Source: Fodinibius roseus (GTDB lineage: Bacteria; Bacteroidota; Rhodothermia; Balneolales; Balneolaceae). Taken from it: a stretch of DNA of 64,000 bases. The notes beneath the pieces were generated by a model that did no database searches, was not told the origin of the DNA, and saw only the letters and a list, made by a program, of their open reading frames with translations. Location of the stretch: NCBI RefSeq assembly GCF_900129315.1, contig NZ_FQUS01000005.1, forward strand, positions 124,001 to 188,000, written 5' to 3'. A program made the translations under genes and the position numbers. Shown piece by piece: positions 1-64,000 of the stretch; positions within the stretch are counted from its first letter, which is position 1, and every line of letters starts with the position of its first letter.

Positions 1-1254
1 GGTTTCGGCTTGCCGTCCATATCAATGCCTACGACCTTGCTGAATCCCGATCTAAAGCCTGAAATTGCAACATCTGTGGAGGGGGGCATGGACCTGGCCC
101 TTTTTGATAACCGGCTGAGATTCGAGGGAACCTATTATACGGTTGAAAACAAAAACCAGATTTTGAATGTAAATACTCCGGCCTCTTCCGGCGCAACCAG
201 CAAATTGATTAACGCAGGTATCATTGAGAGTAAAGGCTGGGAGCTCAGTTTTGGAGCTACTCCTGTCCGTACACAGGACTGGATATGGGATTTCCAGGTT
301 AACTTTACCAGAAACCGTACTAAGTTAGTGGAACTCGATGATGAGATTGACCGCCTGCAGTTATGGGGCGCCAATGGAGGAGGTGCCTATACGGAAGTAG
401 GAGAAGAGATTGGCAACCTGTACAGCAGCGGGTATGCGAAAGTGGATGATCCATCCTCAGAATATCACAATTGGCCCATACTCGGCAGTAATGGCTATTG
501 GCAGGAACTGTCTGATCCGGACGACCGCATTAAAGTGGGAAACTTTAATCCGTGGGGTATTGTCGGAGCTCAGACGTCTGTATCATACAAGCGATTTACG
601 CTGAGTGCCAATATAGACTGGCGAATCGGCGGCGATTTCATCTCATTTACCTATCGCTATGGCGAGTCGGACTGGAAGTCGCAGAGACAGATAGACAATA
701 TGATACCGGGCGGCCTCTACGGTACGGAAGAATTGATCGAGCTCATGAAATCGGATCCTGAACGCTATATTATCCCCCGAAACGGTAATTTTCCAAGAGT
801 CGGAGGATATACCGAGGAAACAGGCGGTTATTATGTCGATGAAGGTGCTCCCGGTTATGACGGGGGATTCATTCCGGGTGTTCAGGAAGTGGATGGGGAA
901 TATGTGGAACATCTCGGGGGAGAAGGAACCAATTACCGGCCGATATCAACATTGTATCCATGGAGCTTTAACCAGCAGGTTACATTTGATGCGTCCTTTG
1001 TAAAATTGAGGGATATCACTCTGGGATACGATATCCCTTCGGTACCCGTGGTGGAAAGTATGAGTGTTTCGGTGTATGCCAGAAACCTGCTGTTATGGAC
1101 GGCTGCAGGTATAGGCATCGATCCTGAACGAGCATTTACGGCCCAGGCCTCTCCACAGGGGGATACAAACATGATGTTCAGGCAGGGACTGGAATGGCAA
1201 AATGTACTTCCCCACTCAATGTCACTGGGATTTAACGTAGACATTAACTTTTAA
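1..1254 (+). CDS. SusC/RagA-family TonB-dependent outer-membrane transporter, C-terminal part
   Basis: This is the C-terminal ~417 residues of a SusC-type barrel. The reading frame is open from the first base, so the gene starts before the window and the in-frame TTG at 10 is not a real start. The sequence shows the alternating polar/aromatic strands of the barrel (PDLKPEIATSVEGG near the start, then ARNLLLWT) and ends in Phe, the usual outer-membrane insertion signal. SusC proteins import glycans or other large ligands together with a SusD lipoprotein, and a SusD gene follows 17 bp downstream. Substrate cannot be read from this part. Family assignment is firm. Confidence 0.93.
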   Translation, partial: GFGLPSISMPTTLLNPDLKPEIATSVEGGMDLALFDNRLRFEGTYYTVENKNQILNVNTPASSGATSKLINAGIIESKGWELSFGATPVRTQDWIWDFQVNFTRNRTKLVELDDEIDRLQLWGANGGGAYTEVGEEIGNLYSSGYAKVDDPSSEYHNWPILGSNGYWQELSDPDDRIKVGNFNPWGIVGAQTSVSYKRFTLSANIDWRIGGDFISFTYRYGESDWKSQRQIDNMIPGGLYGTEELIELMKSDPERYIIPRNGNFPRVGGYTEETGGYYVDEGAPGYDGGFIPGVQEVDGEYVEHLGGEGTNYRPISTLYPWSFNQQVTFDASFVKLRDITLGYDIPSVPVVESMSVSVYARNLLLWTAAGIGIDPERAFTAQASPQGDTNMMFRQGLEWQNVLPHSMSLGFNVDINF

Positions 1255-1271
1255 AAAGGAGCCAGAATATT

Positions 1272-2951
1272 ATGAATATGACAAGTACATACAGCAAATG
1301 GTTAGTACTGATTATCATAGTAGGCTTTTTGGTCAGCTGTGATGAGGATCTGACAAAAACCAATATCAATCCGAATGGCGTGAGTCCGGAGTCGGCGAAT
1401 GCCAGCCTGCTGCTCCCGAACTTAATGCGTGATTTTGCGCGCGAGTATACCGAGCTCGGAGAGGGGCATATTGCAGGGGTCGTTCAGCATATGCAGGAAG
1501 ATGCCTGGAATGAGGAGTATAACGACTATGACTGGGAACCCAGGGACTGGGATAATTACTATAACATGCTTCGTAATAATCAGTTCGTGTATGAAAAATC
1601 TGTAGAGCAGGAACAGGAAGCTCTGCAGGCTATCTCTTTGACCATGAAAAGCCTGATATTTGGTCATATAACGGACCTCTGGGGCGATGCACCATACTCA
1701 GAGGCTTTAAAAGTTAGTGATGATGATCCCGTTTTAACACCTGTATTTGACAGCCAGGAAGACATTTATCTCGGAGTGATCGAAGACCTCAAAGAGGCAG
1801 CGTCGCTGTTTGATTCCGGAGCCGCATTGGGGAATACGGATGCGGACCTCTTTTTTGGAGGTAATATGGAAAAATGGCACAAGTTTGCCCATTCCCTGAT
1901 CCTGCGATATTCCCTGAGGATATCGGAAAAGCTTCCCGATCTCGCCCGGGATAATATCCGGGAAGTCTATCAAAGCGGAATATATCTGGGAAGTGTAAGT
2001 GATGACGTGAGTATACCGTATAATGACGCTGATCCCTGGATAACGGCAGCTACGGGCACGGATGCCAGTAACTTCCGGAGAAGAAGACCGGCGAATACCC
2101 TGCTCGATAAATTAACGGCCTATAGCGATCCCCGGCTGGAGGTCTGGTTTGCCCCTGTTCATGTACAATGGGTCGAGGATACCTCTCTGGAGGTTGCTGT
2201 GGAGCCTACAATCCGTAGGAATGGAGAGCCAACTGATATCGTATCCATGACCGAAGAAGAGTATTATGCGGAGGTTAATGCGGGCAACGAGTTTACAAGA
2301 CATTTTAACCCGGAACTTGCAGATACCGAGTACGATACAAGCGAATATGTCGGTTTGCCAACGGCTTTATTGGAGCCTACGGCATATAACGGCAATCCAA
2401 CTCCGGGTCAGCAGGTGCAAAATCAGCATGTCTCCCAGCTGGGTGACATTTTCAGGCAAACAAGTCACGAGTTGGTTCAATCCAGGGTTATGACTGCGGC
2501 TGAAGTGCATTTTATTCTCGCGGAAGCGGCCTTCAAAGGCTGGATCAGTGCGAATGCCGAAGAGCATTATAACGACGCGATCCAGCAGGCGCTCAATATC
2601 TGGGGAGTTGGCGATAGATATGAGGACTATATTGCGACGGAGGGAGTCTCCTATGAGGGGACATTAGAGCAGATCATGGAACAAAAATGGATCAGCTCTT
2701 TTACAATCGCCACGGAATCGTGGTTCGACTGGCGCAGAACCGGCTATCCTGAACTGAAAGCAGGTCCCGCCGCCGTGCGTCCCGTACCACCCCTGAGATT
2801 TATGTATGGAAATAATGAACTGGATACCAACAGTTCAAACGCCGACACCGCCGTTGAACGGCTGGAAGAAACAGAATATGCCAACGTCGGAAAGAACAGC
2901 TCCTGGTCCAAGCCATGGCTCCTGCAAGACACCGAACATCCATCCTGGTAG
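1272..2951 (+). CDS. SusD/RagB-family ligand-binding lipoprotein (SusD_2-like)
   Basis: Surface lipoprotein partner of the SusC barrel just upstream, expected to bind the ligand at the outer membrane. The N-terminus has a short basic region, a hydrophobic stretch and a lipobox ending in LVSC (Cys ~23). TPR-like helices follow, and the C-terminal part carries FILAEAAFKGW and a YNDAIQQAL...WGV segment typical of the SusD_2 subfamily. Length 559 aa is normal. The 17-bp gap to the SusC stop indicates one operon. Unlike the pair at 19-24 kb, no sigma/FecR genes are visible beside this pair, although its upstream part is outside the window. Confidence 0.92.
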   Translation: MNMTSTYSKWLVLIIIVGFLVSCDEDLTKTNINPNGVSPESANASLLLPNLMRDFAREYTELGEGHIAGVVQHMQEDAWNEEYNDYDWEPRDWDNYYNMLRNNQFVYEKSVEQEQEALQAISLTMKSLIFGHITDLWGDAPYSEALKVSDDDPVLTPVFDSQEDIYLGVIEDLKEAASLFDSGAALGNTDADLFFGGNMEKWHKFAHSLILRYSLRISEKLPDLARDNIREVYQSGIYLGSVSDDVSIPYNDADPWITAATGTDASNFRRRRPANTLLDKLTAYSDPRLEVWFAPVHVQWVEDTSLEVAVEPTIRRNGEPTDIVSMTEEEYYAEVNAGNEFTRHFNPELADTEYDTSEYVGLPTALLEPTAYNGNPTPGQQVQNQHVSQLGDIFRQTSHELVQSRVMTAAEVHFILAEAAFKGWISANAEEHYNDAIQQALNIWGVGDRYEDYIATEGVSYEGTLEQIMEQKWISSFTIATESWFDWRRTGYPELKAGPAAVRPVPPLRFMYGNNELDTNSSNADTAVERLEETEYANVGKNSSWSKPWLLQDTEHPSW

Positions 2952-3076
2952 AGATTTTGATCTTTTGATTCGTTGTATTCAAGTAGTATCATGAAAGGGA
3001 CGTTGGGAAACCTGAAGTCTCGAGATCCCGCTTGGGTCAGGCGATGGTGCGGCTGCGGAGGTCCGGGTATCCCGCA

Positions 3077-3110
3077 CGCATGATACCTGTTGTTGTACAG
3101 GTATCATGCG
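3077..3110. terminator. Long perfect hairpin downstream of susD
   Basis: Arms at 3077-3090 and 3097-3110 are perfect 14-bp inverted repeats around a 6-nt loop, ~125 bp after the SusD stop. There is no T-run after the stem, so it may be an mRNA 3'-end stabiliser or a factor-dependent terminator rather than a classic intrinsic one. No gene is visible in the 264 bp between SusD and the next gene. Confidence 0.5.
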
Positions 3111-3215
3111 GCTCTTAAAGAAGCGTAACCATGCAGGCATATAGCCGCAGGAGTTGTTGATATTGACTGGTTGCCATCCTGGTGGCGAATGAGTAGAGAA
3201 TTTTTGTTAAAATAA

Positions 3216-5198
3216 ATGCGAGTACCAGCTTCTAATATTAATAGGGTATATGTGGCCAGCGGTCGAACACGAGCGGTATGCGTTATTTTAAATCTCTTAT
3301 ATATATGTTTATATCTGACTTTCACCGGCTGTCGGGCCGAAAGAGGTGGTGATAAACGCAGTGATCGCTACGATTCTGTAAGTATCGGATTGTTGCCGGA
3401 CACGCAGGGAGACGGCGATGCGGTTTCGATACATCCCATGAAGGCGGTGCTGGACAAGCTTCAGGCGTCGGGCGTGGATATCGTTATCCCGGTCGGTGAC
3501 CTGACCAATCACGGGACAACCGCTGAGTTTGACCAGTGGACCAGCGTTGCGGAACAATACCGGAAGGAGGGCATAGAGTTTCTTCCCCTAATGGGAAACC
3601 ATGAAACCAGTTATGCCTACGCGGTCGAATGGATTGAGTATATGAAAGAGTATATCCCGGAGGATGCGGTTCACATGGCCGGCGCACAATACCAGAACTA
3701 CTATGTGGTGAGAGAAAACGTGCTGATTGTTTTGCTGCGGTACTACAACCTGCCCATTGCTTTTCAATGGATTAAGGAGGTGGTGGATAACCGCGTGGAT
3801 GAAGTGGACCATATCGTTATTGCGAGTCACGACGGACTCATCGGCGCAAAGTACGGGGAAACCCGGGAGATGATTGTCGAGGGAACCAGGGGAGACCATC
3901 TTCTGATGGAGCAGTGGGATGAAATCAGGTCGTTCTTTTCGAGGCATGATGTGATATGGGTACAGGGACACGAACACATGTACCAGCGCTCCGTTATTTC
4001 AGCGCCTGTTCATGTAAACCCCTCATCCTGGAGAACCTCGGACCGGAACTACCGGTTGCCCCAGTATACTCAGATTGTTGCCGGTAATGCATCCTACAAA
4101 GGGTACGAATTCCGGTACGGGGAACGAGAAAAGGTTCAGGCAATTCTTCAGCAGAAGATGAATACCCGTGAGAAGGGATCTGAAGCGTATGATGTTAACG
4201 CCTCCGTGTTGTCTTTTGACCGTACTCAGGTTGATTTTGAAGCGTATTTCACTTCTCATACCATTAGCAGCAATAGGGAGGGAAAAAAGGAGCTTGAAAA
4301 TCCGATCTGGGTATTGATGGACCGGTTTTCAAGGACGACGGATCGATGCGAGCGTATTGTATACCCGAATTCCATCCCTGCGGGTACGCGTCCGGTGTTG
4401 CGTCACGATGTGTTTTATCGAACCAGTGATTGTCGCGCTCCCGGGGGCTCTGCGGCAAAAATAGTGGACGGCGTCAATAATACGTTCAACCGCGTTGAAA
4501 GTACTCCACAGACCTTGAGCTGGCGCCAGGGATTCAGCCGCGCAGAAAGTCAGATGGATCTGATGCGGCTGGCCTACCAGTACCTGTTTCAGTATCATCA
4601 ACCATGGACCCCTAATCTCAACAGCGGCCGGAGGCTTGTTCCCGCTGGTAACGGGCAACAGGTGGAAGTACCGGCGACCACCATCGATTTGAAAGAACAC
4701 ATGACGCTCAGCTGGTCGCCCCGGACAGCGGAAACCCTGTCTGATATCCTTATTGTGAGCGGCACGCAGGTACAGACCGGCATGTATAGCAGTGCCTACG
4801 GGATGAAAAAAAACATTGAAGAAGATCCCGGCCTTGACGGGAGTCAGCCTGACGGTTCGGCCAAGAAGCCCCACGACTTGCCGGAATCGGCGACAAAAAG
4901 CTGGGATATAACATCTGCCGCGGCGGATCCCTATGTCCTGCAGTTTGAAAACGATGTCGCCAGTCGGGACAATGCAACGCTTGCGTATTATGAGGAGGGC
5001 AGCTGGAAGCCCTTCACCCGGGAGGAATGTGTGATGAAATCCGCATATGAGTCCGGTTTTTTAAATAGATCCGCTCCTGTTCGGAAGGGGGAATGCAGGG
5101 GGGAAGCCCTGGTGGGTTTTGATAATAAGTACAATAACAGTAACCGCTGGTGGGTTCTCCTGCAAAGGGACGTAAAAGTGGCCCTGGTTGAGAAGTAA
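3216..5198 (+). CDS. Metallophosphoesterase (calcineurin-like) lipoprotein
   Basis: Exported calcineurin-like phosphoesterase of 660 aa. The N-terminus has a hydrophobic segment ending in a lipobox FTGC (Cys 39). Metal-ligand motifs follow in order: PDTQ (Asp 62) in place of DxH, GDLTNHG (Asp 95, Asn 98), GNHE (Asn 128, His 129), a later ASHDG, and GHEH. The last ~300 residues match no domain I recognise and contain a Trp/Tyr-rich part. Start: ATG 3216 is the only suitable one upstream of the signal segment, although the 20 residues before it make a long n-region. The substrate is unknown; extracytoplasmic phosphoester hydrolysis is likely. It stands alone between the SusD gene and the sugar cluster. 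Confidence 0.85.
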   Translation: MRVPASNINRVYVASGRTRAVCVILNLLYICLYLTFTGCRAERGGDKRSDRYDSVSIGLLPDTQGDGDAVSIHPMKAVLDKLQASGVDIVIPVGDLTNHGTTAEFDQWTSVAEQYRKEGIEFLPLMGNHETSYAYAVEWIEYMKEYIPEDAVHMAGAQYQNYYVVRENVLIVLLRYYNLPIAFQWIKEVVDNRVDEVDHIVIASHDGLIGAKYGETREMIVEGTRGDHLLMEQWDEIRSFFSRHDVIWVQGHEHMYQRSVISAPVHVNPSSWRTSDRNYRLPQYTQIVAGNASYKGYEFRYGEREKVQAILQQKMNTREKGSEAYDVNASVLSFDRTQVDFEAYFTSHTISSNREGKKELENPIWVLMDRFSRTTDRCERIVYPNSIPAGTRPVLRHDVFYRTSDCRAPGGSAAKIVDGVNNTFNRVESTPQTLSWRQGFSRAESQMDLMRLAYQYLFQYHQPWTPNLNSGRRLVPAGNGQQVEVPATTIDLKEHMTLSWSPRTAETLSDILIVSGTQVQTGMYSSAYGMKKNIEEDPGLDGSQPDGSAKKPHDLPESATKSWDITSAAADPYVLQFENDVASRDNATLAYYEEGSWKPFTREECVMKSAYESGFLNRSAPVRKGECRGEALVGFDNKYNNSNRWWVLLQRDVKVALVEK

Positions 5199-5321
5199 AA
5201 AACGATGAATTATTATCGGAGCTGGCACCTACCGGTCGGTTTGTTTATGTTAAAATACATCTGCCTAAAGTATTGAATTAGCCTGAAGTGTTACACACCT
5301 GACATAATCTGGAAATATTTT

Positions 5322-6047
5322 ATGAATCCGACCGTACAGATTTCTTTGGACCTGACCAACATTGATGAAGCTCTCGAAACCGCCTCCATGGCCAAGCGGG
5401 CGGGCGTGGACTGGCTGGAGGCGGGCACGCCGCTGATCCTGGCCGAGGGGCTCCACGGGGTTCGGCGACTCCATGAGGCGTTCCCGGATACCCCTATTGT
5501 GGCCGACCTGAAAACCATGGACGGGGGCTACCTGGAGGCGGAGATGATGGCCCGGGCGGGAGCCACGCATGTCGTAGTTATGGCCCGGGCGCATGAGGAA
5601 ACGATCAAGTGCGTGGTGGAAGCCGGCCGGGATTTTGGGGTAAAGGTGATGGGTGATAACCTGGGATGTCCGGATATGGTGGCCGGAGCGGAGCGCCTGG
5701 AGGCTCTGGGCTGCGATTATGTGATCCATCATATCGGCTATGACCAGCGCCGGGGGCTGGCCGCGCAGGGCCGGAGAAAACCCAGTCCCATGGACCAGCT
5801 GCAGGAGGTGGTCGACGCGGTGGAGGTCCCGGTACAGGCCGTAGGAGGGTTAAGTCTCGAGCAGGCGGTCCGGTGTCCCGCCCTGGGCGCGCCCCTTGTG
5901 GTACTGGGGGCGCCTCTGACGATCGACGCGGAGGCTTTTAAGACCGCCGAGGGGGACCTGGAAGACTCGCTTCGGCTGATTTGCGAGAAAGTGCACGGTT
6001 ATGGAACGGGAGAGGCGGATCGGCAGTCCCCCGGCCACCCGGGTTGA
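5322..6047 (+). CDS. Hexulose-6-phosphate synthase / KGPDC-like (OMP decarboxylase suprafamily)
   Basis: TIM-barrel enzyme of the orotidine-5'-phosphate decarboxylase suprafamily, closest in pattern to 3-hexulose-6-phosphate synthase and 3-keto-L-gulonate-6-phosphate decarboxylase. Visible motifs are SLDLTNIDEA at the N-terminus, the signature ADLKTMDGG (Asp-x-Lys-x-x-Asp active-site set, ~residues 66-74) and HHIGYDQR late in the barrel. At 241 aa it is slightly longer than the usual 210-215. No phosphohexuloisomerase gene lies next to it, so a formaldehyde-fixing role is not supported; a sugar-acid decarboxylase or aldolase role fits better beside the dehydrogenases that follow. It heads a same-strand cluster to 9152. 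Confidence 0.82.
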   Translation: MNPTVQISLDLTNIDEALETASMAKRAGVDWLEAGTPLILAEGLHGVRRLHEAFPDTPIVADLKTMDGGYLEAEMMARAGATHVVVMARAHEETIKCVVEAGRDFGVKVMGDNLGCPDMVAGAERLEALGCDYVIHHIGYDQRRGLAAQGRRKPSPMDQLQEVVDAVEVPVQAVGGLSLEQAVRCPALGAPLVVLGAPLTIDAEAFKTAEGDLEDSLRLICEKVHGYGTGEADRQSPGHPG

Positions 6048-6151
6048 AGAAATCTTATGGCGGGGAGTTGGTAAGGCCTGAGCTTAAATATGATGACGGA
6101 ATACCAGGGGTTTAGCTATCTACTATAATTATACTATAAACAAACTTTCCC

Positions 6152-7183
6152 ATGAAATCAGCAGCTGTTGTTAATTATGCCCCGGAAAAAGGGGCCGTTG
6201 AACTTCGTGAAGTCGATCAGCCATCCATAGGCGGGGAGGATGTCCTGCTGGACGTGTCCCACGTCGGAGTGTGCGGAAGCGACCTGCACCAGTGGACGGC
6301 CGACCACAGCTGGCCGGTGAACTACCCGGTGGTGCTGGGCCATGAATTCGCAGGCCACGTCGCAGCGATCGGGGATGAGGTGGAGGAGTGGCAGGAAGGC
6401 GACCGGGTGGTCAGCGAGACGGCTGCGATCATTGACCGGGGCAATCCGATGAGCCGTCAGGGACTGTACAACCTCGATCCCACCCGAAAAGGTTTTGGTT
6501 ACGGGGTTGACGGGGCGATGACCCGCTACGTGCGGGTGCCCGCACGCTGCCTGCATCTGGTGCCGCCGGGAATTCCGTTCGAACACGCTTGCCTGACCGA
6601 GCCCTGCAGCGTGGCCTATAACGCCGTGGTGGAAAATACCGGCATCAGGCCCGGGGATCGCGTGTTGGTGCTGGGACCGGGAACCATCGGCCTGATGTGT
6701 GCGGCGATCGCCCGGATCGGCGGCGCGCAGGTCGCCGTGGTGGGACTGGAAGCCGACCGGCATCGCCTGGAGATCTCGCGCCGCTACGACTGTGAATCCA
6801 TCACCGGCGATAAGGATGCGTCCGCCTGGGCGAAGGAATATGACGGACTCGGCGCCGACTGCGTGGTCGATGCGACCGGGGTCAGCGGTGCCCTCAAGGC
6901 AGCCCTGGAGCTGGTCCGACCCAATGGTAAGATCACCAAGGTGGGATGGGGCCCGCAGCCCCTGGGCTATTCGCTGGACCCCCTGGTGCAGAAAAACGTG
7001 ACTCTCCAGGGGAGTTTCAGCCACAACTGGCCGGTGTGGGAGCGGGTGCTGGCCCTGATGGACAGCGGCCAGCTGGATGTGGAGCCGATCGTCGGCGGAA
7101 TATGGCCGATTAGCGAATGGCATACCGCCTTCGAAAAGATGCACAGTGGAGCCATTGTCAAAAGCATTCTTAAACCGGAATAG
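6152..7183 (+). CDS. Zinc-type medium-chain dehydrogenase (sorbitol/threonine dehydrogenase-like)
   Basis: Medium-chain alcohol/polyol dehydrogenase of 343 aa, probably oxidising a sugar, polyol or sugar acid with NAD(P). Catalytic-zinc ligands are present: Cys 41 (VCGSD), His 64 and Glu 65 (LGHEFAG), with TEPCSVAYNA further on. The Rossmann glycine motif is GPGTIG. The structural-zinc lobe is abnormal: the segment at ~92-115 (IIDRGNPMSRQGLYNL) has none of the usual four cysteines. It sits 20 bp before the SDR gene, so the two are very likely co-transcribed. Confidence 0.9.
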   Translation: MKSAAVVNYAPEKGAVELREVDQPSIGGEDVLLDVSHVGVCGSDLHQWTADHSWPVNYPVVLGHEFAGHVAAIGDEVEEWQEGDRVVSETAAIIDRGNPMSRQGLYNLDPTRKGFGYGVDGAMTRYVRVPARCLHLVPPGIPFEHACLTEPCSVAYNAVVENTGIRPGDRVLVLGPGTIGLMCAAIARIGGAQVAVVGLEADRHRLEISRRYDCESITGDKDASAWAKEYDGLGADCVVDATGVSGALKAALELVRPNGKITKVGWGPQPLGYSLDPLVQKNVTLQGSFSHNWPVWERVLALMDSGQLDVEPIVGGIWPISEWHTAFEKMHSGAIVKSILKPE

Positions 7184-7202
7184 GATACAGGAAACAAGGA
7201 CT

Positions 7203-8009
7203 ATGCGATTAGAGGATAAGGTTATTATCGTTACAGGGAGCACCACCGGTATCGGCAAAGCGATTGCCACCCGGTGCGTAGCCGAGGGCGCAAAAGTCAT
7301 TGTCAACGGACGCAGTCGCGGGGACGGGGAGGCCGTTGTGGCCGAACTGGGGAGCGGCAAGGCCGCCCTGCATATCGGTGATATAAGTGACCCGGACACC
7401 CCGAAAGCCCTTGTTGACAGCGCCCTGCAGGCTTTTGGTCGCCTGGACGCGGTGGTCAACAACGCCGCGATGATTGTAACCTCAAACATTCATACCACCG
7501 ATAAAGATCACCTGCACCGCGTATTTGATGTGAACGCGGCCGGCCCGCTTGCCCTCATCAAGGCCGCCCTGCCGCAGCTTCGCAAGCGACAGGGATGCGT
7601 GCTCAACATAGGATCGGTCAATGCCTACAGCGGGGAGCCCGACTTGCTGGCCTATAGCATGTCGAAGGGGGCCTTGATGACAATGACCCGTAACCTGGGG
7701 GACGTACTGCTGCGGGAGGAGGGCGTGCGGGTGAACCAGATCAATCCGGGCTGGGTGCTTACCAGGAACGAGGCCGTCCGAAAAAGCGAGCAGGGAATGG
7801 TTGAGGGTTGGCAGGAAGAAATTCCCGCCGCCTATGCCCCGGCCGGACGCCTTCTGCGTCCCGAAGAGATTGCCGCGGCGGCCCTCTACTGGCTGAGCGA
7901 TGAGAGCGGTCCGGTCTCCGGACAGGTCGTGGAGATTGAGCAGTACCCGTATATCGGCCGCAACGTCCCCAAAGATGAAAGTACCGTTTCCGGGAAAGGT
8001 AAGGGCTAG
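7203..8009 (+). CDS. SDR-family NAD(P)-dependent oxidoreductase
   Basis: Classical short-chain dehydrogenase of 268 aa. It shows TGSTTGIG (cofactor loop, residues 11-18), NNAAM, a catalytic Ser in NIGSVNAYSG and the YSMSK catalytic pair, and ends with the usual SGQVVEIEQ-type segment. ATG 7203 was chosen because it follows the dehydrogenase stop by 20 bp and puts the first beta strand at residue 5; upstream in-frame codons overlap the previous gene. Probable role is oxidation or reduction of a sugar lactone or keto sugar in the same pathway as its neighbours. Confidence 0.92.
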   Translation: MRLEDKVIIVTGSTTGIGKAIATRCVAEGAKVIVNGRSRGDGEAVVAELGSGKAALHIGDISDPDTPKALVDSALQAFGRLDAVVNNAAMIVTSNIHTTDKDHLHRVFDVNAAGPLALIKAALPQLRKRQGCVLNIGSVNAYSGEPDLLAYSMSKGALMTMTRNLGDVLLREEGVRVNQINPGWVLTRNEAVRKSEQGMVEGWQEEIPAAYAPAGRLLRPEEIAAAALYWLSDESGPVSGQVVEIEQYPYIGRNVPKDESTVSGKGKG

Positions 8010-8069
8010 CCTGTATGGTTCACTCTCGGAGATTGAGAAGATTCAACACAGCCACGAACCATTTCGCAG

Positions 8070-8085
8070 CCCCGAACATTCGGGG
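8070..8085. other. Small GC-rich hairpin after the SDR gene
   Basis: A 6-bp perfect stem (CCCCGA / TCGGGG) with a 4-nt loop lies 60 bp after the SDR stop. There is no T-run. It could slow RNA decay or mark a transcript end inside the otherwise plain 255-bp gap before the next gene. Confidence 0.3.
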
Positions 8086-8264
8086 TAAGAAATACGGAAT
8101 AGTTCTTCTCCTGTAATAAACCAGGCAAGTTATGGGTGAAGGCATTTGAGTGGAATGAAAAATTATAAATGAGGAAATGAAAAATAATATTCCAGGGACT
8201 ATTATCCTTCGGACTCGTTCTACGTTATACTTTCTGCTAATAATTCATTACTAATTATTAACTC

Positions 8265-9152
8265 ATGCCCAAATTAGCTGTATTTCCCAAAGCGTTTATG
8301 TCCCAACTTTGCCGGGACGGAACCATGACCGTTTCCGAATGGATCGAAATAGCGGTGCAGCTGGATATTGACGGGCTGGAGTGGTATGCCGGCTTTCTGG
8401 AGATGGAGGACCGTTCCAATTGGTCCCGGTTTCGCCGCCAGGTCGAAGCGCACGGAAAAACCATTCCCATGATGTGCTGTTCACCCGATTTTACCCACCG
8501 GGATCCGGACTTCCGGGCGAAGGAGATTCAAAAGCAGAAGCAGTGGATCGATATGATCCACGCCTTGGGGGGGTCCTACTGCCGGGTCCTGTCGGGACAG
8601 CGACGGCCGGGGTTGTCTATCGAAGAGGGACTCATCTTTGCCGCTGAAAGCATACGGGCATGTCTGCCGTATGCCGCCGAGCGTGATATTACCCTGATCC
8701 TGGAAAATCACTACAAAGATGATTTCTGGGAATATCCTGAATTTGCCCAGCAGATGGACGTGTTTTGCCGGCTGGTAGATCAAATTCATCATCCGAATTT
8801 CGGAGTCAACTACGATCCCAGCAACGCCTACCTGGCCGGGGACGATCCCCTTGAGCTTCTCGGTCGCGTATCAGACCGCGTGGTGACTATGCATGCCAGC
8901 GACCGGCAGCTGACGGAGGGCACGCTGGAGGATCTGCGCCGGGAGGAAGCAGGAGCCCGGGGCTACGCCCGGCGGCTCAGCCACGGGGAGATCGGGCAGG
9001 GACTGAATGACTACGATGCCATATTCAGGGAGCTGAAAAGCGCAGGATTTGACGGCTGGATCAGCATCGAAGACGGGGTGGACGGGATGGAGCAGCTGCG
9101 GCGGAGCGTCACCTTCCTGAGAGATAAAATCTCCCAGTACTGGTCCTGCTAA
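8265..9152 (+). CDS. Sugar phosphate isomerase/epimerase (xylose-isomerase-like TIM barrel)
   Basis: AP-endonuclease-2/xylose-isomerase-like TIM barrel of 295 aa, the family that contains hexulose epimerases and inosose isomerases. Metal-ligand-type motifs can be seen: LILENHYKDD (Glu, His), NFGVNYDPSNAYLAGDDP (Asp), VVTMHASDR (His), and GWISIEDG near the C-terminus (Glu). No signal peptide, so it is cytoplasmic. It closes the 5.3-9.2 kb sugar-metabolism group. The exact substrate cannot be read. Confidence 0.87.
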   Translation: MPKLAVFPKAFMSQLCRDGTMTVSEWIEIAVQLDIDGLEWYAGFLEMEDRSNWSRFRRQVEAHGKTIPMMCCSPDFTHRDPDFRAKEIQKQKQWIDMIHALGGSYCRVLSGQRRPGLSIEEGLIFAAESIRACLPYAAERDITLILENHYKDDFWEYPEFAQQMDVFCRLVDQIHHPNFGVNYDPSNAYLAGDDPLELLGRVSDRVVTMHASDRQLTEGTLEDLRREEAGARGYARRLSHGEIGQGLNDYDAIFRELKSAGFDGWISIEDGVDGMEQLRRSVTFLRDKISQYWSC

Positions 9153-9278
9153 ATACTACAACAGGGGGGTAAAAAGTAGAATGGTTGAATGTAACAGGTA
9201 TAAAGGTCAGCAATGTCAGCTCAAATAATTTTGGCCGGGAAATTAAGAAACCAGCAGCTTTTTATAACTGATAACTGC

Positions 9279-10148
9279 TCAAGAGGCGGCGACCACTTTC
9301 TGGGATCTTTTTCTGTACTTTCCGGGCGTCGTACCCTTTACTTCTTTAAACTGGGTATTGAAATGGGCCAGGGTATTGTATCCGCTTTCATAGCATATTT
9401 CGGTTACCGTTTTGTTGGTAACGTTAAGCAATTTGCAAGCGTAACCTATGCGTACTTCTTTTAAGAAGCTAAAAAGAGTTTTTCCCGTTTTATTCTTAAA
9501 ATACCGGCAAAATGCTCCCGGAGTGATATTGACTAATTCAGCTACTTCTTCGAGGGTAATATCTTCCTGAAAGTTCACAAAAATATACTCATATATTTTA
9601 TTAATCTTATTGAAGTCCGATTGATTGGCTTGTTTAATATATCCGGGTGTTGACAGGTACGTGTATTCTTCAAATTCGAGGAGCAGGCCGAATACCTCTA
9701 AAAGCCTGATCAGGCTATTCAGTCCGTCCAGCTGTAACATTTTTTCCAGGCGATCCCTGACATCAATAATTTGAGGCCCCTTAAATCGAAGTCCCTGGGA
9801 AGAGTCTCGCAGGAGTTCAAGTACCGGCTTTAGCTCCGGGGTATTTATAAACTCAGATCCCAAAAATTCTTCCTGGAAATGAATGACAATACACTTGGGA
9901 TGTTTTTCCTGATAAGTTCCCTTTACTTCCCAGCAGTGGGGAATATTGGGTCCCATTAAGACCAGATCACCTGCCTGAAAACTGGAAATATTATCTCCGA
10001 CATATCGTCTGCCCCATCCGCGCTTTATAAAATTCAATTCATAGTTGCCATGAGAATGAATTTTTGAGGTATGTGAACCTAACTCATGTTCTCTGACAAG
10101 AAAAGAGTTTTTATCGGGAACCAGTATCTTCTCAACAAAAAAATCCAT
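9279..10148 (-). CDS. AraC-family regulator with cupin sensor domain
   Basis: Transcription regulator of 289 aa. The N-terminal part (residues ~15-90, with HSHGNYELNFI and GDLVLMGPNIPHCW) is a cupin-type sensor of the RhaR/MelR kind. The C-terminal ~95 residues hold two helix-turn-helix motifs (LEEVAELVNITPGAFCRYFKNKTG and VTEICYESGYNTLAHFNTQFKEVKG, each seen with its flanks). It is divergent from the symporter-aldolase-isomerase genes at 10.6-15.0 kb and is the likely sugar-responsive activator of them. Residues after the HTH are short, as usual. Confidence 0.93.
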   Translation of the reverse strand: MDFFVEKILVPDKNSFLVREHELGSHTSKIHSHGNYELNFIKRGWGRRYVGDNISSFQAGDLVLMGPNIPHCWEVKGTYQEKHPKCIVIHFQEEFLGSEFINTPELKPVLELLRDSSQGLRFKGPQIIDVRDRLEKMLQLDGLNSLIRLLEVFGLLLEFEEYTYLSTPGYIKQANQSDFNKINKIYEYIFVNFQEDITLEEVAELVNITPGAFCRYFKNKTGKTLFSFLKEVRIGYACKLLNVTNKTVTEICYESGYNTLAHFNTQFKEVKGTTPGKYRKRSQKVVAAS

Positions 10149-10636
10149 AAGTACGCGGGGATTTTATTTTTAGGATTCTTTTAAAACGTCAAAATGTGAA
10201 TATACTTTAATTATAAGGTAATATTTATAAGTTTATGAACCCGTTATGCCTGATAATTAAAATAAAATTAACAATAAGTCAAATTAATTAAATGTTAAGG
10301 TCTAATATATTTTTGAATATATCGGGGATATAAACCTGACAATTAAGGCATATATTCGGACGATCCGATACCGGGAAAACAGAGGGCAGGTTGTAATAAT
10401 TGATGAAAGAATTTTAACCGTGATGAAAAACAGCAATTTAATTGTTAAAATCGGGAAGTGCCGCCCGCAAGCAGTTAAAATACTTTAAGTATCAGATAAT
10501 TTTCACATGGCTTTTCTCACAGTTGATTAGGTAATTAACGGTAGGTTTTTTATCTGTAGTAATCAGTGGGTTAGCATTCGTAACAATAACACGGATTAAC
10601 TGAACGTTTCCTGTTTTCTTTTGGGGTTATATAAAT
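10149..10636. promoter_or_regulatory. Divergent AT-rich regulatory gap between araC-like gene and symporter
   Basis: This 488-bp gap has no credible gene. It is much richer in A/T than its surroundings, as expected for divergent promoters. A 13-bp palindrome with 6-bp arms (ATACTT / AAGTAT) lies at 10480-10492, about 145 bp before the symporter start; it is a possible regulator site. A sequence resembling the Bacteroidota -7 element (TATTTTTG) occurs near 10308. I could not find a convincing matching -33 element. Confidence 0.4.
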
Positions 10637-12136
10637 ATGACAAGTATTGATGTAATTATATTTTTTGTCTATTTGATCGGCATCACCATTTTTGGGAGCT
10701 CTTTTTATCGGCAGAACAAAACGTCCTCCGCATTTACTCTCGGTGACAATACTATACCGGGCTGGGTCATAGGAATGTCTATTTTTGCCACTTTTGTGAG
10801 CAGTATCAGCTATCTTGCTCTTCCCGGACAGGCTTTTATGACTAATTGGAACGCCTTTGTCTTTAGCCTTTCCATTCCTGTTGCGATGATCGTTGCCGTA
10901 AAAATATTTGTGCCTCATTATCGCAAAGTCAACAGTCCTTCGGCCTATACGTATCTGGAAAATAGATTTGGTTCCTGGGCTCGAATTTATGTGTCCACCT
11001 GCTACCTTCTTACCCAGTTAATGCGCATAGGGATTATTTTGTACTTGCTGGCGCTGGCTATAGAAGCAATATTCGGATGGGATATCGCCACGATCATCAT
11101 TGTGACGGGTTTAACCGTTATTGTCTATTCTGTTTTGGGGGGTATCCAGGCGGTCGTGTGGACCGACGCCATCCAGGGGATTATTTTAATAGCCGGCGCC
11201 CTGTTTTGTACGGGATATATCCTGCTTGATCTGCCCGGTGGTCCTGAACAGCTGTTTACTATTGCCTTAGAGCAGGATAAGTTCAGCCTGGGCAGTTTTG
11301 ATTTGAATATTTATGAATCCACATTTTGGGTCGTTTTTGTATATGGCATATTCATAAACCTGCAGAACTACGGCATTGATCAGAACTATGTACAGCGGTA
11401 TGTAGCGGCCCGGTCAGACAGGGAAGCCAAACGCTCAGCACTATACGGGGGCTTGCTGTATATCCCCGTTTCCATGTTGTTTTTGTTTATCGGGACAGCG
11501 CTCTTTGTTTTTTACACTACCTCTGCGGCACAACTGCCCGCCGAACTGATGGACCCCAATCAGAGCGATCGTGTTTTTCCATATTTTATTGTCCGGGAAT
11601 TACCGGCCGGGATTACCGGTCTGCTTATTGCCTCCATATTTGCTGCGGGTATGAGTACCATCTCCACCAGTTTAAACAGTTCAGCAACGGTGTTTCTGAC
11701 CGACTACTATGAACGTCACTTTAAGCGAGTGGCCACAGAAAAAGACTCCATGCGGGTATTGTATACATCCTCTTTTTTAATTGGAATCATCGGAATTTGT
11801 ATAGGCTTGTCGCTCATCAATGTAACGAGTGCACTGGATGCCTGGTGGAAACTTTCTTCTATTTTCAGCGGGGGCATGCTTGGTCTTTTTCTGCTTGGCA
11901 TTTTTACCCATACCCAAAATACGCTTGGGGCTATAGCGGGTGTCTTGGTGGGAATATTAGTCATCGCCTGGTTAAGCCTTTCCAAACTTTTCCAGCTGGA
12001 GGAAACGCTGGGGTATCAGATCCATTCCTATTTAACTATTGTATTGGGTACCACCGCCATCTTTCTGGTTGGATTTCTTTTTTCATATTTCAAAAAAAGC
12101 TCTGAATCAAATAAAACCGAACATGTCACTAAATAA
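10637..12136 (+). CDS. Sodium:solute symporter (SSS family)
   Basis: Inner-membrane Na+/solute symporter of 499 aa with about 13 hydrophobic segments. It has the family's early segment (TIFGSSFYR...FTLGDNTIPGWVIG), FATFVSSISYLALPG in the second helix, and an SSS-typical GLLIASIFAAGMSTISTSLNSS loop. It shares 14 bp with the downstream aldolase gene, so translation is coupled. With an aldolase and an L-fucose-isomerase homologue next to it, a monosaccharide or sugar acid is the likely cargo. Confidence 0.94.
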   Translation: MTSIDVIIFFVYLIGITIFGSSFYRQNKTSSAFTLGDNTIPGWVIGMSIFATFVSSISYLALPGQAFMTNWNAFVFSLSIPVAMIVAVKIFVPHYRKVNSPSAYTYLENRFGSWARIYVSTCYLLTQLMRIGIILYLLALAIEAIFGWDIATIIIVTGLTVIVYSVLGGIQAVVWTDAIQGIILIAGALFCTGYILLDLPGGPEQLFTIALEQDKFSLGSFDLNIYESTFWVVFVYGIFINLQNYGIDQNYVQRYVAARSDREAKRSALYGGLLYIPVSMLFLFIGTALFVFYTTSAAQLPAELMDPNQSDRVFPYFIVRELPAGITGLLIASIFAAGMSTISTSLNSSATVFLTDYYERHFKRVATEKDSMRVLYTSSFLIGIIGICIGLSLINVTSALDAWWKLSSIFSGGMLGLFLLGIFTHTQNTLGAIAGVLVGILVIAWLSLSKLFQLEETLGYQIHSYLTIVLGTTAIFLVGFLFSYFKKSSESNKTEHVTK

Positions 12137-13082
12137 TATTGGATCCTTGCCAAAGGGACTCTGGCCCGTAATGATTACGCCCTTCAATGAGGATCAAACC
12201 ATTGATTATAAAGCACTGGAAATCCTTACCGATTTTTATCTTGACTCCGGTTCCTCGGGGCTTTTTGTGAACTGCCTGTCGAGTGAAATGTATTACCTGA
12301 CGCCTGAAGAGCGCTTGCAATTAACCGAGAGGGTCGTCAATCATGTGGAGGAGCGGGTCCCCGTCATTTCTACCGGCACCTTTGGAGGAAGCATCAGGGA
12401 ACAGGTTGAATTTATTAAAAAAATGTCCGATAAAGGGGTGGAAGCTGTGGTCCTGGTGACCAGTCTTTTGGCTAAAAAAGAGGAAGAGGATGAAATACTG
12501 TTGACGAGGCTCGATCAAATTTCTGAGGCTACCGGCGAAATTCGTTTGGGTATTTACGAGTGTCCCACACCCTACAAGCGTTTGATAAGTCCATCTGTCA
12601 TGCAGTGGCTGGTTGACTCCGGCCGATTTTATTATCACAAGGACACCTCCTGTAATATTAACGATATTAAAGAAAAAATTGAGCTGACTCGTAATTCAAA
12701 CCTGAATTTTTATAACGCAAATACGCCGACCGCTTATGAATCGTTACAACTGGGAGGGGACGGGTTATCACCCATATCCGCAAATTTTTACCCGGAATTG
12801 TATTCCTACCTATGTGAACATTTCAGAAACGGGAGCAGAGAATCCAGTATCAATTACTTGCAGAGAATGTTAACCCTTCTGGATGGGATTACCCGGAATA
12901 AATATCCGTTGATGGCGAAAGCTTTTTTGCGAAAAAGAGGAATACCGATAAAATTAGAGTTGCGAATAAGCCAGGAAAATCTAACGTACGAAGAGGAAAG
13001 AATAATGGATAGTCTTTTTGTAGCGGTTGAGGAGATACGTAAAGAGTTGGGTATTGATGAACCGTTATATGTAGCTAAATGA
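12123..13082 (+). CDS. DapA/NanA-family aldolase or lyase
   Basis: Class I (Schiff-base) aldolase of the dihydrodipicolinate synthase / N-acetylneuraminate lyase / 2-keto-3-deoxy sugar-acid aldolase family, 319 aa. The Schiff-base lysine is Lys 173 in YYHKDTSCN, and a Tyr in YECPTPY (145-151) matches the family's catalytic tyrosine. ATG 12123 gives a normal family N-terminus; longer in-frame starts lie deep inside the symporter gene. It overlaps the symporter's end. The context suggests cleavage of a 2-keto-3-deoxy acid from a (deoxy)sugar to pyruvate plus an aldehyde. Confidence 0.92.
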   Translation: MSLNNIGSLPKGLWPVMITPFNEDQTIDYKALEILTDFYLDSGSSGLFVNCLSSEMYYLTPEERLQLTERVVNHVEERVPVISTGTFGGSIREQVEFIKKMSDKGVEAVVLVTSLLAKKEEEDEILLTRLDQISEATGEIRLGIYECPTPYKRLISPSVMQWLVDSGRFYYHKDTSCNINDIKEKIELTRNSNLNFYNANTPTAYESLQLGGDGLSPISANFYPELYSYLCEHFRNGSRESSINYLQRMLTLLDGITRNKYPLMAKAFLRKRGIPIKLELRISQENLTYEEERIMDSLFVAVEEIRKELGIDEPLYVAK

Positions 13083-13201
13083 ACCTGACACAGGTATGGA
13101 AGGAGTTGACTGAGAAGTCAGTAGGCTGTCATGCCTTTCCTTTACCGAATTAATCGTTCGTTAGATCCTAAAGCAAGAAAGAAAACCGATTAGCTATCAT
13201 T

Positions 13202-15034
13202 ATGAATAACAAGCAGATGTTCAAGCCCGCAACTCCCCAGGATCAACCGCGCGTAATCGGACGTGTCCCAAAGGTGGGAGTCCGGCCGGTCATCGACGGT
13301 CGCCGGCAGGGGGTACGTGAATCGCTGGAAGCTCAAACTATGGATATGGCCCGCCGGGCAGCGGCATTTATCACCGATAACCTACGCCACCCACACGGGG
13401 CGCCGGTGGAGTGCGTGATCGCCGACACCTGCATCGGCGGAGCAGCCGAAGCAGCGCGTGCGGCTGAAAAATTTGAACGCAGAGGGGTCGGGCTGTCACT
13501 GACCGTAACCCCGTGCTGGTGCTATGGGGCAGAGACGATGGATATGCACCCGTGGTATCCAAAAGCGATCTGGGGCTTCAACGGGAGTGAACGTCCGGGT
13601 GCGGTGTACCTGGCGGCCACCAAGGCGGCCCACGAGCAGAAGGGACTGCCGGTATTCGGTATATACGGCAGCGAGGTGCAGGATGCCGGGGAGGAGACCA
13701 TCCCCGGGGATGTGCAGGAAAAGCTGTTGCGTTTTGTGAGGGCGGGTCTGAGCGTGGCCCGGATACGCGGCAAATCATACCTGTCTATCGGTTCGGTATC
13801 GATGGGCATTGCCGGGTCTATGATACAGGAGGACTTTTTTGAGGAGTACCTGGGCATGCGTTGCGAGGCGGTCGATATGTCGGAACTGACCCGGCGCCTG
13901 GAGGAGCAGATCTATGACGGGGAGGAATTTGAACGTGCAATGCAATGGGTGGAGGAATACTGCCGGGAAGGCGAGGATATCAATCCGGAGGAAAAGCAGC
14001 TCAGCCGCCGGGAGAAGGATCAAAACTGGGAGACGGTAGTAAAGATGACGCTTATCATCCGGGATCTCATGGTGGGCAACCCCAAACTGGAGGAGACAGG
14101 ATACGGAGAGGAGGCATTGGGACATAATGCTATCGCTTCGGGCTTTCAGGGACAGCGGCAGTGGACCGATCATTTTCCCAACGGGGACTTCCCGGAAGCG
14201 ATCCTGAACTCTTCCTTCGACTGGAACGGGATCAGGGAGCCCTATGTGGTAGCTACCGAAAATGACACCCTGAATGCAGTTTGCATGTTGCTTGGCCACC
14301 AGCTGACCAACAGGGCCCAGGTTTTCGGGGACATCCGCACGTACTGGAGTCCGGAGTCGGTCAAGCGGGTGACGGGACATACCCTGAACGGCAGAGCAGC
14401 TAACGGAATTATCCATTTCCTCAACTCCGGGTCCGCCTCTTTGGACGGCACCGGCCGGCAAAACCGCGAGGGAAATCCGGTGATGAAGCCGTATTGGAAT
14501 ATTCATCCGGACGAAGCAGAAGCCTGCCTCGAGGCCACGCGCTGGTGTCCCGCCAACCTGGAATATTTCAGAGGGGGCGGGTTTTCCTCCCAGTTTTTGA
14601 CCAGGGGAGGCATGCCGGTGACCATGACCCGCATTAATATCATCAAGGGGCAGGGACCCGTGTTACAAATTGCCGAGGGACACACGGCAGAGCTGCCGGA
14701 AGAGGTTCACCGGACCCTGAACCGGCGGACCGATCCCACCTGGCCTACGACCTGGTTTGCGCCGCGGCTAACGGGCCGGGATGAATTCAGCGACGTGTAC
14801 TCGGTGATGAACAACTGGGGTTCCAACCACGGGGTTTTGTGCCACGGCCATGTGGGTGATGGGTTTATCACGCTGGCGTCGCTGCTTCGTATTCCTGTTT
14901 CCATGCACAATGTGCCTAAGAAGCGCATCTTTCGTCCCTCTTCCTGGGCGGCCTTCGGGACCAAAGAGCTGGAGAGCGCCGACTACCGCGCCTGCCGCGC
15001 CTATGGTCCCCGCTACGGCACGACCATTGTATAG
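13202..15034 (+). CDS. fucI: L-fucose isomerase family protein
   Basis: Aldose-ketose isomerase of 610 aa, close to E. coli FucI (591 aa) over its whole length. Conserved blocks include [15 protein letters not shown]...[18 protein letters not shown], then [10 protein letters not shown] with the metal-ligand Glu (~353), FGDIRTYWS with the ligand Asp (~377), NNWGSNHG with the probable ligand His, and HNVP...FRPSSW. Its substrate may be L-fucose, D-arabinose or a related sugar; the gene name reflects family. It lies 119 bp after the aldolase on the same strand. The mix of isomerase and non-phosphorylative aldolase is unusual for a single textbook fucose route. Confidence 0.9.
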
Positions 15035-15156
15035 GCGAACTACGTTTGGCAATGTTAACCTGGCCAGCTAAAACCAGCAGCGTTCAGGCAATTTTCACGG
15101 CGACTCTGATTGCTTGGTATAATCGGTCTGCCTGTCAATGACTGGGTTATTTTTTT

Positions 15157-15198
15157 TCAAAAAATTTGAGTAGTCTGGAGATCTATCCGACTCTCCTT
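15157..15198 (+). promoter_or_regulatory. ECF-type promoter-like motif, copy 1 (upstream of the aminotransferase)
   Basis: Contains GAGTAG, a 12-bp spacer and TCCGACTCTCCTT, preceded by a T-run and an A-run. The same words with the same 12-bp spacer occur at 17890-17932 just before the fecR gene. Here the motif ends 103 bp before the aminotransferase ATG. In Bacteroidota, such conserved blocks before fecR are thought to be the autoregulated promoter of the partner ECF sigma factor; the role here is inferred. Confidence 0.55.
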
Positions 15199-15301
15199 AT
15201 ATTGAATGACCAGGTATAGAATGGCTAATTTTTAAAAAGAAATAAGCCCGATAGGATATACATGGCACTCGTAACCCTAATAAATTAATAATTTCTTGGT
15301 C

Positions 15302-16657
15302 ATGGATTCCCAAAAATTTTCCCGTAAACAGTTTCTCGCAACAGCAGCAACCGGTTCACTCGCCTTCGTAGCCTCGCCCTCCTTTCCGGCACTGGGAAAT
15401 ACGTCGGGCCGTGGCGGAGAATTAGCCGTTCTTGGCGGGGAGCCCGTCCGAAAAGGGATGAGCTGGCCGGACTGGCCCTATGTGGATGCCGACGTGGTAA
15501 AAAATGTGGTGGATACCACCTCAAGTGGGATTTGGTCGAGAATTCAGTCGTCAACCGGGAAGGTCGCAACCTTTGAAAAAGAGTATCCAAAACTGATGGG
15601 TATGGAATATGCGGTGGCTACCGGTTCGGGAACCCAGGCGCTCAGTACGTGTGTGGAGGCCTTGGGCATCGGTCCGGGCGATGAAGTTATTACCTCGCCC
15701 TATACGGATATGGGAACGATTGCGTCTATCCTGATGAGTCGCGCCCTTCCGGTGATGGCCGACCTGGACCGGGAGTCGTTTCAGATGGACCCCGATGACA
15801 TCGAACGGAAGGTCAATGAACGAACCAAGGCCATCATGCCGGTGCATATTATGGGCTACCCGTGTGATATGGATCGTATTATGGATATTGCCGCGCAAAA
15901 TGATCTGAAAGTGATCGAAGATGCCTGTCAGGCTCATCTCGCGGAATACAAGGGGCAAAAACTGGGGACCATCGGCGATTTGGGATGTTTCAGTTTTCAG
16001 GCCAGCAAGCAGGTGGCATGTGGGGAGGGGGGGATGATCGTAGGTCACGATAAAGAGCTGATAGACCGGTGTTACGCTGTTCACAACCGTGGGGCGGACA
16101 AACAGGGATCCAACTCGGTTATCGGGACTAAGTACCGGATGAATGAGTTTGAAGGGGCGGTGCTGATGGGACAGTTGCCCGGTATTGTGGACCGGTTCGA
16201 GAAGCGGGAGGAGAACGCCCGATATCTCACGTCTAAAATCAAAGATATCCCCGGCATTATCCCGCAAAAGCTGTATGAAGGCACCGGAAGCGGGGCTCAC
16301 TATAAATATGCCATGAGATACGACAAGCGAGCGTTTGACAACATTGACCGCAGCAAGTTTTTGAAAGCAGTTCGGGCTGAAGGCGTGGGCCTCAGCGGAT
16401 ATATTCGGACCGGGCTTCACAGCGAACCGTGGACCGATCATATACTGGATCTGGACGTATACAAAGAGATGTATCCTTCCGCCCGGCTGCGAAGGTACCG
16501 GGACGATCTGGCGTGTCCCGATTGTGAACGCGTGGTAGAGGAGATGCTTGTCATGAACGGGCCGGGACCGCTTCTGGGAAGCAGGGAGGATATGGATTCC
16601 GTAGTTGACGCCATTGCGAAAGTCTACGAGAATCGGGACAAACTCGATTCTATTTGA
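15302..16657 (+). CDS. DegT/DnrJ/EryC1/StrS-family aminotransferase with export-like N-terminus
   Basis: PLP-dependent sugar aminotransferase fold of 451 aa. The PLP lysine is in FSFQASKQVACGEGG. Other family marks are SGTQALSTCVEALGIGPGDEVI, MPVHIMGYPCDMD and VIEDACQAH. Unusually, the first ~35 residues are a Tat-like leader: SRKQFLAT, a hydrophobic segment, then small residues before GGELAVLGG. ATG 15302 was chosen over TTG 15296. The ECF-type motif upstream and the position before sigma/fecR suggest it belongs to that regulon. It is probably periplasmic or a degenerate family member with a non-transaminase role. Confidence 0.85.
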   Translation: MDSQKFSRKQFLATAATGSLAFVASPSFPALGNTSGRGGELAVLGGEPVRKGMSWPDWPYVDADVVKNVVDTTSSGIWSRIQSSTGKVATFEKEYPKLMGMEYAVATGSGTQALSTCVEALGIGPGDEVITSPYTDMGTIASILMSRALPVMADLDRESFQMDPDDIERKVNERTKAIMPVHIMGYPCDMDRIMDIAAQNDLKVIEDACQAHLAEYKGQKLGTIGDLGCFSFQASKQVACGEGGMIVGHDKELIDRCYAVHNRGADKQGSNSVIGTKYRMNEFEGAVLMGQLPGIVDRFEKREENARYLTSKIKDIPGIIPQKLYEGTGSGAHYKYAMRYDKRAFDNIDRSKFLKAVRAEGVGLSGYIRTGLHSEPWTDHILDLDVYKEMYPSARLRRYRDDLACPDCERVVEEMLVMNGPGPLLGSREDMDSVVDAIAKVYENRDKLDSI

Positions 16658-16927
16658 ACGGCACCGGCGGTAAAACGGCCGGAGAACAGTAGGACTCATT
16701 TTTGCGATCTATATAACTAAGGGGTATTCAAAAATAGCCGGAAAGCAGGATAAATTATATCAACGTACGGCCCTACTAAATTAAATTTGACTTCGGTCGT
16801 TATTTTTATAGCTTTAAACACGGGTAAAGTATCTTATGGTATATGTATTGGGTAGATTATTTAAAAAAGGTTGAATGAAATGTAACAATAGTATTTAAGG
16901 TAAAGGGCAATTCTCAGTTTGGAAACT

Positions 16928-17563
16928 ATGGATCCAAAGAAGCAGGGTAAGGGCAGGAGAAACACAGAACATATCGATAAAGATAAAGTATGGGAACGGT
17001 TTGTTGCCGGCCATGATACATACTTCAAAAGCGTCTTTGACCATTACTATACATCCATGTATGGGTATGGAGTGAAACTGTGCAACCGTCCGGAGCTGGT
17101 AAAAGATTGTATTCAGGAATTGTTTCGCAATATTTGGGAGAGGCGCGAGGAACTCGATCATATTGAATCGCCCAACGTTTACCTGTTTGTCTCCCTGCGC
17201 CGTAAAATATTGAAGAAAATAAAGGCCCGGCGAAAAACAGGGGGAGATCTGGAAGAACTGGATGAACGGATATTCATCCAGTTTGGCAAAGAGGAACTCA
17301 TCATCAGGGATGAAATACGATTTCAGAAAAAAAGCGAGCTCCAGCAAGCATTAAATCAGTTGTCCAACCGTCAAAAGGAAGTCATTTATCTGCACTATTA
17401 CAACGGGATGAGCTACGGGGAAATAGAAAAAATCTTATCGATCAACCGCCAGTCGGTCCATAACCACATGTATCGGGCCATGGAAACCCTTCGCACCCTG
17501 CTGGATACGGAGATCATGAAGCTGGTGGTCACACTCCTGATCTCTTTTCTATTATTTTTATAG
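16928..17563 (+). CDS. ECF-type RNA polymerase sigma factor
   Basis: Sigma-70 family, ECF group, 211 aa from ATG 16928 (an upstream TTG at 16919 would add three residues). Region 2 is seen as FDHYYTSMYGYGVKLCNRPELVKDCIQELF and flanks. Region 4 has LSNRQKEVIYLHYYNGMSY and a helix-turn-helix EKILSINRQSVHNHMYRAM. The last ~16 residues are strongly hydrophobic (VVTLLISFLLFL), a possible membrane-touching tail. It stands before fecR and the STN-domain SusC, forming a FecI/FecR/FecA-like surface signalling module. Confidence 0.93.
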   Translation: MDPKKQGKGRRNTEHIDKDKVWERFVAGHDTYFKSVFDHYYTSMYGYGVKLCNRPELVKDCIQELFRNIWERREELDHIESPNVYLFVSLRRKILKKIKARRKTGGDLEELDERIFIQFGKEELIIRDEIRFQKKSELQQALNQLSNRQKEVIYLHYYNGMSYGEIEKILSINRQSVHNHMYRAMETLRTLLDTEIMKLVVTLLISFLLFL

Positions 17564-17979
17564 ACGTAATGTAAGGTCCCGCTGGTCTAATAATTACATG
17601 ATAATTTTTCCCAATGCCAATCTTTTCCTTATTCCTGAACTGTACGTGTTATTGGTCAAGCATCGATCCGGGAGTTTACCGGAGCTGAGTCTGTCCGACA
17701 TGGTAAAATCTACTGCGGGTCCGCCGAATTAAGGCAGATTGCGAGTTTTTGTTACAGAGGGCACTATCTGACTTATCAGATTCCTGAATACGTTTTAAAC
17801 TGACCCATCTTCGTTACGTTTTCCAAAGTCCGACTAAGGGCTGGTAAATGGTTATGACAGCACATTCATAATACCAGCTTATATTTTTTTCAAAATAAAA
17901 TGAGTAGGCACGGGATCATTCCGACTCTCCTTTACTGACTTAACCGGAATGATCAAGGATATGTAAAGTACTATCAAAC
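17564..17979. other. Gap between sigma factor and fecR
   Basis: 416 bp without a credible gene. Its 3' end holds the ECF-type motif listed separately. The rest shows no long ORF and no clear terminator. The size of the gap suggests fecR is transcribed from its own promoter. Confidence 0.5.
17884..17932 (+). promoter_or_regulatory. ECF-type promoter-like motif, copy 2 (upstream of fecR)
   Basis: T-run, A-run, then GAGTAG (17902-17907), a 12-bp spacer and TCCGACTCTCCTT (17920-17932). It ends 47 bp before the fecR GTG and matches copy 1 at 15157-15198 in words and spacing. It is the natural candidate for the autoregulated promoter of the sigma factor encoded at 16928. Confidence 0.65.
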
Positions 17980-19077
17980 GTGCATAGAAAAAAATATACC
18001 GTAGACGAACTGGTTCAAAATCCATCCTTTCGCCAGATGGTAAAAGGTACCGCCAGCGCTGAAGAAGTCAGTCGATGGAATGACTGGATTGAAGCGAGTG
18101 ATCAGAACAGGGCAAAAGCCAGGCAGGCCATTAGCGAAATAGCAGGTTTTGAGTTTGACGATCCCGCCCGGGGGGACGTAGATGAGGAAGTGGAGTGGAG
18201 CCGGTTATATGAGGCTACTGTGGGAAAGTCTGACACTAAAATACAACAACAATACATTCAGGGAAGAGACTCCTCTGCAAAATGGTGGTATCGCGTAGCT
18301 GCTATCTTGATCCTGGGAAGTATTATAGGTGCAGGATTATATCTGTATCCGGAAACGGATAAGGTATCAACGGGGGTGGAACAGATTACCCGGGAACAAA
18401 CGGTCAGAACGGACTCGGGAGAACAAAAGACCATACGATTTTCCAATGGATCCAAAATTATTCTGAACAGTAATGCAACGGTAACCTATAGCCTGGGACT
18501 GTTGCACAGTCAAACTATTGAAGTAACCCTGGAAGGGGAAGCCTTTTTTGACGCGGAAAGCAAATCGGGCGAAAATGAACCAGTGTTTGCAATACAGACT
18601 CCGGATGGAACAATACGGGACATCGGAACGGAGTTCCTGGTAAGCGTTGGGGATGATTATTCCCGGGTGATACTGCAGGAGGGGACCGTTGAGGTCACGC
18701 CGCGGGAACCGGTAAATGAGGACCGGCGTATCGCCGTACAAAAAGGGGAAATGCTCGAGTTCAACCGGTCAGAAGTGCTAAAGAAACAAGGCGTAAATGC
18801 CACATTCTATACCTCATGGGCCACGGGATCCATGGAGTTTGATAAAACAACCGTTCAGGAATTTGCTGGTTTTGTGGAGCAGCGGTTTTATGTAGAAGTG
18901 CAGGTTGCCGATCCTGACCTGGCAGAGATAAGGATTGACGGGGCGGTCTATTTTAAATCACTGGAAGGACTGGTTCGGTCTGTTTCTGACATTATCAAGA
19001 TTCCGGTATACCAGTCGGAAGACCGGGAAACAGTCTATATCGGTGATAAAGTCGGCGACCCCCGGACTGAACAGTAA
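17980..19077 (+). CDS. FecR-family anti-sigma factor / sensor
   Basis: Inner-membrane regulator of 365 aa starting at GTG 17980; no in-frame ATG gives a full N-terminus. The cytoplasmic part (1-97) should bind the sigma factor, one membrane helix lies at ~98-118 (WYRVAAILILGSIIGAGLYLY region), and the periplasmic FecR domain follows (TIRFSNGSKIILNSNATV, FAIQTPDGTIRDIGTEF, VILQEGTVEV). The C-terminal ~75 residues look like the DUF4974 domain. It should receive a signal from the STN domain of the SusC protein encoded 40 bp downstream. Confidence 0.94.
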   Translation: MHRKKYTVDELVQNPSFRQMVKGTASAEEVSRWNDWIEASDQNRAKARQAISEIAGFEFDDPARGDVDEEVEWSRLYEATVGKSDTKIQQQYIQGRDSSAKWWYRVAAILILGSIIGAGLYLYPETDKVSTGVEQITREQTVRTDSGEQKTIRFSNGSKIILNSNATVTYSLGLLHSQTIEVTLEGEAFFDAESKSGENEPVFAIQTPDGTIRDIGTEFLVSVGDDYSRVILQEGTVEVTPREPVNEDRRIAVQKGEMLEFNRSEVLKKQGVNATFYTSWATGSMEFDKTTVQEFAGFVEQRFYVEVQVADPDLAEIRIDGAVYFKSLEGLVRSVSDIIKIPVYQSEDRETVYIGDKVGDPRTEQ

Positions 19078-19117
19078 ATAATAATTATTTTGTTAAATAA
19101 CTTAAAAGGATGCAGTC

Positions 19118-22100
19118 ATGAAAAATGTTGTAAATTGTTCTATAAAGATAGCATTGGCAATTGTTTTGATATCCTTGACGGGTGCTTTTGCGCAAGCCCA
19201 GAAGCTGGGCTCCTTGCATTTGCCTTCTGGATTGAGTCAGGAGAAGGAACTCATGATAGAAGAGGGGGTTTCCATGAAAGAGGCTCTGAAACGCGTTGAA
19301 GAACGGTTCCATGTCGTATTCTTATATCGCACGGATACCATGAGAGGGAAAAAAGTGGACAGTGCCAAAATCCTACCCCGGAATGTCAAGCAAGCGCTGG
19401 AGATGCTGTTAGATGGTCAGGGACTTTCCTTCAAGTATCTGAATCCCAAAACATATGGAATATATGCCAGTCAGAAGAGACAAATAAAGAATCAAGTGCA
19501 AGAGGGTTCATTATCCGGGACTATTGTAGATCGTAAAAATGGCGAAGTATTAGTAGGCGCAAATGTGTATATAGAAGAGTTAGAACGGGGAGTATCGACT
19601 GATATAAACGGCGAGTACTCACTTGAATCTCTGCCGACGGGTGAATATACATTACGCATTACCTATGTGGGATATCGGGAAGAGACCGTAACCATTACGA
19701 TTGGTGATGGAGAAAACAGGTTGAATATCGAATTACAGCCTGACCTTTTCGGCTTGGATGAAGTTGTAGTTACAGGGGTAGTAGGTGACACCGAAACGAA
19801 AAATTTACCTTTTACTGTGCAACGTGTTACCAGCAGCGACCTGGAAAAGGTGCCGAGTCTGAGTGCTGAAAGCGCTATTAGGGGCAAGGTTCCCGGCGTT
19901 ACGATCCTGCAGGGCAGTGGAGAGCCCGGGGCGGGCGGAATGTCTGTAATGTTGCGTGGAGCAACGTCGATATCCGGCTCCAATGAACCACTTTATATCG
20001 TGGATGGTGTAATACTGGGAAGCGATATGCGTGACATTGAATCGCTCGATATAGAGAGTGTTGAAGTTATCAAAGGAGCTGCCGCCGCCACGCTGTACGG
20101 TTCCAGGGCGGCTAATGGAGTCATACAGATACGGACCAAAAGAGGAAAATATATGCGAGAAGACGCAACGCAGGTAAAATTACGGAATGAAGTTGGATTT
20201 AATGAGCTTCCCCGAACACTGGGTATGAACCAGTCTCATGCCTATTACAGGAGCGGCGATCCGGATAAACCATGGATCGGACCGGATGGCAACCCGACCG
20301 ATGACAGGGTGGCACGGACCACAAAACCGGGAGCCACATCATTTTTGGATCAGGAATACCCGGTTCCAATTTACGATCACACGGAACGCTTTTTTGTTTC
20401 CAGGCCTTTTTATTCGAATTATATCTCAATAGCTCGCAATATTGGACAAACAAACTACGCACTTTCCTTCAATAATACCAAAAATGCCGGTGTTCTTGAA
20501 GACTCGGATGGTCATAACCGAAAAAATATACGGTTGAATATTGACAGCGAGATTTTTGGAAACTTGCAAACCTCATCGAGTATTTATTATGCGTCTTCGG
20601 TAAGAGATGACGTTGGAGGAGTTACCCCATTTTTCGATTTGTTATTTCAGCAACCCGATGTCGACCTCGCGGAGCGGGATGAAAATGGAAGGTATAAATA
20701 TGAAGGGGATCCGACCTCGAACTACAACAATCCCCTCTATGATGTCGCATATATCGACCGTCAGCGAGATCGAAGCCGGATCATGGGTAGTTTTGATGTT
20801 AGGTATAACCCTTTTGAATGGCTTGAACTGGCCGGTAATTTCAGCTATGACCGGACTGATACTAAAAGTTCAGACTACTGGCCGACCTTCTACAATCATG
20901 TCAACAACACAAGCTACGAAGAGGGGGGATTATCTTTGAGCGAGGGATTGAATGAAGCCATCAATTCAAGTTTAACAGCTACTGTTGACAAAGGTTTCGG
21001 AAACCTGGCGACCCGGACCCAATTCAGGTATTTGCTTGAATCTACGGATAATGAGTATCTGTCCGCCGGTGGCCAGCGATTTCTGGTAGATGGTGCCCGC
21101 ACATTAGGGGCCACGGATAATACCAGACAAAACCTTGTATCTTCCATGTCGACGATAAAAGCCGAAGGATATTACCTGTTGACAAATTTAAACTATCAGG
21201 ACAAATATATCGTTGATGTGATGGGACGAAGGGATGGCAGTTCACTTTTCGGAGCAGATGAGCGGTGGCACAGCTACTATCGATTAAGCGGTGCTTACAG
21301 GATATCCGAAGAAGATTGGTTTAATATTCAGCCGATAAATGAGTTTAAATTGAATGCATCGTATGGAACGGCCGGGGGCCGTCCGGGATTTTCTTATCAG
21401 TATGAAACATGGAGTGTGTCGGGTTCGTCGGTGAGCAAAGGGAATCTGGGCAACAGAAATTTAAAGCCGGAATCGGCCAGTGAATTGGAATTTGGTCTTG
21501 ATTTGGGACTTTATGACCAGTTTTTCCTGGATCTTAATTATGCAGAATCGGTCACCGAAGATCAGATTCTGCTTGTTCCTTTGGAAAGTTACTATGGGTT
21601 CAATAGTCAATGGCAGAATGCTGGGACGGTGGAAAGCAATACTTTTGAAGCAAGTTTGAGAGCTTATCCCCTGCAACGGCCCAATACCAGTCTATCTTTT
21701 ACGTTCAATTTCGCCCGAACACGTTCCGTGATGTCTGAGTTTGATCGGCCTCCCCAAACGGTTTCCCTTTATTTTCAGAGGAGAGACAATGAGCCGTTTG
21801 GTAATCTGTACGGGGGACGATTCATAACGGATTATGCTGATTTGGAAGAGACTTATGGTGGCGACTACAGCGCCTACTTTGAAAAAAACGACGATGGATA
21901 CCTGGTTCCCGTCGGTACAGGCAATTCCTGGCAGTCCATGATGTGGGGGGAAACCGTTGTGGCCGAAGACGGAACGGAGTTGGGGACTTGGGGACATCCG
22001 GTCCTTTATCACGATGATAATGCCTTGATCGGGAACACGGCCCCTGATTTCAGTCTTTCTCTTGGTACTAATTTTGATTACAAGGGACTGTCACTCTATA

Positions 22101-22522
22101 CCTTGTTTCAGGGTGAGTTCGGCCATGATATTTATAACAGGACCCGGGCGTGGCTCTACAGAGATAATCTTGCTGCTGAACAAGATCAGCGGGGTAAAGC
22201 TGAAGAGGCCAAGAAACCGATCAATTATTACCAGACGCTGTATCGATCCGGTAATCCAAGCAGTCACATGGTCGAAGACGGTACCTATCTTAAACTTCGG
22301 GAGGTTTCGGTGAGTTACAGTTTTGACAGCACTCAGCTTAGTTCCATATTCGGAGGAGTGATTAGTACTATTAACATTGGTCTCATTGGACGAAATCTTA
22401 TTACATGGACAAGCTATTCGGGATACGATCCGGAAGTGGGTAACCATCCGTTGCAAAGAGTGGATCACAGGGTCTATCCTAATTTCAGAACCATTTCGGG
22501 TAATCTTGAAATTCAATTTTAA
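19118..22522 (+). CDS. SusC/RagA-family TonB-linked outer-membrane transporter with STN domain
   Basis: Full-length 1134-aa receptor. Order of parts: signal peptide ending FAQAQ (~28); STN signalling domain ~45-112 (MKEALKRVEERFHVVFLYR); carboxypeptidase-like beta domain ~130-210 (GTIVDRKNGEVLVGANVYIEE style); plug ~220-330 (VVVTGVVGD, IRGKVPGVTI, PLYIVDGVIL); barrel to a C-terminal Phe. The STN domain implies ligand sensing through FecR to the ECF sigma factor, both encoded just upstream. It imports the substrate processed by the hydrolase and exported enzymes downstream. The ligand is unknown. Confidence 0.95.
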   Translation: MKNVVNCSIKIALAIVLISLTGAFAQAQKLGSLHLPSGLSQEKELMIEEGVSMKEALKRVEERFHVVFLYRTDTMRGKKVDSAKILPRNVKQALEMLLDGQGLSFKYLNPKTYGIYASQKRQIKNQVQEGSLSGTIVDRKNGEVLVGANVYIEELERGVSTDINGEYSLESLPTGEYTLRITYVGYREETVTITIGDGENRLNIELQPDLFGLDEVVVTGVVGDTETKNLPFTVQRVTSSDLEKVPSLSAESAIRGKVPGVTILQGSGEPGAGGMSVMLRGATSISGSNEPLYIVDGVILGSDMRDIESLDIESVEVIKGAAAATLYGSRAANGVIQIRTKRGKYMREDATQVKLRNEVGFNELPRTLGMNQSHAYYRSGDPDKPWIGPDGNPTDDRVARTTKPGATSFLDQEYPVPIYDHTERFFVSRPFYSNYISIARNIGQTNYALSFNNTKNAGVLEDSDGHNRKNIRLNIDSEIFGNLQTSSSIYYASSVRDDVGGVTPFFDLLFQQPDVDLAERDENGRYKYEGDPTSNYNNPLYDVAYIDRQRDRSRIMGSFDVRYNPFEWLELAGNFSYDRTDTKSSDYWPTFYNHVNNTSYEEGGLSLSEGLNEAINSSLTATVDKGFGNLATRTQFRYLLESTDNEYLSAGGQRFLVDGARTLGATDNTRQNLVSSMSTIKAEGYYLLTNLNYQDKYIVDVMGRRDGSSLFGADERWHSYYRLSGAYRISEEDWFNIQPINEFKLNASYGTAGGRPGFSYQYETWSVSGSSVSKGNLGNRNLKPESASELEFGLDLGLYDQFFLDLNYAESVTEDQILLVPLESYYGFNSQWQNAGTVESNTFEASLRAYPLQRPNTSLSFTFNFARTRSVMSEFDRPPQTVSLYFQRRDNEPFGNLYGGRFITDYADLEETYGGDYSAYFEKNDDGYLVPVGTGNSWQSMMWGETVVAEDGTELGTWGHPVLYHDDNALIGNTAPDFSLSLGTNFDYKGLSLYTLFQGEFGHDIYNRTRAWLYRDNLAAEQDQRGKAEEAKKPINYYQTLYRSGNPSSHMVEDGTYLKLREVSVSYSFDSTQLSSIFGGVISTINIGLIGRNLITWTSYSGYDPEVGNHPLQRVDHRVYPNFRTISGNLEIQF

Positions 22523-22543
22523 ATTTGAAAAGAATTTAACCTC

Positions 22544-24097
22544 ATGAAATATCTTAAATTAGTTACAAGTTTAATGGTGATCACATTTTGTACGCTGGGT
22601 TGCACAGACCTGAGTGTAGATAATGAAATGAATCCAAATACAGAGGAAGCACTATCCCAGGTAGAGGATATTGAAGCTCTGGTGGGGAATCAGTTTCGGC
22701 AGTGGGTACAAGGGGTACAGAACCGGGGGGTCAATGACAGGATGACCCTGATGGGACTGGAGATGACAAATGGATATTCTTTTGTTTCTGATTACCTGAA
22801 ATTCCCGCAGGAGCCGTTCAATAACTCCTCTTCCTACCGGTATAATAATATTGTAACATCACCGTGGTCGAATTTATATACGGCAATCTCTTCTTCAAAT
22901 GACGGACTTGAAGCAATTGATCAAAGAGGAATGGAATTGGCCACGGAGGCTGAAACCCAGAGAATGAGGGCTTTCGCGAAATTTATACAGGGGATGTCCT
23001 ATGCGTTTCTGGCAAACGAGTTTGATCAGGCCATCCTGATCGATGAAACAAACGATCTGGAGAACTTTGAACCCGAACTACATCCGTATCAGGAAGTGCT
23101 TAACTTTGCTCTTGGAAAGCTGGAAGATGCCCGATCAATTGCCCAACAGTATTCTTTTACGCTTCCCAATGAATGGATTCTCGGGAATCCTCTCACATCC
23201 GAGGAGTTTGTACGTCTGATTAATTCGTATGAAGCACGTTTTATCCTGCAGAATGCGAGAACTCCCGACGACCGGGATAATGTGGACTGGCAGCGAATCC
23301 GACAGTTAATTGAAAACGGTATCGAGGAAGATTTGATTATTGAAGCAGACGGATCGGTTTGGAGTATTTTTGCCGGCATTTTACAGGGCGGTGTTTTTCG
23401 TGCCAGCTATTACCTGATCGGTCGTACGGATGAAAGCGGTAAGTTTGAGGAGTGGAGAACCACACCGGCTGCGGAACGCTCCGAGTTCGTACTTGAGACG
23501 TCTGACAAAAGAATCGCCGGACAGGAAACAGTGCAAGGTACCGACTATTCCGGTACCGTAATGACCCTCGAGGCCCGTAAAAGAGCTCCCGGGACAGACT
23601 TCAAATGGGCCGGTCCTTCACTCTGGCCGGATGCTAACGGAGGATGGTATGGGTCCCAGTATTATTACCACAGAACGGACCAGGCTTGGAATAATGGGGG
23701 CGTGGGTCCCGTTCCGTATATGAGGAAAGCAGAAATGGATCTATATCTTGCCGAAGCCCTTCTTCGAGAAAGTGAACCTGTAGTCGATCCGGAGGCGGTT
23801 GAATTAATTAACCAGACGCGTGTTGAGCGAGGGGGACTGGAGCCCGTTTCGGTCAATGACTCTTTTGATAAAGTTTGGAATGCTATGCGATATGAATTTG
23901 ATATTGAGACTGCTGCTACTGGTGGTGGGTTGGCTTATTTTACTAAAAGAGGTATGGGCGATCTAAGAGGAAAAGATTGGGGGGGACTGATTGAAGGGAC
24001 GCCCTTGCATCTGCCCCTTCCCGCTGAAGAACTCGATCTGCTTGGCATGCCTCACTACACATTTGGAGGCGCGGGGACGGAAGGAGCAGCCCCTTAG
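22544..24097 (+). CDS. SusD/RagB-family lipoprotein
   Basis: Surface ligand-binding lipoprotein of 517 aa, 21 bp after the SusC gene. The signal peptide ends with a lipobox TLGC (Cys ~20). Typical features are helical repeats, FIQGMSYAFLANEFDQAI (the SusD TPR segment) and a late MRKAEMDLYLAEALLR helix with NQTRVERGGL, as in RagB/SusD proteins. It is the lid and ligand binder for the upstream receptor. It differs in class from the SusD at 1.3 kb, so the window holds two different transport systems. Confidence 0.93.
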   Translation: MKYLKLVTSLMVITFCTLGCTDLSVDNEMNPNTEEALSQVEDIEALVGNQFRQWVQGVQNRGVNDRMTLMGLEMTNGYSFVSDYLKFPQEPFNNSSSYRYNNIVTSPWSNLYTAISSSNDGLEAIDQRGMELATEAETQRMRAFAKFIQGMSYAFLANEFDQAILIDETNDLENFEPELHPYQEVLNFALGKLEDARSIAQQYSFTLPNEWILGNPLTSEEFVRLINSYEARFILQNARTPDDRDNVDWQRIRQLIENGIEEDLIIEADGSVWSIFAGILQGGVFRASYYLIGRTDESGKFEEWRTTPAAERSEFVLETSDKRIAGQETVQGTDYSGTVMTLEARKRAPGTDFKWAGPSLWPDANGGWYGSQYYYHRTDQAWNNGGVGPVPYMRKAEMDLYLAEALLRESEPVVDPEAVELINQTRVERGGLEPVSVNDSFDKVWNAMRYEFDIETAATGGGLAYFTKRGMGDLRGKDWGGLIEGTPLHLPLPAEELDLLGMPHYTFGGAGTEGAAP

Positions 24098-24236
24098 CAG
24101 GAGGGAAAATGATCGTCAGTCAATGCAATGAAAATGACAGGTTTCCCGCTGCAGTATATTAGAGGGCCCCTGCTGATACTGAACTTAGAATACCTGATGA
24201 AATACCCCAGGTTGATGATTTCCAACGCAAAATAAG

Positions 24237-26606
24237 ATGTACAAGAAAAATATATTCCTGATATTCTTCATACTTACCCTTTTCGCGGTCCCTTATACGG
24301 GGTATGAGCTTCAAGCTCAAGAAAACTCTTTCGATTTTTTTTCCGCGCCCTATAGTTTGGACTATGAAAGAGAGATGGAAGACGATATTCTATCGGGTAT
24401 TAATAATTATTTGACCCGTTATACCGAGAAGATTATAGAGAGACGGCATGAGTATTGGGATCGAAATACCCGGTCTATTGAAGCATACCGGGAATCCGTA
24501 GCTCCGAATCGTAACAAATTAAAAGAAATATTAGGGGTCGTTGATCCCAGGGCCCCCGTCCGTATGGTATCGGAGGGCATGGAAACAAAAGCTCCGGTAG
24601 TGGGAGAATCCGCGAATAGTACGATCTATAGCGTTCGCTGGACGGTGATGGATGGCCTGACATCCGAAGGATTACTATTGGTACCCAAGGGAAATATCAC
24701 GGCTTCTGCGGTCGTAATACCTGATGCTGAGGAAGACCCTGAGATGTATGCGGGGCTAAAAGAAGGTCCCGGTACAGCGCTTTCGCTTGCAGAGTCCGGT
24801 GTTCAGGTATTGATACCCCAGCTGGTCGACCGCCGTTCGGACTATTCAGGGAGCAAGAAGTTGGTACCCAGAAAACCCTGGACCGGTAATGCGGAACCGG
24901 TTGCCGTGTCAACCAATCAGTCTCACAGGGAGTGGATATACCGGCAGGGATATATCATGGGCAGACACATTATCGGCTTAGAAATTCAAAAGGTTCTCAC
25001 AGCCGTAGACTGGCTGGAAGAAAACGCCCATGATTCCTCATTGCCTGTTGGTGTTATGGGGTACGGGGAAGGGGGACTTCTGGCTTTTTATTCATCCGCT
25101 ATTGATGAGCGGATTGAAGCAAGCTGGATCAGCGGTTACTTTGGTCCCCGCGATGAGTTATGGAAGGAACCAATCGATCGGAATATTTGGGGACTCTTGA
25201 CTGAATTTGGGGATGCTGAGATAGCAAGCCTGATTGCTCCCAGAAAAATGATTATTGAACACGTTCCTGTTCCGGATGTGGAAGAACCTCTCCCCGTCAA
25301 GGGGGATCAGCTGGATTACGGTCTCCCGGGCAAGCTTACTACGCCGGACCGGAAGCAGGTTGAAGAGGAGCTTGACCGGTTGTATGACTTTTTTCCGGAC
25401 GCGGGTCATGTACAGCCCGATGTGGAGTTCATCAGCTCTACAAGTCACGGATCTACAAAGGCATTGGCTTCCTTTGGCAGGGCGCTGGGAAGCAAAACTG
25501 TTCCCGATTCCGATGCATCGCTGCAGCGGTCGGTCTGTGCAGATGCTTCTTCATTTATTGAAAATCGTGCCCATCGCGTATTTAATAATATGCAGGAGTA
25601 TATACAGGATATGATTCCTGCTTCAGATCAGCGTCGCTACGAATTTTTGCAGGGGGATATTTCGTCCGCGGATTCATGGGATAAGGATATGGAACCCTAT
25701 CGCCGGGAATTCTATGAAGAGGTGATGGGTAAAATTCCCGAACCCCTGCTTGCTATGAATCCCCGCATGAGGCAAGTTTATAACGAACCCGGATGGGATG
25801 GATATGAAGTGGTCCTGGATGTTTGGCCAGGGGTGGTCTCCTGGGGTATTCTGGCCGTTCCCAAAGATCTTTCTGACGATGAGAAGCGACCGGCAGTAGT
25901 CATGCAACACGGGGCCAGTGGACTTCCGAGCACACCGATTATTGTAGACAGCTACTTCCAGGTGCTCCCGGCTTTGGTTAACCGGGGTTTTGTCGTCTTT
26001 GCGCCCTATAATCCCTATCAGTTTAATATACGAAAAGCGAATGCTGTCAAGGCAGGCACCTTTTCTGTTATCATTCCCCAACACAAGCAGATTCTTAATT
26101 TTCTTCAGTCCCTCGACTATGTTGACGGAGAGCGAATTGCCTTGTATGGGAAAAGTTGGGGAGGTCGTACGGCCCAGACTGTCCCCATCGTCCTGGACCG
26201 TTATAAAGTGGCTATCAGTTCTGCCTACTTTAATGACTGGGTAAGGAAGATTGCCAGTGTGGATTACCGGAATTCCTATTATTTTACAAAATCAACGGGA
26301 GTCTATCACTGGAATATGGGAAATACGTTTACCCATGCCGAGATGGCATCCCTTATTGCGCCCAGGCCGTTTATGGTAGAGAGTGGTTACCTGGATGGCG
26401 TAGCTGCTCATGAAATGGTCGCCTATGAGTTCGCAAAAGTTAAACGTCTCTATTCCCATCTGGGCATTGGGGATCGCGCGGAACTGGAGTTTTTTATGGG
26501 GGGACACGATATAAACGGGCAGGGAACATTCCGTTTTCTTCATAAGCATCTGGAATGGCCGGCCCCGGATAACCCCACAGAACACCAAATGATTTCTCCT
26601 CCCTGA
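24237..26606 (+). CDS. Exported protein with two alpha/beta-hydrolase domains
   Basis: Secreted 789-aa protein with a signal peptide (hydrophobic ~7-25). Two hydrolase lobes can be seen. Lobe 1 (~130-400) has the elbow VGVMGYGEGG, where the nucleophile position is Glu instead of Ser. Lobe 2 (~520-780) has an intact elbow ALYGKSWGGR with Ser, an oxyanion-like MQHGASG, and a C-terminal His in FFMGGHDINGQG. So lobe 2 should be active and lobe 1 inactive. It resembles dienelactone-hydrolase or acetyl-esterase-like enzymes. It follows SusD by 139 bp and probably removes an ester from the imported substrate. Confidence 0.82.
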   Translation: MYKKNIFLIFFILTLFAVPYTGYELQAQENSFDFFSAPYSLDYEREMEDDILSGINNYLTRYTEKIIERRHEYWDRNTRSIEAYRESVAPNRNKLKEILGVVDPRAPVRMVSEGMETKAPVVGESANSTIYSVRWTVMDGLTSEGLLLVPKGNITASAVVIPDAEEDPEMYAGLKEGPGTALSLAESGVQVLIPQLVDRRSDYSGSKKLVPRKPWTGNAEPVAVSTNQSHREWIYRQGYIMGRHIIGLEIQKVLTAVDWLEENAHDSSLPVGVMGYGEGGLLAFYSSAIDERIEASWISGYFGPRDELWKEPIDRNIWGLLTEFGDAEIASLIAPRKMIIEHVPVPDVEEPLPVKGDQLDYGLPGKLTTPDRKQVEEELDRLYDFFPDAGHVQPDVEFISSTSHGSTKALASFGRALGSKTVPDSDASLQRSVCADASSFIENRAHRVFNNMQEYIQDMIPASDQRRYEFLQGDISSADSWDKDMEPYRREFYEEVMGKIPEPLLAMNPRMRQVYNEPGWDGYEVVLDVWPGVVSWGILAVPKDLSDDEKRPAVVMQHGASGLPSTPIIVDSYFQVLPALVNRGFVVFAPYNPYQFNIRKANAVKAGTFSVIIPQHKQILNFLQSLDYVDGERIALYGKSWGGRTAQTVPIVLDRYKVAISSAYFNDWVRKIASVDYRNSYYFTKSTGVYHWNMGNTFTHAEMASLIAPRPFMVESGYLDGVAAHEMVAYEFAKVKRLYSHLGIGDRAELEFFMGGHDINGQGTFRFLHKHLEWPAPDNPTEHQMISPP

Positions 26607-26725
26607 TAATTTCTAATGTAAATCACAACAGTGATTAGATTATCCCTTTAGCAGTTTCGAAGCAACCTAAATACTACTGGTCAAAAACCTTATAAATTAA
26701 CTACGATAATTAACAAACATAGCTT

Positions 26726-27658
26726 ATGAGTGTTAACCGACGCCGCTTTTTAAAAAAATCTCTCTGGGGTATGACGGCCACCCTGGGAGCTCCTGTTTCT
26801 GGTATATTACAAAAGTTTGACCGCTCCGATGATACGGAGCCTGTGGCCCCGGAGGGCCTGGTTATCGATACCAATGTCCATATTTCCGAGTGGCCGTTCC
26901 GGGATCTGAAATATAGCGAGACCAGTGCCATGGTCGATAAGCTGCGGAAGCACGGGATCCGGGAGGCATGGACCGGCAGCTACGACGCGCTGTTCCACAA
27001 GAATATCGACAGCGTCAATGCCCGCCTGGCCGAGGCCTGTCAACAAGAAGGCGAGGGACTGCTGGTACCTTTTGGTACGGTCAATCCGCGGTGGCCGGAC
27101 TGGAAGGAGGATCTGAGGCGATGTGACGAAGCCTACGGCATGCCGGGTATCCGCTTGTATCCGGGCTACCAGAACTATACCCTCGAACTCCCGGAATTTG
27201 CGGAATTACTGAAAGAAGCATCGGGCCGGGGAATGGTGGTACAGATTGCCATCGACCAGGAAGATGAGCGAATGCAGCACCCCCGGGTGGAAATCCCCGC
27301 CGTGGATGTGTCCCCGCTGCCTGCTGTCCTGGAGTCTGTTCCTGATGTGACCGTCCAGCTTCTCAATCCCTTCCGCCATGTCCGCGGTGATAATCTCGAA
27401 TCGGTTATTAAAGAAACGGACGTTCTGTTTGATATCTCTAATCTGGACGGGAATGGGGGACTTGAACGTATCATGGCCGGTAATCACTGGTATCTCGGCA
27501 GTACCCCGATTCCGTCCGCCCGCCTTCTCATGGGCTCACACGTACCCTTTCGCCCGGTCGAAAACGTCTTGTTCAAGCTCATGGAATCCGCATTGGATGA
27601 GGAGGATGCCGCTGCTATCATGTCCGGAAATGCTGCCCGGATGCTCAGGACGGCATAA
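26726..27658 (+). CDS. Tat-exported amidohydrolase-family TIM barrel
   Basis: Amidohydrolase-related protein of 310 aa. The N-terminus is a good Tat signal: NRRRFLKKS followed by a hydrophobic stretch (WGMTATLGAPVSG). The barrel begins with VIDTNVHISEWPFRDL, a form of the metal-binding N-terminal strand that keeps only one His. Later parts include GIRLYPGYQNY, VVQIAIDQED and a final LLMGSHVPF. Reactions in this superfamily include lactone hydrolysis and decarboxylation. It is followed 52 bp later by a second amidohydrolase without a signal peptide. Confidence 0.85.
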   Translation: MSVNRRRFLKKSLWGMTATLGAPVSGILQKFDRSDDTEPVAPEGLVIDTNVHISEWPFRDLKYSETSAMVDKLRKHGIREAWTGSYDALFHKNIDSVNARLAEACQQEGEGLLVPFGTVNPRWPDWKEDLRRCDEAYGMPGIRLYPGYQNYTLELPEFAELLKEASGRGMVVQIAIDQEDERMQHPRVEIPAVDVSPLPAVLESVPDVTVQLLNPFRHVRGDNLESVIKETDVLFDISNLDGNGGLERIMAGNHWYLGSTPIPSARLLMGSHVPFRPVENVLFKLMESALDEEDAAAIMSGNAARMLRTA

Positions 27659-27710
27659 AATAATATTATAGATCCATCGAATGTTAAAGCTAACATAACT
27701 CATTTCATTT

Positions 27711-28577
27711 ATGTCACATTCAGATTATAGCTTTACGGTTGATCCTGCTGCACTCGGCCTGCCATCACGAGACGAACTGGTCGATATGCGCATCTGGGAC
27801 AGCCATTATCACGGGACCGGAAGCCATGAAGAAATCGTGAAGTATATCAAACGTATGGGTATTGAACGCGTTATTTCTCTGGATATCGGAGGAGGAGTTA
27901 CTTCTGAGGACCCGGAACGCGATAAAAGACACCGGTCGCTCCTGAAAGAATGGCGGAAACTCCTGAGTGGTATTACCCGAATTGATCCTGGTTATCCCCA
28001 TAAGAGCCTTAAGAAAATGGAACGATGGATCCGAAACGGTCCGTGCATCGGTATTAAGTACAGCGGGCTTATTGAACTGGATGTCACCTGCGACCACCCG
28101 AATAGTGACCCTATTATCGAGCTGGCCGAGGAACTGGGAGCCGTAATCTATATACATACCTGGATCAAGGTCGGAGGCAATCCCCGCTATGCAGGTGGGG
28201 GGAATTATACAGGCGAGTCGACGCCCATGGATGTCGCCAAACTCGCGGAGCGTTTCCCGGATGTACAGATGATCTGCGGCCATCAGGGCGGCGACTGGGA
28301 ACTGGGAATCCGGGCCATACGGCCCCACGAAAATGTTTTATTGGAGTTTTCCGGGGCCCTGCCGACCTCCGGGGCGGTGGATCTGGCGGTCAATGAGCTG
28401 GGGACCGATCGTCTTGTCTGGGGGGGACACGGCCCGAGCCGATCCTATGCCAATGAGCTCTCGAAAGTCTATGACGCCGATCTTTCAGACGAGGAGCGCA
28501 TGAAAATATTCGGGACAAATTATCGGCGACTTGCCGCCCCGATCATGCGCGAGAAAGGGTATTCTGTAAAAATCTAA
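27711..28577 (+). CDS. Amidohydrolase-family protein, predicted cytoplasmic
   Basis: TIM-barrel amidohydrolase of 288 aa. Metal-ligand-like motifs are IWDSHYHGTG (HxH-like), IYIHTWIKVGG (His), MICGHQGGDWELG (His) and a late LVWGGHGPSRSYANEL where an Asp is usually found. A Lys in GIKYSGL may be the carbamylated or active-site lysine. No signal peptide. It is distantly similar to its upstream neighbour, and a remnant of a third relative lies at 31109-31336 (shared segment of the RVISLD type). A lactonase or hydrolase of a sugar acid is possible but not shown. Confidence 0.85.
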   Translation: MSHSDYSFTVDPAALGLPSRDELVDMRIWDSHYHGTGSHEEIVKYIKRMGIERVISLDIGGGVTSEDPERDKRHRSLLKEWRKLLSGITRIDPGYPHKSLKKMERWIRNGPCIGIKYSGLIELDVTCDHPNSDPIIELAEELGAVIYIHTWIKVGGNPRYAGGGNYTGESTPMDVAKLAERFPDVQMICGHQGGDWELGIRAIRPHENVLLEFSGALPTSGAVDLAVNELGTDRLVWGGHGPSRSYANELSKVYDADLSDEERMKIFGTNYRRLAAPIMREKGYSVKI

Positions 28578-28635
28578 TGAGAAGGAATTCAGCTTATATG
28601 TTGCATTACACCCACAATCCAAACCATAGAAAGAG

Positions 28636-29940
28636 ATGATCATGAATAGTGAACACAGATTGTTTGCTGCTTTCCTTGTTTTACTTGTTACTATGCTTAC
28701 GGCCTGTACGCAGAAAAATTCAGATACAGATGAAAAATCAGCAGACGGTAATGAAGAGTCTATCAGATATATCGAGCCGAACGCGGCCACAGGTACCTCG
28801 ATGGGGACTGTAGTATCAGGCAAGCTGCCACTGGCTCACACCGGGCAGTTTCTGGCGCTCGATAAAGACGGAAAGCTTGTGGGCACCGATAACACCGGGC
28901 AGCAAATCCAACAGGTGCTGAAGAATGTTCGCCTGGCATTGACGGAGGTCGGTGCCGGGCTGGAAAATCTGGTCAAGCTCAACGTATACGTTGCCAGCAA
29001 CGAGGTCGCCGAGCAAGTGCGGACCTATTTCGCTGATACGTTCACCGGCGAGGCCAAACCGGCCGTCTCTTTTGTGGTGACGAAGCTGCCACGCCAGAAA
29101 GCGCTGGTGGCGATGGACGCAGTGGCGGCCGGCGTAGAAGCCCGGGACCAGAGCGAGGTGCTTCATGCTGACTCGCTCTACGGGGTCCCGAACCGGGGAC
29201 ACGTGGCCATCCTGCCGGTGGGGGAGAGGGTATACCTCTCCGGCCAAGTCGACCCGGGCGATCTGCTGACAGCCACACGCGGAACAATAGAGAGCTTGCA
29301 TGGCACGCTGGCGTATTTAGGGCTCAGTGCTGAGGATGTGGCCCAAGTAAAAGCCTATCTTCCTGACGCCTCCAGAGTTGATGAGGTGGAAAAGGTCATT
29401 GCCGAGTACTATCGGGAGAAGCCCGTTCCACCCGTCGTTTTCGTTGAATGGAGTGAAGGTGATTATTTAAGGTATCTCTCCACTGATGGGGAGAAGGCTA
29501 CCCCTATAGAAATTAGCTTGATTACTTCTGGAAAGGCATCTACTGAGGATACTACATATGCCAGAGACAGCCCCAACTACCTTACCTATCCGGGTTTGAC
29601 CGATTACCCGGGCTATAGTCGGATCGTGACGGTGCCACAAGCGGATCTCGTTTACACATCGGGACTGTATGGCGGGCCTTCGAGGGACGCCGCCGGTCAG
29701 GTCCAAGACATTTTCCGCAAAATGAAAGATATCCTGAAGAAGGCTGGCTCAGACTTCGATCATCTCGTTAAAGGAACCTACTATGTGACGGGTGAGGAGA
29801 GTAGCGATAAACTTGGTGACATCCGGAAAGACTTATTTAATCCAGATCGTTTTCCCGCCTCAGACAAGATGCCAGTACGAGGTGTCGGAGAAAAGGAGGT
29901 GACTATTACTATAGAGATGGTTGGTATGGTGCCGAAATAG
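28636..29940 (+). CDS. Lipoprotein of three tandem RidA (YjgF) domains
   Basis: Exported 434-aa protein. Signal peptide and lipobox LTAC place it in a membrane. Three RidA-like units follow: ~45-165 (GTVVSGKLPLAHTGQF ... DAVAAG), ~185-290 (GVPNRGHVAILPVGERVYLSGQ ... VVFVEW, seen in parts) and ~325-434 (YPGYSRIVTVPQADLVYTSG ... IEMVG). RidA hydrolyses reactive enamines/imines, normally in the cytoplasm, with a key Arg near the C-terminus. Units 1 and 2 lack this Arg (PAVSFV, PPVVFV) while unit 3 has PVRGV. The second ATG at 28642 is better spaced from GAAAGAG and may be the true start. Confidence 0.85.
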   Translation: MIMNSEHRLFAAFLVLLVTMLTACTQKNSDTDEKSADGNEESIRYIEPNAATGTSMGTVVSGKLPLAHTGQFLALDKDGKLVGTDNTGQQIQQVLKNVRLALTEVGAGLENLVKLNVYVASNEVAEQVRTYFADTFTGEAKPAVSFVVTKLPRQKALVAMDAVAAGVEARDQSEVLHADSLYGVPNRGHVAILPVGERVYLSGQVDPGDLLTATRGTIESLHGTLAYLGLSAEDVAQVKAYLPDASRVDEVEKVIAEYYREKPVPPVVFVEWSEGDYLRYLSTDGEKATPIEISLITSGKASTEDTTYARDSPNYLTYPGLTDYPGYSRIVTVPQADLVYTSGLYGGPSRDAAGQVQDIFRKMKDILKKAGSDFDHLVKGTYYVTGEESSDKLGDIRKDLFNPDRFPASDKMPVRGVGEKEVTITIEMVGMVPK

Positions 29941-29988
29941 CACCTCTCCGCTAACGTTAAAATAATTTTACTCTTAAATAATTTCGCT

Positions 29989-31017
29989 ATGATCAGAAGA
30001 ATACTGTTTGTTGTCGTATTACTCTTTGTTAGCGTATGGCCGCTATCTGCTCAGCACATTCCGTCTGATGAGGAGATACGCATCGGCATTATTGGACTTG
30101 ATACGTCTCACAGTCTGGCCTACGCTAAGTTGATTAATCAGACGGACAGCTCATCACTGGCAGGACTCCGGGTGGTCGCTGCCTATCCGAAAGGCAACCC
30201 CGACCTCGCGACGGGTGAACGCATCCCTGAGTTTACTGAGGACGTCCGTAAGCTGGGTATTGAAATTGTTGGCTCGATTGACGAACTGCTGGCGCGTGTG
30301 GATGTCGTCATGCTGGAGACACGTGATGGGCGCATGCACTTGGAGCAGGCGCTGCCTGTCCTCAAAGCAGGCAAGCCTCTGTACATTGATGCGCCGCTCG
30401 CCGGCTCCCTTGGTGAGGCCATTGCTATTTATGAGGCAGCCCAGCGCTACAACGTTCCCGTGTTTACGGCAGAGCCGCTGCGTTATACGCCCAAAACGCA
30501 AGCCATTGCAGAGGGCAAGGTGGGGGAGATCATTGGCGCTGCCACATACAGTCCGGCGCCCACGCATCCGACCCACTCAGATTTGTTTTGGTATGGTGGA
30601 CACGGCGTTGCCATGCTGTACACCGTTATGGGTCCCGGCTGCGAGGTCTTATGGCGCGTTCACACGCAGGGTACAGATGCTGTGATTTGCAGGTGGGAGG
30701 ACGACCGTCTCGGTACATACCGGGGTATCCGCAGTGGAAAGCGTGGCTACGGCGGGACCGCGTTTGGCACTGACGGAATTGTTCGCTTGGGCGGCTTTGA
30801 GGACTATCTTCCTGTAGTTCTTAAGGTTGGCTCGTTTTTCAAAAGCGGTAAGCCGCCTGTGTCTGCTGAGGAGAGCCTGGAGATCTATGCCTTTATGGCG
30901 GCAGCGGACAAAAGTAAGCGCTTAGGCGGCCAGCCAGTATATCTCGAGAAGATGCTGGCCAACACACGGAAAGAGGCCAGGCAGAAGCTGGAGCAGATAT
31001 TAAGCGAACGTAATTGA
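29989..31017 (+). CDS. Secreted Gfo/Idh/MocA-like protein with altered active-site motifs
   Basis: 342-aa protein with a clear signal peptide (hydrophobic 5-20, cleavage near LSAQ) followed by a Rossmann fold IRIGIIGLDTSHS. The usual GxGxxG is changed, with the last Gly replaced by a Ser-His segment. The catalytic EKP motif is also changed to IDAPLAGSLGEA, losing the lysine. The second domain (TYSPAPTHPTHSDLFWYGGHGV) is typical of the family. It may not be a classic dehydrogenase. It lies 48 bp after the RidA lipoprotein and is probably co-transcribed. Confidence 0.82.
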   Translation: MIRRILFVVVLLFVSVWPLSAQHIPSDEEIRIGIIGLDTSHSLAYAKLINQTDSSSLAGLRVVAAYPKGNPDLATGERIPEFTEDVRKLGIEIVGSIDELLARVDVVMLETRDGRMHLEQALPVLKAGKPLYIDAPLAGSLGEAIAIYEAAQRYNVPVFTAEPLRYTPKTQAIAEGKVGEIIGAATYSPAPTHPTHSDLFWYGGHGVAMLYTVMGPGCEVLWRVHTQGTDAVICRWEDDRLGTYRGIRSGKRGYGGTAFGTDGIVRLGGFEDYLPVVLKVGSFFKSGKPPVSAEESLEIYAFMAAADKSKRLGGQPVYLEKMLANTRKEARQKLEQILSERN

Positions 31018-31108
31018 GTGCTTTCAGAGTGAATAACGAGAAACATAACGCTCAAATCGCATCCGGAGTACCCATTACCAAGGTTTTTTAACCAGGGGAG
31101 GGCGCAAA

Positions 31109-31336
31109 CCGTTTTAACAGAATGAGGAAATGCTTTTTTACGTGAAGCAGATGGGGCCCGAGCGGGTCATTTCCCTTGATACAATCGGTCATATTCGCAA
31201 TGCTATAGTCCCGACCCCTTGGAATGCCAGGAGACTAAAGTATCCGGAAAAGTATAAAGAGCAAAGCAAGTGGAATAGCTTCTGGAAACGTCTGCATCCT
31301 CATTTTCCATTACAAAGGATAGAAACCGGAGTTTGA
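31109..31336 (+). pseudogene. Amidohydrolase remnant
   Basis: An open stretch reading NEEMLFYVKQMGPERVISLD matches the early part of the intact amidohydrolase at 27711 (EEIVKYIKRMGIERVISLD). After ~20 residues the likeness fades (KYPEKYKEQSKWNSFWKRLHP part) and a stop follows at 31334-31336. A TAA stands in frame right before the homologous part. So this is an N-terminal piece that lost both its beginning and the rest of the barrel. It is a paralogue of the upstream genes rather than a recent copy. Confidence 0.6.
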
Positions 31337-31435
31337 ATAGTGAAGTACTGAGTTTTTGATGGTATTCTCTTCAACGATGATAAAATCTTTCCAGGTCGTA
31401 GGCAGCGAAAATGCGTTAATTTAATCAAAAAAAAT

Positions 31436-31457
31436 CCCCGCAGGCTTGCCTCGGGGC
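31436..31457. repeat. REP-like hairpin 1 (CCTCGGGG family)
   Basis: CCCCG-C-AGG pairs with CCTCGGGG around a 4-nt loop, with one bulged base. Its arm is the same CCTCGGGG word found in hairpin 2, 64 bp further on. Two related GC-rich hairpins so close together resemble REP/BIME units. Confidence 0.5.
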
Positions 31458-31521
31458 GAGGAGGAAAGTTTGAAAACCTAAGGTTTCATTAAGACAAAAA
31501 AGAACTTCTTCCTGTTTAATA

Positions 31522-31542
31522 CCTCGGGGCTCTGCCCCGAGG
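31522..31542. repeat. REP-like hairpin 2 (CCTCGGGGC / GCCCCGAGG)
   Basis: Perfect 9-bp stem with a 3-nt loop. It is a strong RNA or DNA hairpin, ~120 bp before the next gene's start. It could end transcription of the upstream operon, although the T-rich run after it is broken. Confidence 0.55.
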
Positions 31543-31663
31543 ATTGTTTATTAAAATTTTGAGTCGCATTATTAATAACCAAATAAAATTCAAAGATTCA
31601 ATTATGATTCAGCAGCTTAAAATATTTTTTCTCAATAGCCTGTCTTGTAAAAGGGAGGCTCAA

Positions 31664-33253
31664 ATGCCCACAACATCCGAGGGTTTATTACAGAACCGGC
31701 GACTCGGGACTGTTTTATTGCTGTTGGGGATGGCGTGTTTTTTTATTCAATGTGCGAGAAATGATATAGAGAATTCCGGTGATCCATCCTTTGAAACCTA
31801 CTTCAGGGCGGATTCTACGTACATTGGTATTAGCACGGTTGCGGAAAAATTAGATGTACCTTGGGAGATAACATGGGGTCCGAACGGCTGGATATGGATG
31901 ACCGAACATGGAGGAACTGTAAGTAAAATTGATCCGACCTCGGGGCAGAGGAAAAAGATGCTAAAATTGCAGAATGTGTACGAGGGAACAACGCCGGGAT
32001 TGCTGGGCATGGTGGTCCATCCGAATCAGGAGCGTTTTCCGTACCTTTTTTTGGTATACAATTCCAAAAAAGAAGGTGGAACCATTTATTGGAATGTCGA
32101 TCGGTACAAAATTGGAGCGGATACCCTCAGAGACCGCAAAAATTTGTTAAAGATAAAAGGAGGCGATGGTCGCCAGGGTTCGAGAATAAGAATTTCACCG
32201 AAAGGAAAACTGATTGTTGCAAATGGCGTTGGATTCTCAAATTCCCAGGATGTGGATTTGTTGGCCGGAAAGATTCTTAGGCTGAATATTGATGGCAGTA
32301 TTCCCGAAGATAACCCCTTTCCAGATAGCCCGGTTTGGGCTTGGGGATTCAAAAATCAACAGGGGTTAACCTTTGGTAAAGATAGTATTTTATATGCTTC
32401 AGACCATGGGATGGCCACGGATGACGAAGTTAGTATCATCAAGAAAGGGCGAAATCATGGATGGCCAACGGTAGAAGGGTACTGCGACAAACCGAAAGAA
32501 AAAGCATTTTGTGCCGACTCGTCTGTAGTGGAACCTATTAAAGCGTGGTCGCCCACTATTGCGCCGTCGGGACTTGCCTATTATGGATATGATAACATAC
32601 CGGAATGGCAACATTCACTCCTTTTGACCACACTCCGCAATGTTTCCTTACACGTTTTATCGCTTGATAAGTCTGGCCGTACTGTCGAGAAGGAAATGGT
32701 TTATTTGTCTGATAAATATGGACGATTGAGAGATGTAACGATTTCACCTGAGGGTGATGTTTATATCTCCACCAGCAACCGAGACTGGAAACATAATTCT
32801 GAAGAAGAGTGGCCTAAACCAAATGACGACCGGATCCTTCGGCTTTCAGGAATTCAAGACAGTTCATCTCTGAAAGGCGTTCCCCCAATAAAACAAGTGG
32901 CAACGTATGCATCCACGATGATGAAACGATTGTCAAATTCAAAAGGAGGACGTATTTATAAGAAGCGCTGTGTCTCTTGCCACCAGCCTGATGGAAAGGG
33001 AATCAGGGGTAGCTTTCCTTCCTTAGAAGGGGATAAGCATATACCCAAGGCCCGGTTAATATCGATCGTGTTAGAAGGTAAGGACTCGGAGGAATACACG
33101 GAAAAAATGCCTGCTTTTAGATCTTTGAGTGACCAAAAAGTTGCCCGCGTGCTTACCTTTATCCGTTCCCATTTTTCAAACCGTGGTTCGAAAATTACAG
33201 AAGAGCAGGTAAAAGTGATCCGGGATAGTATTTCCGTTAAACATGACAAATAG
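31664..33253 (+). CDS. Glucose/sorbosone-dehydrogenase-like lipoprotein fused to cytochrome c
   Basis: 529 aa from ATG 31664, chosen because AGGGAGG lies 8 bp upstream and the next ~25 residues form a signal peptide with lipobox FIQC. The body is a PQQ-dependent sugar-dehydrogenase-type six-blade propeller (LDVPWEITWGPNGWIWMTE, GLLGMVVHP, GFKNQQGLTF, SDHGMATDDEV). The C-terminal ~85 residues carry one heme-c site, RCVSCHQPDGKG, with a late Met in EKMPAF as likely axial ligand. It should oxidise a sugar in the periplasm and pass electrons to its own heme. Confidence 0.9.
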   Translation: MPTTSEGLLQNRRLGTVLLLLGMACFFIQCARNDIENSGDPSFETYFRADSTYIGISTVAEKLDVPWEITWGPNGWIWMTEHGGTVSKIDPTSGQRKKMLKLQNVYEGTTPGLLGMVVHPNQERFPYLFLVYNSKKEGGTIYWNVDRYKIGADTLRDRKNLLKIKGGDGRQGSRIRISPKGKLIVANGVGFSNSQDVDLLAGKILRLNIDGSIPEDNPFPDSPVWAWGFKNQQGLTFGKDSILYASDHGMATDDEVSIIKKGRNHGWPTVEGYCDKPKEKAFCADSSVVEPIKAWSPTIAPSGLAYYGYDNIPEWQHSLLLTTLRNVSLHVLSLDKSGRTVEKEMVYLSDKYGRLRDVTISPEGDVYISTSNRDWKHNSEEEWPKPNDDRILRLSGIQDSSSLKGVPPIKQVATYASTMMKRLSNSKGGRIYKKRCVSCHQPDGKGIRGSFPSLEGDKHIPKARLISIVLEGKDSEEYTEKMPAFRSLSDQKVARVLTFIRSHFSNRGSKITEEQVKVIRDSISVKHDK

Positions 33254-33424
33254 CATATTTTTTTGGCAATGTTTGCATTCTATTTGAGATCACCAGTGTC
33301 CCGTTAAAAGTCGAAGAGCCCCAATTGGTTAAGAAATTGGGATTATATTGCGTGGGGGGACTGGTCGGAAAATAGCTCTTTAAGCGGCATACGCAGTAAT
33401 AGGGCGACACTAAGAACCTGCATC

Positions 33425-35923
33425 ATGACGAGTTCCTCCTATTATATTTATATGGAGAAGGAAATCATCGCACCGTATTATACTATCATGAATTACGATA
33501 ACAACAGATCTTTTTTTCCCGTTGTCATAGTAATAGCCGCCTGTCTGTTTGTTGTACAGGCCTGCGAATCAGAAGAATCCGAACAACCCCTCGGCAAAAC
33601 CTGCCTTACGCTTTCGGCCGGATTACAGAATGCCCCGGTAGATGATCCCGGCGAGGCCTATAATTATAAAGAATTCTCTGACCTGCCAACACCACCGCTG
33701 CCTCCGGAGCAGGCGCTGGAGCGATTCGAACTGGAGGAGGGGTTTCGTATCGAGCTGGTTGCACATGAACCCATGCTTACCGATCCCGTTGCCATGGATA
33801 TTGACGCAGACGGACGCCTTTGGGTGATCGATATGCCTTCCTATTTGCCGGAACACGACCGCAGTGAAGCCGAAACAATTCCGCTGCAGCAGGTGCCGGA
33901 ATCGAGAGTGGTGATTCTCGAGGATACCAACGGGGACGGGAAGATGAACTCGTTCAGGGTGTTTGTGGAGGATCTGAAAATGCCCCGGGCTATCAAAGTA
34001 CTCAATGACGGCATACTGGTGGGCGAACCTCCCAACGCGTGGTTCATCCAGGATACGAATGGAGACGGTAAAGGCGATTCCAGGGAGGTGGTCTACCGTA
34101 CGTATGGAGATCCGATGGTTGACAATGTACAGAACATGCCTAATAATTTTTTGTGGGGGATGGATAACTGGATCCACAGTTCGCATGATAATGTGGAAAG
34201 CCTGCGGAGGATTGACGGGGAGTGGCATACCCGGAATTTTAAACGGTTGGGGCAGTGGGGGATGAACCAGGACGACTGGGGCCGCCTCTACTCTGCGACC
34301 AATACCAGTCCGCTCCAGACTCATCTGGTACCGCATGGCTATAGTGAAAGGCATCCCGGTTTTGAGGTCAGTAACGGTATCAATGTAAATATTGCCCGGA
34401 AGGCACCCATGTGGCCGGCTCACCCGACCGGGGTAAACCGCGGTTACCGGGTGGGACAGGTGGTACGGGAGGACGGCACTCTCAAAACCGCTACTGCCAC
34501 AACGGCCCCTGTCATCTACCGGGGAGATCAATTCGGGGAAAAATACCGTGGAAATGCATTTACCCCGGAGCCCGCAGGCAACCTGATCAAACGATATATT
34601 CTGGAAGCCGATCCGGCAGAGATCGAGGCTGAGGCAGATTTTGCCTATGAAGGCCGCGAATTCCTCACCTCAACGGATGAGCGGTTCCGCCCGATTAACA
34701 TGTACAATGCCCCGGACGGTTCCATTTACGTGGTTGACATGTACAGGGGACTCTTTGAGACGGCGCTGTCGCTGACGGATCATCTCAGAGAGTACGCGGT
34801 GGAACAGGGACTCCACAAACCGGTTGGAGAGTTCGGGCGAATCTGGCGTATTGTGCGTGAAGACCGGGATATTGATTATGAAACCCCGGAGTTTAGCATG
34901 CTGACACCGTCTGAGGTGGTGGAGTACCTGCAGCATGAGAACGGACAGCTGCGCGACCAGGCGCAACAGGTGCTGGTCCAGTGTTCGCCGCCGGAGGTTG
35001 TTTCAAGACTCGAAGAGATGACCGCAGCGGGGGATGCGAAAGCAGACTGGACCCGCCTTCATGCGCTGTGGACCCTGGAGGGATTTGACCGGTCGGTCTA
35101 CGGGCAGGGTGAACTCAGCCGGACAGCTCTGGAGGCCCTCAATGATCCCCATCCCCGGGTTCGGGCTTCGGGTATACGCATCCTTGAACGCTCCATGGAC
35201 CGGAATTCCTCCGAAATATTCCCCCGCCTGGAAGAGCTGGCGGAAAAAGAGCAGGCGGCCTATGTCCGCCTTCAGCTGCTGGCCTCGCTGGGTGAATCCG
35301 ACACCGGCCGGGCTCTACGGCTGATAGCGTCCCTCCTCGATGAGCATGCCGACAGCCCGTATTTCCGGGAGATGGCACTGTCCGGTGCGTACCAGCGCGA
35401 GGAACAGTTGGCCGGCATACTCCGCCGCGAATACAACTGGGGCAGCGAGCGGGGGGAAGCGCATGCGCAGCTGCTGAACCAGCTATCGGAAGCTGGAGAG
35501 CAGCGGTCGGGAACCGATTTGAGTCATTTGACCCAGGCGCAGCGGGAGCGGTACGAAAAGGGTCGTCCGCTTTACCGTACCTGTATGGCCTGCCATGGGA
35601 AGAACGGGGAGGGACAGTCCGGGGTAGGCGCCCGGCTGTCCGGCAGCAAATGGGTGCAGGAAGATCCGGAGGCGTTGGTACGTATCGTACTGCAGGGATT
35701 TTCAGGGAGAGCCGAAGAGCGTGGAGAGGAGATGACGTCCGTCATGCCGGGACACGATTACCTGTCCAATGAGGATCTTGCGGCAATCCTGACTTATATA
35801 CGCAATGCGTGGGACAACAAAGCCTCGCCGATAGACCCGGAAACGGTCCGCGAGGTACGCGAAGAGACCCGGGATAAATCCGGTACCTGGTCCCCTGATG
35901 AGCTGCGTGACGTTATCAAGTAG
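33425..35923 (+). CDS. PVC-type membrane-bound dehydrogenase-like lipoprotein with HEAT repeats and cytochrome c
   Basis: 832 aa. Likely parts: lipoprotein signal ending VVQAC; N-terminal propeller (~70-460) beginning FRIELVAHEPMLTDPVAMDID, the signature of the putative membrane-bound dehydrogenase family common in Planctomycetes; HEAT-like helices ~490-690; C-terminal cytochrome c with CMACHGKNGEG and a late Met in SVMPGHDYL. The true start may be ATG 33488, which would put the signal peptide at the N-terminus; 33425 adds 21 residues. The substrate is unknown, but electron transfer in the periplasm is likely. Confidence 0.87.
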   Translation: MTSSSYYIYMEKEIIAPYYTIMNYDNNRSFFPVVIVIAACLFVVQACESEESEQPLGKTCLTLSAGLQNAPVDDPGEAYNYKEFSDLPTPPLPPEQALERFELEEGFRIELVAHEPMLTDPVAMDIDADGRLWVIDMPSYLPEHDRSEAETIPLQQVPESRVVILEDTNGDGKMNSFRVFVEDLKMPRAIKVLNDGILVGEPPNAWFIQDTNGDGKGDSREVVYRTYGDPMVDNVQNMPNNFLWGMDNWIHSSHDNVESLRRIDGEWHTRNFKRLGQWGMNQDDWGRLYSATNTSPLQTHLVPHGYSERHPGFEVSNGINVNIARKAPMWPAHPTGVNRGYRVGQVVREDGTLKTATATTAPVIYRGDQFGEKYRGNAFTPEPAGNLIKRYILEADPAEIEAEADFAYEGREFLTSTDERFRPINMYNAPDGSIYVVDMYRGLFETALSLTDHLREYAVEQGLHKPVGEFGRIWRIVREDRDIDYETPEFSMLTPSEVVEYLQHENGQLRDQAQQVLVQCSPPEVVSRLEEMTAAGDAKADWTRLHALWTLEGFDRSVYGQGELSRTALEALNDPHPRVRASGIRILERSMDRNSSEIFPRLEELAEKEQAAYVRLQLLASLGESDTGRALRLIASLLDEHADSPYFREMALSGAYQREEQLAGILRREYNWGSERGEAHAQLLNQLSEAGEQRSGTDLSHLTQAQRERYEKGRPLYRTCMACHGKNGEGQSGVGARLSGSKWVQEDPEALVRIVLQGFSGRAEERGEEMTSVMPGHDYLSNEDLAAILTYIRNAWDNKASPIDPETVREVREETRDKSGTWSPDELRDVIK

Positions 35924-36207
35924 ATCATCGCTACCTGGATGAAACTGTTCAGCCCCATTTTGCAATGAACACCTATTTCTTATTTCGGAAAAAATAAAAT
36001 ACTCTTCCTGAAACGAGGCGGTCTTAAGAGGCCGATCGGGAAATCGTAAACTTGTATTCACAATGGTGGGTTATTTTGTCCCCCGATTGCCGGACCCTCG
36101 CTGAGTCAGAAATTGCCGGCCGGGGGTAACTCCTGCGTTTAACCTGACTCAGTCCATAATAATAGTTTGCCCTGCTCCACCACGAAGGCCATACAGGAGA
36201 AACTTAA

Positions 36208-36384
36208 GAACAGGATCTCTCTGAAGAAAAGCCGGATATGTTTGCCGATATTAAAGTGCGACGGAAAGAATGGAAACGGGAGATGGACCACGCTCCTCCT
36301 TGTGGCCCATTTCAGGATTATCTAATAATTGAGGATATGGGTCACCGGCCAAAATTTAACAAAGTATCTATTATAAATATATGA
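36208..36384 (+). pseudogene. Sulfatase C-terminal remnant
   Basis: The frame reads EQDLSEEKPDMFADIKVRRK and continues into EWKREMDHAPP, which matches the C-terminal end of type I sulfatases (the DPGE..NLSEEKPE-M...L...WxxEM stretch). Upstream in the same frame HTGET is followed by a TAA at 36205-36207, consistent with a nonsense change in the DPGET part. The catalytic domain is gone. Its presence suggests that this locus once handled a sulfated carbohydrate. Confidence 0.55.
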
Positions 36385-36407
36385 TTGTATATTCAATTTG
36401 TAGAGGA

Positions 36408-36536
36408 CTTTGAAAAACCAGGAATTTTGATCATTATCAAACCCTGAGCGTATTCAAAACCTCCGTATATAAGGCATAGGTTAGGAGCTTGAAAGCGCTA
36501 AAATGCAGAGATTGACAAAAGAACGGTTTTGCAAAG
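36408..36536. mobile_element. MITE-like repeat, copy 1
   Basis: A 129-bp element with imperfect terminal inverted repeats, CTTTGAAAAACC (36408-36419) and GGTTTTGCAAAG (36525-36536). Most of its inside matches the copy at 43081-43210, for example the shared TGAGCGTATTCAAAACC and AAGGCAT words in the same order. It codes for nothing. It is either a MITE or the two ends of an insertion sequence after internal loss. Confidence 0.7.
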
Positions 36537-36619
36537 CGCTCCTGTATACAGGCTGGATTAAAATCCCAAAAACTCCAGTCTTCTAAAGAGGCACCTATTT
36601 AAAATTAGCACAGAATTAT

Positions 36620-38044
36620 ATGGATAATAAAGAAATGGACAGCGATGTGCCGATAAGTCGTCGCGTATTTTTAAAGTACACTGGGGCGGCCATGGCAATG
36701 ACGATGGTTGGTCTCCCCGGGCGTTTTGATACACATTCATCTAAAAAGAGATATATCATGGGAAATATACGAATAAGGAATGTTCAATCTAACTTTGAGC
36801 GTATTCCTTTGAATCCTTATCGGTTTAAGGGAGGAGCGAGCACCGAAATGTGGAACGCAATTGCCTGTATGGAAAGTGAAACAGGTACACGGAAAATTGG
36901 ATTGGGTCCACAAGGTGTGCTCTGGTCGGACGCTTCTGTAGCGGCTGCTCATTCAGAGGCTGGGGGCAACGCTTTAATGTATTCCGTGAGCGAACGAGCT
37001 TTACAAATGCTCAAAGGAGAATCATTTAAAAGTCCGGTACAGTTATTAGATGATATTTTCCCGGACGTGTACGGGTATGCAAAGGAAATTACCCGGATTG
37101 AGGATCTCAGCAAAACCTTTGCCTTGAATGCCTTGGTTTGTGTGGATAATGCAGCCTGGCTGCTCTATGCGGCAGAAAATGATATCCGCCATTTTGATGA
37201 GATGATCCCGGAGCCGTACAGACCGGGCTTGTCACATAAACACGAAGGAGTTGCGAGCATGCCTTCTTTTCCTTCCGGTACTCCGATAGGGAAAGTGAAC
37301 GAAGCTGCGGAAGAGGGTTATTTTATCATGAAACTGAAGATCGGAGCAGCCGGTACACAGCAGGAGATGCTGGAAAAGGATAAAGAATTTTTAACGGCAG
37401 TGCATAATGCCCTTGGGGACAGGAGAACTTCGTATACCAAGAACGGCAGGATCCCGTATTATTTGGATGCCAACGGTCGCTATGAGAAAAAAGAAACGCT
37501 TCTAAAGCTGTTGGATCATGCAAAGAAAATCGGAGCATTTGATCACATTGCGGTCATCGAAGAGCCTTTCCCGGAGCATAATAACAATTATGTGGACGAT
37601 ATGGGGGTTCGTGTCGCCGCAGATGAGCGGGCCCATACAGTAGAAGAAGCCAAGGAATGCATTGAGCTGGGATATACCGCTTTTGCGGTGAAGGCCATTG
37701 CAAAGACCCTGAGTATGACCATGAAGATTACTCAATTGGCGTACGAACACGATATCCCGTGTTTTTGTGCGGATTTGACCGTGTCTCCGATATTACTGGA
37801 GTGGAATAAAAATATAGCTGCAAGACTAAAACCGTTGCCGGAGCTTACTGTAGGTCTGCAGGAAGCCAATGGTCACCAATATTATAAGGACTGGGATAAA
37901 CAGATGAGTTATCATCCGATGCCTGAAGCGGAATGGGTAGAACCTCAAAAAGGAATATATCATACTGGAGAATCCTTTTATGAGCATAGCGGAGGGATAT
38001 TCAAGCCATCAAATCATTATGAAGCGTTGTTTAAAAATATGTAA
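36620..38044 (+). CDS. Tat-exported enolase-superfamily (mandelate racemase/MLE) enzyme
   Basis: 474 aa. The N-terminus has an exact Tat motif, SRRVFLK, with a hydrophobic segment (GAAMAMTMVGLPG). Enolase-superfamily marks follow: MKLKIG (catalytic-side Lys), YYLDANGRY (metal Asp), VIEEPFPE (metal Glu), VAADERAH (third metal ligand), and FAVKAIAK (Lys of the opposite face). Members dehydrate or epimerise sugar acids. Export of such an enzyme is rare. A sugar-acid dehydratase in the periplasm would fit with the sugar dehydrogenases next to it. Confidence 0.87.
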   Translation: MDNKEMDSDVPISRRVFLKYTGAAMAMTMVGLPGRFDTHSSKKRYIMGNIRIRNVQSNFERIPLNPYRFKGGASTEMWNAIACMESETGTRKIGLGPQGVLWSDASVAAAHSEAGGNALMYSVSERALQMLKGESFKSPVQLLDDIFPDVYGYAKEITRIEDLSKTFALNALVCVDNAAWLLYAAENDIRHFDEMIPEPYRPGLSHKHEGVASMPSFPSGTPIGKVNEAAEEGYFIMKLKIGAAGTQQEMLEKDKEFLTAVHNALGDRRTSYTKNGRIPYYLDANGRYEKKETLLKLLDHAKKIGAFDHIAVIEEPFPEHNNNYVDDMGVRVAADERAHTVEEAKECIELGYTAFAVKAIAKTLSMTMKITQLAYEHDIPCFCADLTVSPILLEWNKNIAARLKPLPELTVGLQEANGHQYYKDWDKQMSYHPMPEAEWVEPQKGIYHTGESFYEHSGGIFKPSNHYEALFKNM

Positions 38045-38065
38045 TAATACTACTACATAAAATAA

Positions 38066-40801
38066 ATGATACGAAGCTATTCGGTATTTCTTTTATGCCT
38101 TTTTATAATTGTCGGCTGTACAGATCCCAATTCTGACGCTGATATGAAAAGCGGTGAAACCGAGTCTGATCAGAACAACCAGGCAGGCTCTTATGAAGTG
38201 ATGGACTACGGACCCGTTATTTCCGAATCCATCCGGAAGGCTTGGCCTGAAGGTAGTATCGTGCGAAAGGGACTGGCGATCCGGCTGGATCACGGCGCCG
38301 CCTTTATCTTTGATACCGATCTTGTGGGAATGGCCGCAGCAGCGGCAGGTGGCTGGCTGGATATTTCAAAGACAGATTATACCAGCTATAAAGGGTCGGA
38401 TATAGCCGCCGTGGAGGGCCGGCAGGTGTTCGGCAGCCCGGAAATAGCCGGCTGGGCGCAGGACGGTACGTTTAACGCTCCGCGCGCGAGTGGCCTAGGC
38501 AGCATTCCACGTGACTGGGCGCATTATAAGGGCTACTATCGGAATGGGGATAAGATCGTACTCTCCTATAGGGTCGGGGGGACCGATATTCTGGAATATC
38601 CCGAAGCTATAAAAGAAGATGGAAAACTTGTTTTTGCGCGAAATATTAACATTCCGGAAACCGAGCACTCCCTGCAGGCGCTGTTGCTGGAGAAGCGGGA
38701 CGGCTGGTCGCTTATCCAGGACGGGACCAGGGAAATCGGACTAAGCACAGGGGATGGCGCCCTGGTTGTTCGCCTGGCTGGTACCTCGGGCCATGCCCGT
38801 TTGCATTATGAGGAGGGGCGCGTGGAGCTCCATATTCCCCCGCAAGAAGAGCCGGCAACTACGCGGGTATTAATCTATGAGGCAAGTGATTATACCAATC
38901 GGTTTAGGGACCTTCCGGCCGAACTGGCCGATATTACAGATCCGGAACCGCTAACCCATGGGGGACCCGCCCGGTGGGAGCAGGAACTGGTGGTATCGGG
39001 GAATAAAGGCCAGGGTGCGTTTGCTTATGCGGTGGATCAAATACCGGTGCCTTTTGACAATCCCTGGGGATCGTGGATGCGACTTTCCGGTATCGATTTT
39101 TTTGAAGATGGAAAACGCGCGGCCATATCGACCTGGAATGGGGATGTGTGGGTGGTTTCCGGAATTGATAACGAGCTCGAAGAGGTCTCCTGGCGTCGTT
39201 ATGCCTCGGGATTGTTTTATCCGATGGGACTGGCGGTGGTCGATGGTAAAATTTATGTTAACGAACGCAGCCAGCTGACCCGGCTTCATGATCTTAACAG
39301 CGATGGTGAGGCTGATTATTATGAAAATTTCAATAATGATAGACTGGTCTATCCGAGGGCTCATTCTCTTGAGCTACAGGTCGATTCGGAGGGCTATTTC
39401 TACTTCTTTAAAAATGGGAACAGGGTCCCCGGGGAAGTCCCCGGGCACGGGGCGCTCATGCGTGTTTCCCCGGATGGCAGCGAACGGCAACAATATGCCA
39501 GCGGTTTGCGGGGGGCAAACACATTGGGTATTGGACCGGATAAGACCATTCTTTCCGCCGATCAGCAGGGGAACTGGGTGCCGGTTGAACGGATAGATTT
39601 GATCAAACCCAATAGCTTTTACGGTTTTCGTCCCCACGGGGGAACAGGTCGCCCCGTCGGGTCGTTCGAGCCCCCGGTGGCCTGGATCCCCTACGATGTC
39701 AACAACTCCTCGGGCTCGCTGACCTACACTGACGAGGACCGGTGGGGACCGCTTTCCGGGCGATGGGTTCTGGGTTCTTATGGACAGGCGGACCTGCAGG
39801 TGGTGCTAACGCAAGAGTTGGCGGAAGGCAAGATGCAGGGCGCCACCGTTAAATTGCCGGTCGAATCAAAATCCGGTTTGATTCGGGGTACGGTAAATCC
39901 GGCAGACGGGCAGCTGTACCTGGTCGGATTGCGCGGGTGGACGACGCTCGGCAAAGCGGACGGAAGTTTTGAGCGCATCCGCTATACCGGCGGGAAGGTG
40001 TATCTGCCGACGGATTTCAGGATTACGCCCCGTGGAGTGGAATTGACATTTTCAGAACCCCTGGATCCCGGCAGTGCTGAAAACAGGCAAAATTACCACC
40101 TTCAGCGATGGGAATATATCTATTCGCAGCAATACGGGTCTCCTGAAATATCCCTCAGGAATCCGGAGGCAGAGGGACGCGATTCAGTAACGGTGCAATC
40201 AGCCAAGCTCTCTGAGGACGGACGATCCGTGTTTCTGGAGATCCCGGATATGCGCTCGGTTATGCAGATGAAGGTTGAGTATGACTTGGCGTTTGAGGAT
40301 GGTAAATCTGCCTCCAATGCCCTTTATCCGACGGTAAACTGGTTATCGAAAGAAGAGGCCGATAAGCGGCCGGAGTGGCAACAGCGGATGATCGCCCGGC
40401 ACCGGCAGAAAGCAAGTGATAAGGAGGAAATAGTAGAAGAAGAGTCAGGTCAACAATTTATATCGGAAAAATTTCAACAGGGAAAAGAGATCTTTCAACA
40501 AAATTGTGCTTCCTGCCACGTGCGCGGGGGAGCGGCCCCGTCGTTGGATGAATCTGAGTGGGCCGGCTCTTCTCCGGAAGCTGTTGTACGGATCTTATTA
40601 CATGGCAAGCGGGGGAACAGAGGTATTATGACCCCTTTTGAATGGATGGATAATGAGCAAATTGCCTCGGTAGTCAGCTTTATACGGCAAAATTGGCATG
40701 AGAAAGAGCCCATAACCAGCGCCCAGGTGGAAGAAATAAGGAGGGATACGAGAAACCGGGAAGAACTATGGACCGAAGAGGAGCTTAAAAATTTAGAGTA
40801 G
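38066..40801 (+). CDS. DUF6797-type lipoprotein with beta-propeller and C-terminal cytochrome c
   Basis: 911 aa, 21 bp after the enolase-superfamily gene, so probably one operon. A signal peptide with lipobox IVGC leads into a ~270-residue N-terminal domain I read as DUF6797 (RKGLAIRLDHGAAFIFD). A sugar-dehydrogenase-type propeller follows (LFYPMGLAVVDGKIYV, LRGANTLGIGPDKTI). The C-terminus has a heme-c site NCASCHVRGG and a late Met in GIMTPFEWM. It is the third propeller-cytochrome lipoprotein in 9 kb. The substrate is unknown. Confidence 0.85.
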   Translation: MIRSYSVFLLCLFIIVGCTDPNSDADMKSGETESDQNNQAGSYEVMDYGPVISESIRKAWPEGSIVRKGLAIRLDHGAAFIFDTDLVGMAAAAAGGWLDISKTDYTSYKGSDIAAVEGRQVFGSPEIAGWAQDGTFNAPRASGLGSIPRDWAHYKGYYRNGDKIVLSYRVGGTDILEYPEAIKEDGKLVFARNINIPETEHSLQALLLEKRDGWSLIQDGTREIGLSTGDGALVVRLAGTSGHARLHYEEGRVELHIPPQEEPATTRVLIYEASDYTNRFRDLPAELADITDPEPLTHGGPARWEQELVVSGNKGQGAFAYAVDQIPVPFDNPWGSWMRLSGIDFFEDGKRAAISTWNGDVWVVSGIDNELEEVSWRRYASGLFYPMGLAVVDGKIYVNERSQLTRLHDLNSDGEADYYENFNNDRLVYPRAHSLELQVDSEGYFYFFKNGNRVPGEVPGHGALMRVSPDGSERQQYASGLRGANTLGIGPDKTILSADQQGNWVPVERIDLIKPNSFYGFRPHGGTGRPVGSFEPPVAWIPYDVNNSSGSLTYTDEDRWGPLSGRWVLGSYGQADLQVVLTQELAEGKMQGATVKLPVESKSGLIRGTVNPADGQLYLVGLRGWTTLGKADGSFERIRYTGGKVYLPTDFRITPRGVELTFSEPLDPGSAENRQNYHLQRWEYIYSQQYGSPEISLRNPEAEGRDSVTVQSAKLSEDGRSVFLEIPDMRSVMQMKVEYDLAFEDGKSASNALYPTVNWLSKEEADKRPEWQQRMIARHRQKASDKEEIVEEESGQQFISEKFQQGKEIFQQNCASCHVRGGAAPSLDESEWAGSSPEAVVRILLHGKRGNRGIMTPFEWMDNEQIASVVSFIRQNWHEKEPITSAQVEEIRRDTRNREELWTEEELKNLE

Positions 40802-41330
40802 TGGTGAGAAGATTGATGTTATTTATTGCTGAAGGTCTCTAAAAACAGGATATAGTAGGAGAATTTGCGCCTCGGATAGCCGCTACCCCCCCCCTATCTT
40901 TGCCAACTGGCCGGAAGACAAGTCATCGGATATAAAAAATTCATTTTAGAGTAGTTACTCCCTGCCTTTCCTGTGTAGATACCATGTAGAACAGGTGATT
41001 ATGGCAGGACTATAGCTTTGGCGTACTTTTTATTCTTATTCATTTGGGAAAAAGTACCCTTTGCTGCGTCATTATTCGCAGGTTGGAATCGGAGAATATT
41101 CTTTTTGTGAACGAGAACTGATTCCTGTTCATGTGAATATGAGGGCACGATGCAAAACCATCCAGGTCATGCTGAAATAAACTCAGGATGATGACATATA
41201 GGTTTTACAATAGCCTCTCTCTATGAATAAATCCTGAGTCATCACTACCACGGTTCAGAGAAACGATTCATTTAGCCAGAAAGGGCGGTAGGGATCGAAA
41301 TTCAAATATCATGAACAGCATAGCAGAACC
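40802..41330. other. Gene-free stretch with a C-tract and palindromic repeats
   Basis: 529 bp with no credible ORF. It has a run of nine C at 40886-40894. A near-perfect hairpin (TCATGCTGA / TCAGGATGA, one mismatch) lies at 41167-41191. An exact inverted 9-mer pair ACTCAGGAT (41181-41189) / ATCCTGAGT (41231-41239) partly overlaps it. These look like short intergenic repeats. Confidence 0.5.
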
Positions 41331-41714
41331 ATGATATCAAGAGGAAGTCAACAGGCAATACTTTTAACAGTTATATGCATTATAGCTGTATGTACCATCT
41401 CATCTTGTCGTAATGATGCCAAAGTTTCGGCTAACGGAGTGATGACAGATCGGATTCATAACGAGCCCACAACAGGCCCCGGGGCAGAGATCGAAGGGGA
41501 GGAGGAGAGCAGGTCATGGTATCTTCCGGGCAAAGAGCCGTTTCCGCCGCGGAGGAATACCAATAAGAGCGGCAATCCTGTGGGGGTATTGTACTTGGGA
41601 TTCAGTAATGAAATTAAGGTACAGCTTTTCAGTGAATTCCTGTCCGTCACCTTCAGAGAAGGGGATTTTGTATTCAGGGTGTATAAAAACTGTAGAGTGG
41701 AATTTGTTATATGA
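41331..41714 (+). CDS. Small hypothetical lipoprotein
   Basis: 127 aa. I do not recognise its family. The N-terminus has a hydrophobic stretch (ILLTVICIIAVCTI) and a lipobox ISSC, so export is likely. The middle is acidic (EIEGEEESRSW) and the end is a beta-rich segment (VGVLYLGFSNEIKVQLF). It stands alone, 82 bp before the serpin gene, and shares the lipoprotein character of its neighbours. It could be a genus-specific gene or a chance ORF; the lipobox favours a gene. Confidence 0.5.
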   Translation: MISRGSQQAILLTVICIIAVCTISSCRNDAKVSANGVMTDRIHNEPTTGPGAEIEGEEESRSWYLPGKEPFPPRRNTNKSGNPVGVLYLGFSNEIKVQLFSEFLSVTFREGDFVFRVYKNCRVEFVI

Positions 41715-41796
41715 TTTTTGGAGTATGCAATAGTTATCCTGCCTCCTTTATGTGTAGTAGGTATAGGTCACCGATCATATCAACAAAACTTATTCC

Positions 41797-43062
41797 ATGA
41801 TGAAATATCTTATAGTAACGCTTGCGGTCTTTTTTACGACTCTCACCGTGACGGGATGCGAAATGAACCAGGTGGATGAAGAGGAGACTGAACCGTTTGA
41901 ACGCCGTGAACTTCCGCGTATGCTTTCCGAGCAGGAAGCTGAACTGTCAGAAGGGGCCGGTGATTTCGGATTGGACCTGATGCATCGTCTGGTGGAAGAG
42001 AAACCGAACCAGAACCATTTTATTTCCCCCTTAAGTATCCAGATGGCCTACGGGATGACGATGAACGGGGCAGGGGGAGCAACGTATAATCAGATACAGA
42101 AAACCCTCGGTCTGGAGGGAATGAGCCGTGAGGAAATTAATGAGGCGGCCCGTAACCTGATCGAGCTGTTGTCCGGCTTTGATGAGGATGTACAGTTTAA
42201 TATTGCCAATTCAATCTGGTATCGGGATACGTTTACCGTGGAAGAGGATTTTCTGGAGACCAACGAAAGCTACTACGATGCGATCATTGAAGCGGCGGAT
42301 TTCGGAGATCCCGGAACTGTCGACCGGATCAACAGCTGGGTAGGCGATAAGACGGGGGGACTGATTGATGAGATCGTACAGGGACCTATTGATCCGCTGA
42401 CCGTTATGTACCTGATTAATGCCATGTATTTCAATGGTGACTGGACGGTACCCTTTGATTCCGAACATACAACCCGGCAACCTTTCTACCGTCCCGATGG
42501 CTCTGCGGTGGATGTGGACATGATGCGCATGGAGGAGCAGGAACGAATGCTCTACCGGCAGGGGGAAAATTATGAGGCCGTGAATCTCTATTATGGCGAT
42601 GCCGGCTTTGCCATGACCCTGGTGCTGCCCGATGAGGAAGTGGGACTCGAAAGCTGGGTACAGGACCTGAACCGGGAGCAGTGGCGGGAGCTGACCGGCG
42701 GGTTTAACCGGGTAACGCTTATGATGGACCTGCCCAGGTTCGAGACAGCATATGAGATTGAGGATTTTAAGGAAGTTCTGCAGGACATGGGGATCACCGC
42801 TGCATTTGAACCGGCAAAATCGGATTTCAGCGGTATCAATCCGGAACACGATGATCTGCATATCAGTGATACACGGCATAAAACGTTTATCCGGGTGAAT
42901 GAGGAAGGAACTGAAGCAGCCGCCGCCACTTCTGTCGAGATAGGCTTGGTCAGTATGCCAGCATCCGTACAAATCAGTTTCGACCGCCCCTTTTTCTATG
43001 TCATCCGCGAGGTGGAATCGGAGACCATTCTTTTCATGGGGACCATGACCGATCCTTCCTAA
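41797..43062 (+). CDS. Serpin-family protease inhibitor, lipoprotein
   Basis: Serine-protease inhibitor fold of 421 aa. A signal peptide with lipobox VTGC places it in the envelope. Serpin marks: HFISPLSIQMAYGMTMNGA, YLINAMYFNGDW, VDVDMMRMEE, and the C-terminal FDRPFFYVIRE. The reactive-loop hinge reads EEGTEAAAATSVE with small residues at P12-P9, as in true inhibitors. By counting from the hinge the cleaved bond lies near LVSM, so a hydrophobic P1 is likely (elastase- or chymotrypsin-like target). Bacterial serpins are uncommon. Confidence 0.95.
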   Translation: MMKYLIVTLAVFFTTLTVTGCEMNQVDEEETEPFERRELPRMLSEQEAELSEGAGDFGLDLMHRLVEEKPNQNHFISPLSIQMAYGMTMNGAGGATYNQIQKTLGLEGMSREEINEAARNLIELLSGFDEDVQFNIANSIWYRDTFTVEEDFLETNESYYDAIIEAADFGDPGTVDRINSWVGDKTGGLIDEIVQGPIDPLTVMYLINAMYFNGDWTVPFDSEHTTRQPFYRPDGSAVDVDMMRMEEQERMLYRQGENYEAVNLYYGDAGFAMTLVLPDEEVGLESWVQDLNREQWRELTGGFNRVTLMMDLPRFETAYEIEDFKEVLQDMGITAAFEPAKSDFSGINPEHDDLHISDTRHKTFIRVNEEGTEAAAATSVEIGLVSMPASVQISFDRPFFYVIREVESETILFMGTMTDPS

Positions 43063-43080
43063 GAGGGATAAGAAAGAGGG

Positions 43081-43210
43081 CTTTGAAAAACCGGGAATCT
43101 TGGTCAATACCAAAGCATGAGCGTATTCAAAACCATAGCATAAAAGGCATGTGTGAGGATTTTGGATGCATGAAAATGCAGTGATTGGGTAAAACAACAG
43201 TTTTGCAAAG
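43081..43210. mobile_element. MITE-like repeat, copy 2
   Basis: 130 bp, starting CTTTGAAAAACC (43081-43092) and ending AGTTTTGCAAAG (43199-43210). It matches the repeat at 36408-36536 along its length, with the same order of shared words. It lies just after the serpin stop. No target-site duplication is obvious. Confidence 0.7.
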
Positions 43211-43323
43211 GTCTATGAAAATGAGTCCATTCATAATTTTGACTCTTGATGTTGCTGTGATATTTTACCGGGGCAAATATATTTCCAGGAACGCTTTTTT
43301 AACCATCAAGCATATTATCTGTC

Positions 43324-43893
43324 ATGGACTCCAATAATAAATCTTCTTTTAATCAATCGGTTGCCAACCGGCTTTTTAAGTCACGCATTGTTATTATCAA
43401 CGGTGAAATCACCCAGGAACTGGTGGGCAAGGTTGCCGGTCAGCTGTTAGCCCTTTCCGCCGAATCCAACGATCCGATCACTTTGTTTATTCACTCGCAG
43501 GGGGGGCATGTGGACTCCGGGCACGCGATCTACGATGCCATCAGGTTTATCGATGCGCGCGTTCGCATGGTGGGAAACGGCTGGGTGGCCAGTGCCGGAG
43601 CGCTCATCTATGTTTCGGTCCCCAGGGAGGACCGGTATTGCCTGCCGAACACCCGGTTTTTGCTGCATCAGCCGAGCGGAGGGGTGCAGGGCAGCGGCAG
43701 TGATATCGCCATCGAGGCAGAGGAGATCGTAAAAATGCGGAAGCGGCTGAATGAGATCCTTGCTGAGGCTACCGGAAAGCCCCTTGAAGAAGTAGAGGAA
43801 GATACCCAGCGCAATTTCTGGCTAACGGCTGAGGAAGCCAAGGAGTATGGCCTTGTAGGTTCGATTATCGAGCGTATTTCCGAGGTGGATTAA
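43324..43893 (+). CDS. clpP: ClpP-like serine protease subunit, catalytic Asp replaced by Asn
   Basis: ClpP-family peptidase of 189 aa. Catalytic Ser 90 (NGWVASAGALIY) and His 115 (FLLHQPSGG) are present. The third position, Asp in E. coli ClpP (ERDRF), reads TQRNFWL here, so Asn 164 replaces it, as in Listeria ClpP1. No clpX, clpA or second clpP lies nearby. It is probably an accessory ClpP that works with a standard ClpP encoded elsewhere or has low activity. It has no long propeptide. Confidence 0.93.
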   Translation: MDSNNKSSFNQSVANRLFKSRIVIINGEITQELVGKVAGQLLALSAESNDPITLFIHSQGGHVDSGHAIYDAIRFIDARVRMVGNGWVASAGALIYVSVPREDRYCLPNTRFLLHQPSGGVQGSGSDIAIEAEEIVKMRKRLNEILAEATGKPLEEVEEDTQRNFWLTAEEAKEYGLVGSIIERISEVD

Positions 43894-43971
43894 TGTTGAG
43901 AAGCCGAAATTTCGCTTCTTTAAACGCTCCTTGGTAACGAAGCAGATTTCCCAAGTGCGTATAACCGGAGG

Positions 43972-45186
43972 CTACATCCGGGTGTCCATAGGAACTGTCG
44001 TTGGAACGGGATTGGTAAAAGCGAGAATCGACCGTCGGAGCAGGATAAATAGCAGTGCCAGACTCAACAGCAGCATCCCGGCTCCCCAAAAAAGAGTACT
44101 GAGTCCTAATCCCGTGACGACTGGTTGTCCGGCAATTGGGGAAATAAACTGCCCGAGGAATACAGCGGTGGTTAATCCGCCTACGGCACGCCCGCGCAGA
44201 GCTATCGGGGTTTCAGAAGTCAGCCAAACATTGAGGTTCGGAAACATCAGCCCCATACCGAGGCCGCATATCGCCAGTCCCGTCAGAACGATCAGATAGC
44301 TGCTCCCCATTCCAATGAACAGATAACCGGTTCCCATCAGGCCAAAATTCAACCCTAGAATGGAGAGATATCCGATCCGGTCTCTAATTCGGCCGTAGGT
44401 CAGGGAAGTTACCATCCCGAATAGCGTAGATACGGCAATCGCCATCCCGCTGATGGTGGGACCTGCCCCCAGCAGCGTTTCCAGGTAAAAGGGAACCTGC
44501 AGGGGAATAAAATAGAAAATGACCATTCCCAGAAAAGCGATACCATAGATCAGGGGTAGCAGCCTGCCGGGTTTTCCTGCAGGGGATTCATCTTCATCTC
44601 TCGGATAGGATGATTCATCGCTTTGGGTGGGTTCGGTGAGTGAAAAGGTCACCAGGGGCACGAGCAGGAGGGGAAAGAGGTAAATTGTAAAAGGCCAGCG
44701 CCAGCCCAGTTCCGCCAATCCGCCGCCGGCCGTTAGAAATACGACACCGCCGAAACTCATAAAAGCCGCCTGCCAGCCCATGAACTGCGACCGCTCCGGT
44801 CCCTCATAATAATCGGCTACCAGCGTTGTTGCACTGGTCATAATGCCGGCTACGGCTACTCCCAGCAGGGCCCGTCCCGCCAGGATAGTACCGAGGGAAT
44901 CGAGATAGAGCCCAGAACTGCCGGCCAGGGCGTAAATAACCATTGCAGGAATAAGCAGCTTAAGTCGTCCGTTCTGGTCCAGGAACCATCCCACAAACGG
45001 ACCTGCCAAAACAATAAACAGAGCCGGGAGCGTGAGTACCAGCCGGATCAGAAACCCGGCGTGTTCCACCTCCGAAAAGTAGTTCTGCATGGACGGCAGG
45101 GCAGGGGCGATGGTTGCCCCGGCCATGACTGTCAGGCTGCTGATCAGCAGCAGTGTTGCTTTTGTTGAAAAGTTATCCGTGTTCAT
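43972..45186 (-). CDS. MFS transporter (drug/cyanate-type efflux)
   Basis: Major facilitator of 404 aa with 12 likely membrane helices. It shows the family's loop 2-3 motif (GPFVGWFLDQNGRLK) and repeat in the second half (YGRIRDRIGYLSIL). The middle loop is charged (PRDEDESPAGKPGR). Likely an exporter of small molecules. It converges on clpP and faces a small tautomerase gene upstream on the same strand. Confidence 0.93.
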   Translation of the reverse strand: MNTDNFSTKATLLLISSLTVMAGATIAPALPSMQNYFSEVEHAGFLIRLVLTLPALFIVLAGPFVGWFLDQNGRLKLLIPAMVIYALAGSSGLYLDSLGTILAGRALLGVAVAGIMTSATTLVADYYEGPERSQFMGWQAAFMSFGGVVFLTAGGGLAELGWRWPFTIYLFPLLLVPLVTFSLTEPTQSDESSYPRDEDESPAGKPGRLLPLIYGIAFLGMVIFYFIPLQVPFYLETLLGAGPTISGMAIAVSTLFGMVTSLTYGRIRDRIGYLSILGLNFGLMGTGYLFIGMGSSYLIVLTGLAICGLGMGLMFPNLNVWLTSETPIALRGRAVGGLTTAVFLGQFISPIAGQPVVTGLGLSTLFWGAGMLLLSLALLFILLRRSILAFTNPVPTTVPMDTRM

Positions 45187-45281
45187 TTTTGTCTATGTTT
45201 GATCTTGCAAAAGGTATCATTACGGCCGGCGGATCTATTGCAAAAAAGCGACCTTTCTTCCTTTTCGAAATGGTGGTAGGT

Positions 45282-45479
45282 TTAACCAATGATATCTCCA
45301 CCCACCGCATAGCCGTTTTCAGAGGTTTCATGTATCCGTATGTTCACAAACTCTTTCACCTGCTCATTTTTTTCTGTGATATAAAATTCGCTGATTGATT
45401 CTGTTAGCTGTTGAACTAGTTGTGATTTTTGATTTTGGTCAAGATCGTCCCGGGGAATAGTTACTTGTATCGTAGGCAT
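45282..45479 (-). CDS. 4-oxalocrotonate-tautomerase-family protein
   Basis: Small 65-aa tautomerase: after removal of Met the N-terminal Pro (MPTIQVTIPRDDL) is the catalytic base of this family, and an Arg (IRIHE) lies at about the position of the second active-site Arg. The length fits the 60-76 aa subunits that form hexamers. It is ~95 bp upstream of the MFS gene on the same strand. Substrate unknown. Confidence 0.82.
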   Translation of the reverse strand: MPTIQVTIPRDDLDQNQKSQLVQQLTESISEFYITEKNEQVKEFVNIRIHETSENGYAVGGDIIG

Positions 45480-45688
45480 ATTTTCCAGTCTTATGAGTTA
45501 TAAAGAATGTTTTGTCTGGTGTTATTCTGAAATTTGTTTAAGAATCTTACATGATGAATAACCGTTCTTATGATATTTTGTTAGATCAACGTAATAAGCT
45601 CTTTGAGATCCCGGGTCGGAATCCGGGATGTCACAGAAACAGTTCGTTGGTTCTCTGCTATTAATGTAATACTATCCTATCATGGGTG

Positions 45689-46516
45689 TCAGTTACCGTT
45701 ATCCTCAATAAGCTGGGATAATTTTTTATCCAGCCCGTTTTCTTCGGGAAGCGAAAGCAGAAAATGAGTTTCGAGCACCTCCCGAATTTCGCTGGTTGTT
45801 TCGAGGGGTTGTTTCTCTGTTTCCCCATTCAGATGGTGGATGGAGAACCGGTTATCCCGCAAAGCATATCGGCGTCCCGGCACCGGACGCGCGGCAATCA
45901 GTCCCGTCACGAAATGTGATTCCGGGTGATTTGACAGGTACCAGTTGGTGATTTCGTAATCAGGCACATAGTTCTCAACCAGATTAAACTGATAGACGTC
46001 CTTCCACTCGTCGCGCACCAGCGTCTGCATGAGATAATCCTCTCCCTTGCGGTCCAGCCGGTACGGCTCATGCGGGGTTTCTTGTATAATACCGGTTTCC
46101 AATCGTAAGGGAGCGGTGAGTGTGAGACCGCCGAACCCCACGTCGGCAATATACTTTTGATCATCGATTTCTATCAGCAGAAGCATATGTCCGCGTGCTG
46201 AAATTTCCACTTCCGGCCTGTTCCACCGGATGCGCGCCGCCAGTCCTTGTGCGTCAAATCCAATCGACCGGAGTACCTCCCGAAACAACAGATTCTGTTC
46301 AAAACAATAGCCGCCTCTTTTATGGGGGATCATCTTTTGTTCCAGGGATTGGGGATCCAACTTGACCTCCATCCCCAGAAACGGATTCAAATTCTCAAAA
46401 GGAATATTTTCCGTGTGCTTCCGGTGAAGCGTTTTCAGCGTATCCAGCGTAGGAGAGTCAGGTCCCTCATACCCGATACGTTCAAAATAGTTGTCGAGAT
46501 TGATTGAAGTACTCAT
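45689..46516 (-). CDS. Arylamine N-acetyltransferase
   Basis: NAT-family enzyme of 275 aa that moves acetyl from acetyl-CoA to arylamines or hydrazines. The catalytic triad is visible: Cys 71 (KRGGYCFEQN), His 110 (ARGHMLLLI) and Asp 125 (IADVGFGG). The N-terminal HTENIPFENLNP is typical. It overlaps the upstream FMN-reductase gene by 4 bp (ATGA), so the two are translated together as a small xenobiotic-handling unit. Confidence 0.95.
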   Translation of the reverse strand: MSTSINLDNYFERIGYEGPDSPTLDTLKTLHRKHTENIPFENLNPFLGMEVKLDPQSLEQKMIPHKRGGYCFEQNLLFREVLRSIGFDAQGLAARIRWNRPEVEISARGHMLLLIEIDDQKYIADVGFGGLTLTAPLRLETGIIQETPHEPYRLDRKGEDYLMQTLVRDEWKDVYQFNLVENYVPDYEITNWYLSNHPESHFVTGLIAARPVPGRRYALRDNRFSIHHLNGETEKQPLETTSEIREVLETHFLLSLPEENGLDKKLSQLIEDNGN

Positions 46517-47094
46517 GCGACCTCCTCTTCATATTCCTGATCTTCGGTTTTCTTTTGATGGAGGGCATCGGCGAACCAGAGAAATTCGTCCAGGAAATTT
46601 TTGGTCGACTTGATGATATGTTCGTTTTGTGGCTCGAAAGAATCATCGAATGCCTGGTGGATACGGGGCACCAGCAAATTCAGCGGCATCGGATAGGCTC
46701 CCACTCCCAGGATGATCTGCTGCAGGTGAGTAGAAGCATTAATCCCGCCGAATCCTCCGGCTGAAGCAGCGACAACACCAATCGGTTTTTTCTGAAATTC
46801 ACTCCAAAAATAATCGATCGCATTTTTGAGTACACCTGAGACACTGCCGTGGTATTCCGGCGTTACTAGCAGCAGGGCATCCGCCTCGTGGAGTCGCTCG
46901 CTGATATCCATCACATTTTCCGGCGGATCGGGATGATGTCCCACCCGCTCTTTAAGTACGGGCAGAGGATCCTCAGCCAGATCGATGAGGTCGGTTTCTA
47001 TGGTGCGATTTGTGAGTCTTTCTTTAAGATAGTAGGCAGCTTTGTGGGTTTGACGCCCCATCCGGACGCTGCCCAGTAAGATTGCGACTTTCAT
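46513..47094 (-). CDS. NAD(P)H-dependent FMN reductase
   Basis: Flavodoxin-like reductase of 193 aa. The N-terminal phosphate loop LGSVRMGRQTHK binds FMN, and LLVTPEYHGSVSGVLKNAIDY and GVVAASAGGFGG are family blocks. It provides reduced flavin or reduces quinones or nitro compounds. It is first in the two-gene unit with the acetyltransferase. Confidence 0.93.
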   Translation of the reverse strand: MKVAILLGSVRMGRQTHKAAYYLKERLTNRTIETDLIDLAEDPLPVLKERVGHHPDPPENVMDISERLHEADALLLVTPEYHGSVSGVLKNAIDYFWSEFQKKPIGVVAASAGGFGGINASTHLQQIILGVGAYPMPLNLLVPRIHQAFDDSFEPQNEHIIKSTKNFLDEFLWFADALHQKKTEDQEYEEEVA

Positions 47095-47285
47095 AATACT
47101 ATTTAGTTTGGTTTAACTTATAATGATATGTTCGTTCTATTTTTAAAGTGAAACCCGAATACTTTTAGATACCTGTTATTTTTATTTCTTCAGCGGATCC
47201 ATAGTGAAGTCAGTTCTTGTTTTATTCTATTTGTGCTCCGGTTTTTTTGGCAGTTTTGTGTTTTTTCCTGTATGTATCCTGAACA

Positions 47286-48242
47286 TCAAATTGCGGTAAG
47301 CGATCGAATCGATGAGGGTGTGCTTCCGACTTTTCTCCATTTATCATCGGTCCGGCGAAGAATGTGACCGTTGCGTGTTCCCGCGAAGACGGTTTCTCTT
47401 TCCGTATCAGCTACGGTCCACGCCAACACCAGATCTTCCGGTTGTCCCGCATATGCTACGGAATGAAAGGTATCCCCCCCGTCCGCAGACTCAAACAGAG
47501 CGGCGTCAGCTCCTTGCTCGCCGCCCCATGCCGGAGGGGCCGAGCGGGCAGCCGCGGCGTATAATCGTCCCCCCACAACAAATGCTTCACGGAAGTAGGT
47601 GTGGTCTAATTTATTATCCAGGCGGGTCCAGGTACGCCCGGCATTTCGTGAGCGGTAGAGGCCGCCGCCAGTTGAGGCGATATATTCATCAGCTTCTGTA
47701 ATGAGCACATGGTGAATGTCATCATGCAGCCCATCGCGTCGTTCCGTCCAGGTTTTCCCGCCATCCTCACTGACATGCACACCACCGACTTCGATACCGG
47801 CTATGAGTCTTCCGGGGGCATCGGCATGTCCGCCCAGACTACGCACATGAGCTTCATTGCGGTGGCGGGGGGTATGCCAGGTGTTGCGGGAAGGCAGACT
47901 CTGCAGGCCTTCTAATTCACGCCAGGATTCCCCTCCGTCGTCGGAGAGGTAAAGGTGAGCCGGATGAGTGCCCGCATACAGCTTTTTGTTTTGGACCTCC
48001 TGATATACGGAGTAAACTTCTTTCCGGGGGACGTTGAGATTCACCCAGCTTTCGCCGCGGTCTGTAGAGCGAAACAAACCCGCCCGGGTGGCTGCAAGTA
48101 TTTCCTCGCCGAACCGCCGCACCCGCAAAACGTGTTTTGTGTCGAGGACTTGTTTCGCCTCATCCATCTTATCAATCGGGACACGGTAGACGCCCCGGTT
48201 GGTTCCGATAAGCAGGATATGTTGATCTGAATTGGCAATCAT
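47286..48242 (-). CDS. BNR/VPS10-type beta-propeller protein
   Basis: 318 aa from ATG 48242, chosen for the strong AGGAGAGG upstream; a longer frame to 48326 exists. It has repeated Asp-box motifs (STDRGESWVNL, SDDGGESWREL, SEDGGKTWTER, SRNAGRTWTRL) of the sialidase/BNR type. No signal peptide, so it is cytoplasmic, and the sialidase active-site residues are not evident. It is divergent from the SufR-like regulator, with a palindromic operator-like site between them, and may be controlled by it. Confidence 0.82.
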   Translation of the reverse strand: MIANSDQHILLIGTNRGVYRVPIDKMDEAKQVLDTKHVLRVRRFGEEILAATRAGLFRSTDRGESWVNLNVPRKEVYSVYQEVQNKKLYAGTHPAHLYLSDDGGESWRELEGLQSLPSRNTWHTPRHRNEAHVRSLGGHADAPGRLIAGIEVGGVHVSEDGGKTWTERRDGLHDDIHHVLITEADEYIASTGGGLYRSRNAGRTWTRLDNKLDHTYFREAFVVGGRLYAAAARSAPPAWGGEQGADAALFESADGGDTFHSVAYAGQPEDLVLAWTVADTERETVFAGTRNGHILRRTDDKWRKVGSTPSSIRSLTAI

Positions 48243-48347
48243 AATTTCCTCTCCTTTCGTTAGTGTTTTGGTTGCGGTATGAAGTTGATTTAGGTTCCGG
48301 ACTGATCTTATTAGCTTCCTGTTCACTCACTAATCTAAAAATTATGG

Positions 48348-48379
48348 ATAATAAACAAAATAATTACTTTGTTTATTAT
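48348..48379. promoter_or_regulatory. Perfect palindromic operator-like site
   Basis: ATAATAAACAAA (48348-48359), an 8-bp spacer, then TTTGTTTATTAT (48368-48379): perfect 12-bp inverted repeats between two divergent genes. The same 12-mer occurs again at 48501-48512, over the start codon of the regulator gene. Confidence 0.65.
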
Positions 48380-48500
48380 GTTATTTGTTTCTTATGGAGC
48401 TCATAGATAATTTCAAACACACCTGTGAAGCTTAGAAGGGGGTTGTGATTTGTTTTTTTATCCGGAATGATTATCATAAAAAGATTTTCAAATTAATTGC

Positions 48501-48512
48501 TTTGTTTATTAT
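48501..48512 (+). promoter_or_regulatory. Third half-site over the regulator start codon
   Basis: TTTGTTTATTAT again, part of a 14-base identity (CTTTGTTTATTATG) with 48367-48380. Its last two bases are the first two of the ATG at 48511. Binding here would block transcription or start-site access of the regulator itself. Confidence 0.55.
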
Positions 48513-49146
48513 GAAAAATAAGCTGCCTGATCACGAACGTGCGGTATCGATTCTTAAAGCAAAAGGACCGAAGTCGGTCAAAGACCTGGCCGGCGAAATG
48601 GATATTACTACGGAAGGGGCCCGCTTTCACCTGATGAAGCTCGAAAAAGAGGGACTGGTTCAGTCAGAGTCAGTGGTAGAGGGACGGGGCCGGCCGAAGC
48701 AGATCTGGTCGCTCACTGAAAAAGGACATAATCGCTTTCCGGATGCACATGCGGATCTTACGGCAAATCTTATTGCGATGATGCGGGAAACACTGGGACA
48801 AACGGCCGTGGATGAGGTGATCGGGACGCATGAAAAGAAAACACTTTCTCGTTACCGTAAAGAATTGGAAGATACTGATACGTTGGAAGACCGAGTGGCA
48901 AGGCTCACTGAAATTCGCACTAAAGAAGGGTATATGGCGGAGTACAAAAAGGATGAAGAGGGATTTCTTCTTATTGAGAATCACTGTCCCATTTGCACCG
49001 CTGCCAAAGCATGCCAGGGATTCTGCCAGGCGGAATTGAATGTATTCCGGGAGGTACTGGGAGAGGCGGCGGAAGTAGAGCGTACCGAGCATATTATCAA
49101 AGGAGCGCGCAGGTGCGCTTATCGGGTGACAGAGAATACACGGTAA
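48511..49146 (+). CDS. SufR-like HTH regulator with C-terminal cysteine cluster
   Basis: 211 aa from ATG 48511; the frame stays open to 48445 but the extra N-terminus is unlike the family. A winged HTH opens the protein (SVKDLAGEMDITTEGARFHL, with a wing VVEGRGRPKQIWSLTEKG). The end has ENHCPICTAAKACQGFC and later a single Cys (ARRCAYRV), the pattern of Fe-S binding regulators of the SufR group. It may sense Fe-S or redox state. A half-site over its start suggests autoregulation. Confidence 0.88.
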   Translation: MKNKLPDHERAVSILKAKGPKSVKDLAGEMDITTEGARFHLMKLEKEGLVQSESVVEGRGRPKQIWSLTEKGHNRFPDAHADLTANLIAMMRETLGQTAVDEVIGTHEKKTLSRYRKELEDTDTLEDRVARLTEIRTKEGYMAEYKKDEEGFLLIENHCPICTAAKACQGFCQAELNVFREVLGEAAEVERTEHIIKGARRCAYRVTENTR

Positions 49147-49224
49147 CTTATTTTCTAATAATTTCGATTTGTCTCTGAGTGACTCGTTATTTGTCAAACA
49201 TAGTCACTTTTCAAAAGCTTACTC

Positions 49225-49455
49225 ATGAAGACACAATACTATACAACAACCAGTATCGACGGCTTTATGACTGATGGAAATCACTCTCTCGATTGGTTCT
49301 TCCAGTTTGGAGAAGTCGAAAGCATGACGGGGGCGCCGCTGTTGCCACGCAATATTACCACTCCGCCCATAAAATTGATTGACGTTCAGCAGCATGGCGG
49401 ATTTTTTGCAGTTATGAAGTTCATAGAAAGTTATAATACCCATCAAACCGCATAA
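49225..49455 (+). pseudogene. DHFR/RibD-C family gene with internal deletion
   Basis: 76 codons. Residues 1-34 match the N-terminus of dihydrofolate-reductase-like proteins (YYTTTSIDGFMTDGNHSLDW), and residues ~36-70 match their C-terminus (GAPLLPRNITTPP, LIDVQQHGGFF). The family is normally ~180-190 aa, so the ~110-residue middle is missing, with the frame kept. The join is near 49325-49333. The product would lack most of the nucleotide-binding fold. Confidence 0.65.
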
Positions 49456-49493
49456 ACGTCCGGATCGGGCGCAAAATTGAATATCACAGAATT

Positions 49494-50699
49494 ATGACTG
49501 ACACAAGTAGACCTTCAGATCATCACGATTTAAACCGATGGCTAGATGATACGCCTGGCTGCAGCCACCGGATTCATCTCAACAATGCCGGGGCCGGATT
49601 GATGCCTGTACCTGTTATCAATGCCGTCCGGGATTATTTGGAAAAGGAGGCACGCTATGGCGGGTATGAGGCGGCGGATGCTGCCTCCGGGGAGATCCAT
49701 TCCTGCTATGAAGCGATCGGTCGGCTTATCGGCACAACAGCCTCCAATATTGCTATTGTGGAAAATGCCACCGTCGCGGTCTCGCAGGTGCTCAGTGCCT
49801 TTGAATTTCAGAGGGGGGATACGATTGTCACCACCAATGTGGTGTATTCCTCCAACCAGATTATGCTGCTTAACCTGGTCAATCGATTTGGGATTAAAAT
49901 TATCCGTGCGAAAGATCTGCCCGAGGGCGGGGTGGATCCGGACTCGGTTCGCTCGCTGATTGAAAAGCACAGCCCGCGTCTTGTGATGATGAGCTGGGTG
50001 CCCACCAACTCCGGACTCGTTCAGGATGCCCGGTCGGTCGGGGAAATATGCCGGGAAGCTGAGGTCCCTTTTGTGCTTGATGCCTGCCAGGCCGTGGGAC
50101 AACTGCCGGTGGATGTCAAGGAACTGAAGTGCGACTTCCTGGCCGCCACTTCTCGCAAATTTTTACGTGGTCCCCGGGGATTGGGCTTTTTATATGTTTC
50201 CGATCATATGCTGGAGCAAGGGATGTTGCCGATGTTTCCTGATACCCGCGGCGCTAAATGGACGGGCGTTGAAGAGTTCCGGGCGGAATCGGATGCCAAA
50301 CGATTTGAAAACTGGGAATTTCCCTATGCACTTGTGTTGGGATTGGGGGCGGCCGCAAGGTACCTTCAGTCCGTCGGCGTTGAAACAGCAAGCCGGCGGG
50401 CCCTTGATCTGGCTGCGTACACGCGTGAAAAATTAGCCGGTCTCGAAAGGGTGCGGGTACTGGATCGGGGACAGAACCAATGTGCAATAGTAACGGCTGC
50501 GATCAGGGGCATGGCTGCTCCTGAAGTGGTGGAAAAACTGCGGGCTAAAAAAATTAATACCTCAGCCTCCATGCGGCACCACGGGATCATTGACATGGAT
50601 GCCAAGGGAGTGGAGACGGCCTTGCGGATTTCCCCGCATTATTACAATACCAGGGAAGAGATTGACAGGACGACCGATGTCCTGAAAAATGTGGTGTAG
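49494..50699 (+). CDS. Class V aminotransferase-fold PLP enzyme
   Basis: 401-aa PLP-dependent enzyme of the cysteine desulfurase / isopenicillin-N epimerase type. The PLP lysine is in AATSRKFLRGPRGLGF, a His-substituted position reads VVYSSNQ, and DACQAVGQLPVDV is the cofactor-Asp block. No active-site Cys loop typical of desulfurases is evident near the end, so amino-acid lyase or epimerase activity is more likely. It is the only intact gene in a run of damaged ones. Confidence 0.9.
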   Translation: MTDTSRPSDHHDLNRWLDDTPGCSHRIHLNNAGAGLMPVPVINAVRDYLEKEARYGGYEAADAASGEIHSCYEAIGRLIGTTASNIAIVENATVAVSQVLSAFEFQRGDTIVTTNVVYSSNQIMLLNLVNRFGIKIIRAKDLPEGGVDPDSVRSLIEKHSPRLVMMSWVPTNSGLVQDARSVGEICREAEVPFVLDACQAVGQLPVDVKELKCDFLAATSRKFLRGPRGLGFLYVSDHMLEQGMLPMFPDTRGAKWTGVEEFRAESDAKRFENWEFPYALVLGLGAAARYLQSVGVETASRRALDLAAYTREKLAGLERVRVLDRGQNQCAIVTAAIRGMAAPEVVEKLRAKKINTSASMRHHGIIDMDAKGVETALRISPHYYNTREEIDRTTDVLKNVV

Positions 50700-50730
50700 T
50701 TGATAACCGCGTCGGGATGATTATGACTAT

Positions 50731-51111
50731 TTAACCTCGTCTTAAAAGAGGAATTTTCTGTTCCTTTTCACATGACTCGATTAAGATTTGAAGCCGACGC
50801 TGCCGGGTCTTCTCTTTTTTGGCGCTCATCACCCAGTGGATGGAGGTCCGGGTATAGCCCGGCGCCAGCTCCTGGAAGAACGCCCACGCTTTGGGATTGG
50901 TTCTGATCTTTTCCTTGTATTCCTTTTTCAAACTGACCTCTTCCTGCTCATATGAGGCCTGGGCCGACTTTTCCTCATCGCGCTGCCGGTACGCCCGGAG
51001 TCCGGCCGGGTGCATGCGGCCATCTGCCTTGAGCCGTTCTACCGTTTCTATGTTTTTACGGCTCCAGTGGCTGTCCGGTTTTCGGGGGCTGAATCGAATC
51101 GTCTGGCTCGC
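50731..51111 (-). pseudogene. YdeI-family gene, C-terminal part only
   Basis: The frame reads TIRFSPRKPDSHWSRKN and then IETVERLKADGRMHPAGL, the centre of YdeI/OmpD-associated proteins, continuing to their usual C-terminus (AWAFFQELAPGYTRTSIHWV region). The N-terminal ~60 residues are missing; upstream in frame is a stop at ~51112. A later ATG at 51015 exists but starts inside a conserved block. It is joined, out of frame, to a DUF3224 N-terminus. Confidence 0.7.
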
Positions 51112-51169
51112 TTACAGGTTCTTCACCCCAGTTATCGATGTTGAAGGAGCTGGTGGTTTGGGTACTCAT
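51056..51169 (-). pseudogene. DUF3224-like N-terminal fragment
   Basis: 37 codons starting MSTQTTSSFNIDNWGEEPVS, which resembles the first strand of DUF3224 proteins (GTF.V.SWDEEPY.E). It then runs into sequence that belongs, in another frame, to the YdeI remnant, and stops at 51056. So the start of one gene is joined to the end of another. Confidence 0.5.
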
Positions 51170-51270
51170 ATCAGAATTCCGTTCGTGAATTTTTGTTTTA
51201 AAAAAATTGACTTCGATCAAATATTATGATTGCTTTTGAATATATATTGTAAAAAACCGACAGTAGCATT

Positions 51271-51438
51271 ATGGCGAAACCTAAAAAAGAAAACCCGAGA
51301 GGCGTGCTGAATCCCCATGAAGGGAAACATCATTTTGATCTTTCCCGTTTTCATCCGCCGGACGATCTGCAATATTTTTTGGAGCACTTTTGGATTGTGG
51401 AAGTGACAGGTAAATTTACTACTCCACTCAACAGATGA
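51271..51438 (+). pseudogene. AraC-type regulator, N-terminal fragment (DUF6597-like)
   Basis: 55 codons. RGVLNPHEGKHHFDLSRFHP and then EHFWIV match the N-terminal sensor domain of a group of AraC regulators. After residue ~45 the likeness ends and a stop follows. The HTH half is absent. Confidence 0.6.
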
Positions 51439-51498
51439 TTGAAAAGATAAAAATTTTTAATTTTCTGTTACGCTGTACTGATAATCCAAGAGAACGAA

Positions 51499-52050
51499 AT
51501 GGATAAATTCCCTGCCTTAGAAACAGATAGACTCCGGCTCCGCAAACCTGCGGCAAAAGATCTGCCAGATATTATCGAATATGCCGGCAACCCGAAGATT
51601 GCGGAAATGACGTTAAACATTCCATATCCCTACCGCGAGAAAGATGCCATATTTTTTCTTAATAAAGCCAATCAGGGGGTTGAAGATGAATCTGAATATA
51701 TATTTGCGATCTGTCTGCAGCCCGATGATCAATTGGTGGGAGTAACCGGATTGAAGATCAATCCCCGGTTCGACCGGGGGATGTTGGGATATTGGATTGG
51801 AGAACCTTTCTGGAATAACGGCTATGCTACGGAAGCAATAGAAGCCATATTAACGTTTGGTTTCAGAGAAATAAGACTTAACAAAATTGTTGCTACTCAC
51901 TTTCCAGAGAATCCCGCATCCGGGAAAGTAATGTCTAAAAATGGAATGAAAAAAGAAGCCAGGCTTACCGAACATGTAAAGAAACAGGGTGTATATAAGG
52001 ATGTTGTCCAATACCGATTGACCCGTACTGAATTTCTGGAAAGACCATGA
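51499..52050 (+). CDS. GNAT N-acetyltransferase (RimJ/RimL type)
   Basis: 183 aa. It starts with the type's LETDRLRLRKP and has GMLGYWIGEPFWNNGYATEA as the acetyl-CoA-binding segment, then NPASGKVMSKNGMKKE. It probably acetylates an N-terminal amine of a protein or a small molecule. AAGAGAACGA before ATG 51499 offers a usable ribosome site. Confidence 0.93.
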   Translation: MDKFPALETDRLRLRKPAAKDLPDIIEYAGNPKIAEMTLNIPYPYREKDAIFFLNKANQGVEDESEYIFAICLQPDDQLVGVTGLKINPRFDRGMLGYWIGEPFWNNGYATEAIEAILTFGFREIRLNKIVATHFPENPASGKVMSKNGMKKEARLTEHVKKQGVYKDVVQYRLTRTEFLERP

Positions 52051-52104
52051 TGGTTGTTCATAATCACAGTAACAATAAAGTTCATTTCTAAATATCTTGG
52101 TGCT

Positions 52105-52545
52105 ATGAGTATAACCCCGTTTTCAGATAAGTATCATACCGCAACGCCCTACTTGTTGGTGGAAGGAGTTGCTGGACTGGTCGATTTTTTAGCGAATGCA
52201 TTCGGAGCGGAGAAAACTATATGGCTCGAACGAAATAACGGATCAATCATGCATGTAGAAGTGCAAATTGGGGATTCCATCATCATGATGGGAGAGCCGA
52301 CGGATGAATTCGATTCCATGCCCGGCTCGATCTACCTGCGTGTTGAGGACTGTGATGCCACCTACCAAAAGGCACTCGAATCTGGCGGAGAATCGATCAT
52401 GGAGCCTACCGACATGCATCATGCAGGAGAGCGGTATGGCGGAATCAAAGACCCGGCAGGAAATATCTGGTGGATTGCGACTCATATCGAAGATGTGTCA
52501 CCAGAGGAACAGCAGCGACGAATTAAGGAGAGTGGAACATTATGA
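52105..52545 (+). CDS. VOC-family protein (PhnB/glyoxalase-like)
   Basis: 146 aa from ATG 52105; a longer frame starts at 52054 but the leading 17 residues are unlike the family. Pattern: YHTATPYLLVEGVAGLVDFL, a paired beta-alpha-beta fold, and YGGIKDPAGNIWWIATHIED at the end with the typical metal-site Glu replaced by His/Ile context. Likely a small-molecule binding or dioxygenase/lyase-like protein. Confidence 0.9.
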   Translation: MSITPFSDKYHTATPYLLVEGVAGLVDFLANAFGAEKTIWLERNNGSIMHVEVQIGDSIIMMGEPTDEFDSMPGSIYLRVEDCDATYQKALESGGESIMEPTDMHHAGERYGGIKDPAGNIWWIATHIEDVSPEEQQRRIKESGTL

Positions 52546-52648
52546 GAATACTCAATCTCTGGCACACCCTGCATAACTGTACATGAACTGCAGGACAGCA
52601 GCCGCTAACTTTGGAATGAATTGAAATCAAAAACGGAAGGTCATTCAT

Positions 52649-53521
52649 ATGGATTGGCTCGATAAAATGAACGGGGCGATGAACTATATCGAGGACAACC
52701 TGACGACTGAGATTGACTATTGGGAAATAGCCAGGAGTGCTTGTTGTTCGGAATATCACCTTCGCAGAATGTTCCCCTTTATTACCGGTGTTTCTCTTTC
52801 GGAGTACATTCGCCGGAGACGCCTTAGCCTGGCGGCTTTTGAGCTGAATAGCAATAATATTGCTGTTCGAGATGTCGCCACGAAGTATGGGTATAGCTCT
52901 CCCGATGCATTTACAAGAGCATTCAAAAACTGGCATGGAATAACTCCATCCGATGCTCGAAAGCATGGGGAGCAGCTGAAAGCCTATCCCAGAATGATCT
53001 TTCATCTATCCATAGAAGGAGGAGTTGAAATGAATTATCGAATTGAAGAAAAGAACACATTTAATATCGTTGGAATTATGAAAAGAGTTCCGATCGTGTT
53101 CGAGGGACCTAATCCTGAAATTGAATCGATGTGGAAAGAGCTTGATGAACAGCAGTTAGCGCGACTTAAAGAGCTATCGAATGTAGATCCCAAAGGAATA
53201 ATTAGTGCATCGACCAATTTTTCTGAGGGTCGTATGGAAGAAGAAGGAGAGCTGGATCACTATATCGGGGTAGCGACCACAAATAAAGCGGGCGATAACT
53301 TTGCCCAACTAACAGTCCCTGTTTCTACATGGGCGGTATTTGAATCGATAGGTTCATTTCCTGAAACACTGCAGGAAACATGGGGACGCATTTATTCCGA
53401 ATGGTTCCCTACTTCAAATTATGAGTTAGCCAAAGGTCCGGAAATGCTTTGGAACGAGAATAAAGATACGGATTCTGCGACGTTCAAAAGTGAAATCTGG
53501 ATTCCTGTATCAGAAAAATAA
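52649..53521 (+). CDS. AraC-family regulator with GyrI-like effector domain
   Basis: 290 aa. The HTH pair is N-terminal ([43 protein letters not shown] in parts), followed by a GyrI/effector-binding domain from ~130 ([19 protein letters not shown] ... [20 protein letters not shown]). This is the Rob/BltR-like layout that binds drugs or other lipophilic ligands. It may control nearby VOC or GNAT genes. Confidence 0.94.
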
Positions 53522-53532
53522 TCCATTAAATT

Positions 53533-53567
53533 AACGGGTATACCCGGCACTTGCTGGTGTACCCGTT
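53533..53567 (+). terminator. Hairpin terminator after the AraC/GyrI gene
   Basis: AACGGGTA (53533-53540) pairs with TACCCGTT (53560-53567), extended inward by ACC/GGT with a small bulge. A weak A/T-rich tail follows. It lies 12 bp after the AraC stop and 18 bp before the next gene. Confidence 0.6.
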
Positions 53568-53584
53568 ATTTAAAATTCTAAAAG

Positions 53585-54331
53585 ATGAAAATTTGTGTAG
53601 CCCAAACGCATCCTGTGAAGGCAGAGGTGGAGAAAAATATCCAGAATCATAAAAGAATCATTAAGACAGCTCTCGACCACGAGGCGGAGATGATTATATT
53701 TCCCGAATTATCACTAACTGGATATGAACCGGAGCTTGCCGAACAGCTGGCAACCACCAAAGATGATACCCGCTTTAATGATTTCCAAAAACTTAGTAAT
53801 AAGCATCAAGTTACAATCGGTGCTGGCATGCCGCTAAAATCTGACCATGGAATTATTATAGGGATGGTGATTTTCCAACCCGAAGAAGAACGCCGGGTAT
53901 ATGGCAAGAAATATTTGCATGCTGATGAGGAGCCTTTCTTTGTAAGTGGTTCGCATTTACCGGAACTGCTGGGGGAGCAAAAAAATATAGCACCGGCTAT
54001 TTGTTATGAGCTGTCGGTTCCGGAACATTCGGAGCAAGCTTATGAAGCTGGATCGAGTATTTACATAGCGAGTGTGGCAAAATTTCAAAATGGTGTTGAA
54101 AAAGCCAAGGAACAATTGTCAACCATTGCCAAGAAATATTCGATGACGGTGCTGATGGCCAATGCCGTGGGACAAGCAGATGGTGATATCTGCGCCGGTC
54201 AATCTGCGGTTTGGAATAAGAAAGGGGAGTTGCTCGGGCAGTTGGATGAGACTGAAGCAGGCAAAATTATATTCGATACAGAATCCAATAATATGACCCA
54301 AAGATCTCATTTTCCTGATTCCAGGCCGTAA
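53585..54331 (+). CDS. Carbon-nitrogen hydrolase (nitrilase superfamily)
   Basis: 248 aa. The Glu-Lys-Cys triad is present: Glu 41 (IIFPELSLTGYEP), Lys 109 (YGKKYLHADE) and Cys 140 (APAICYELSVPE). It hydrolyses an amide or nitrile C-N bond. Its end overlaps the convergent GNAT gene by 25 bp (54307-54331). Confidence 0.93.
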   Translation: MKICVAQTHPVKAEVEKNIQNHKRIIKTALDHEAEMIIFPELSLTGYEPELAEQLATTKDDTRFNDFQKLSNKHQVTIGAGMPLKSDHGIIIGMVIFQPEEERRVYGKKYLHADEEPFFVSGSHLPELLGEQKNIAPAICYELSVPEHSEQAYEAGSSIYIASVAKFQNGVEKAKEQLSTIAKKYSMTVLMANAVGQADGDICAGQSAVWNKKGELLGQLDETEAGKIIFDTESNNMTQRSHFPDSRP

Positions 54332-55056
54332 TGCTTTAAGCTAAACTGCTCCTCGAAACCCAGTTTCACATACAATCCCTTGCCCATATCTGAGGCCTGC
54401 AGGGTAGCATAGTCCTTGCCGGTTTCAATGGCCTGGTTCAACAGGTGCTTCATGATTTTTCCGGCAAATCCACGTCTCCGCATTTCGGGGATAACACCCA
54501 TACCGTGAATACCCGAGACGTTTGCTGTATTGAACTGTATGGCCGTTCCTACCGGCTGGCCCTGGTAGGAGGCCAGGTAGAAATTGATATCACCGAAGGT
54601 TTTCAGGAGGATTTCGGGGCTTATTCGATATCCAAACGCCTCAGGATAAATTTCAGCCCATGATTTCGCTTTCTCTTCGCTCGAAACAAGCTGGATATCT
54701 AAGCGTCCCTGCTCTTCAAAGGGATCAGCCAGTTCAAGCGACATGCCCAGCAGTTCAAATTGCTCGGTGCAGCCGTTGGCCTCCAGCTGCTCATGGTATC
54801 CGTCGCTGTCATCAATATCCCAAACGGGAAGCACGAGGTCTGTGGATGTCGATCTCATTATATCCAATGCCTTCCTTACAGTTTTCTCGTTTTTGATTTC
54901 CCCATTAAACCACAGCCGGTTAGGCCAGTCCGAATTGGGGACCAGACAATAGTCAAAGTCAGATCCTTTGACATAGGAGTCAAACGGAATACCCGCGGTC
55001 TTCCAAAGGGAGGTAAGGTTTTTGATGTTCGCTTGTATAAGTTCTGAATTCTTCAT
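54307..55056 (-). CDS. GNAT-family acetyltransferase
   Basis: 249 aa from ATG 55056, which overlaps the upstream transporter stop by 4 bp (ATGA); longer in-frame starts lie inside that gene. The acetyl-CoA motif is GVIPEMRRRGFAGKIM, and LQASDMGKGLYVKLGFEE is the last conserved block. The N-terminal ~100 residues are a second, weaker domain. Confidence 0.9.
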   Translation of the reverse strand: MKNSELIQANIKNLTSLWKTAGIPFDSYVKGSDFDYCLVPNSDWPNRLWFNGEIKNEKTVRKALDIMRSTSTDLVLPVWDIDDSDGYHEQLEANGCTEQFELLGMSLELADPFEEQGRLDIQLVSSEEKAKSWAEIYPEAFGYRISPEILLKTFGDINFYLASYQGQPVGTAIQFNTANVSGIHGMGVIPEMRRRGFAGKIMKHLLNQAIETGKDYATLQASDMGKGLYVKLGFEEQFSLKHYGLESGK

Positions 55057-55502
55057 TTTAACTGGATTAATACGATTCCGATTATCATTGATATTACGCC
55101 GATTACTCGTCGTATAGTGATCGGTTCGGTCGGCAGGTTCAGCCAGCCGAAATGTCCCGCGATAACGGAGAAAATAAGCTGTCCGCAAAGCCCGAGCGAG
55201 ATCATGGTGGAGATGCCCAGTTTCGGGATGGTGTAGTAGTACAGGCTGATTCCCAGCACGCTGAAGAGTCCGCCCGCAAACCACTTGTACCAGGGGATTT
55301 GGGACAGTCCCTTCCAGCTGGGCAACTGTTCAACACTAACGGCGGCAACCACTATGGCAAACAACGTGCTGAAAAAGAACGCCACAACCGAAGCCAGCAG
55401 GGGATTTTTAAGCAGCACACCCAGATGGGCGTTGAGAGCGCCCTGCATGGCCAGGAAAACACCACCGACAAACGCTAATGTGATCAGAAACAGGTAATTC
55501 AT
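55053..55502 (-). CDS. DMT-type small transporter (YdcZ/DUF606)
   Basis: 149 aa with about five membrane helices. It starts FLITLAFVGGVFLAMQGALN and has PWYKWFAGGLFSVLGISLYYY, both typical of the YdcZ group. Translationally coupled to the acetyltransferase gene behind it. Confidence 0.92.
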   Translation of the reverse strand: MNYLFLITLAFVGGVFLAMQGALNAHLGVLLKNPLLASVVAFFFSTLFAIVVAAVSVEQLPSWKGLSQIPWYKWFAGGLFSVLGISLYYYTIPKLGISTMISLGLCGQLIFSVIAGHFGWLNLPTEPITIRRVIGVISMIIGIVLIQLK

Positions 55503-55589
55503 TGGTTAAAAAGCTTGTTTTGGTTTCTTGATTACGATCTGTGATCAAGATATTGCAGCTGATATACCTTTGCATTTACATAGGTTGAT

Positions 55590-56195
55590 TCAGCGGTTAT
55601 TATTCAGCTTTTTTCTGATGCGGCTGAGCTGGGTGGGCGTAATGCCCAGGTGGGCGGCAATATGCCTTTGCGCGATACGATTATCAATATCCGGGTGCCT
55701 GTCCAGGAGTTTCTGGTATCGCTGGGTGGCATTTTCCATGACGAGGGAGATCTCCCGCTGCTCCTTGTCAAGGATCCAGTTTTTCTCCAGGTAGGCGATA
55801 TAAAAGTCTTTCAGATCCTGGTGCTCATCAATGAGTTTCCGGTACTTGAAATAATCCAGGTTGATGATAATGGAATCTTCAAGCGCTTCCAGGGTAAACT
55901 CAGATGGGGCTTTTTTGAGCAAAGAGACTTTGGATCCGGCAAATCGCCCATCCAGAAATAGGTTCTTGTTATAAACATTGCCATCATAATCGGTGACAAA
56001 TGCCCGAAGTGCTCCCTTGCAAATAAAGTGAAAGTCCCGCGCCACCTGTCCCTCACGAAGCAATATTTCGCCTTCTTCCAGGGTTTGGAAGCGTACGAGG
56101 GATTCAATCATCGCCCATGAATTGTCACTGACACGGGAATAGCTTTCAAACTTGGTTCTCAGTTTCGATATATATTTTTCTTTGTTGATTTCCAT
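55590..56195 (-). CDS. Crp/Fnr-family regulator
   Basis: 201 aa. The N-terminal cyclic-nucleotide-binding fold (LEEGEILLREGQVARDFHFI ... GRFAG) has no clear cAMP-contact Arg-Ser motif. A C-terminal HTH is seen (RIAQRHIAAHLGITPTQLSRI). Short Bacteroidota versions of this kind are common. It is 88 bp upstream of the YdcZ gene's start side on the same strand. Confidence 0.93.
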   Translation of the reverse strand: MEINKEKYISKLRTKFESYSRVSDNSWAMIESLVRFQTLEEGEILLREGQVARDFHFICKGALRAFVTDYDGNVYNKNLFLDGRFAGSKVSLLKKAPSEFTLEALEDSIIINLDYFKYRKLIDEHQDLKDFYIAYLEKNWILDKEQREISLVMENATQRYQKLLDRHPDIDNRIAQRHIAAHLGITPTQLSRIRKKLNNNR

Positions 56196-56210
56196 CTCTT
56201 CTCAACTTCG

Positions 56211-56840
56211 TCAGATTACTTCAAACAATTGATGTTCGGGTTTCCTCACCTTATCCGCAAATTGTCGTTGATCATTGGCGGTGCGATAACCAATGGTAGC
56301 AATGACCGAAGCATTCAGTCCTTGTTCTTCCAGTCCCAGTATCTTATTGTATTGATCAGGTTCAAACCCCTCCATGGGGCAGGCGTCAATTTTCAGCTCG
56401 GCGCAGGCGGTCAGCAGATTCCCCAGCGCCAGGTACGTTTGCCGGGCTGTCCAGTGAGGCTTCTCAATATTCGATTTATTATTGATATCATCTTTCATAA
56501 AATCACCGTAATCTACCAAATCCTGCATGTCGATATTTTGTATTTTTGACTTCCGTTCCAGGAATTCATCCACATGATGGTCTTTAACCTCCGTATAATT
56601 GCAGAATACGATCAAATGAGAAGAATCCGTAATTTGGTCTTGTTCAAATGAGGCAGGTTTTAGTCTTTTCTTAAGCTCCTGATCCCCGATGATCAACACC
56701 TTATAGAGCTGAAGTCCGTACGAAGAAACAGACAGTTGTACTGCTTTTTTAATCTTTTCCAGATCTTCTGCGGGAACTTTTCTTGTGGGATCAAATTGTT
56801 TGGTGGCATATCGCCATTTCAAATGTTCGATCAATTGCAT
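56211..56840 (-). CDS. Nitroreductase-family NAD(P)H oxidoreductase
   Basis: 209 aa from ATG 56840; a longer frame reaches 56912 but adds 24 residues unlike the family. It has HLKWRYATKQFDP (FMN phosphate site), SVSSYGLQLYKVLII, and ACPMEGFEPDQYNKIL, as in NfsB-type reductases. It lies 15 bp upstream of the Crp/Fnr gene on the same strand. Confidence 0.93.
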   Translation of the reverse strand: MQLIEHLKWRYATKQFDPTRKVPAEDLEKIKKAVQLSVSSYGLQLYKVLIIGDQELKKRLKPASFEQDQITDSSHLIVFCNYTEVKDHHVDEFLERKSKIQNIDMQDLVDYGDFMKDDINNKSNIEKPHWTARQTYLALGNLLTACAELKIDACPMEGFEPDQYNKILGLEEQGLNASVIATIGYRTANDQRQFADKVRKPEHQLFEVI

Positions 56841-56950
56841 TGCTAATATTACTTTTTTTTGGGATTCAAGTGAATTCGTCCAAAAAGTATGTGAGGGATT
56901 AAAGCCTTGCATTTACATATGTTGATTTAACTCGTCGATCGGAACGTTAG

Positions 56951-57394
56951 CAGCAATCGGCGCCGGCACGGATAGTAAACGTTGCTTCCATTGGCCAGCA
57001 AGCCCTGGACTTTGACAATCTGATGCTGGAGAATGGCTACTCCGGTAATCGCGCCTATTGCCAGAGCAAGCTAGCGCAGATCATGTTTACCATAGAGCTG
57101 GGCGATCGGCTGGGAGACTCTCAGGTCACCGTCAACGCCCTGCACCCGGCAACTTACATGGACACCAATATGGTCCGCGAGGCGGGCATCAGTCCCGCAA
57201 ACAGTGTTGAGAAAGGAGCTGAAGCGGTAGCATATGTCGCAACTTCTCCGGAACTGGCGGGCGTTACCGGCGAATTTTTTAACGTTAAACGCCACTCGCA
57301 GGCCAACAGTCAGGCCTATGATAAAAAGGCACGGCAACGTTTATGGGATATCTCTGAAGAGTTGAGGGGGCAGATCAAACATCTGAATACTTAA
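56951..57394 (+). pseudogene. SDR-family gene lacking its N-terminal half
   Basis: The frame from 56951 reads QQSAPARIVNVASIGQ then CQSKLAQIMFTIELG, the catalytic half of a retinol-dehydrogenase-like SDR with Tyr and Lys present (YCQSK). The Rossmann half with TGxxxGIG is missing; a TAG stands in frame at 56948. ATG 57023 is inside the conserved core and could only make an inactive piece. Confidence 0.7.
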
Positions 57395-57562
57395 TATGTT
57401 TTTGAAAAAATTACAGCCACCGCCACCTCTCACAAGTATCGTACGGTAATATTGGATCCTGGAAGGCCGCCCGAACAGATCAAAAGGGATGGGTGTACGT
57501 AAACGAAGAAAGCCTACAGACAAAAGCTGAGTTTAACTATTGGGTGGATCTGGCGCTTGACT

Positions 57563-58483
57563 TCAATCAAAATTAGTTTGAAAATGTGCGTATCGTATCA
57601 AAAATACGGCAGCTAAAATCATGATCAAGGATAGTGTAGTTTTAATCGTAATAAGCTCATCGGCTAATACCCATCCTAAGAATACAGCTACCATTGGATG
57701 TACATATGCATAGGTTCCTACAAGCGCTGGGGAGTATTCTTTCAGCAGCCATAAATAGGCCAAATAGCCAATGATGGAACTAAATACGATTAAAAATACC
57801 AAAGCGAATATTGAATTATATGTAACATCAAAAATAGAGAGCAATGTGTGCTCGCCAAAGAAAAATCCGATCAGGTACAAAAGAAAACCGGCCGTACCCA
57901 TTTGGATGGCCAAATTCATAGGCAGAGAAACATTTTTGTTCGTTTTCTTGGAAAAAAGCGAACCCCAAGACCAGCACAAGGTTCCACCTAAAAGCACGAT
58001 CAAGCCTACATAAAAAAGTTCTCGGTTATCGGACAGGTAGCCAAGCGTGTTGTAATCAGATAAAAGGGCGACACCGATCACTCCGATTCCAAGTCCCGCC
58101 CCTATATAAGGATTGTTGAAATTTTTTTTCCACCTTTCTTTATCAAAAACGACCATCCAAAGGGGGACTGTTGCCAATACGATGGCGGCCAGTCCGGAGG
58201 GGATATACTGCTCGGACCAGACAAGTCCTCCCGTCCCCAGTACATTCAGCCATATCCCCTGCTTGACAGACGGCAGGGCTGCTTTAAAAGTAGGTCTTGT
58301 CTCACCTCTGAATCGAATCCATAGGTATATGATTATTCCTGCAACAAAAAAACGGGTACCTGCCATCAAAAAAGGAGGAATAGACTCAATAGCAATCCGG
58401 ATAGCCACAAAGTTAGCCCCCCAGACAAAATAAACAACTCCGAATGCCAGAAGGCCAATCCAACGATTTGAGATAGACGTCAT
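57563..58483 (-). CDS. EamA/DMT-family transporter
   Basis: 306 aa with ten likely helices in two EamA repeats (YFVWGANFVAIRIAIESIPP; SIIGYLAYLWLLKEYSPAL ... VHPMVAVFLGWVLADE in parts). Probably exports amino acids or metabolites. It stands alone on the minus strand. Confidence 0.94.
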   Translation of the reverse strand: MTSISNRWIGLLAFGVVYFVWGANFVAIRIAIESIPPFLMAGTRFFVAGIIIYLWIRFRGETRPTFKAALPSVKQGIWLNVLGTGGLVWSEQYIPSGLAAIVLATVPLWMVVFDKERWKKNFNNPYIGAGLGIGVIGVALLSDYNTLGYLSDNRELFYVGLIVLLGGTLCWSWGSLFSKKTNKNVSLPMNLAIQMGTAGFLLYLIGFFFGEHTLLSIFDVTYNSIFALVFLIVFSSIIGYLAYLWLLKEYSPALVGTYAYVHPMVAVFLGWVLADELITIKTTLSLIMILAAVFLIRYAHFQTNFD

Positions 58484-58778
58484 AAATTTTTTACTGACTA
58501 ATTTAATTTTAATAGTAAAAATATAATTATTTTATTTTTCTTGGCAATATTGTTTTATGAGTGATAGTAATTTCAACATTGGTAATCATTACTGGATCGG
58601 GATGCATTTTGCTACACTTCAGCTGGATAAGAGCTGTATTATATCGAAGTCCGGCCTGGATAGTATTTTCCTCGGAGTTATTGGTGCGTATGGTTTTGAT
58701 GCGTAATTGGAATTGACTATAGCCCGAGCCTATTTCCCTGGATTAATAACCCGTATCCTGTAAAGGTACTCTGACAGG

Positions 58779-59081
58779 CTATTTTTTCGTTACCTTATAA
58801 TGGCGGACATGTTCTTCAAATTCCAAGAGGAAGTCTTGATCTTCGGGATAATATTTGGCCTTAAGGACTTCACTGCCGGCAAATTTTTTTATAGCTTCTT
58901 CAGAAGTCCAGAATGTCAGCGTTTCAAAATGGGCGATCTCTTCTTCGATTCGATGTAAAATGGTTATCTTCAAACATCCATTAACCCTTTCATAATCCGG
59001 AATCGCCCGTTTTTGGAGAAATTCGAGATACTCATTTGCTTTTTCTGCAGGTGTAATTCCATGCCAAATACGTGCTATCAT
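58779..59081 (-). CDS. ABM-domain (antibiotic biosynthesis monooxygenase-like) protein
   Basis: 100 aa, ferredoxin-like fold of the ABM type (IARIWHGITPAEKANEYLEF ... ETLTFWTSEEAIKKFAG). A paralogue lies at 60610. Function unknown; such proteins often act as small oxygenases or stress proteins. The 295-bp gap between it and the EamA gene holds no convincing gene, only a 49-codon ORF at 58557. Confidence 0.85.
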   Translation of the reverse strand: MIARIWHGITPAEKANEYLEFLQKRAIPDYERVNGCLKITILHRIEEEIAHFETLTFWTSEEAIKKFAGSEVLKAKYYPEDQDFLLEFEEHVRHYKVTKK

Positions 59082-59104
59082 AACTAAGTATATTTTAGAG
59101 TAAA

Positions 59105-59526
59105 TTAATGATCAGTTCCGTCATAAATCCACATAGGGATCGTATTTCCAGCTCGGTTGAATCCACAGGATTTGTAAAATCCTACTGCTTCCTTATCTGC
59201 TATTAACATATGTTGATGGTAGTCTTCATATTTTTTTGTGAGTAGCTTAAAGATATTCTTGCCAATTCCCCGGTTCTGAAATGAGGGAAGTACAAGGAGG
59301 TGCGGGTAATAAACGACACGAGATAGCCATCCGAAATGGCATTTCCAATACCTATCAGTTGGTTCTTACTCCAGGCAGAGACCAACGAGTGAGAATTGAT
59401 TAATGCTTTATGAAGTTTGTTGGGTTTTTTAGCGGATGACCAATCATTTTGTTTATAGAGCGGTATAATTTGGTCAGGCGAAATCTCCTTTGTTTTACTA
59501 TACTTAATATTCGTTGCTTTTTGCAT
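59105..59526 (-). pseudogene. GNAT acetyltransferase with a frameshift
   Basis: The first frame (from 59526) reads to GNAISDGYLVS. The continuation is one frame over: VVYYPHLLVLPSFQNRGIGK, then ADKEAVGFYKSCGF, to a stop at 59105-59107. A single missing base near 59310 would explain it. Both halves are otherwise well preserved, so this is recent or a sequencing error. Confidence 0.72.
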
Positions 59527-59655
59527 TTGATGAAGTGGCTTGGACTTTGAAGTAAAAACAGGCTCCAGCTTAAGGAAAAGGACCCTTTTTTGTACGATGT
59601 CGTGCCAGTGGTGTGATTTTTTTATTTATTTTTTATGAAAATCGATGTGTTGGAA

Positions 59656-60210
59656 CTATTTGATAAGACTCAGATCCTTAAATGGGAATAGTTTGTAGGA
59701 GTAGTTCATGGGACCAGGCTTGGCCTGATGTTTTCGTTGGTTCATTTTTTTGATTAATACAACTTGACCTAAATGATAGAGATCATGTTGAATAATCCCG
59801 TTCAACAGGTATCTGAAGGAATAGGATTGCCCTCCCACCGTTTTATCAAGGATGCTACCATCGCTTTCCCGTAATATTGACAATAGGTGTTGATGCTCGG
59901 TGGTAAGCTTGCCCATCAGATTATCCCAGGCATCTTTTTTTTCGGGATAAAGCCTTTGCCAACGAAAGCTATTTTCTTGACTGACATAATAATCATTATC
60001 GCCGAGTAGTCGCCTTGTGGCAAATACCCGATAGGTAATCAGATGAGCAACCAATTCTCCAATGGAGTGAATCCCTTCAGTGGGAGACTCAAATACATTA
60101 TCCGGATCCACGGATTTCAGAATGGAATGGATAGGTTCGCCATACCAGGGATTTTTATCAAAAGTTTGGTCGAGTTGATTTATAATGTATGATATTTCGG
60201 AAGCATGCAT
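59656..60210 (-). CDS. DinB-family protein
   Basis: 184 aa, four-helix bundle of the DinB/YfiT type. The metal His residues are seen in SIGELVAHLITY and IIQHDLYHLGQ. It may be a thiol-dependent transferase; no substrate can be named. Confidence 0.9.
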   Translation of the reverse strand: MHASEISYIINQLDQTFDKNPWYGEPIHSILKSVDPDNVFESPTEGIHSIGELVAHLITYRVFATRRLLGDNDYYVSQENSFRWQRLYPEKKDAWDNLMGKLTTEHQHLLSILRESDGSILDKTVGGQSYSFRYLLNGIIQHDLYHLGQVVLIKKMNQRKHQAKPGPMNYSYKLFPFKDLSLIK

Positions 60211-60354
60211 AATGCTCGTTACTATTTTTTACTGTTAAAATAATTTATACCAGTAAAAAATTAATATAAAATGTCTTTACTTCCAAAATTGTTTTCAGTA
60301 GTAATATTATTATATTGAAAACAGTCAGCTAATTGTAATTTTGATTGATTTCAG

Positions 60355-60540
60355 ATGAGTAAAGAACGCAGCATACAAACTTTGTCATTAGACGGGAACT
60401 GTCTTTGTTTCAATTTTATAAATACCGTCCACGACAGGAGTGAGGGAGTAGAGTCTTTTGAATATCTGAGCTCCTGTGAAAAATTGCTGGAGTGGTGTGA
60501 GCGTCTTACAGTAATCAACAAGCGACTGGTTGTTAATTAA
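60355..60540 (+). pseudogene. CGNR zinc-finger regulator, N-terminal fragment (ABATE domain)
   Basis: 61 codons. LDGNCLCFNFINTVHDR and LLEWCERLTVI match the start of the ABATE domain of CGNR regulators (~190-200 aa). The rest, including the zinc finger, is missing. Confidence 0.6.
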
Positions 60541-60609
60541 TTTATTTGAAATTAATTATTAGAACCAAATGAGAAATAGCCTTTAGACCTATAAAATGAA
60601 ATACAAATT

Positions 60610-60918
60610 ATGATCTCAAGACATTGGACAGGAGTTGCGAAAAAAGCAAGGGCAGATGAATATGTTCATCATCTTAAAACGGATACCTTTAAACAGATAG
60701 AGCAGATAGCTGGATTCATTTCAGCACAAATCCTAAAAAGAGAAGTCGAAGAAGGCATAGAATTTCTCATTATTACGGAGTGTGAGAGCCTTGATGCAAT
60801 AAAACAATTTGCAGGAGAAAAGCTTGACAGAGCAGTAGTTCCACCCCCTGTTCAGGATATTATGGTACAGTATGATGATAAAGTCAGACATTATAAGGAG
60901 AGTTATAAAACCGCTTAA
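60610..60918 (+). CDS. ABM-domain-like protein, paralogue of 58779
   Basis: 102 aa, similar in layout to the protein at 58779 (SRHWTGVAKKARADEYVHHL; SLDAIKQFAGE; VRHYKES at the end). A small dimeric fold of unknown function. It lies 22 bp before a GNAT gene on the same strand. Confidence 0.85.
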   Translation: MISRHWTGVAKKARADEYVHHLKTDTFKQIEQIAGFISAQILKREVEEGIEFLIITECESLDAIKQFAGEKLDRAVVPPPVQDIMVQYDDKVRHYKESYKTA

Positions 60919-60940
60919 TTAGAAAGTGAACGAATTGGAT

Positions 60941-61432
60941 ATGAGTGATCTCAAAATACAACCCGCAATAGTATCTGATGTTCCATTAATTCTTTCCCTG
61001 ATAAAAGAGCTTGCAGCGGTGGAAGAGTTTCCGTTTGAAGTTACCGTGACTGCCGAAGATCTCAAGAAGAATTTGTTTGGCAAGCATCCATCGGCTGAGG
61101 CCTTATTGGTTTATGCAGGTGATGATCTTGCCGGCTTTGCAGTATTTTACCAAACGTTCGCTACAACAACGGGGCAACCCGGACTCCATCTCGATGACCT
61201 GTACATACGATCAGAATTCCAGGGGAGAGGTATCGGAAGAAAGGTTTTAGCCCATCTTGCCCGTATTGCAAAACAGCGCGATTGTGTCAGATTCGAGTGG
61301 TGGGTTTTGGAGTCAAATGTCCGGGCCAAAAATTTCTACGAAAAAATCGGAGCTCGGGAACTGGAGGAACTGGAAATTTATCGCCTCCGAGAAAATGGTA
61401 TCGATGAACTTTCAAATAAGCTTGATAGGTAA
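60941..61432 (+). CDS. GNAT-family acetyltransferase (diamine acetyltransferase-like)
   Basis: 163 aa from ATG 60941 (GTG 60926 would add five residues). Pattern of spermidine/diamine acetyltransferases: LIKELAAVEEFPFEV, LHLDDLYIRSEFQGRGIGRK (acetyl-CoA site), CVRFEWWVLESNVRAKNFYE. Confidence 0.93.
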   Translation: MSDLKIQPAIVSDVPLILSLIKELAAVEEFPFEVTVTAEDLKKNLFGKHPSAEALLVYAGDDLAGFAVFYQTFATTTGQPGLHLDDLYIRSEFQGRGIGRKVLAHLARIAKQRDCVRFEWWVLESNVRAKNFYEKIGARELEELEIYRLRENGIDELSNKLDR

Positions 61433-61576
61433 CGAGTAGTTACGGACAAGTCTTATATTTCCTTGCCAACCTAATTTTTTATGATTAATCTTTCATTTGT
61501 AAATAATTTCAACACATCGGCGACCGCAGCTTATGCGACCGGTCGTTCTATCACAGACTCATACTTTCGAAAATAG

Positions 61577-62452
61577 TTGAAATCCCCCTTACATCAATCA
61601 TATCCTTTTTTTTATGATACCTGGAAGAACGTGTGCTTCCAAGCGATTATCCTTGCCATTGTTGTAACGCTCTTTCAGTATATTTTCGAACCTTTTACCT
61701 ATGAATTTGGGGAACACCGGTTCTCATTTTTTACAATTTCACTACTTAACGGATTACTCGTCGGTTTAATCTTTCTTGGTTTTATAACCATTTCGAAAAC
61801 TCTGGTCCCGAACTTTTTTCAAAGGTGGCAATGGACAGTAGGGAAAGAAATAGGATTTTGGGCCGGGCTTCTGTTGATAATTGGTGTTGGTATGTTTTTT
61901 CGGCGGGAACTGATATACGATAATCCGAATAATTTCTCTTTCAGATACTTGATAGCAGAAGTTGTCAACACATTTCTTGTTGGCTCGCTGATTATCGCCA
62001 TTAGTGTAATGATCAATTATATACAACTGCTGAAATCAACTGCCAATAGGGAAAAAACATGGGATAAACTGGTCCGGGATTTTCAGAAAAGGCAGTATGA
62101 AAATCCGGAAATAATTATTAGAGCCCAAAGCCCTCAGGATAATATCAGGTTCCGGCTTTCTGATTTTATGTACGCCATGTCCGACGGAAACTATGTGAAA
62201 TTCTATCTTCAAGACCAGGATGGTAACACCTCGCGACATATAAAAAGAAATACACTTTCAAATACCGAGGAGCAGTGCAGTAATTACCCAACTATCTTGA
62301 GAGTCCATCGCTCCTACATCGTAAATATACATAAGATCGACTCGGTCAGCGGAAATGCCCAGGGATATAAACTGACACTTGCAGATATTGAAGCTCAAAT
62401 ACCTGTATCCCGTAGCTATATTGATTCTTTTGAAGCAGCTGTGAAAGACTGA
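61577..62452 (+). CDS. Membrane-bound LytTR-domain regulator
   Basis: 291 aa from a TTG start at 61577, directly after an in-frame TAG; no in-frame ATG gives a full N-terminus. Four hydrophobic segments (~20-150) are followed by a C-terminal LytTR DNA-binding domain (FMYAMSDGNYVKFYLQ; ILRVHRSYIVNIHKID; IPVSRSYIDSF). It is a one-component, membrane-tethered regulator. Its target is not evident. Confidence 0.87.
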   Translation: MKSPLHQSYPFFYDTWKNVCFQAIILAIVVTLFQYIFEPFTYEFGEHRFSFFTISLLNGLLVGLIFLGFITISKTLVPNFFQRWQWTVGKEIGFWAGLLLIIGVGMFFRRELIYDNPNNFSFRYLIAEVVNTFLVGSLIIAISVMINYIQLLKSTANREKTWDKLVRDFQKRQYENPEIIIRAQSPQDNIRFRLSDFMYAMSDGNYVKFYLQDQDGNTSRHIKRNTLSNTEEQCSNYPTILRVHRSYIVNIHKIDSVSGNAQGYKLTLADIEAQIPVSRSYIDSFEAAVKD

Positions 62453-62595
62453 TCGCAGCTTGTTGTACTACGGCTTTTACATCCACCACAAAATCTTTTC
62501 CATTCGTCCCATTCCCCTTTCTTGTAGTCTGAGGGTTACTAATTTAGCCCAAGGTCAGACTTCATTTCATTCCAACATAAACGTATCCCTAATCC

Positions 62596-64000
62596 ATGAA
62601 TACCATACTTTACCATCTGTTCGTATTTGTATTGATTGCTTCCGCGTTCCATCCAGTTCAAGCCCAACAAACACCGTCAGCAACTAATGACTCGGTTCAA
62701 AATACAGAAGGAGGTCCCACAGAGTGGGCGGCATACGGTCGAGATTTACAGGGAAGCCGGTATTTACCGGTATCAAAAATTAACCGGGACAATATTCACC
62801 AGCTTCATGTTGCCTGGTCCTATCGAACCGGCGAGGCAGAGTCTGAATATGCTACGGAAAAGCCGGCGTCTTTTCAGGCTACACCCGTTATGGTGGATGG
62901 GACCCTGTACCTCAGTACTCCCCTGGGACGAGTGGTTGCACTTGACCCGGCAACCGGGGAAGAGCTTTGGGAGTTCGATCCAAATATTGACCGCGATATT
63001 CGATATGGAGATTTTGCCAATCGCGGGGTTTCCGTCTGGTTGGATAAATCAGCATCGGAAAACGATCCATGCAGACGCAGAATTTTCGTGGGCACGGCAC
63101 AATCGCAATTGATAGCATTGGATGCAAAGGAGGGCAAGCGTTGCAGTGGTTTCGGGCGAAATGGATCGGTAAATCTTTTGGAAGGGCTTCGAATACCGCC
63201 TCGTGAACCGGCGGCATTTACTCTCACGTCACCGCCACTCGCAGCAAACGGGCTGGTGGTGGTTGGTTCATCTATCGCGGACAACACCTGGCCCGATCCC
63301 GCAAGCGGTGAGGTCCGGGCCTATGATGCTCGTACCGGGGAGTTGGTATGGAGCTGGGATCCGGTTCCTCAAAATCCGGATGATCCCCCCTATGATGAAT
63401 GGCGGGGAGAAATGGCGCACAAAACCGGCGGGGCGAACGCGTGGTCTGTTCTCTCTGCGGATCCGGATCGCGATCTTGTTTTTATTCCTACGTCCAGTGC
63501 GGCCCCGGACTACTATGGGGTCCTGCGACTGGGCGATAACCGGTATGCCAATTCGATTGTCGCACTCCGGCTTTCCACAGGAGTACGGGTATGGTCATTT
63601 CAAACGGTTCACCACGACTTGTGGGATTATGATAATGCCGCCCCGCCCGCGCTTACAACCATTCGAAAAGACGACGCAGAAATTCCCGCAGTGATACAGG
63701 CCACAAAAACCGGTATGATGTATATCCTCAACCGGGAGACTGGAAAACCGATTTTTCCTGTCCAGGAAAGGCCGGTCCCCGGTAGCGATATTCCGCTGGA
63801 AGAAGCTTCTCCCACGCAGCCTTTTACTGAAGTGACACCATCGCTCAGTCCCCACCAGTTCTCCCTCGAGCAGGTATGGGGTATTACCGAAGAGGATCGT
63901 TCTGCATGTTATGAAACGGTCAAAGGACTGCGGAATGAGGGCATTTTTACCCCGCCAAGCGAACAGGGCACATTGGTTATGCCATCGAATATTGGCGGTG
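62596..64000 (+). CDS. PQQ-dependent quinoprotein dehydrogenase, N-terminal part
   Basis: The frame from ATG 62596 is open to the last base, so the gene continues beyond the window (468 codons visible). A signal peptide ends near VQAQ. The 8-blade PQQ propeller follows: WAAYGRDLQGSRYLPVSKIN, TPLGRVVALDPATGEELWEF, YDARTGELVWSWDP, and VHHDLWDYDNAAPPAL typical of glucose-type quinoproteins. It should oxidise a sugar or alcohol in the periplasm. Confidence 0.92.
   Translation, partial: MNTILYHLFVFVLIASAFHPVQAQQTPSATNDSVQNTEGGPTEWAAYGRDLQGSRYLPVSKINRDNIHQLHVAWSYRTGEAESEYATEKPASFQATPVMVDGTLYLSTPLGRVVALDPATGEELWEFDPNIDRDIRYGDFANRGVSVWLDKSASENDPCRRRIFVGTAQSQLIALDAKEGKRCSGFGRNGSVNLLEGLRIPPREPAAFTLTSPPLAANGLVVVGSSIADNTWPDPASGEVRAYDARTGELVWSWDPVPQNPDDPPYDEWRGEMAHKTGGANAWSVLSADPDRDLVFIPTSSAAPDYYGVLRLGDNRYANSIVALRLSTGVRVWSFQTVHHDLWDYDNAAPPALTTIRKDDAEIPAVIQATKTGMMYILNRETGKPIFPVQERPVPGSDIPLEEASPTQPFTEVTPSLSPHQFSLEQVWGITEEDRSACYETVKGLRNEGIFTPPSEQGTLVMPSNIGG

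Follow-up and report, generated by a model that had tools for sequence, protein, structure and literature searches.

Fodinibius roseus encodes a divergent protein from a family of exported three-unit Rid proteins that lacks the catalytic arginine

As far as is known, the biology of RidA is understood in the cytosol, where it rests on one arginine. A gene of Fodinibius roseus raises the question of what three Rid units joined in one exported chain would do, and whether any of them keeps that arginine. It lies in a 64,000-nucleotide stretch of DNA, here called the window, as an ORF at 28636-29940 on the + strand that is real, has confirmed coordinates and encodes 434 residues. Translation may start at the second ATG, at 28642, where a purine-rich site upstream is, by inspection, better spaced than at the first. 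The N-terminus (28636-28707) is hydrophobic and is followed by LTAC with Cys24 (28705-28707), a lipoprotein-type signal by inspection, and forms a helix at residues 5-25 in the structure model described below. By the lipobox rule, the protein is probably a lipoprotein, with Cys24 as its putative lipidated residue. Three stretches match PF01042 (Ribonuc_L-PSP), all above the curated Pfam cut-off of 27.3 bits: unit 1 (54.7 bits; residues ~44-166, 28765-29133, + strand), unit 2 (28.5 bits; ~172-300, 29149-29535, +) and unit 3 (42.1 bits; ~312-432, 29569-29931, +). The whole protein matches this family with an E-value of 3e-34, and it is the sole family reported at E-values up to 0.001. With the three modelled folds, these features bear out the initial annotation in describing three RidA units in one exported chain. 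Of the seven PF01042 matches in the genome, this ORF accounts for three, and the other four lie at other loci. One of the other proteins (L001) keeps the catalytic Arg, as PPARET, so that the window gene is not the sole Rid gene of the genome and probably not its housekeeping RidA. A further single Rid (L002, G000:C23:189873-190178) has a twin-arginine-like start and keeps its Arg as PVR.

Sites are numbered by the E. coli RidA scheme, some residues of which are named in PMC5979572. According to PMC4433059, imine hydrolysis depends on the catalytic Arg, which holds the imino acid by its carboxylate. After alignment, this position (Arg105) is occupied by Val144 in unit 1 (PAV; 29065-29067) and by Val267 in unit 2 (PPV; 29434-29436), and no intact Arg appears in either unit, as had been read initially. 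The same reading had placed an Arg at PVRGV in unit 3 and derived from it a single surviving RidA-type site. When unit 3 is aligned by phmmer with the solved RidA chains 8v8r and 3l7q, FPASDKMPVRGVGEKEVTITIE pairs with FPARSAVEVARLPKDVKIEIE and FPAS falls on FPAR, so that Ser409 (29860-29862) takes the catalytic-Arg position and the PVRGV arginine, Arg415 (29878-29880), lies six residues C-terminal to it. The strands bearing the Arg site in the model comprise residues 143-148, 267-271 and 408-413, with Val144 and Ser409 each the second residue of its strand, and Arg415 falls outside the site-bearing strand. As judged by alignment, all three units are without the catalytic Arg, and the score of the protein against the NCBIfam Rid deaminase model TIGR00004, 74 bits, is below the cut-off of 106.25. 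That unit 3 holds a single working site for imine hydrolysis of the RidA type is highly improbable. An Arg is indeed present at PVRGV, and in the single Rid L002 of the same genome the catalytic Arg truly sits in a PVR, but this shows how a PVR-like motif can mislead: the aligned residue is Ser409, and the Arg415 column carries Arg in 12 of the 78 pattern-found and none of the six pattern-free relatives introduced below. Ser by itself does not exclude a RidA-like function, as it occupies the catalytic-Arg position in ~10% of RidA proteins according to the available text of PMC4433059.

We modelled the structure with AlphaFold2 from an alignment of the window protein and 73 relatives (model m49d74f8a6681; mean pLDDT 90.4, pTM 0.88). 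The model contains three Rid folds, each repeat being made up of strands and two helices. When compared by VIA-align with 5v4f_A, residues 41-166 show a Rid fold, with a Z-score of 16.3 and an r.m.s. deviation of 1.9 on 125 aligned residues; 50 rows among the matches listed have Z-scores of 12.8-16.3 on 100-125 aligned residues, the size of one unit. Many single-Rid rows span model residues ~40 to ~433 with only ~115 residues aligned. The N-terminal strand of the model perhaps packs on, or completes, unit 3. We consider it most likely that the modelled chain forms, by itself, a one-chain equivalent of the RidA trimer. The confident global model supports this arrangement, as does the analogy drawn for three-unit Rid proteins in the available text of PMC4433059, which makes the pseudo-trimer suggested by the initial annotation a reasonable reading.

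By E-value, chorismatases (5a3k, E 3.3e-11) head the Foldseek matches of the model together with cyclic amide hydrolases (5hy2, E 3.1e-8), over 371-439 alignment columns, and the cyanuric acid hydrolase AtzD, a single chain with the 'Toblerone' fold, has been proposed to have arisen by the joining of three YjgF units (PMC3758960). The window protein might accordingly belong to the pseudo-trimers that open rings or catalyse eliminations, with a single composite site in the central barrel, as in cyanuric acid hydrolase or in chorismatases. The whole-chain superposition on the known pseudo-trimers is poor, with TM-scores of 0.19-0.31, so these matches do not show the same arrangement. The best E-values, which cover most of the chain, belong to chorismatases of the FkbO/Hyg5 type (5a3k, 5ag3, 4bps), with TM-scores of 0.23-0.31 and 11-15% identity; for the E 3.3e-11 match the TM-scores are 0.24/0.31 and the r.m.s. 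deviation is 17. Unlike AtzD/Bar, the window protein has no Pfam match to the cyclic amide hydrolase family, PF01042 being its single Pfam family, which equally sets it apart from the chorismatases. To our knowledge, AtzD is not exported. A ring-opening or elimination activity appears improbable.

The three-unit architecture itself is already known, "3x-RidA" proteins having been described in 2015 (PMC4433059, available text). Like EF_0115 of Enterococcus faecalis, described there as a presumed covalent trimer of three fused Rid units, the window protein has three tandem Rid domains in one chain. In its available text, PMC4433059 treats 3x-RidA as a subset of the RidA subfamily and makes no mention of export or of Arg loss in all units, and the term 'signal peptide' is absent from it. 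Subfamilies Rid4 to Rid7, which the same text separates from 3x-RidA, resemble the window family in missing the imine-hydrolysis Arg and keeping the Glu, but Rid4 and Rid7 carry Trp at the Arg site, whereas the window family mostly has Val, Ile, Leu, Cys, Ala or Ser. Among the papers listed by searches of the open PMC literature, none describes a 3x-Rid family that is exported or without the Arg. What appears to be new is an exported three-unit Rid family in which the Arg is gone from every unit, by comparison of sequences.

Three-unit relatives of the protein escaped the direct searches. With the window protein as query, no three-unit relative was found in the genome_contigs or viral_contigs collections, and the plasmids yielded one single-domain match and no three-unit protein; with unit 3 alone (E up to 5), 294 plasmid records matched, showing ordinary single-unit proteins only among the matches listed. 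In a sample of 296 genomes of the own phylum and class, the best match outside the window has an E-value of 9e-11 and is single-unit, among the matches listed, and a unit 3 query at E 1e-6 against a 395-genome sample of the phylum and class returned one single-domain relative (G133) and no three-unit protein. At E 1e-9, 244 genomes of the own class gave the window alone and none of the other 243. Two single-domain Rid proteins of the window's phylum, L021 (G133) and L048 (G290), begin with signal-like sequences and carry Ser in place of the Arg (PPAST and HPAST).

The family was reached only through a C-terminal motif, which was converted to a DNA pattern and scanned against genome_contigs. 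The scan returned 92 stretches, of which 81 hold a phmmer relative and 77 a relative spanning the three units (78 ORFs), a spanning match running from residue 115 or earlier to residue 425 or later; the window protein itself spans all three units in this way. The remaining 11 stretches, without a match, are probably chance hits. Scanning with a shortened version of this pattern returned 16 viral stretches, none of which holds a Rid ORF as judged by a small home-made profile. Together with six pattern-free relatives, two of them nearly identical, the 78 ORFs make up 84 members; four further loci, whose ORFs are partial (L153, L156, L203 and L213), do not enter the site counts. The search for other three-unit proteins that had been proposed for this locus thus returned 84 relatives, the closest (L128) being 45% identical to the window protein. 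Pattern-free whole-genome searches at E 1e-12 found the family in seven of 179 genomes of one phylum, including the starting genome G540, and in one of 145 of another, which was the starting genome G543 itself; the family is therefore patchy. All 20 genome entries searched individually (two of them repeats) contain a match, one per genome and two in G871. In a quick tree of 80 rows, with taxon labels taken from submitters' titles, 53 rows are Planctomycetota, 12 Verrucomicrobiota, three Bacteroidota, three Acidobacteriota and one Hydrogenedentota, and eight, including the window protein, are unlabelled. The window protein forms a long branch (0.99) without a supported sister. It belongs, as a diverged copy, to a family of exported three-unit Rid proteins whose members come mostly from Planctomycetota and Verrucomicrobiota. 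One contig titled Candidatus Nealsonbacteria (L171) encodes a protein placed among Pirellulaceae-type tree rows and is perhaps mis-binned.

None of the 84 relatives has the catalytic Arg in any unit, which, with its absence from all three units here, removes the single surviving site of the initial annotation. The residues found instead are Val, Ile, Leu, Thr, Ala, Cys or Met in unit 1, mostly Val, Leu, Cys, Ile or Gln in unit 2, and Ala in all 84 in unit 3. At the Arg site of unit 3 the pattern admitted only Ala or Ser, and it also fixed Lys411 (29866-29868) and nearby residues, so the 78 pattern ORFs are uninformative there; the pattern-free members alone test these positions and have Ala at the Arg site in six of six and Lys at 411 in five of six. 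Units 1 and 2 and the Arg415 column are unaffected by this bias. The position 120 acid of RidA is represented in unit 1 by Asp in all 78 pattern ORFs and in five of the six pattern-free members, the sixth having Glu. In unit 2, where its equivalent is residue 294 and not Glu292, it is Glu in 84/84, and in unit 3 it is Asp in 82/84 (76/78 pattern, 6/6 pattern-free). The window protein has Asp161 (29116-29118), Ser294 (29515-29517) and Glu427 (29914-29916), respectively. Across the family, the RidA-type acid is thus mostly kept while the carboxylate-binding Arg is lost in all three units. The Lys at position 107 of unit 3 is present in 77/78 pattern ORFs, largely by construction of the search, and in 5/6 pattern-free members; positions 105 and 107 are variable in units 1 and 2. 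Five residues outside the pattern, Trp272, Glu292, Lys379, Tyr382 and Arg397, are invariant in 84/84. Leaving out pattern columns, four columns in unit 1 and 11 each in units 2 and 3 are at least 95% conserved. The earlier idea of a new specificity survives in another form, as a mostly kept acid at position 120, a Lys at position 107 of unit 3 and greater conservation of units 2 and 3, and fails as a property of a surviving Arg site.

The window copy departs from its family at 10 of 35 strongly conserved columns (nine of them fixed by the pattern), the maximum among the other 84 being seven. Among the departures are Ser294, Ser409 and Glu427, where the family has Glu, Ala and Asp, respectively, and the copy may therefore act in another way or be on its way to losing its function. 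Decay or relaxation of a copy gained by transfer and no longer held to the constraint on the family would also account for the long single branch and for the lack of matches in the other 243 genomes of the class, but the ORF, the signal and the modelled fold are intact, and the gene is codirectional with a set of genes that also accompanies the family in Adhaeribacter, as described below. We regard decay as decidedly improbable.

By our own hydrophobicity heuristic, 68 of the 84 members carry export signals. Among the 16 without a call, six Rid regions lie inside longer chains, four are cut by a contig end and six have no signal by the heuristic, which is rough and visibly wrong in some single calls (e.g. 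L177); L178 and L206, among the six with no signal by this rule, have twin-arginine starts by eye. In seven long ORFs scanned, the fusion partners are an alpha/beta hydrolase (L134, L142 and L158), HEAT repeats (L161 and L197), a 3-keto-disaccharide hydrolase (L127) and Sel1 (L125). Chains of up to 1187 residues have the 3x-Rid part behind HEAT repeats, by Pfam in L161 and L197 and by similar upstream sequence, judged by eye, in L170 and L183; a relative of the window's DUF7133 cytochrome adjoins three of these fusions (L161, L170 and L183). Such partners, together with the loss of the catalytic Arg in all three units of 84/84 relatives and the variability of positions 105 and 107 in units 1 and 2, would suit a non-catalytic exported binding or scaffold protein, whose fused Rid ring binds a ligand or partner enzymes of the cluster. 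The invariance of the five site-like polar residues listed above, and of Glu294 in the 84 relatives, argues against it, and we consider a scaffold rather unlikely.

In the window, the 3x-Rid gene sits in a codirectional row (all + strand) that runs from a DegT enzyme to a DUF6797-cytochrome protein. The row begins with a DegT/DnrJ/EryC1/StrS PLP-type enzyme (15296-16657), which has the PLP-lysine motif and a Tat-like N-terminus of the RK variant (SRKQFL) and, 12 kb upstream, is a possible partner. An ECF sigma factor, FecR, SusC and SusD follow (16919-24097; uptake and regulation), then an alpha/beta hydrolase with DLH and Peptidase_S9 matches (24237-26606) and two Amidohydro_2 proteins, one with a twin-arginine-like start (26726-27658) and one with no obvious signal (27711-28577). 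Immediately downstream of the 3x-Rid gene is a Gfo/Idh/MocA oxidoreductase with a signal-like start (29989-31017), followed by a PQQ-type (GSDH) dehydrogenase with a cytochrome c domain (31544-33253), a DUF7133 protein with HEAT and cytochrome c (33425-35923), an enolase-superfamily protein (MR_MLE_C) with a twin-arginine-like start (36620-38044) and a DUF6797 plus cytochrome c protein (38066-40801). Downstream of the cluster, the same strand carries a full-length serpin (41797-43062; Pfam E 1.1e-106) in this bacterial genome.

Around the relatives, a rough gene caller, which lost 9/84 ORFs, found 72 adjacent same-strand genes, of which 70 were scanned for domains (all but one gene each of L209 and L166); the families include GFO_IDH_MocA (eight), Sulfatase (six) and Cytochrom_C (six). 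Among genes at least two places away (80 of 161), Amidohydro_2 occurs four times, DegT three and Sulfatase twice, and the 25 families listed do not include GFO_IDH_MocA. Relatives of the neighbours in the window itself, searched at E 1e-8, occur in family loci for the Gfo/Idh protein (one locus, L202), the DUF7133 cytochrome (five) and the amidohydrolases (two), and in no family locus for the ECF, FecR, SusD, alpha/beta hydrolase, enolase-type, FucI and SSF proteins. From the other side, searching with the 27711 amidohydrolase at E 1e-25 found relatives in two of 296 genomes (its own and G171), and searching with the Gfo/Idh protein at E 1e-30 found them in 12 of 395, with no three-unit Rid ORF around these copies by the small home-made profile, which missed the divergent PF01042 proteins L004 and L005 of the same genome. 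Shared neighbours are thus weak evidence for a link within the cluster. The Amidohydro_2 pair of the window recurs in its own genome (L063, G000:C52:23076-24975) and in a genome of the same family (L062, G171:C112:9332-11154), near SusC and with no 3x-Rid in the stretch.

DegT relatives are present in 8/81 family loci (11 ORFs) and beside the pattern-free copy of G714; they are absent near 73/81 family loci (stretches of up to 8 kb) and from all 11 pattern loci without a Rid match. In Adhaeribacter (G545), one strand carries a DegT 60% identical to that of the window, three amidohydrolases, the 3x-Rid, a DUF7133-cytochrome and SusC, and DegT and amidohydrolase genes are grouped once more at a distance of 14 to 18 kb. 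In Luteitalea (G874, L140), the locus comprises Gfo/Idh, a DUF7133-cytochrome, the 3x-Rid, two amidohydrolases and DegT. Several planctomycetes have paired DegT genes upstream of, or near, the 3x-Rid gene (L160 in G871, L179 in G870, L135, L184 in G873, and G714); where aligned (G870, G871 and G714), the members of a pair differ in the lysine motif, e.g. SFQVSKN, SFQLSKT and SLQNSKH. The planctomycete contig of L160 has tandem 3x-Rid genes at 4741-6021 and 5883-7604, with its two DegT genes upstream. We aligned 15 DegT rows, which represent 14 distinct genes, one row being a cut duplicate, and the PLP lysine is kept in 15/15; the DegT of G171, among the 14, is not beside a 3x-Rid. R-R-x-F lies near the start of all 14 distinct genes (11 rows by regular expression, three by eye), which by the twin-arginine rule points to Tat export, and the window DegT reads RK instead of RR. 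In 21 genomes, five of which (G870-G874) were picked because DegT was already known nearby, DegT matched 10 times in 304 kb near the family genes vs once in 301 kb far from them. The enrichment has a P of 1e-5 at the point estimate of this thin background of one far match, and chance is still allowed at its upper bound.

The loss of the Arg in every unit together with the retention of the acid suggests a substrate without that carboxylate, or binding without chemistry. We infer, from the aligned sites, that the window protein would not deaminate 2-imino acids and would act instead on a substrate without an alpha-carboxylate; it probably carries out a chemistry different from that of RidA, outside the cytoplasm. 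The export, the fusions and the neighbours would place it in the extracytoplasmic breakdown of sugars or amino sugars. As our main reading, the window protein is a diverged exported 3x-Rid member, a self-folded counterpart of the RidA trimer, that handles a substrate without an alpha-carboxylate; we give this reading, together with the proposals on the intermediate and the neighbouring enzymes that follow, a rough probability of 0.4.

The substrate would be, for instance, an imine, enamine or keto/enol sugar intermediate, and the link to DegT hints at a PLP reaction as a possible source of this intermediate. As gene order would have it, in some members, possibly including that of the window, the neighbouring Tat-exported DegT-family PLP enzyme would make the intermediate outside the cytoplasm, and the product would then be handed to the amidohydrolases and oxidoreductases. 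A bolder, unlikely extension is that planctomycetes and some Bacteroidota and Acidobacteriota practise extracytoplasmic PLP chemistry, in which a Tat-exported DegT enzyme would generate a reactive intermediate, an amino or imino sugar, to be resolved by a single-chain, exported Rid pseudo-trimer that has no Arg but a new Lys-bearing site, before the amidohydrolases and cytochrome-linked dehydrogenases act.

The label 'Rid family deaminase' is unsafe for Arg-less 3x-Rid proteins. An exported, patchy, multi-phylum family that keeps the fused layout without the Arg suggests a fold given another job. Should the link to a PLP enzyme with a Tat signal hold, it would offer a way to ask whether enamine or imine intermediates arise and are handled outside the cytoplasm, and the DegT-Rid pair, if read correctly, would be an extracytoplasmic version of the partnership between PLP enzymes and RidA, with a different chemistry.
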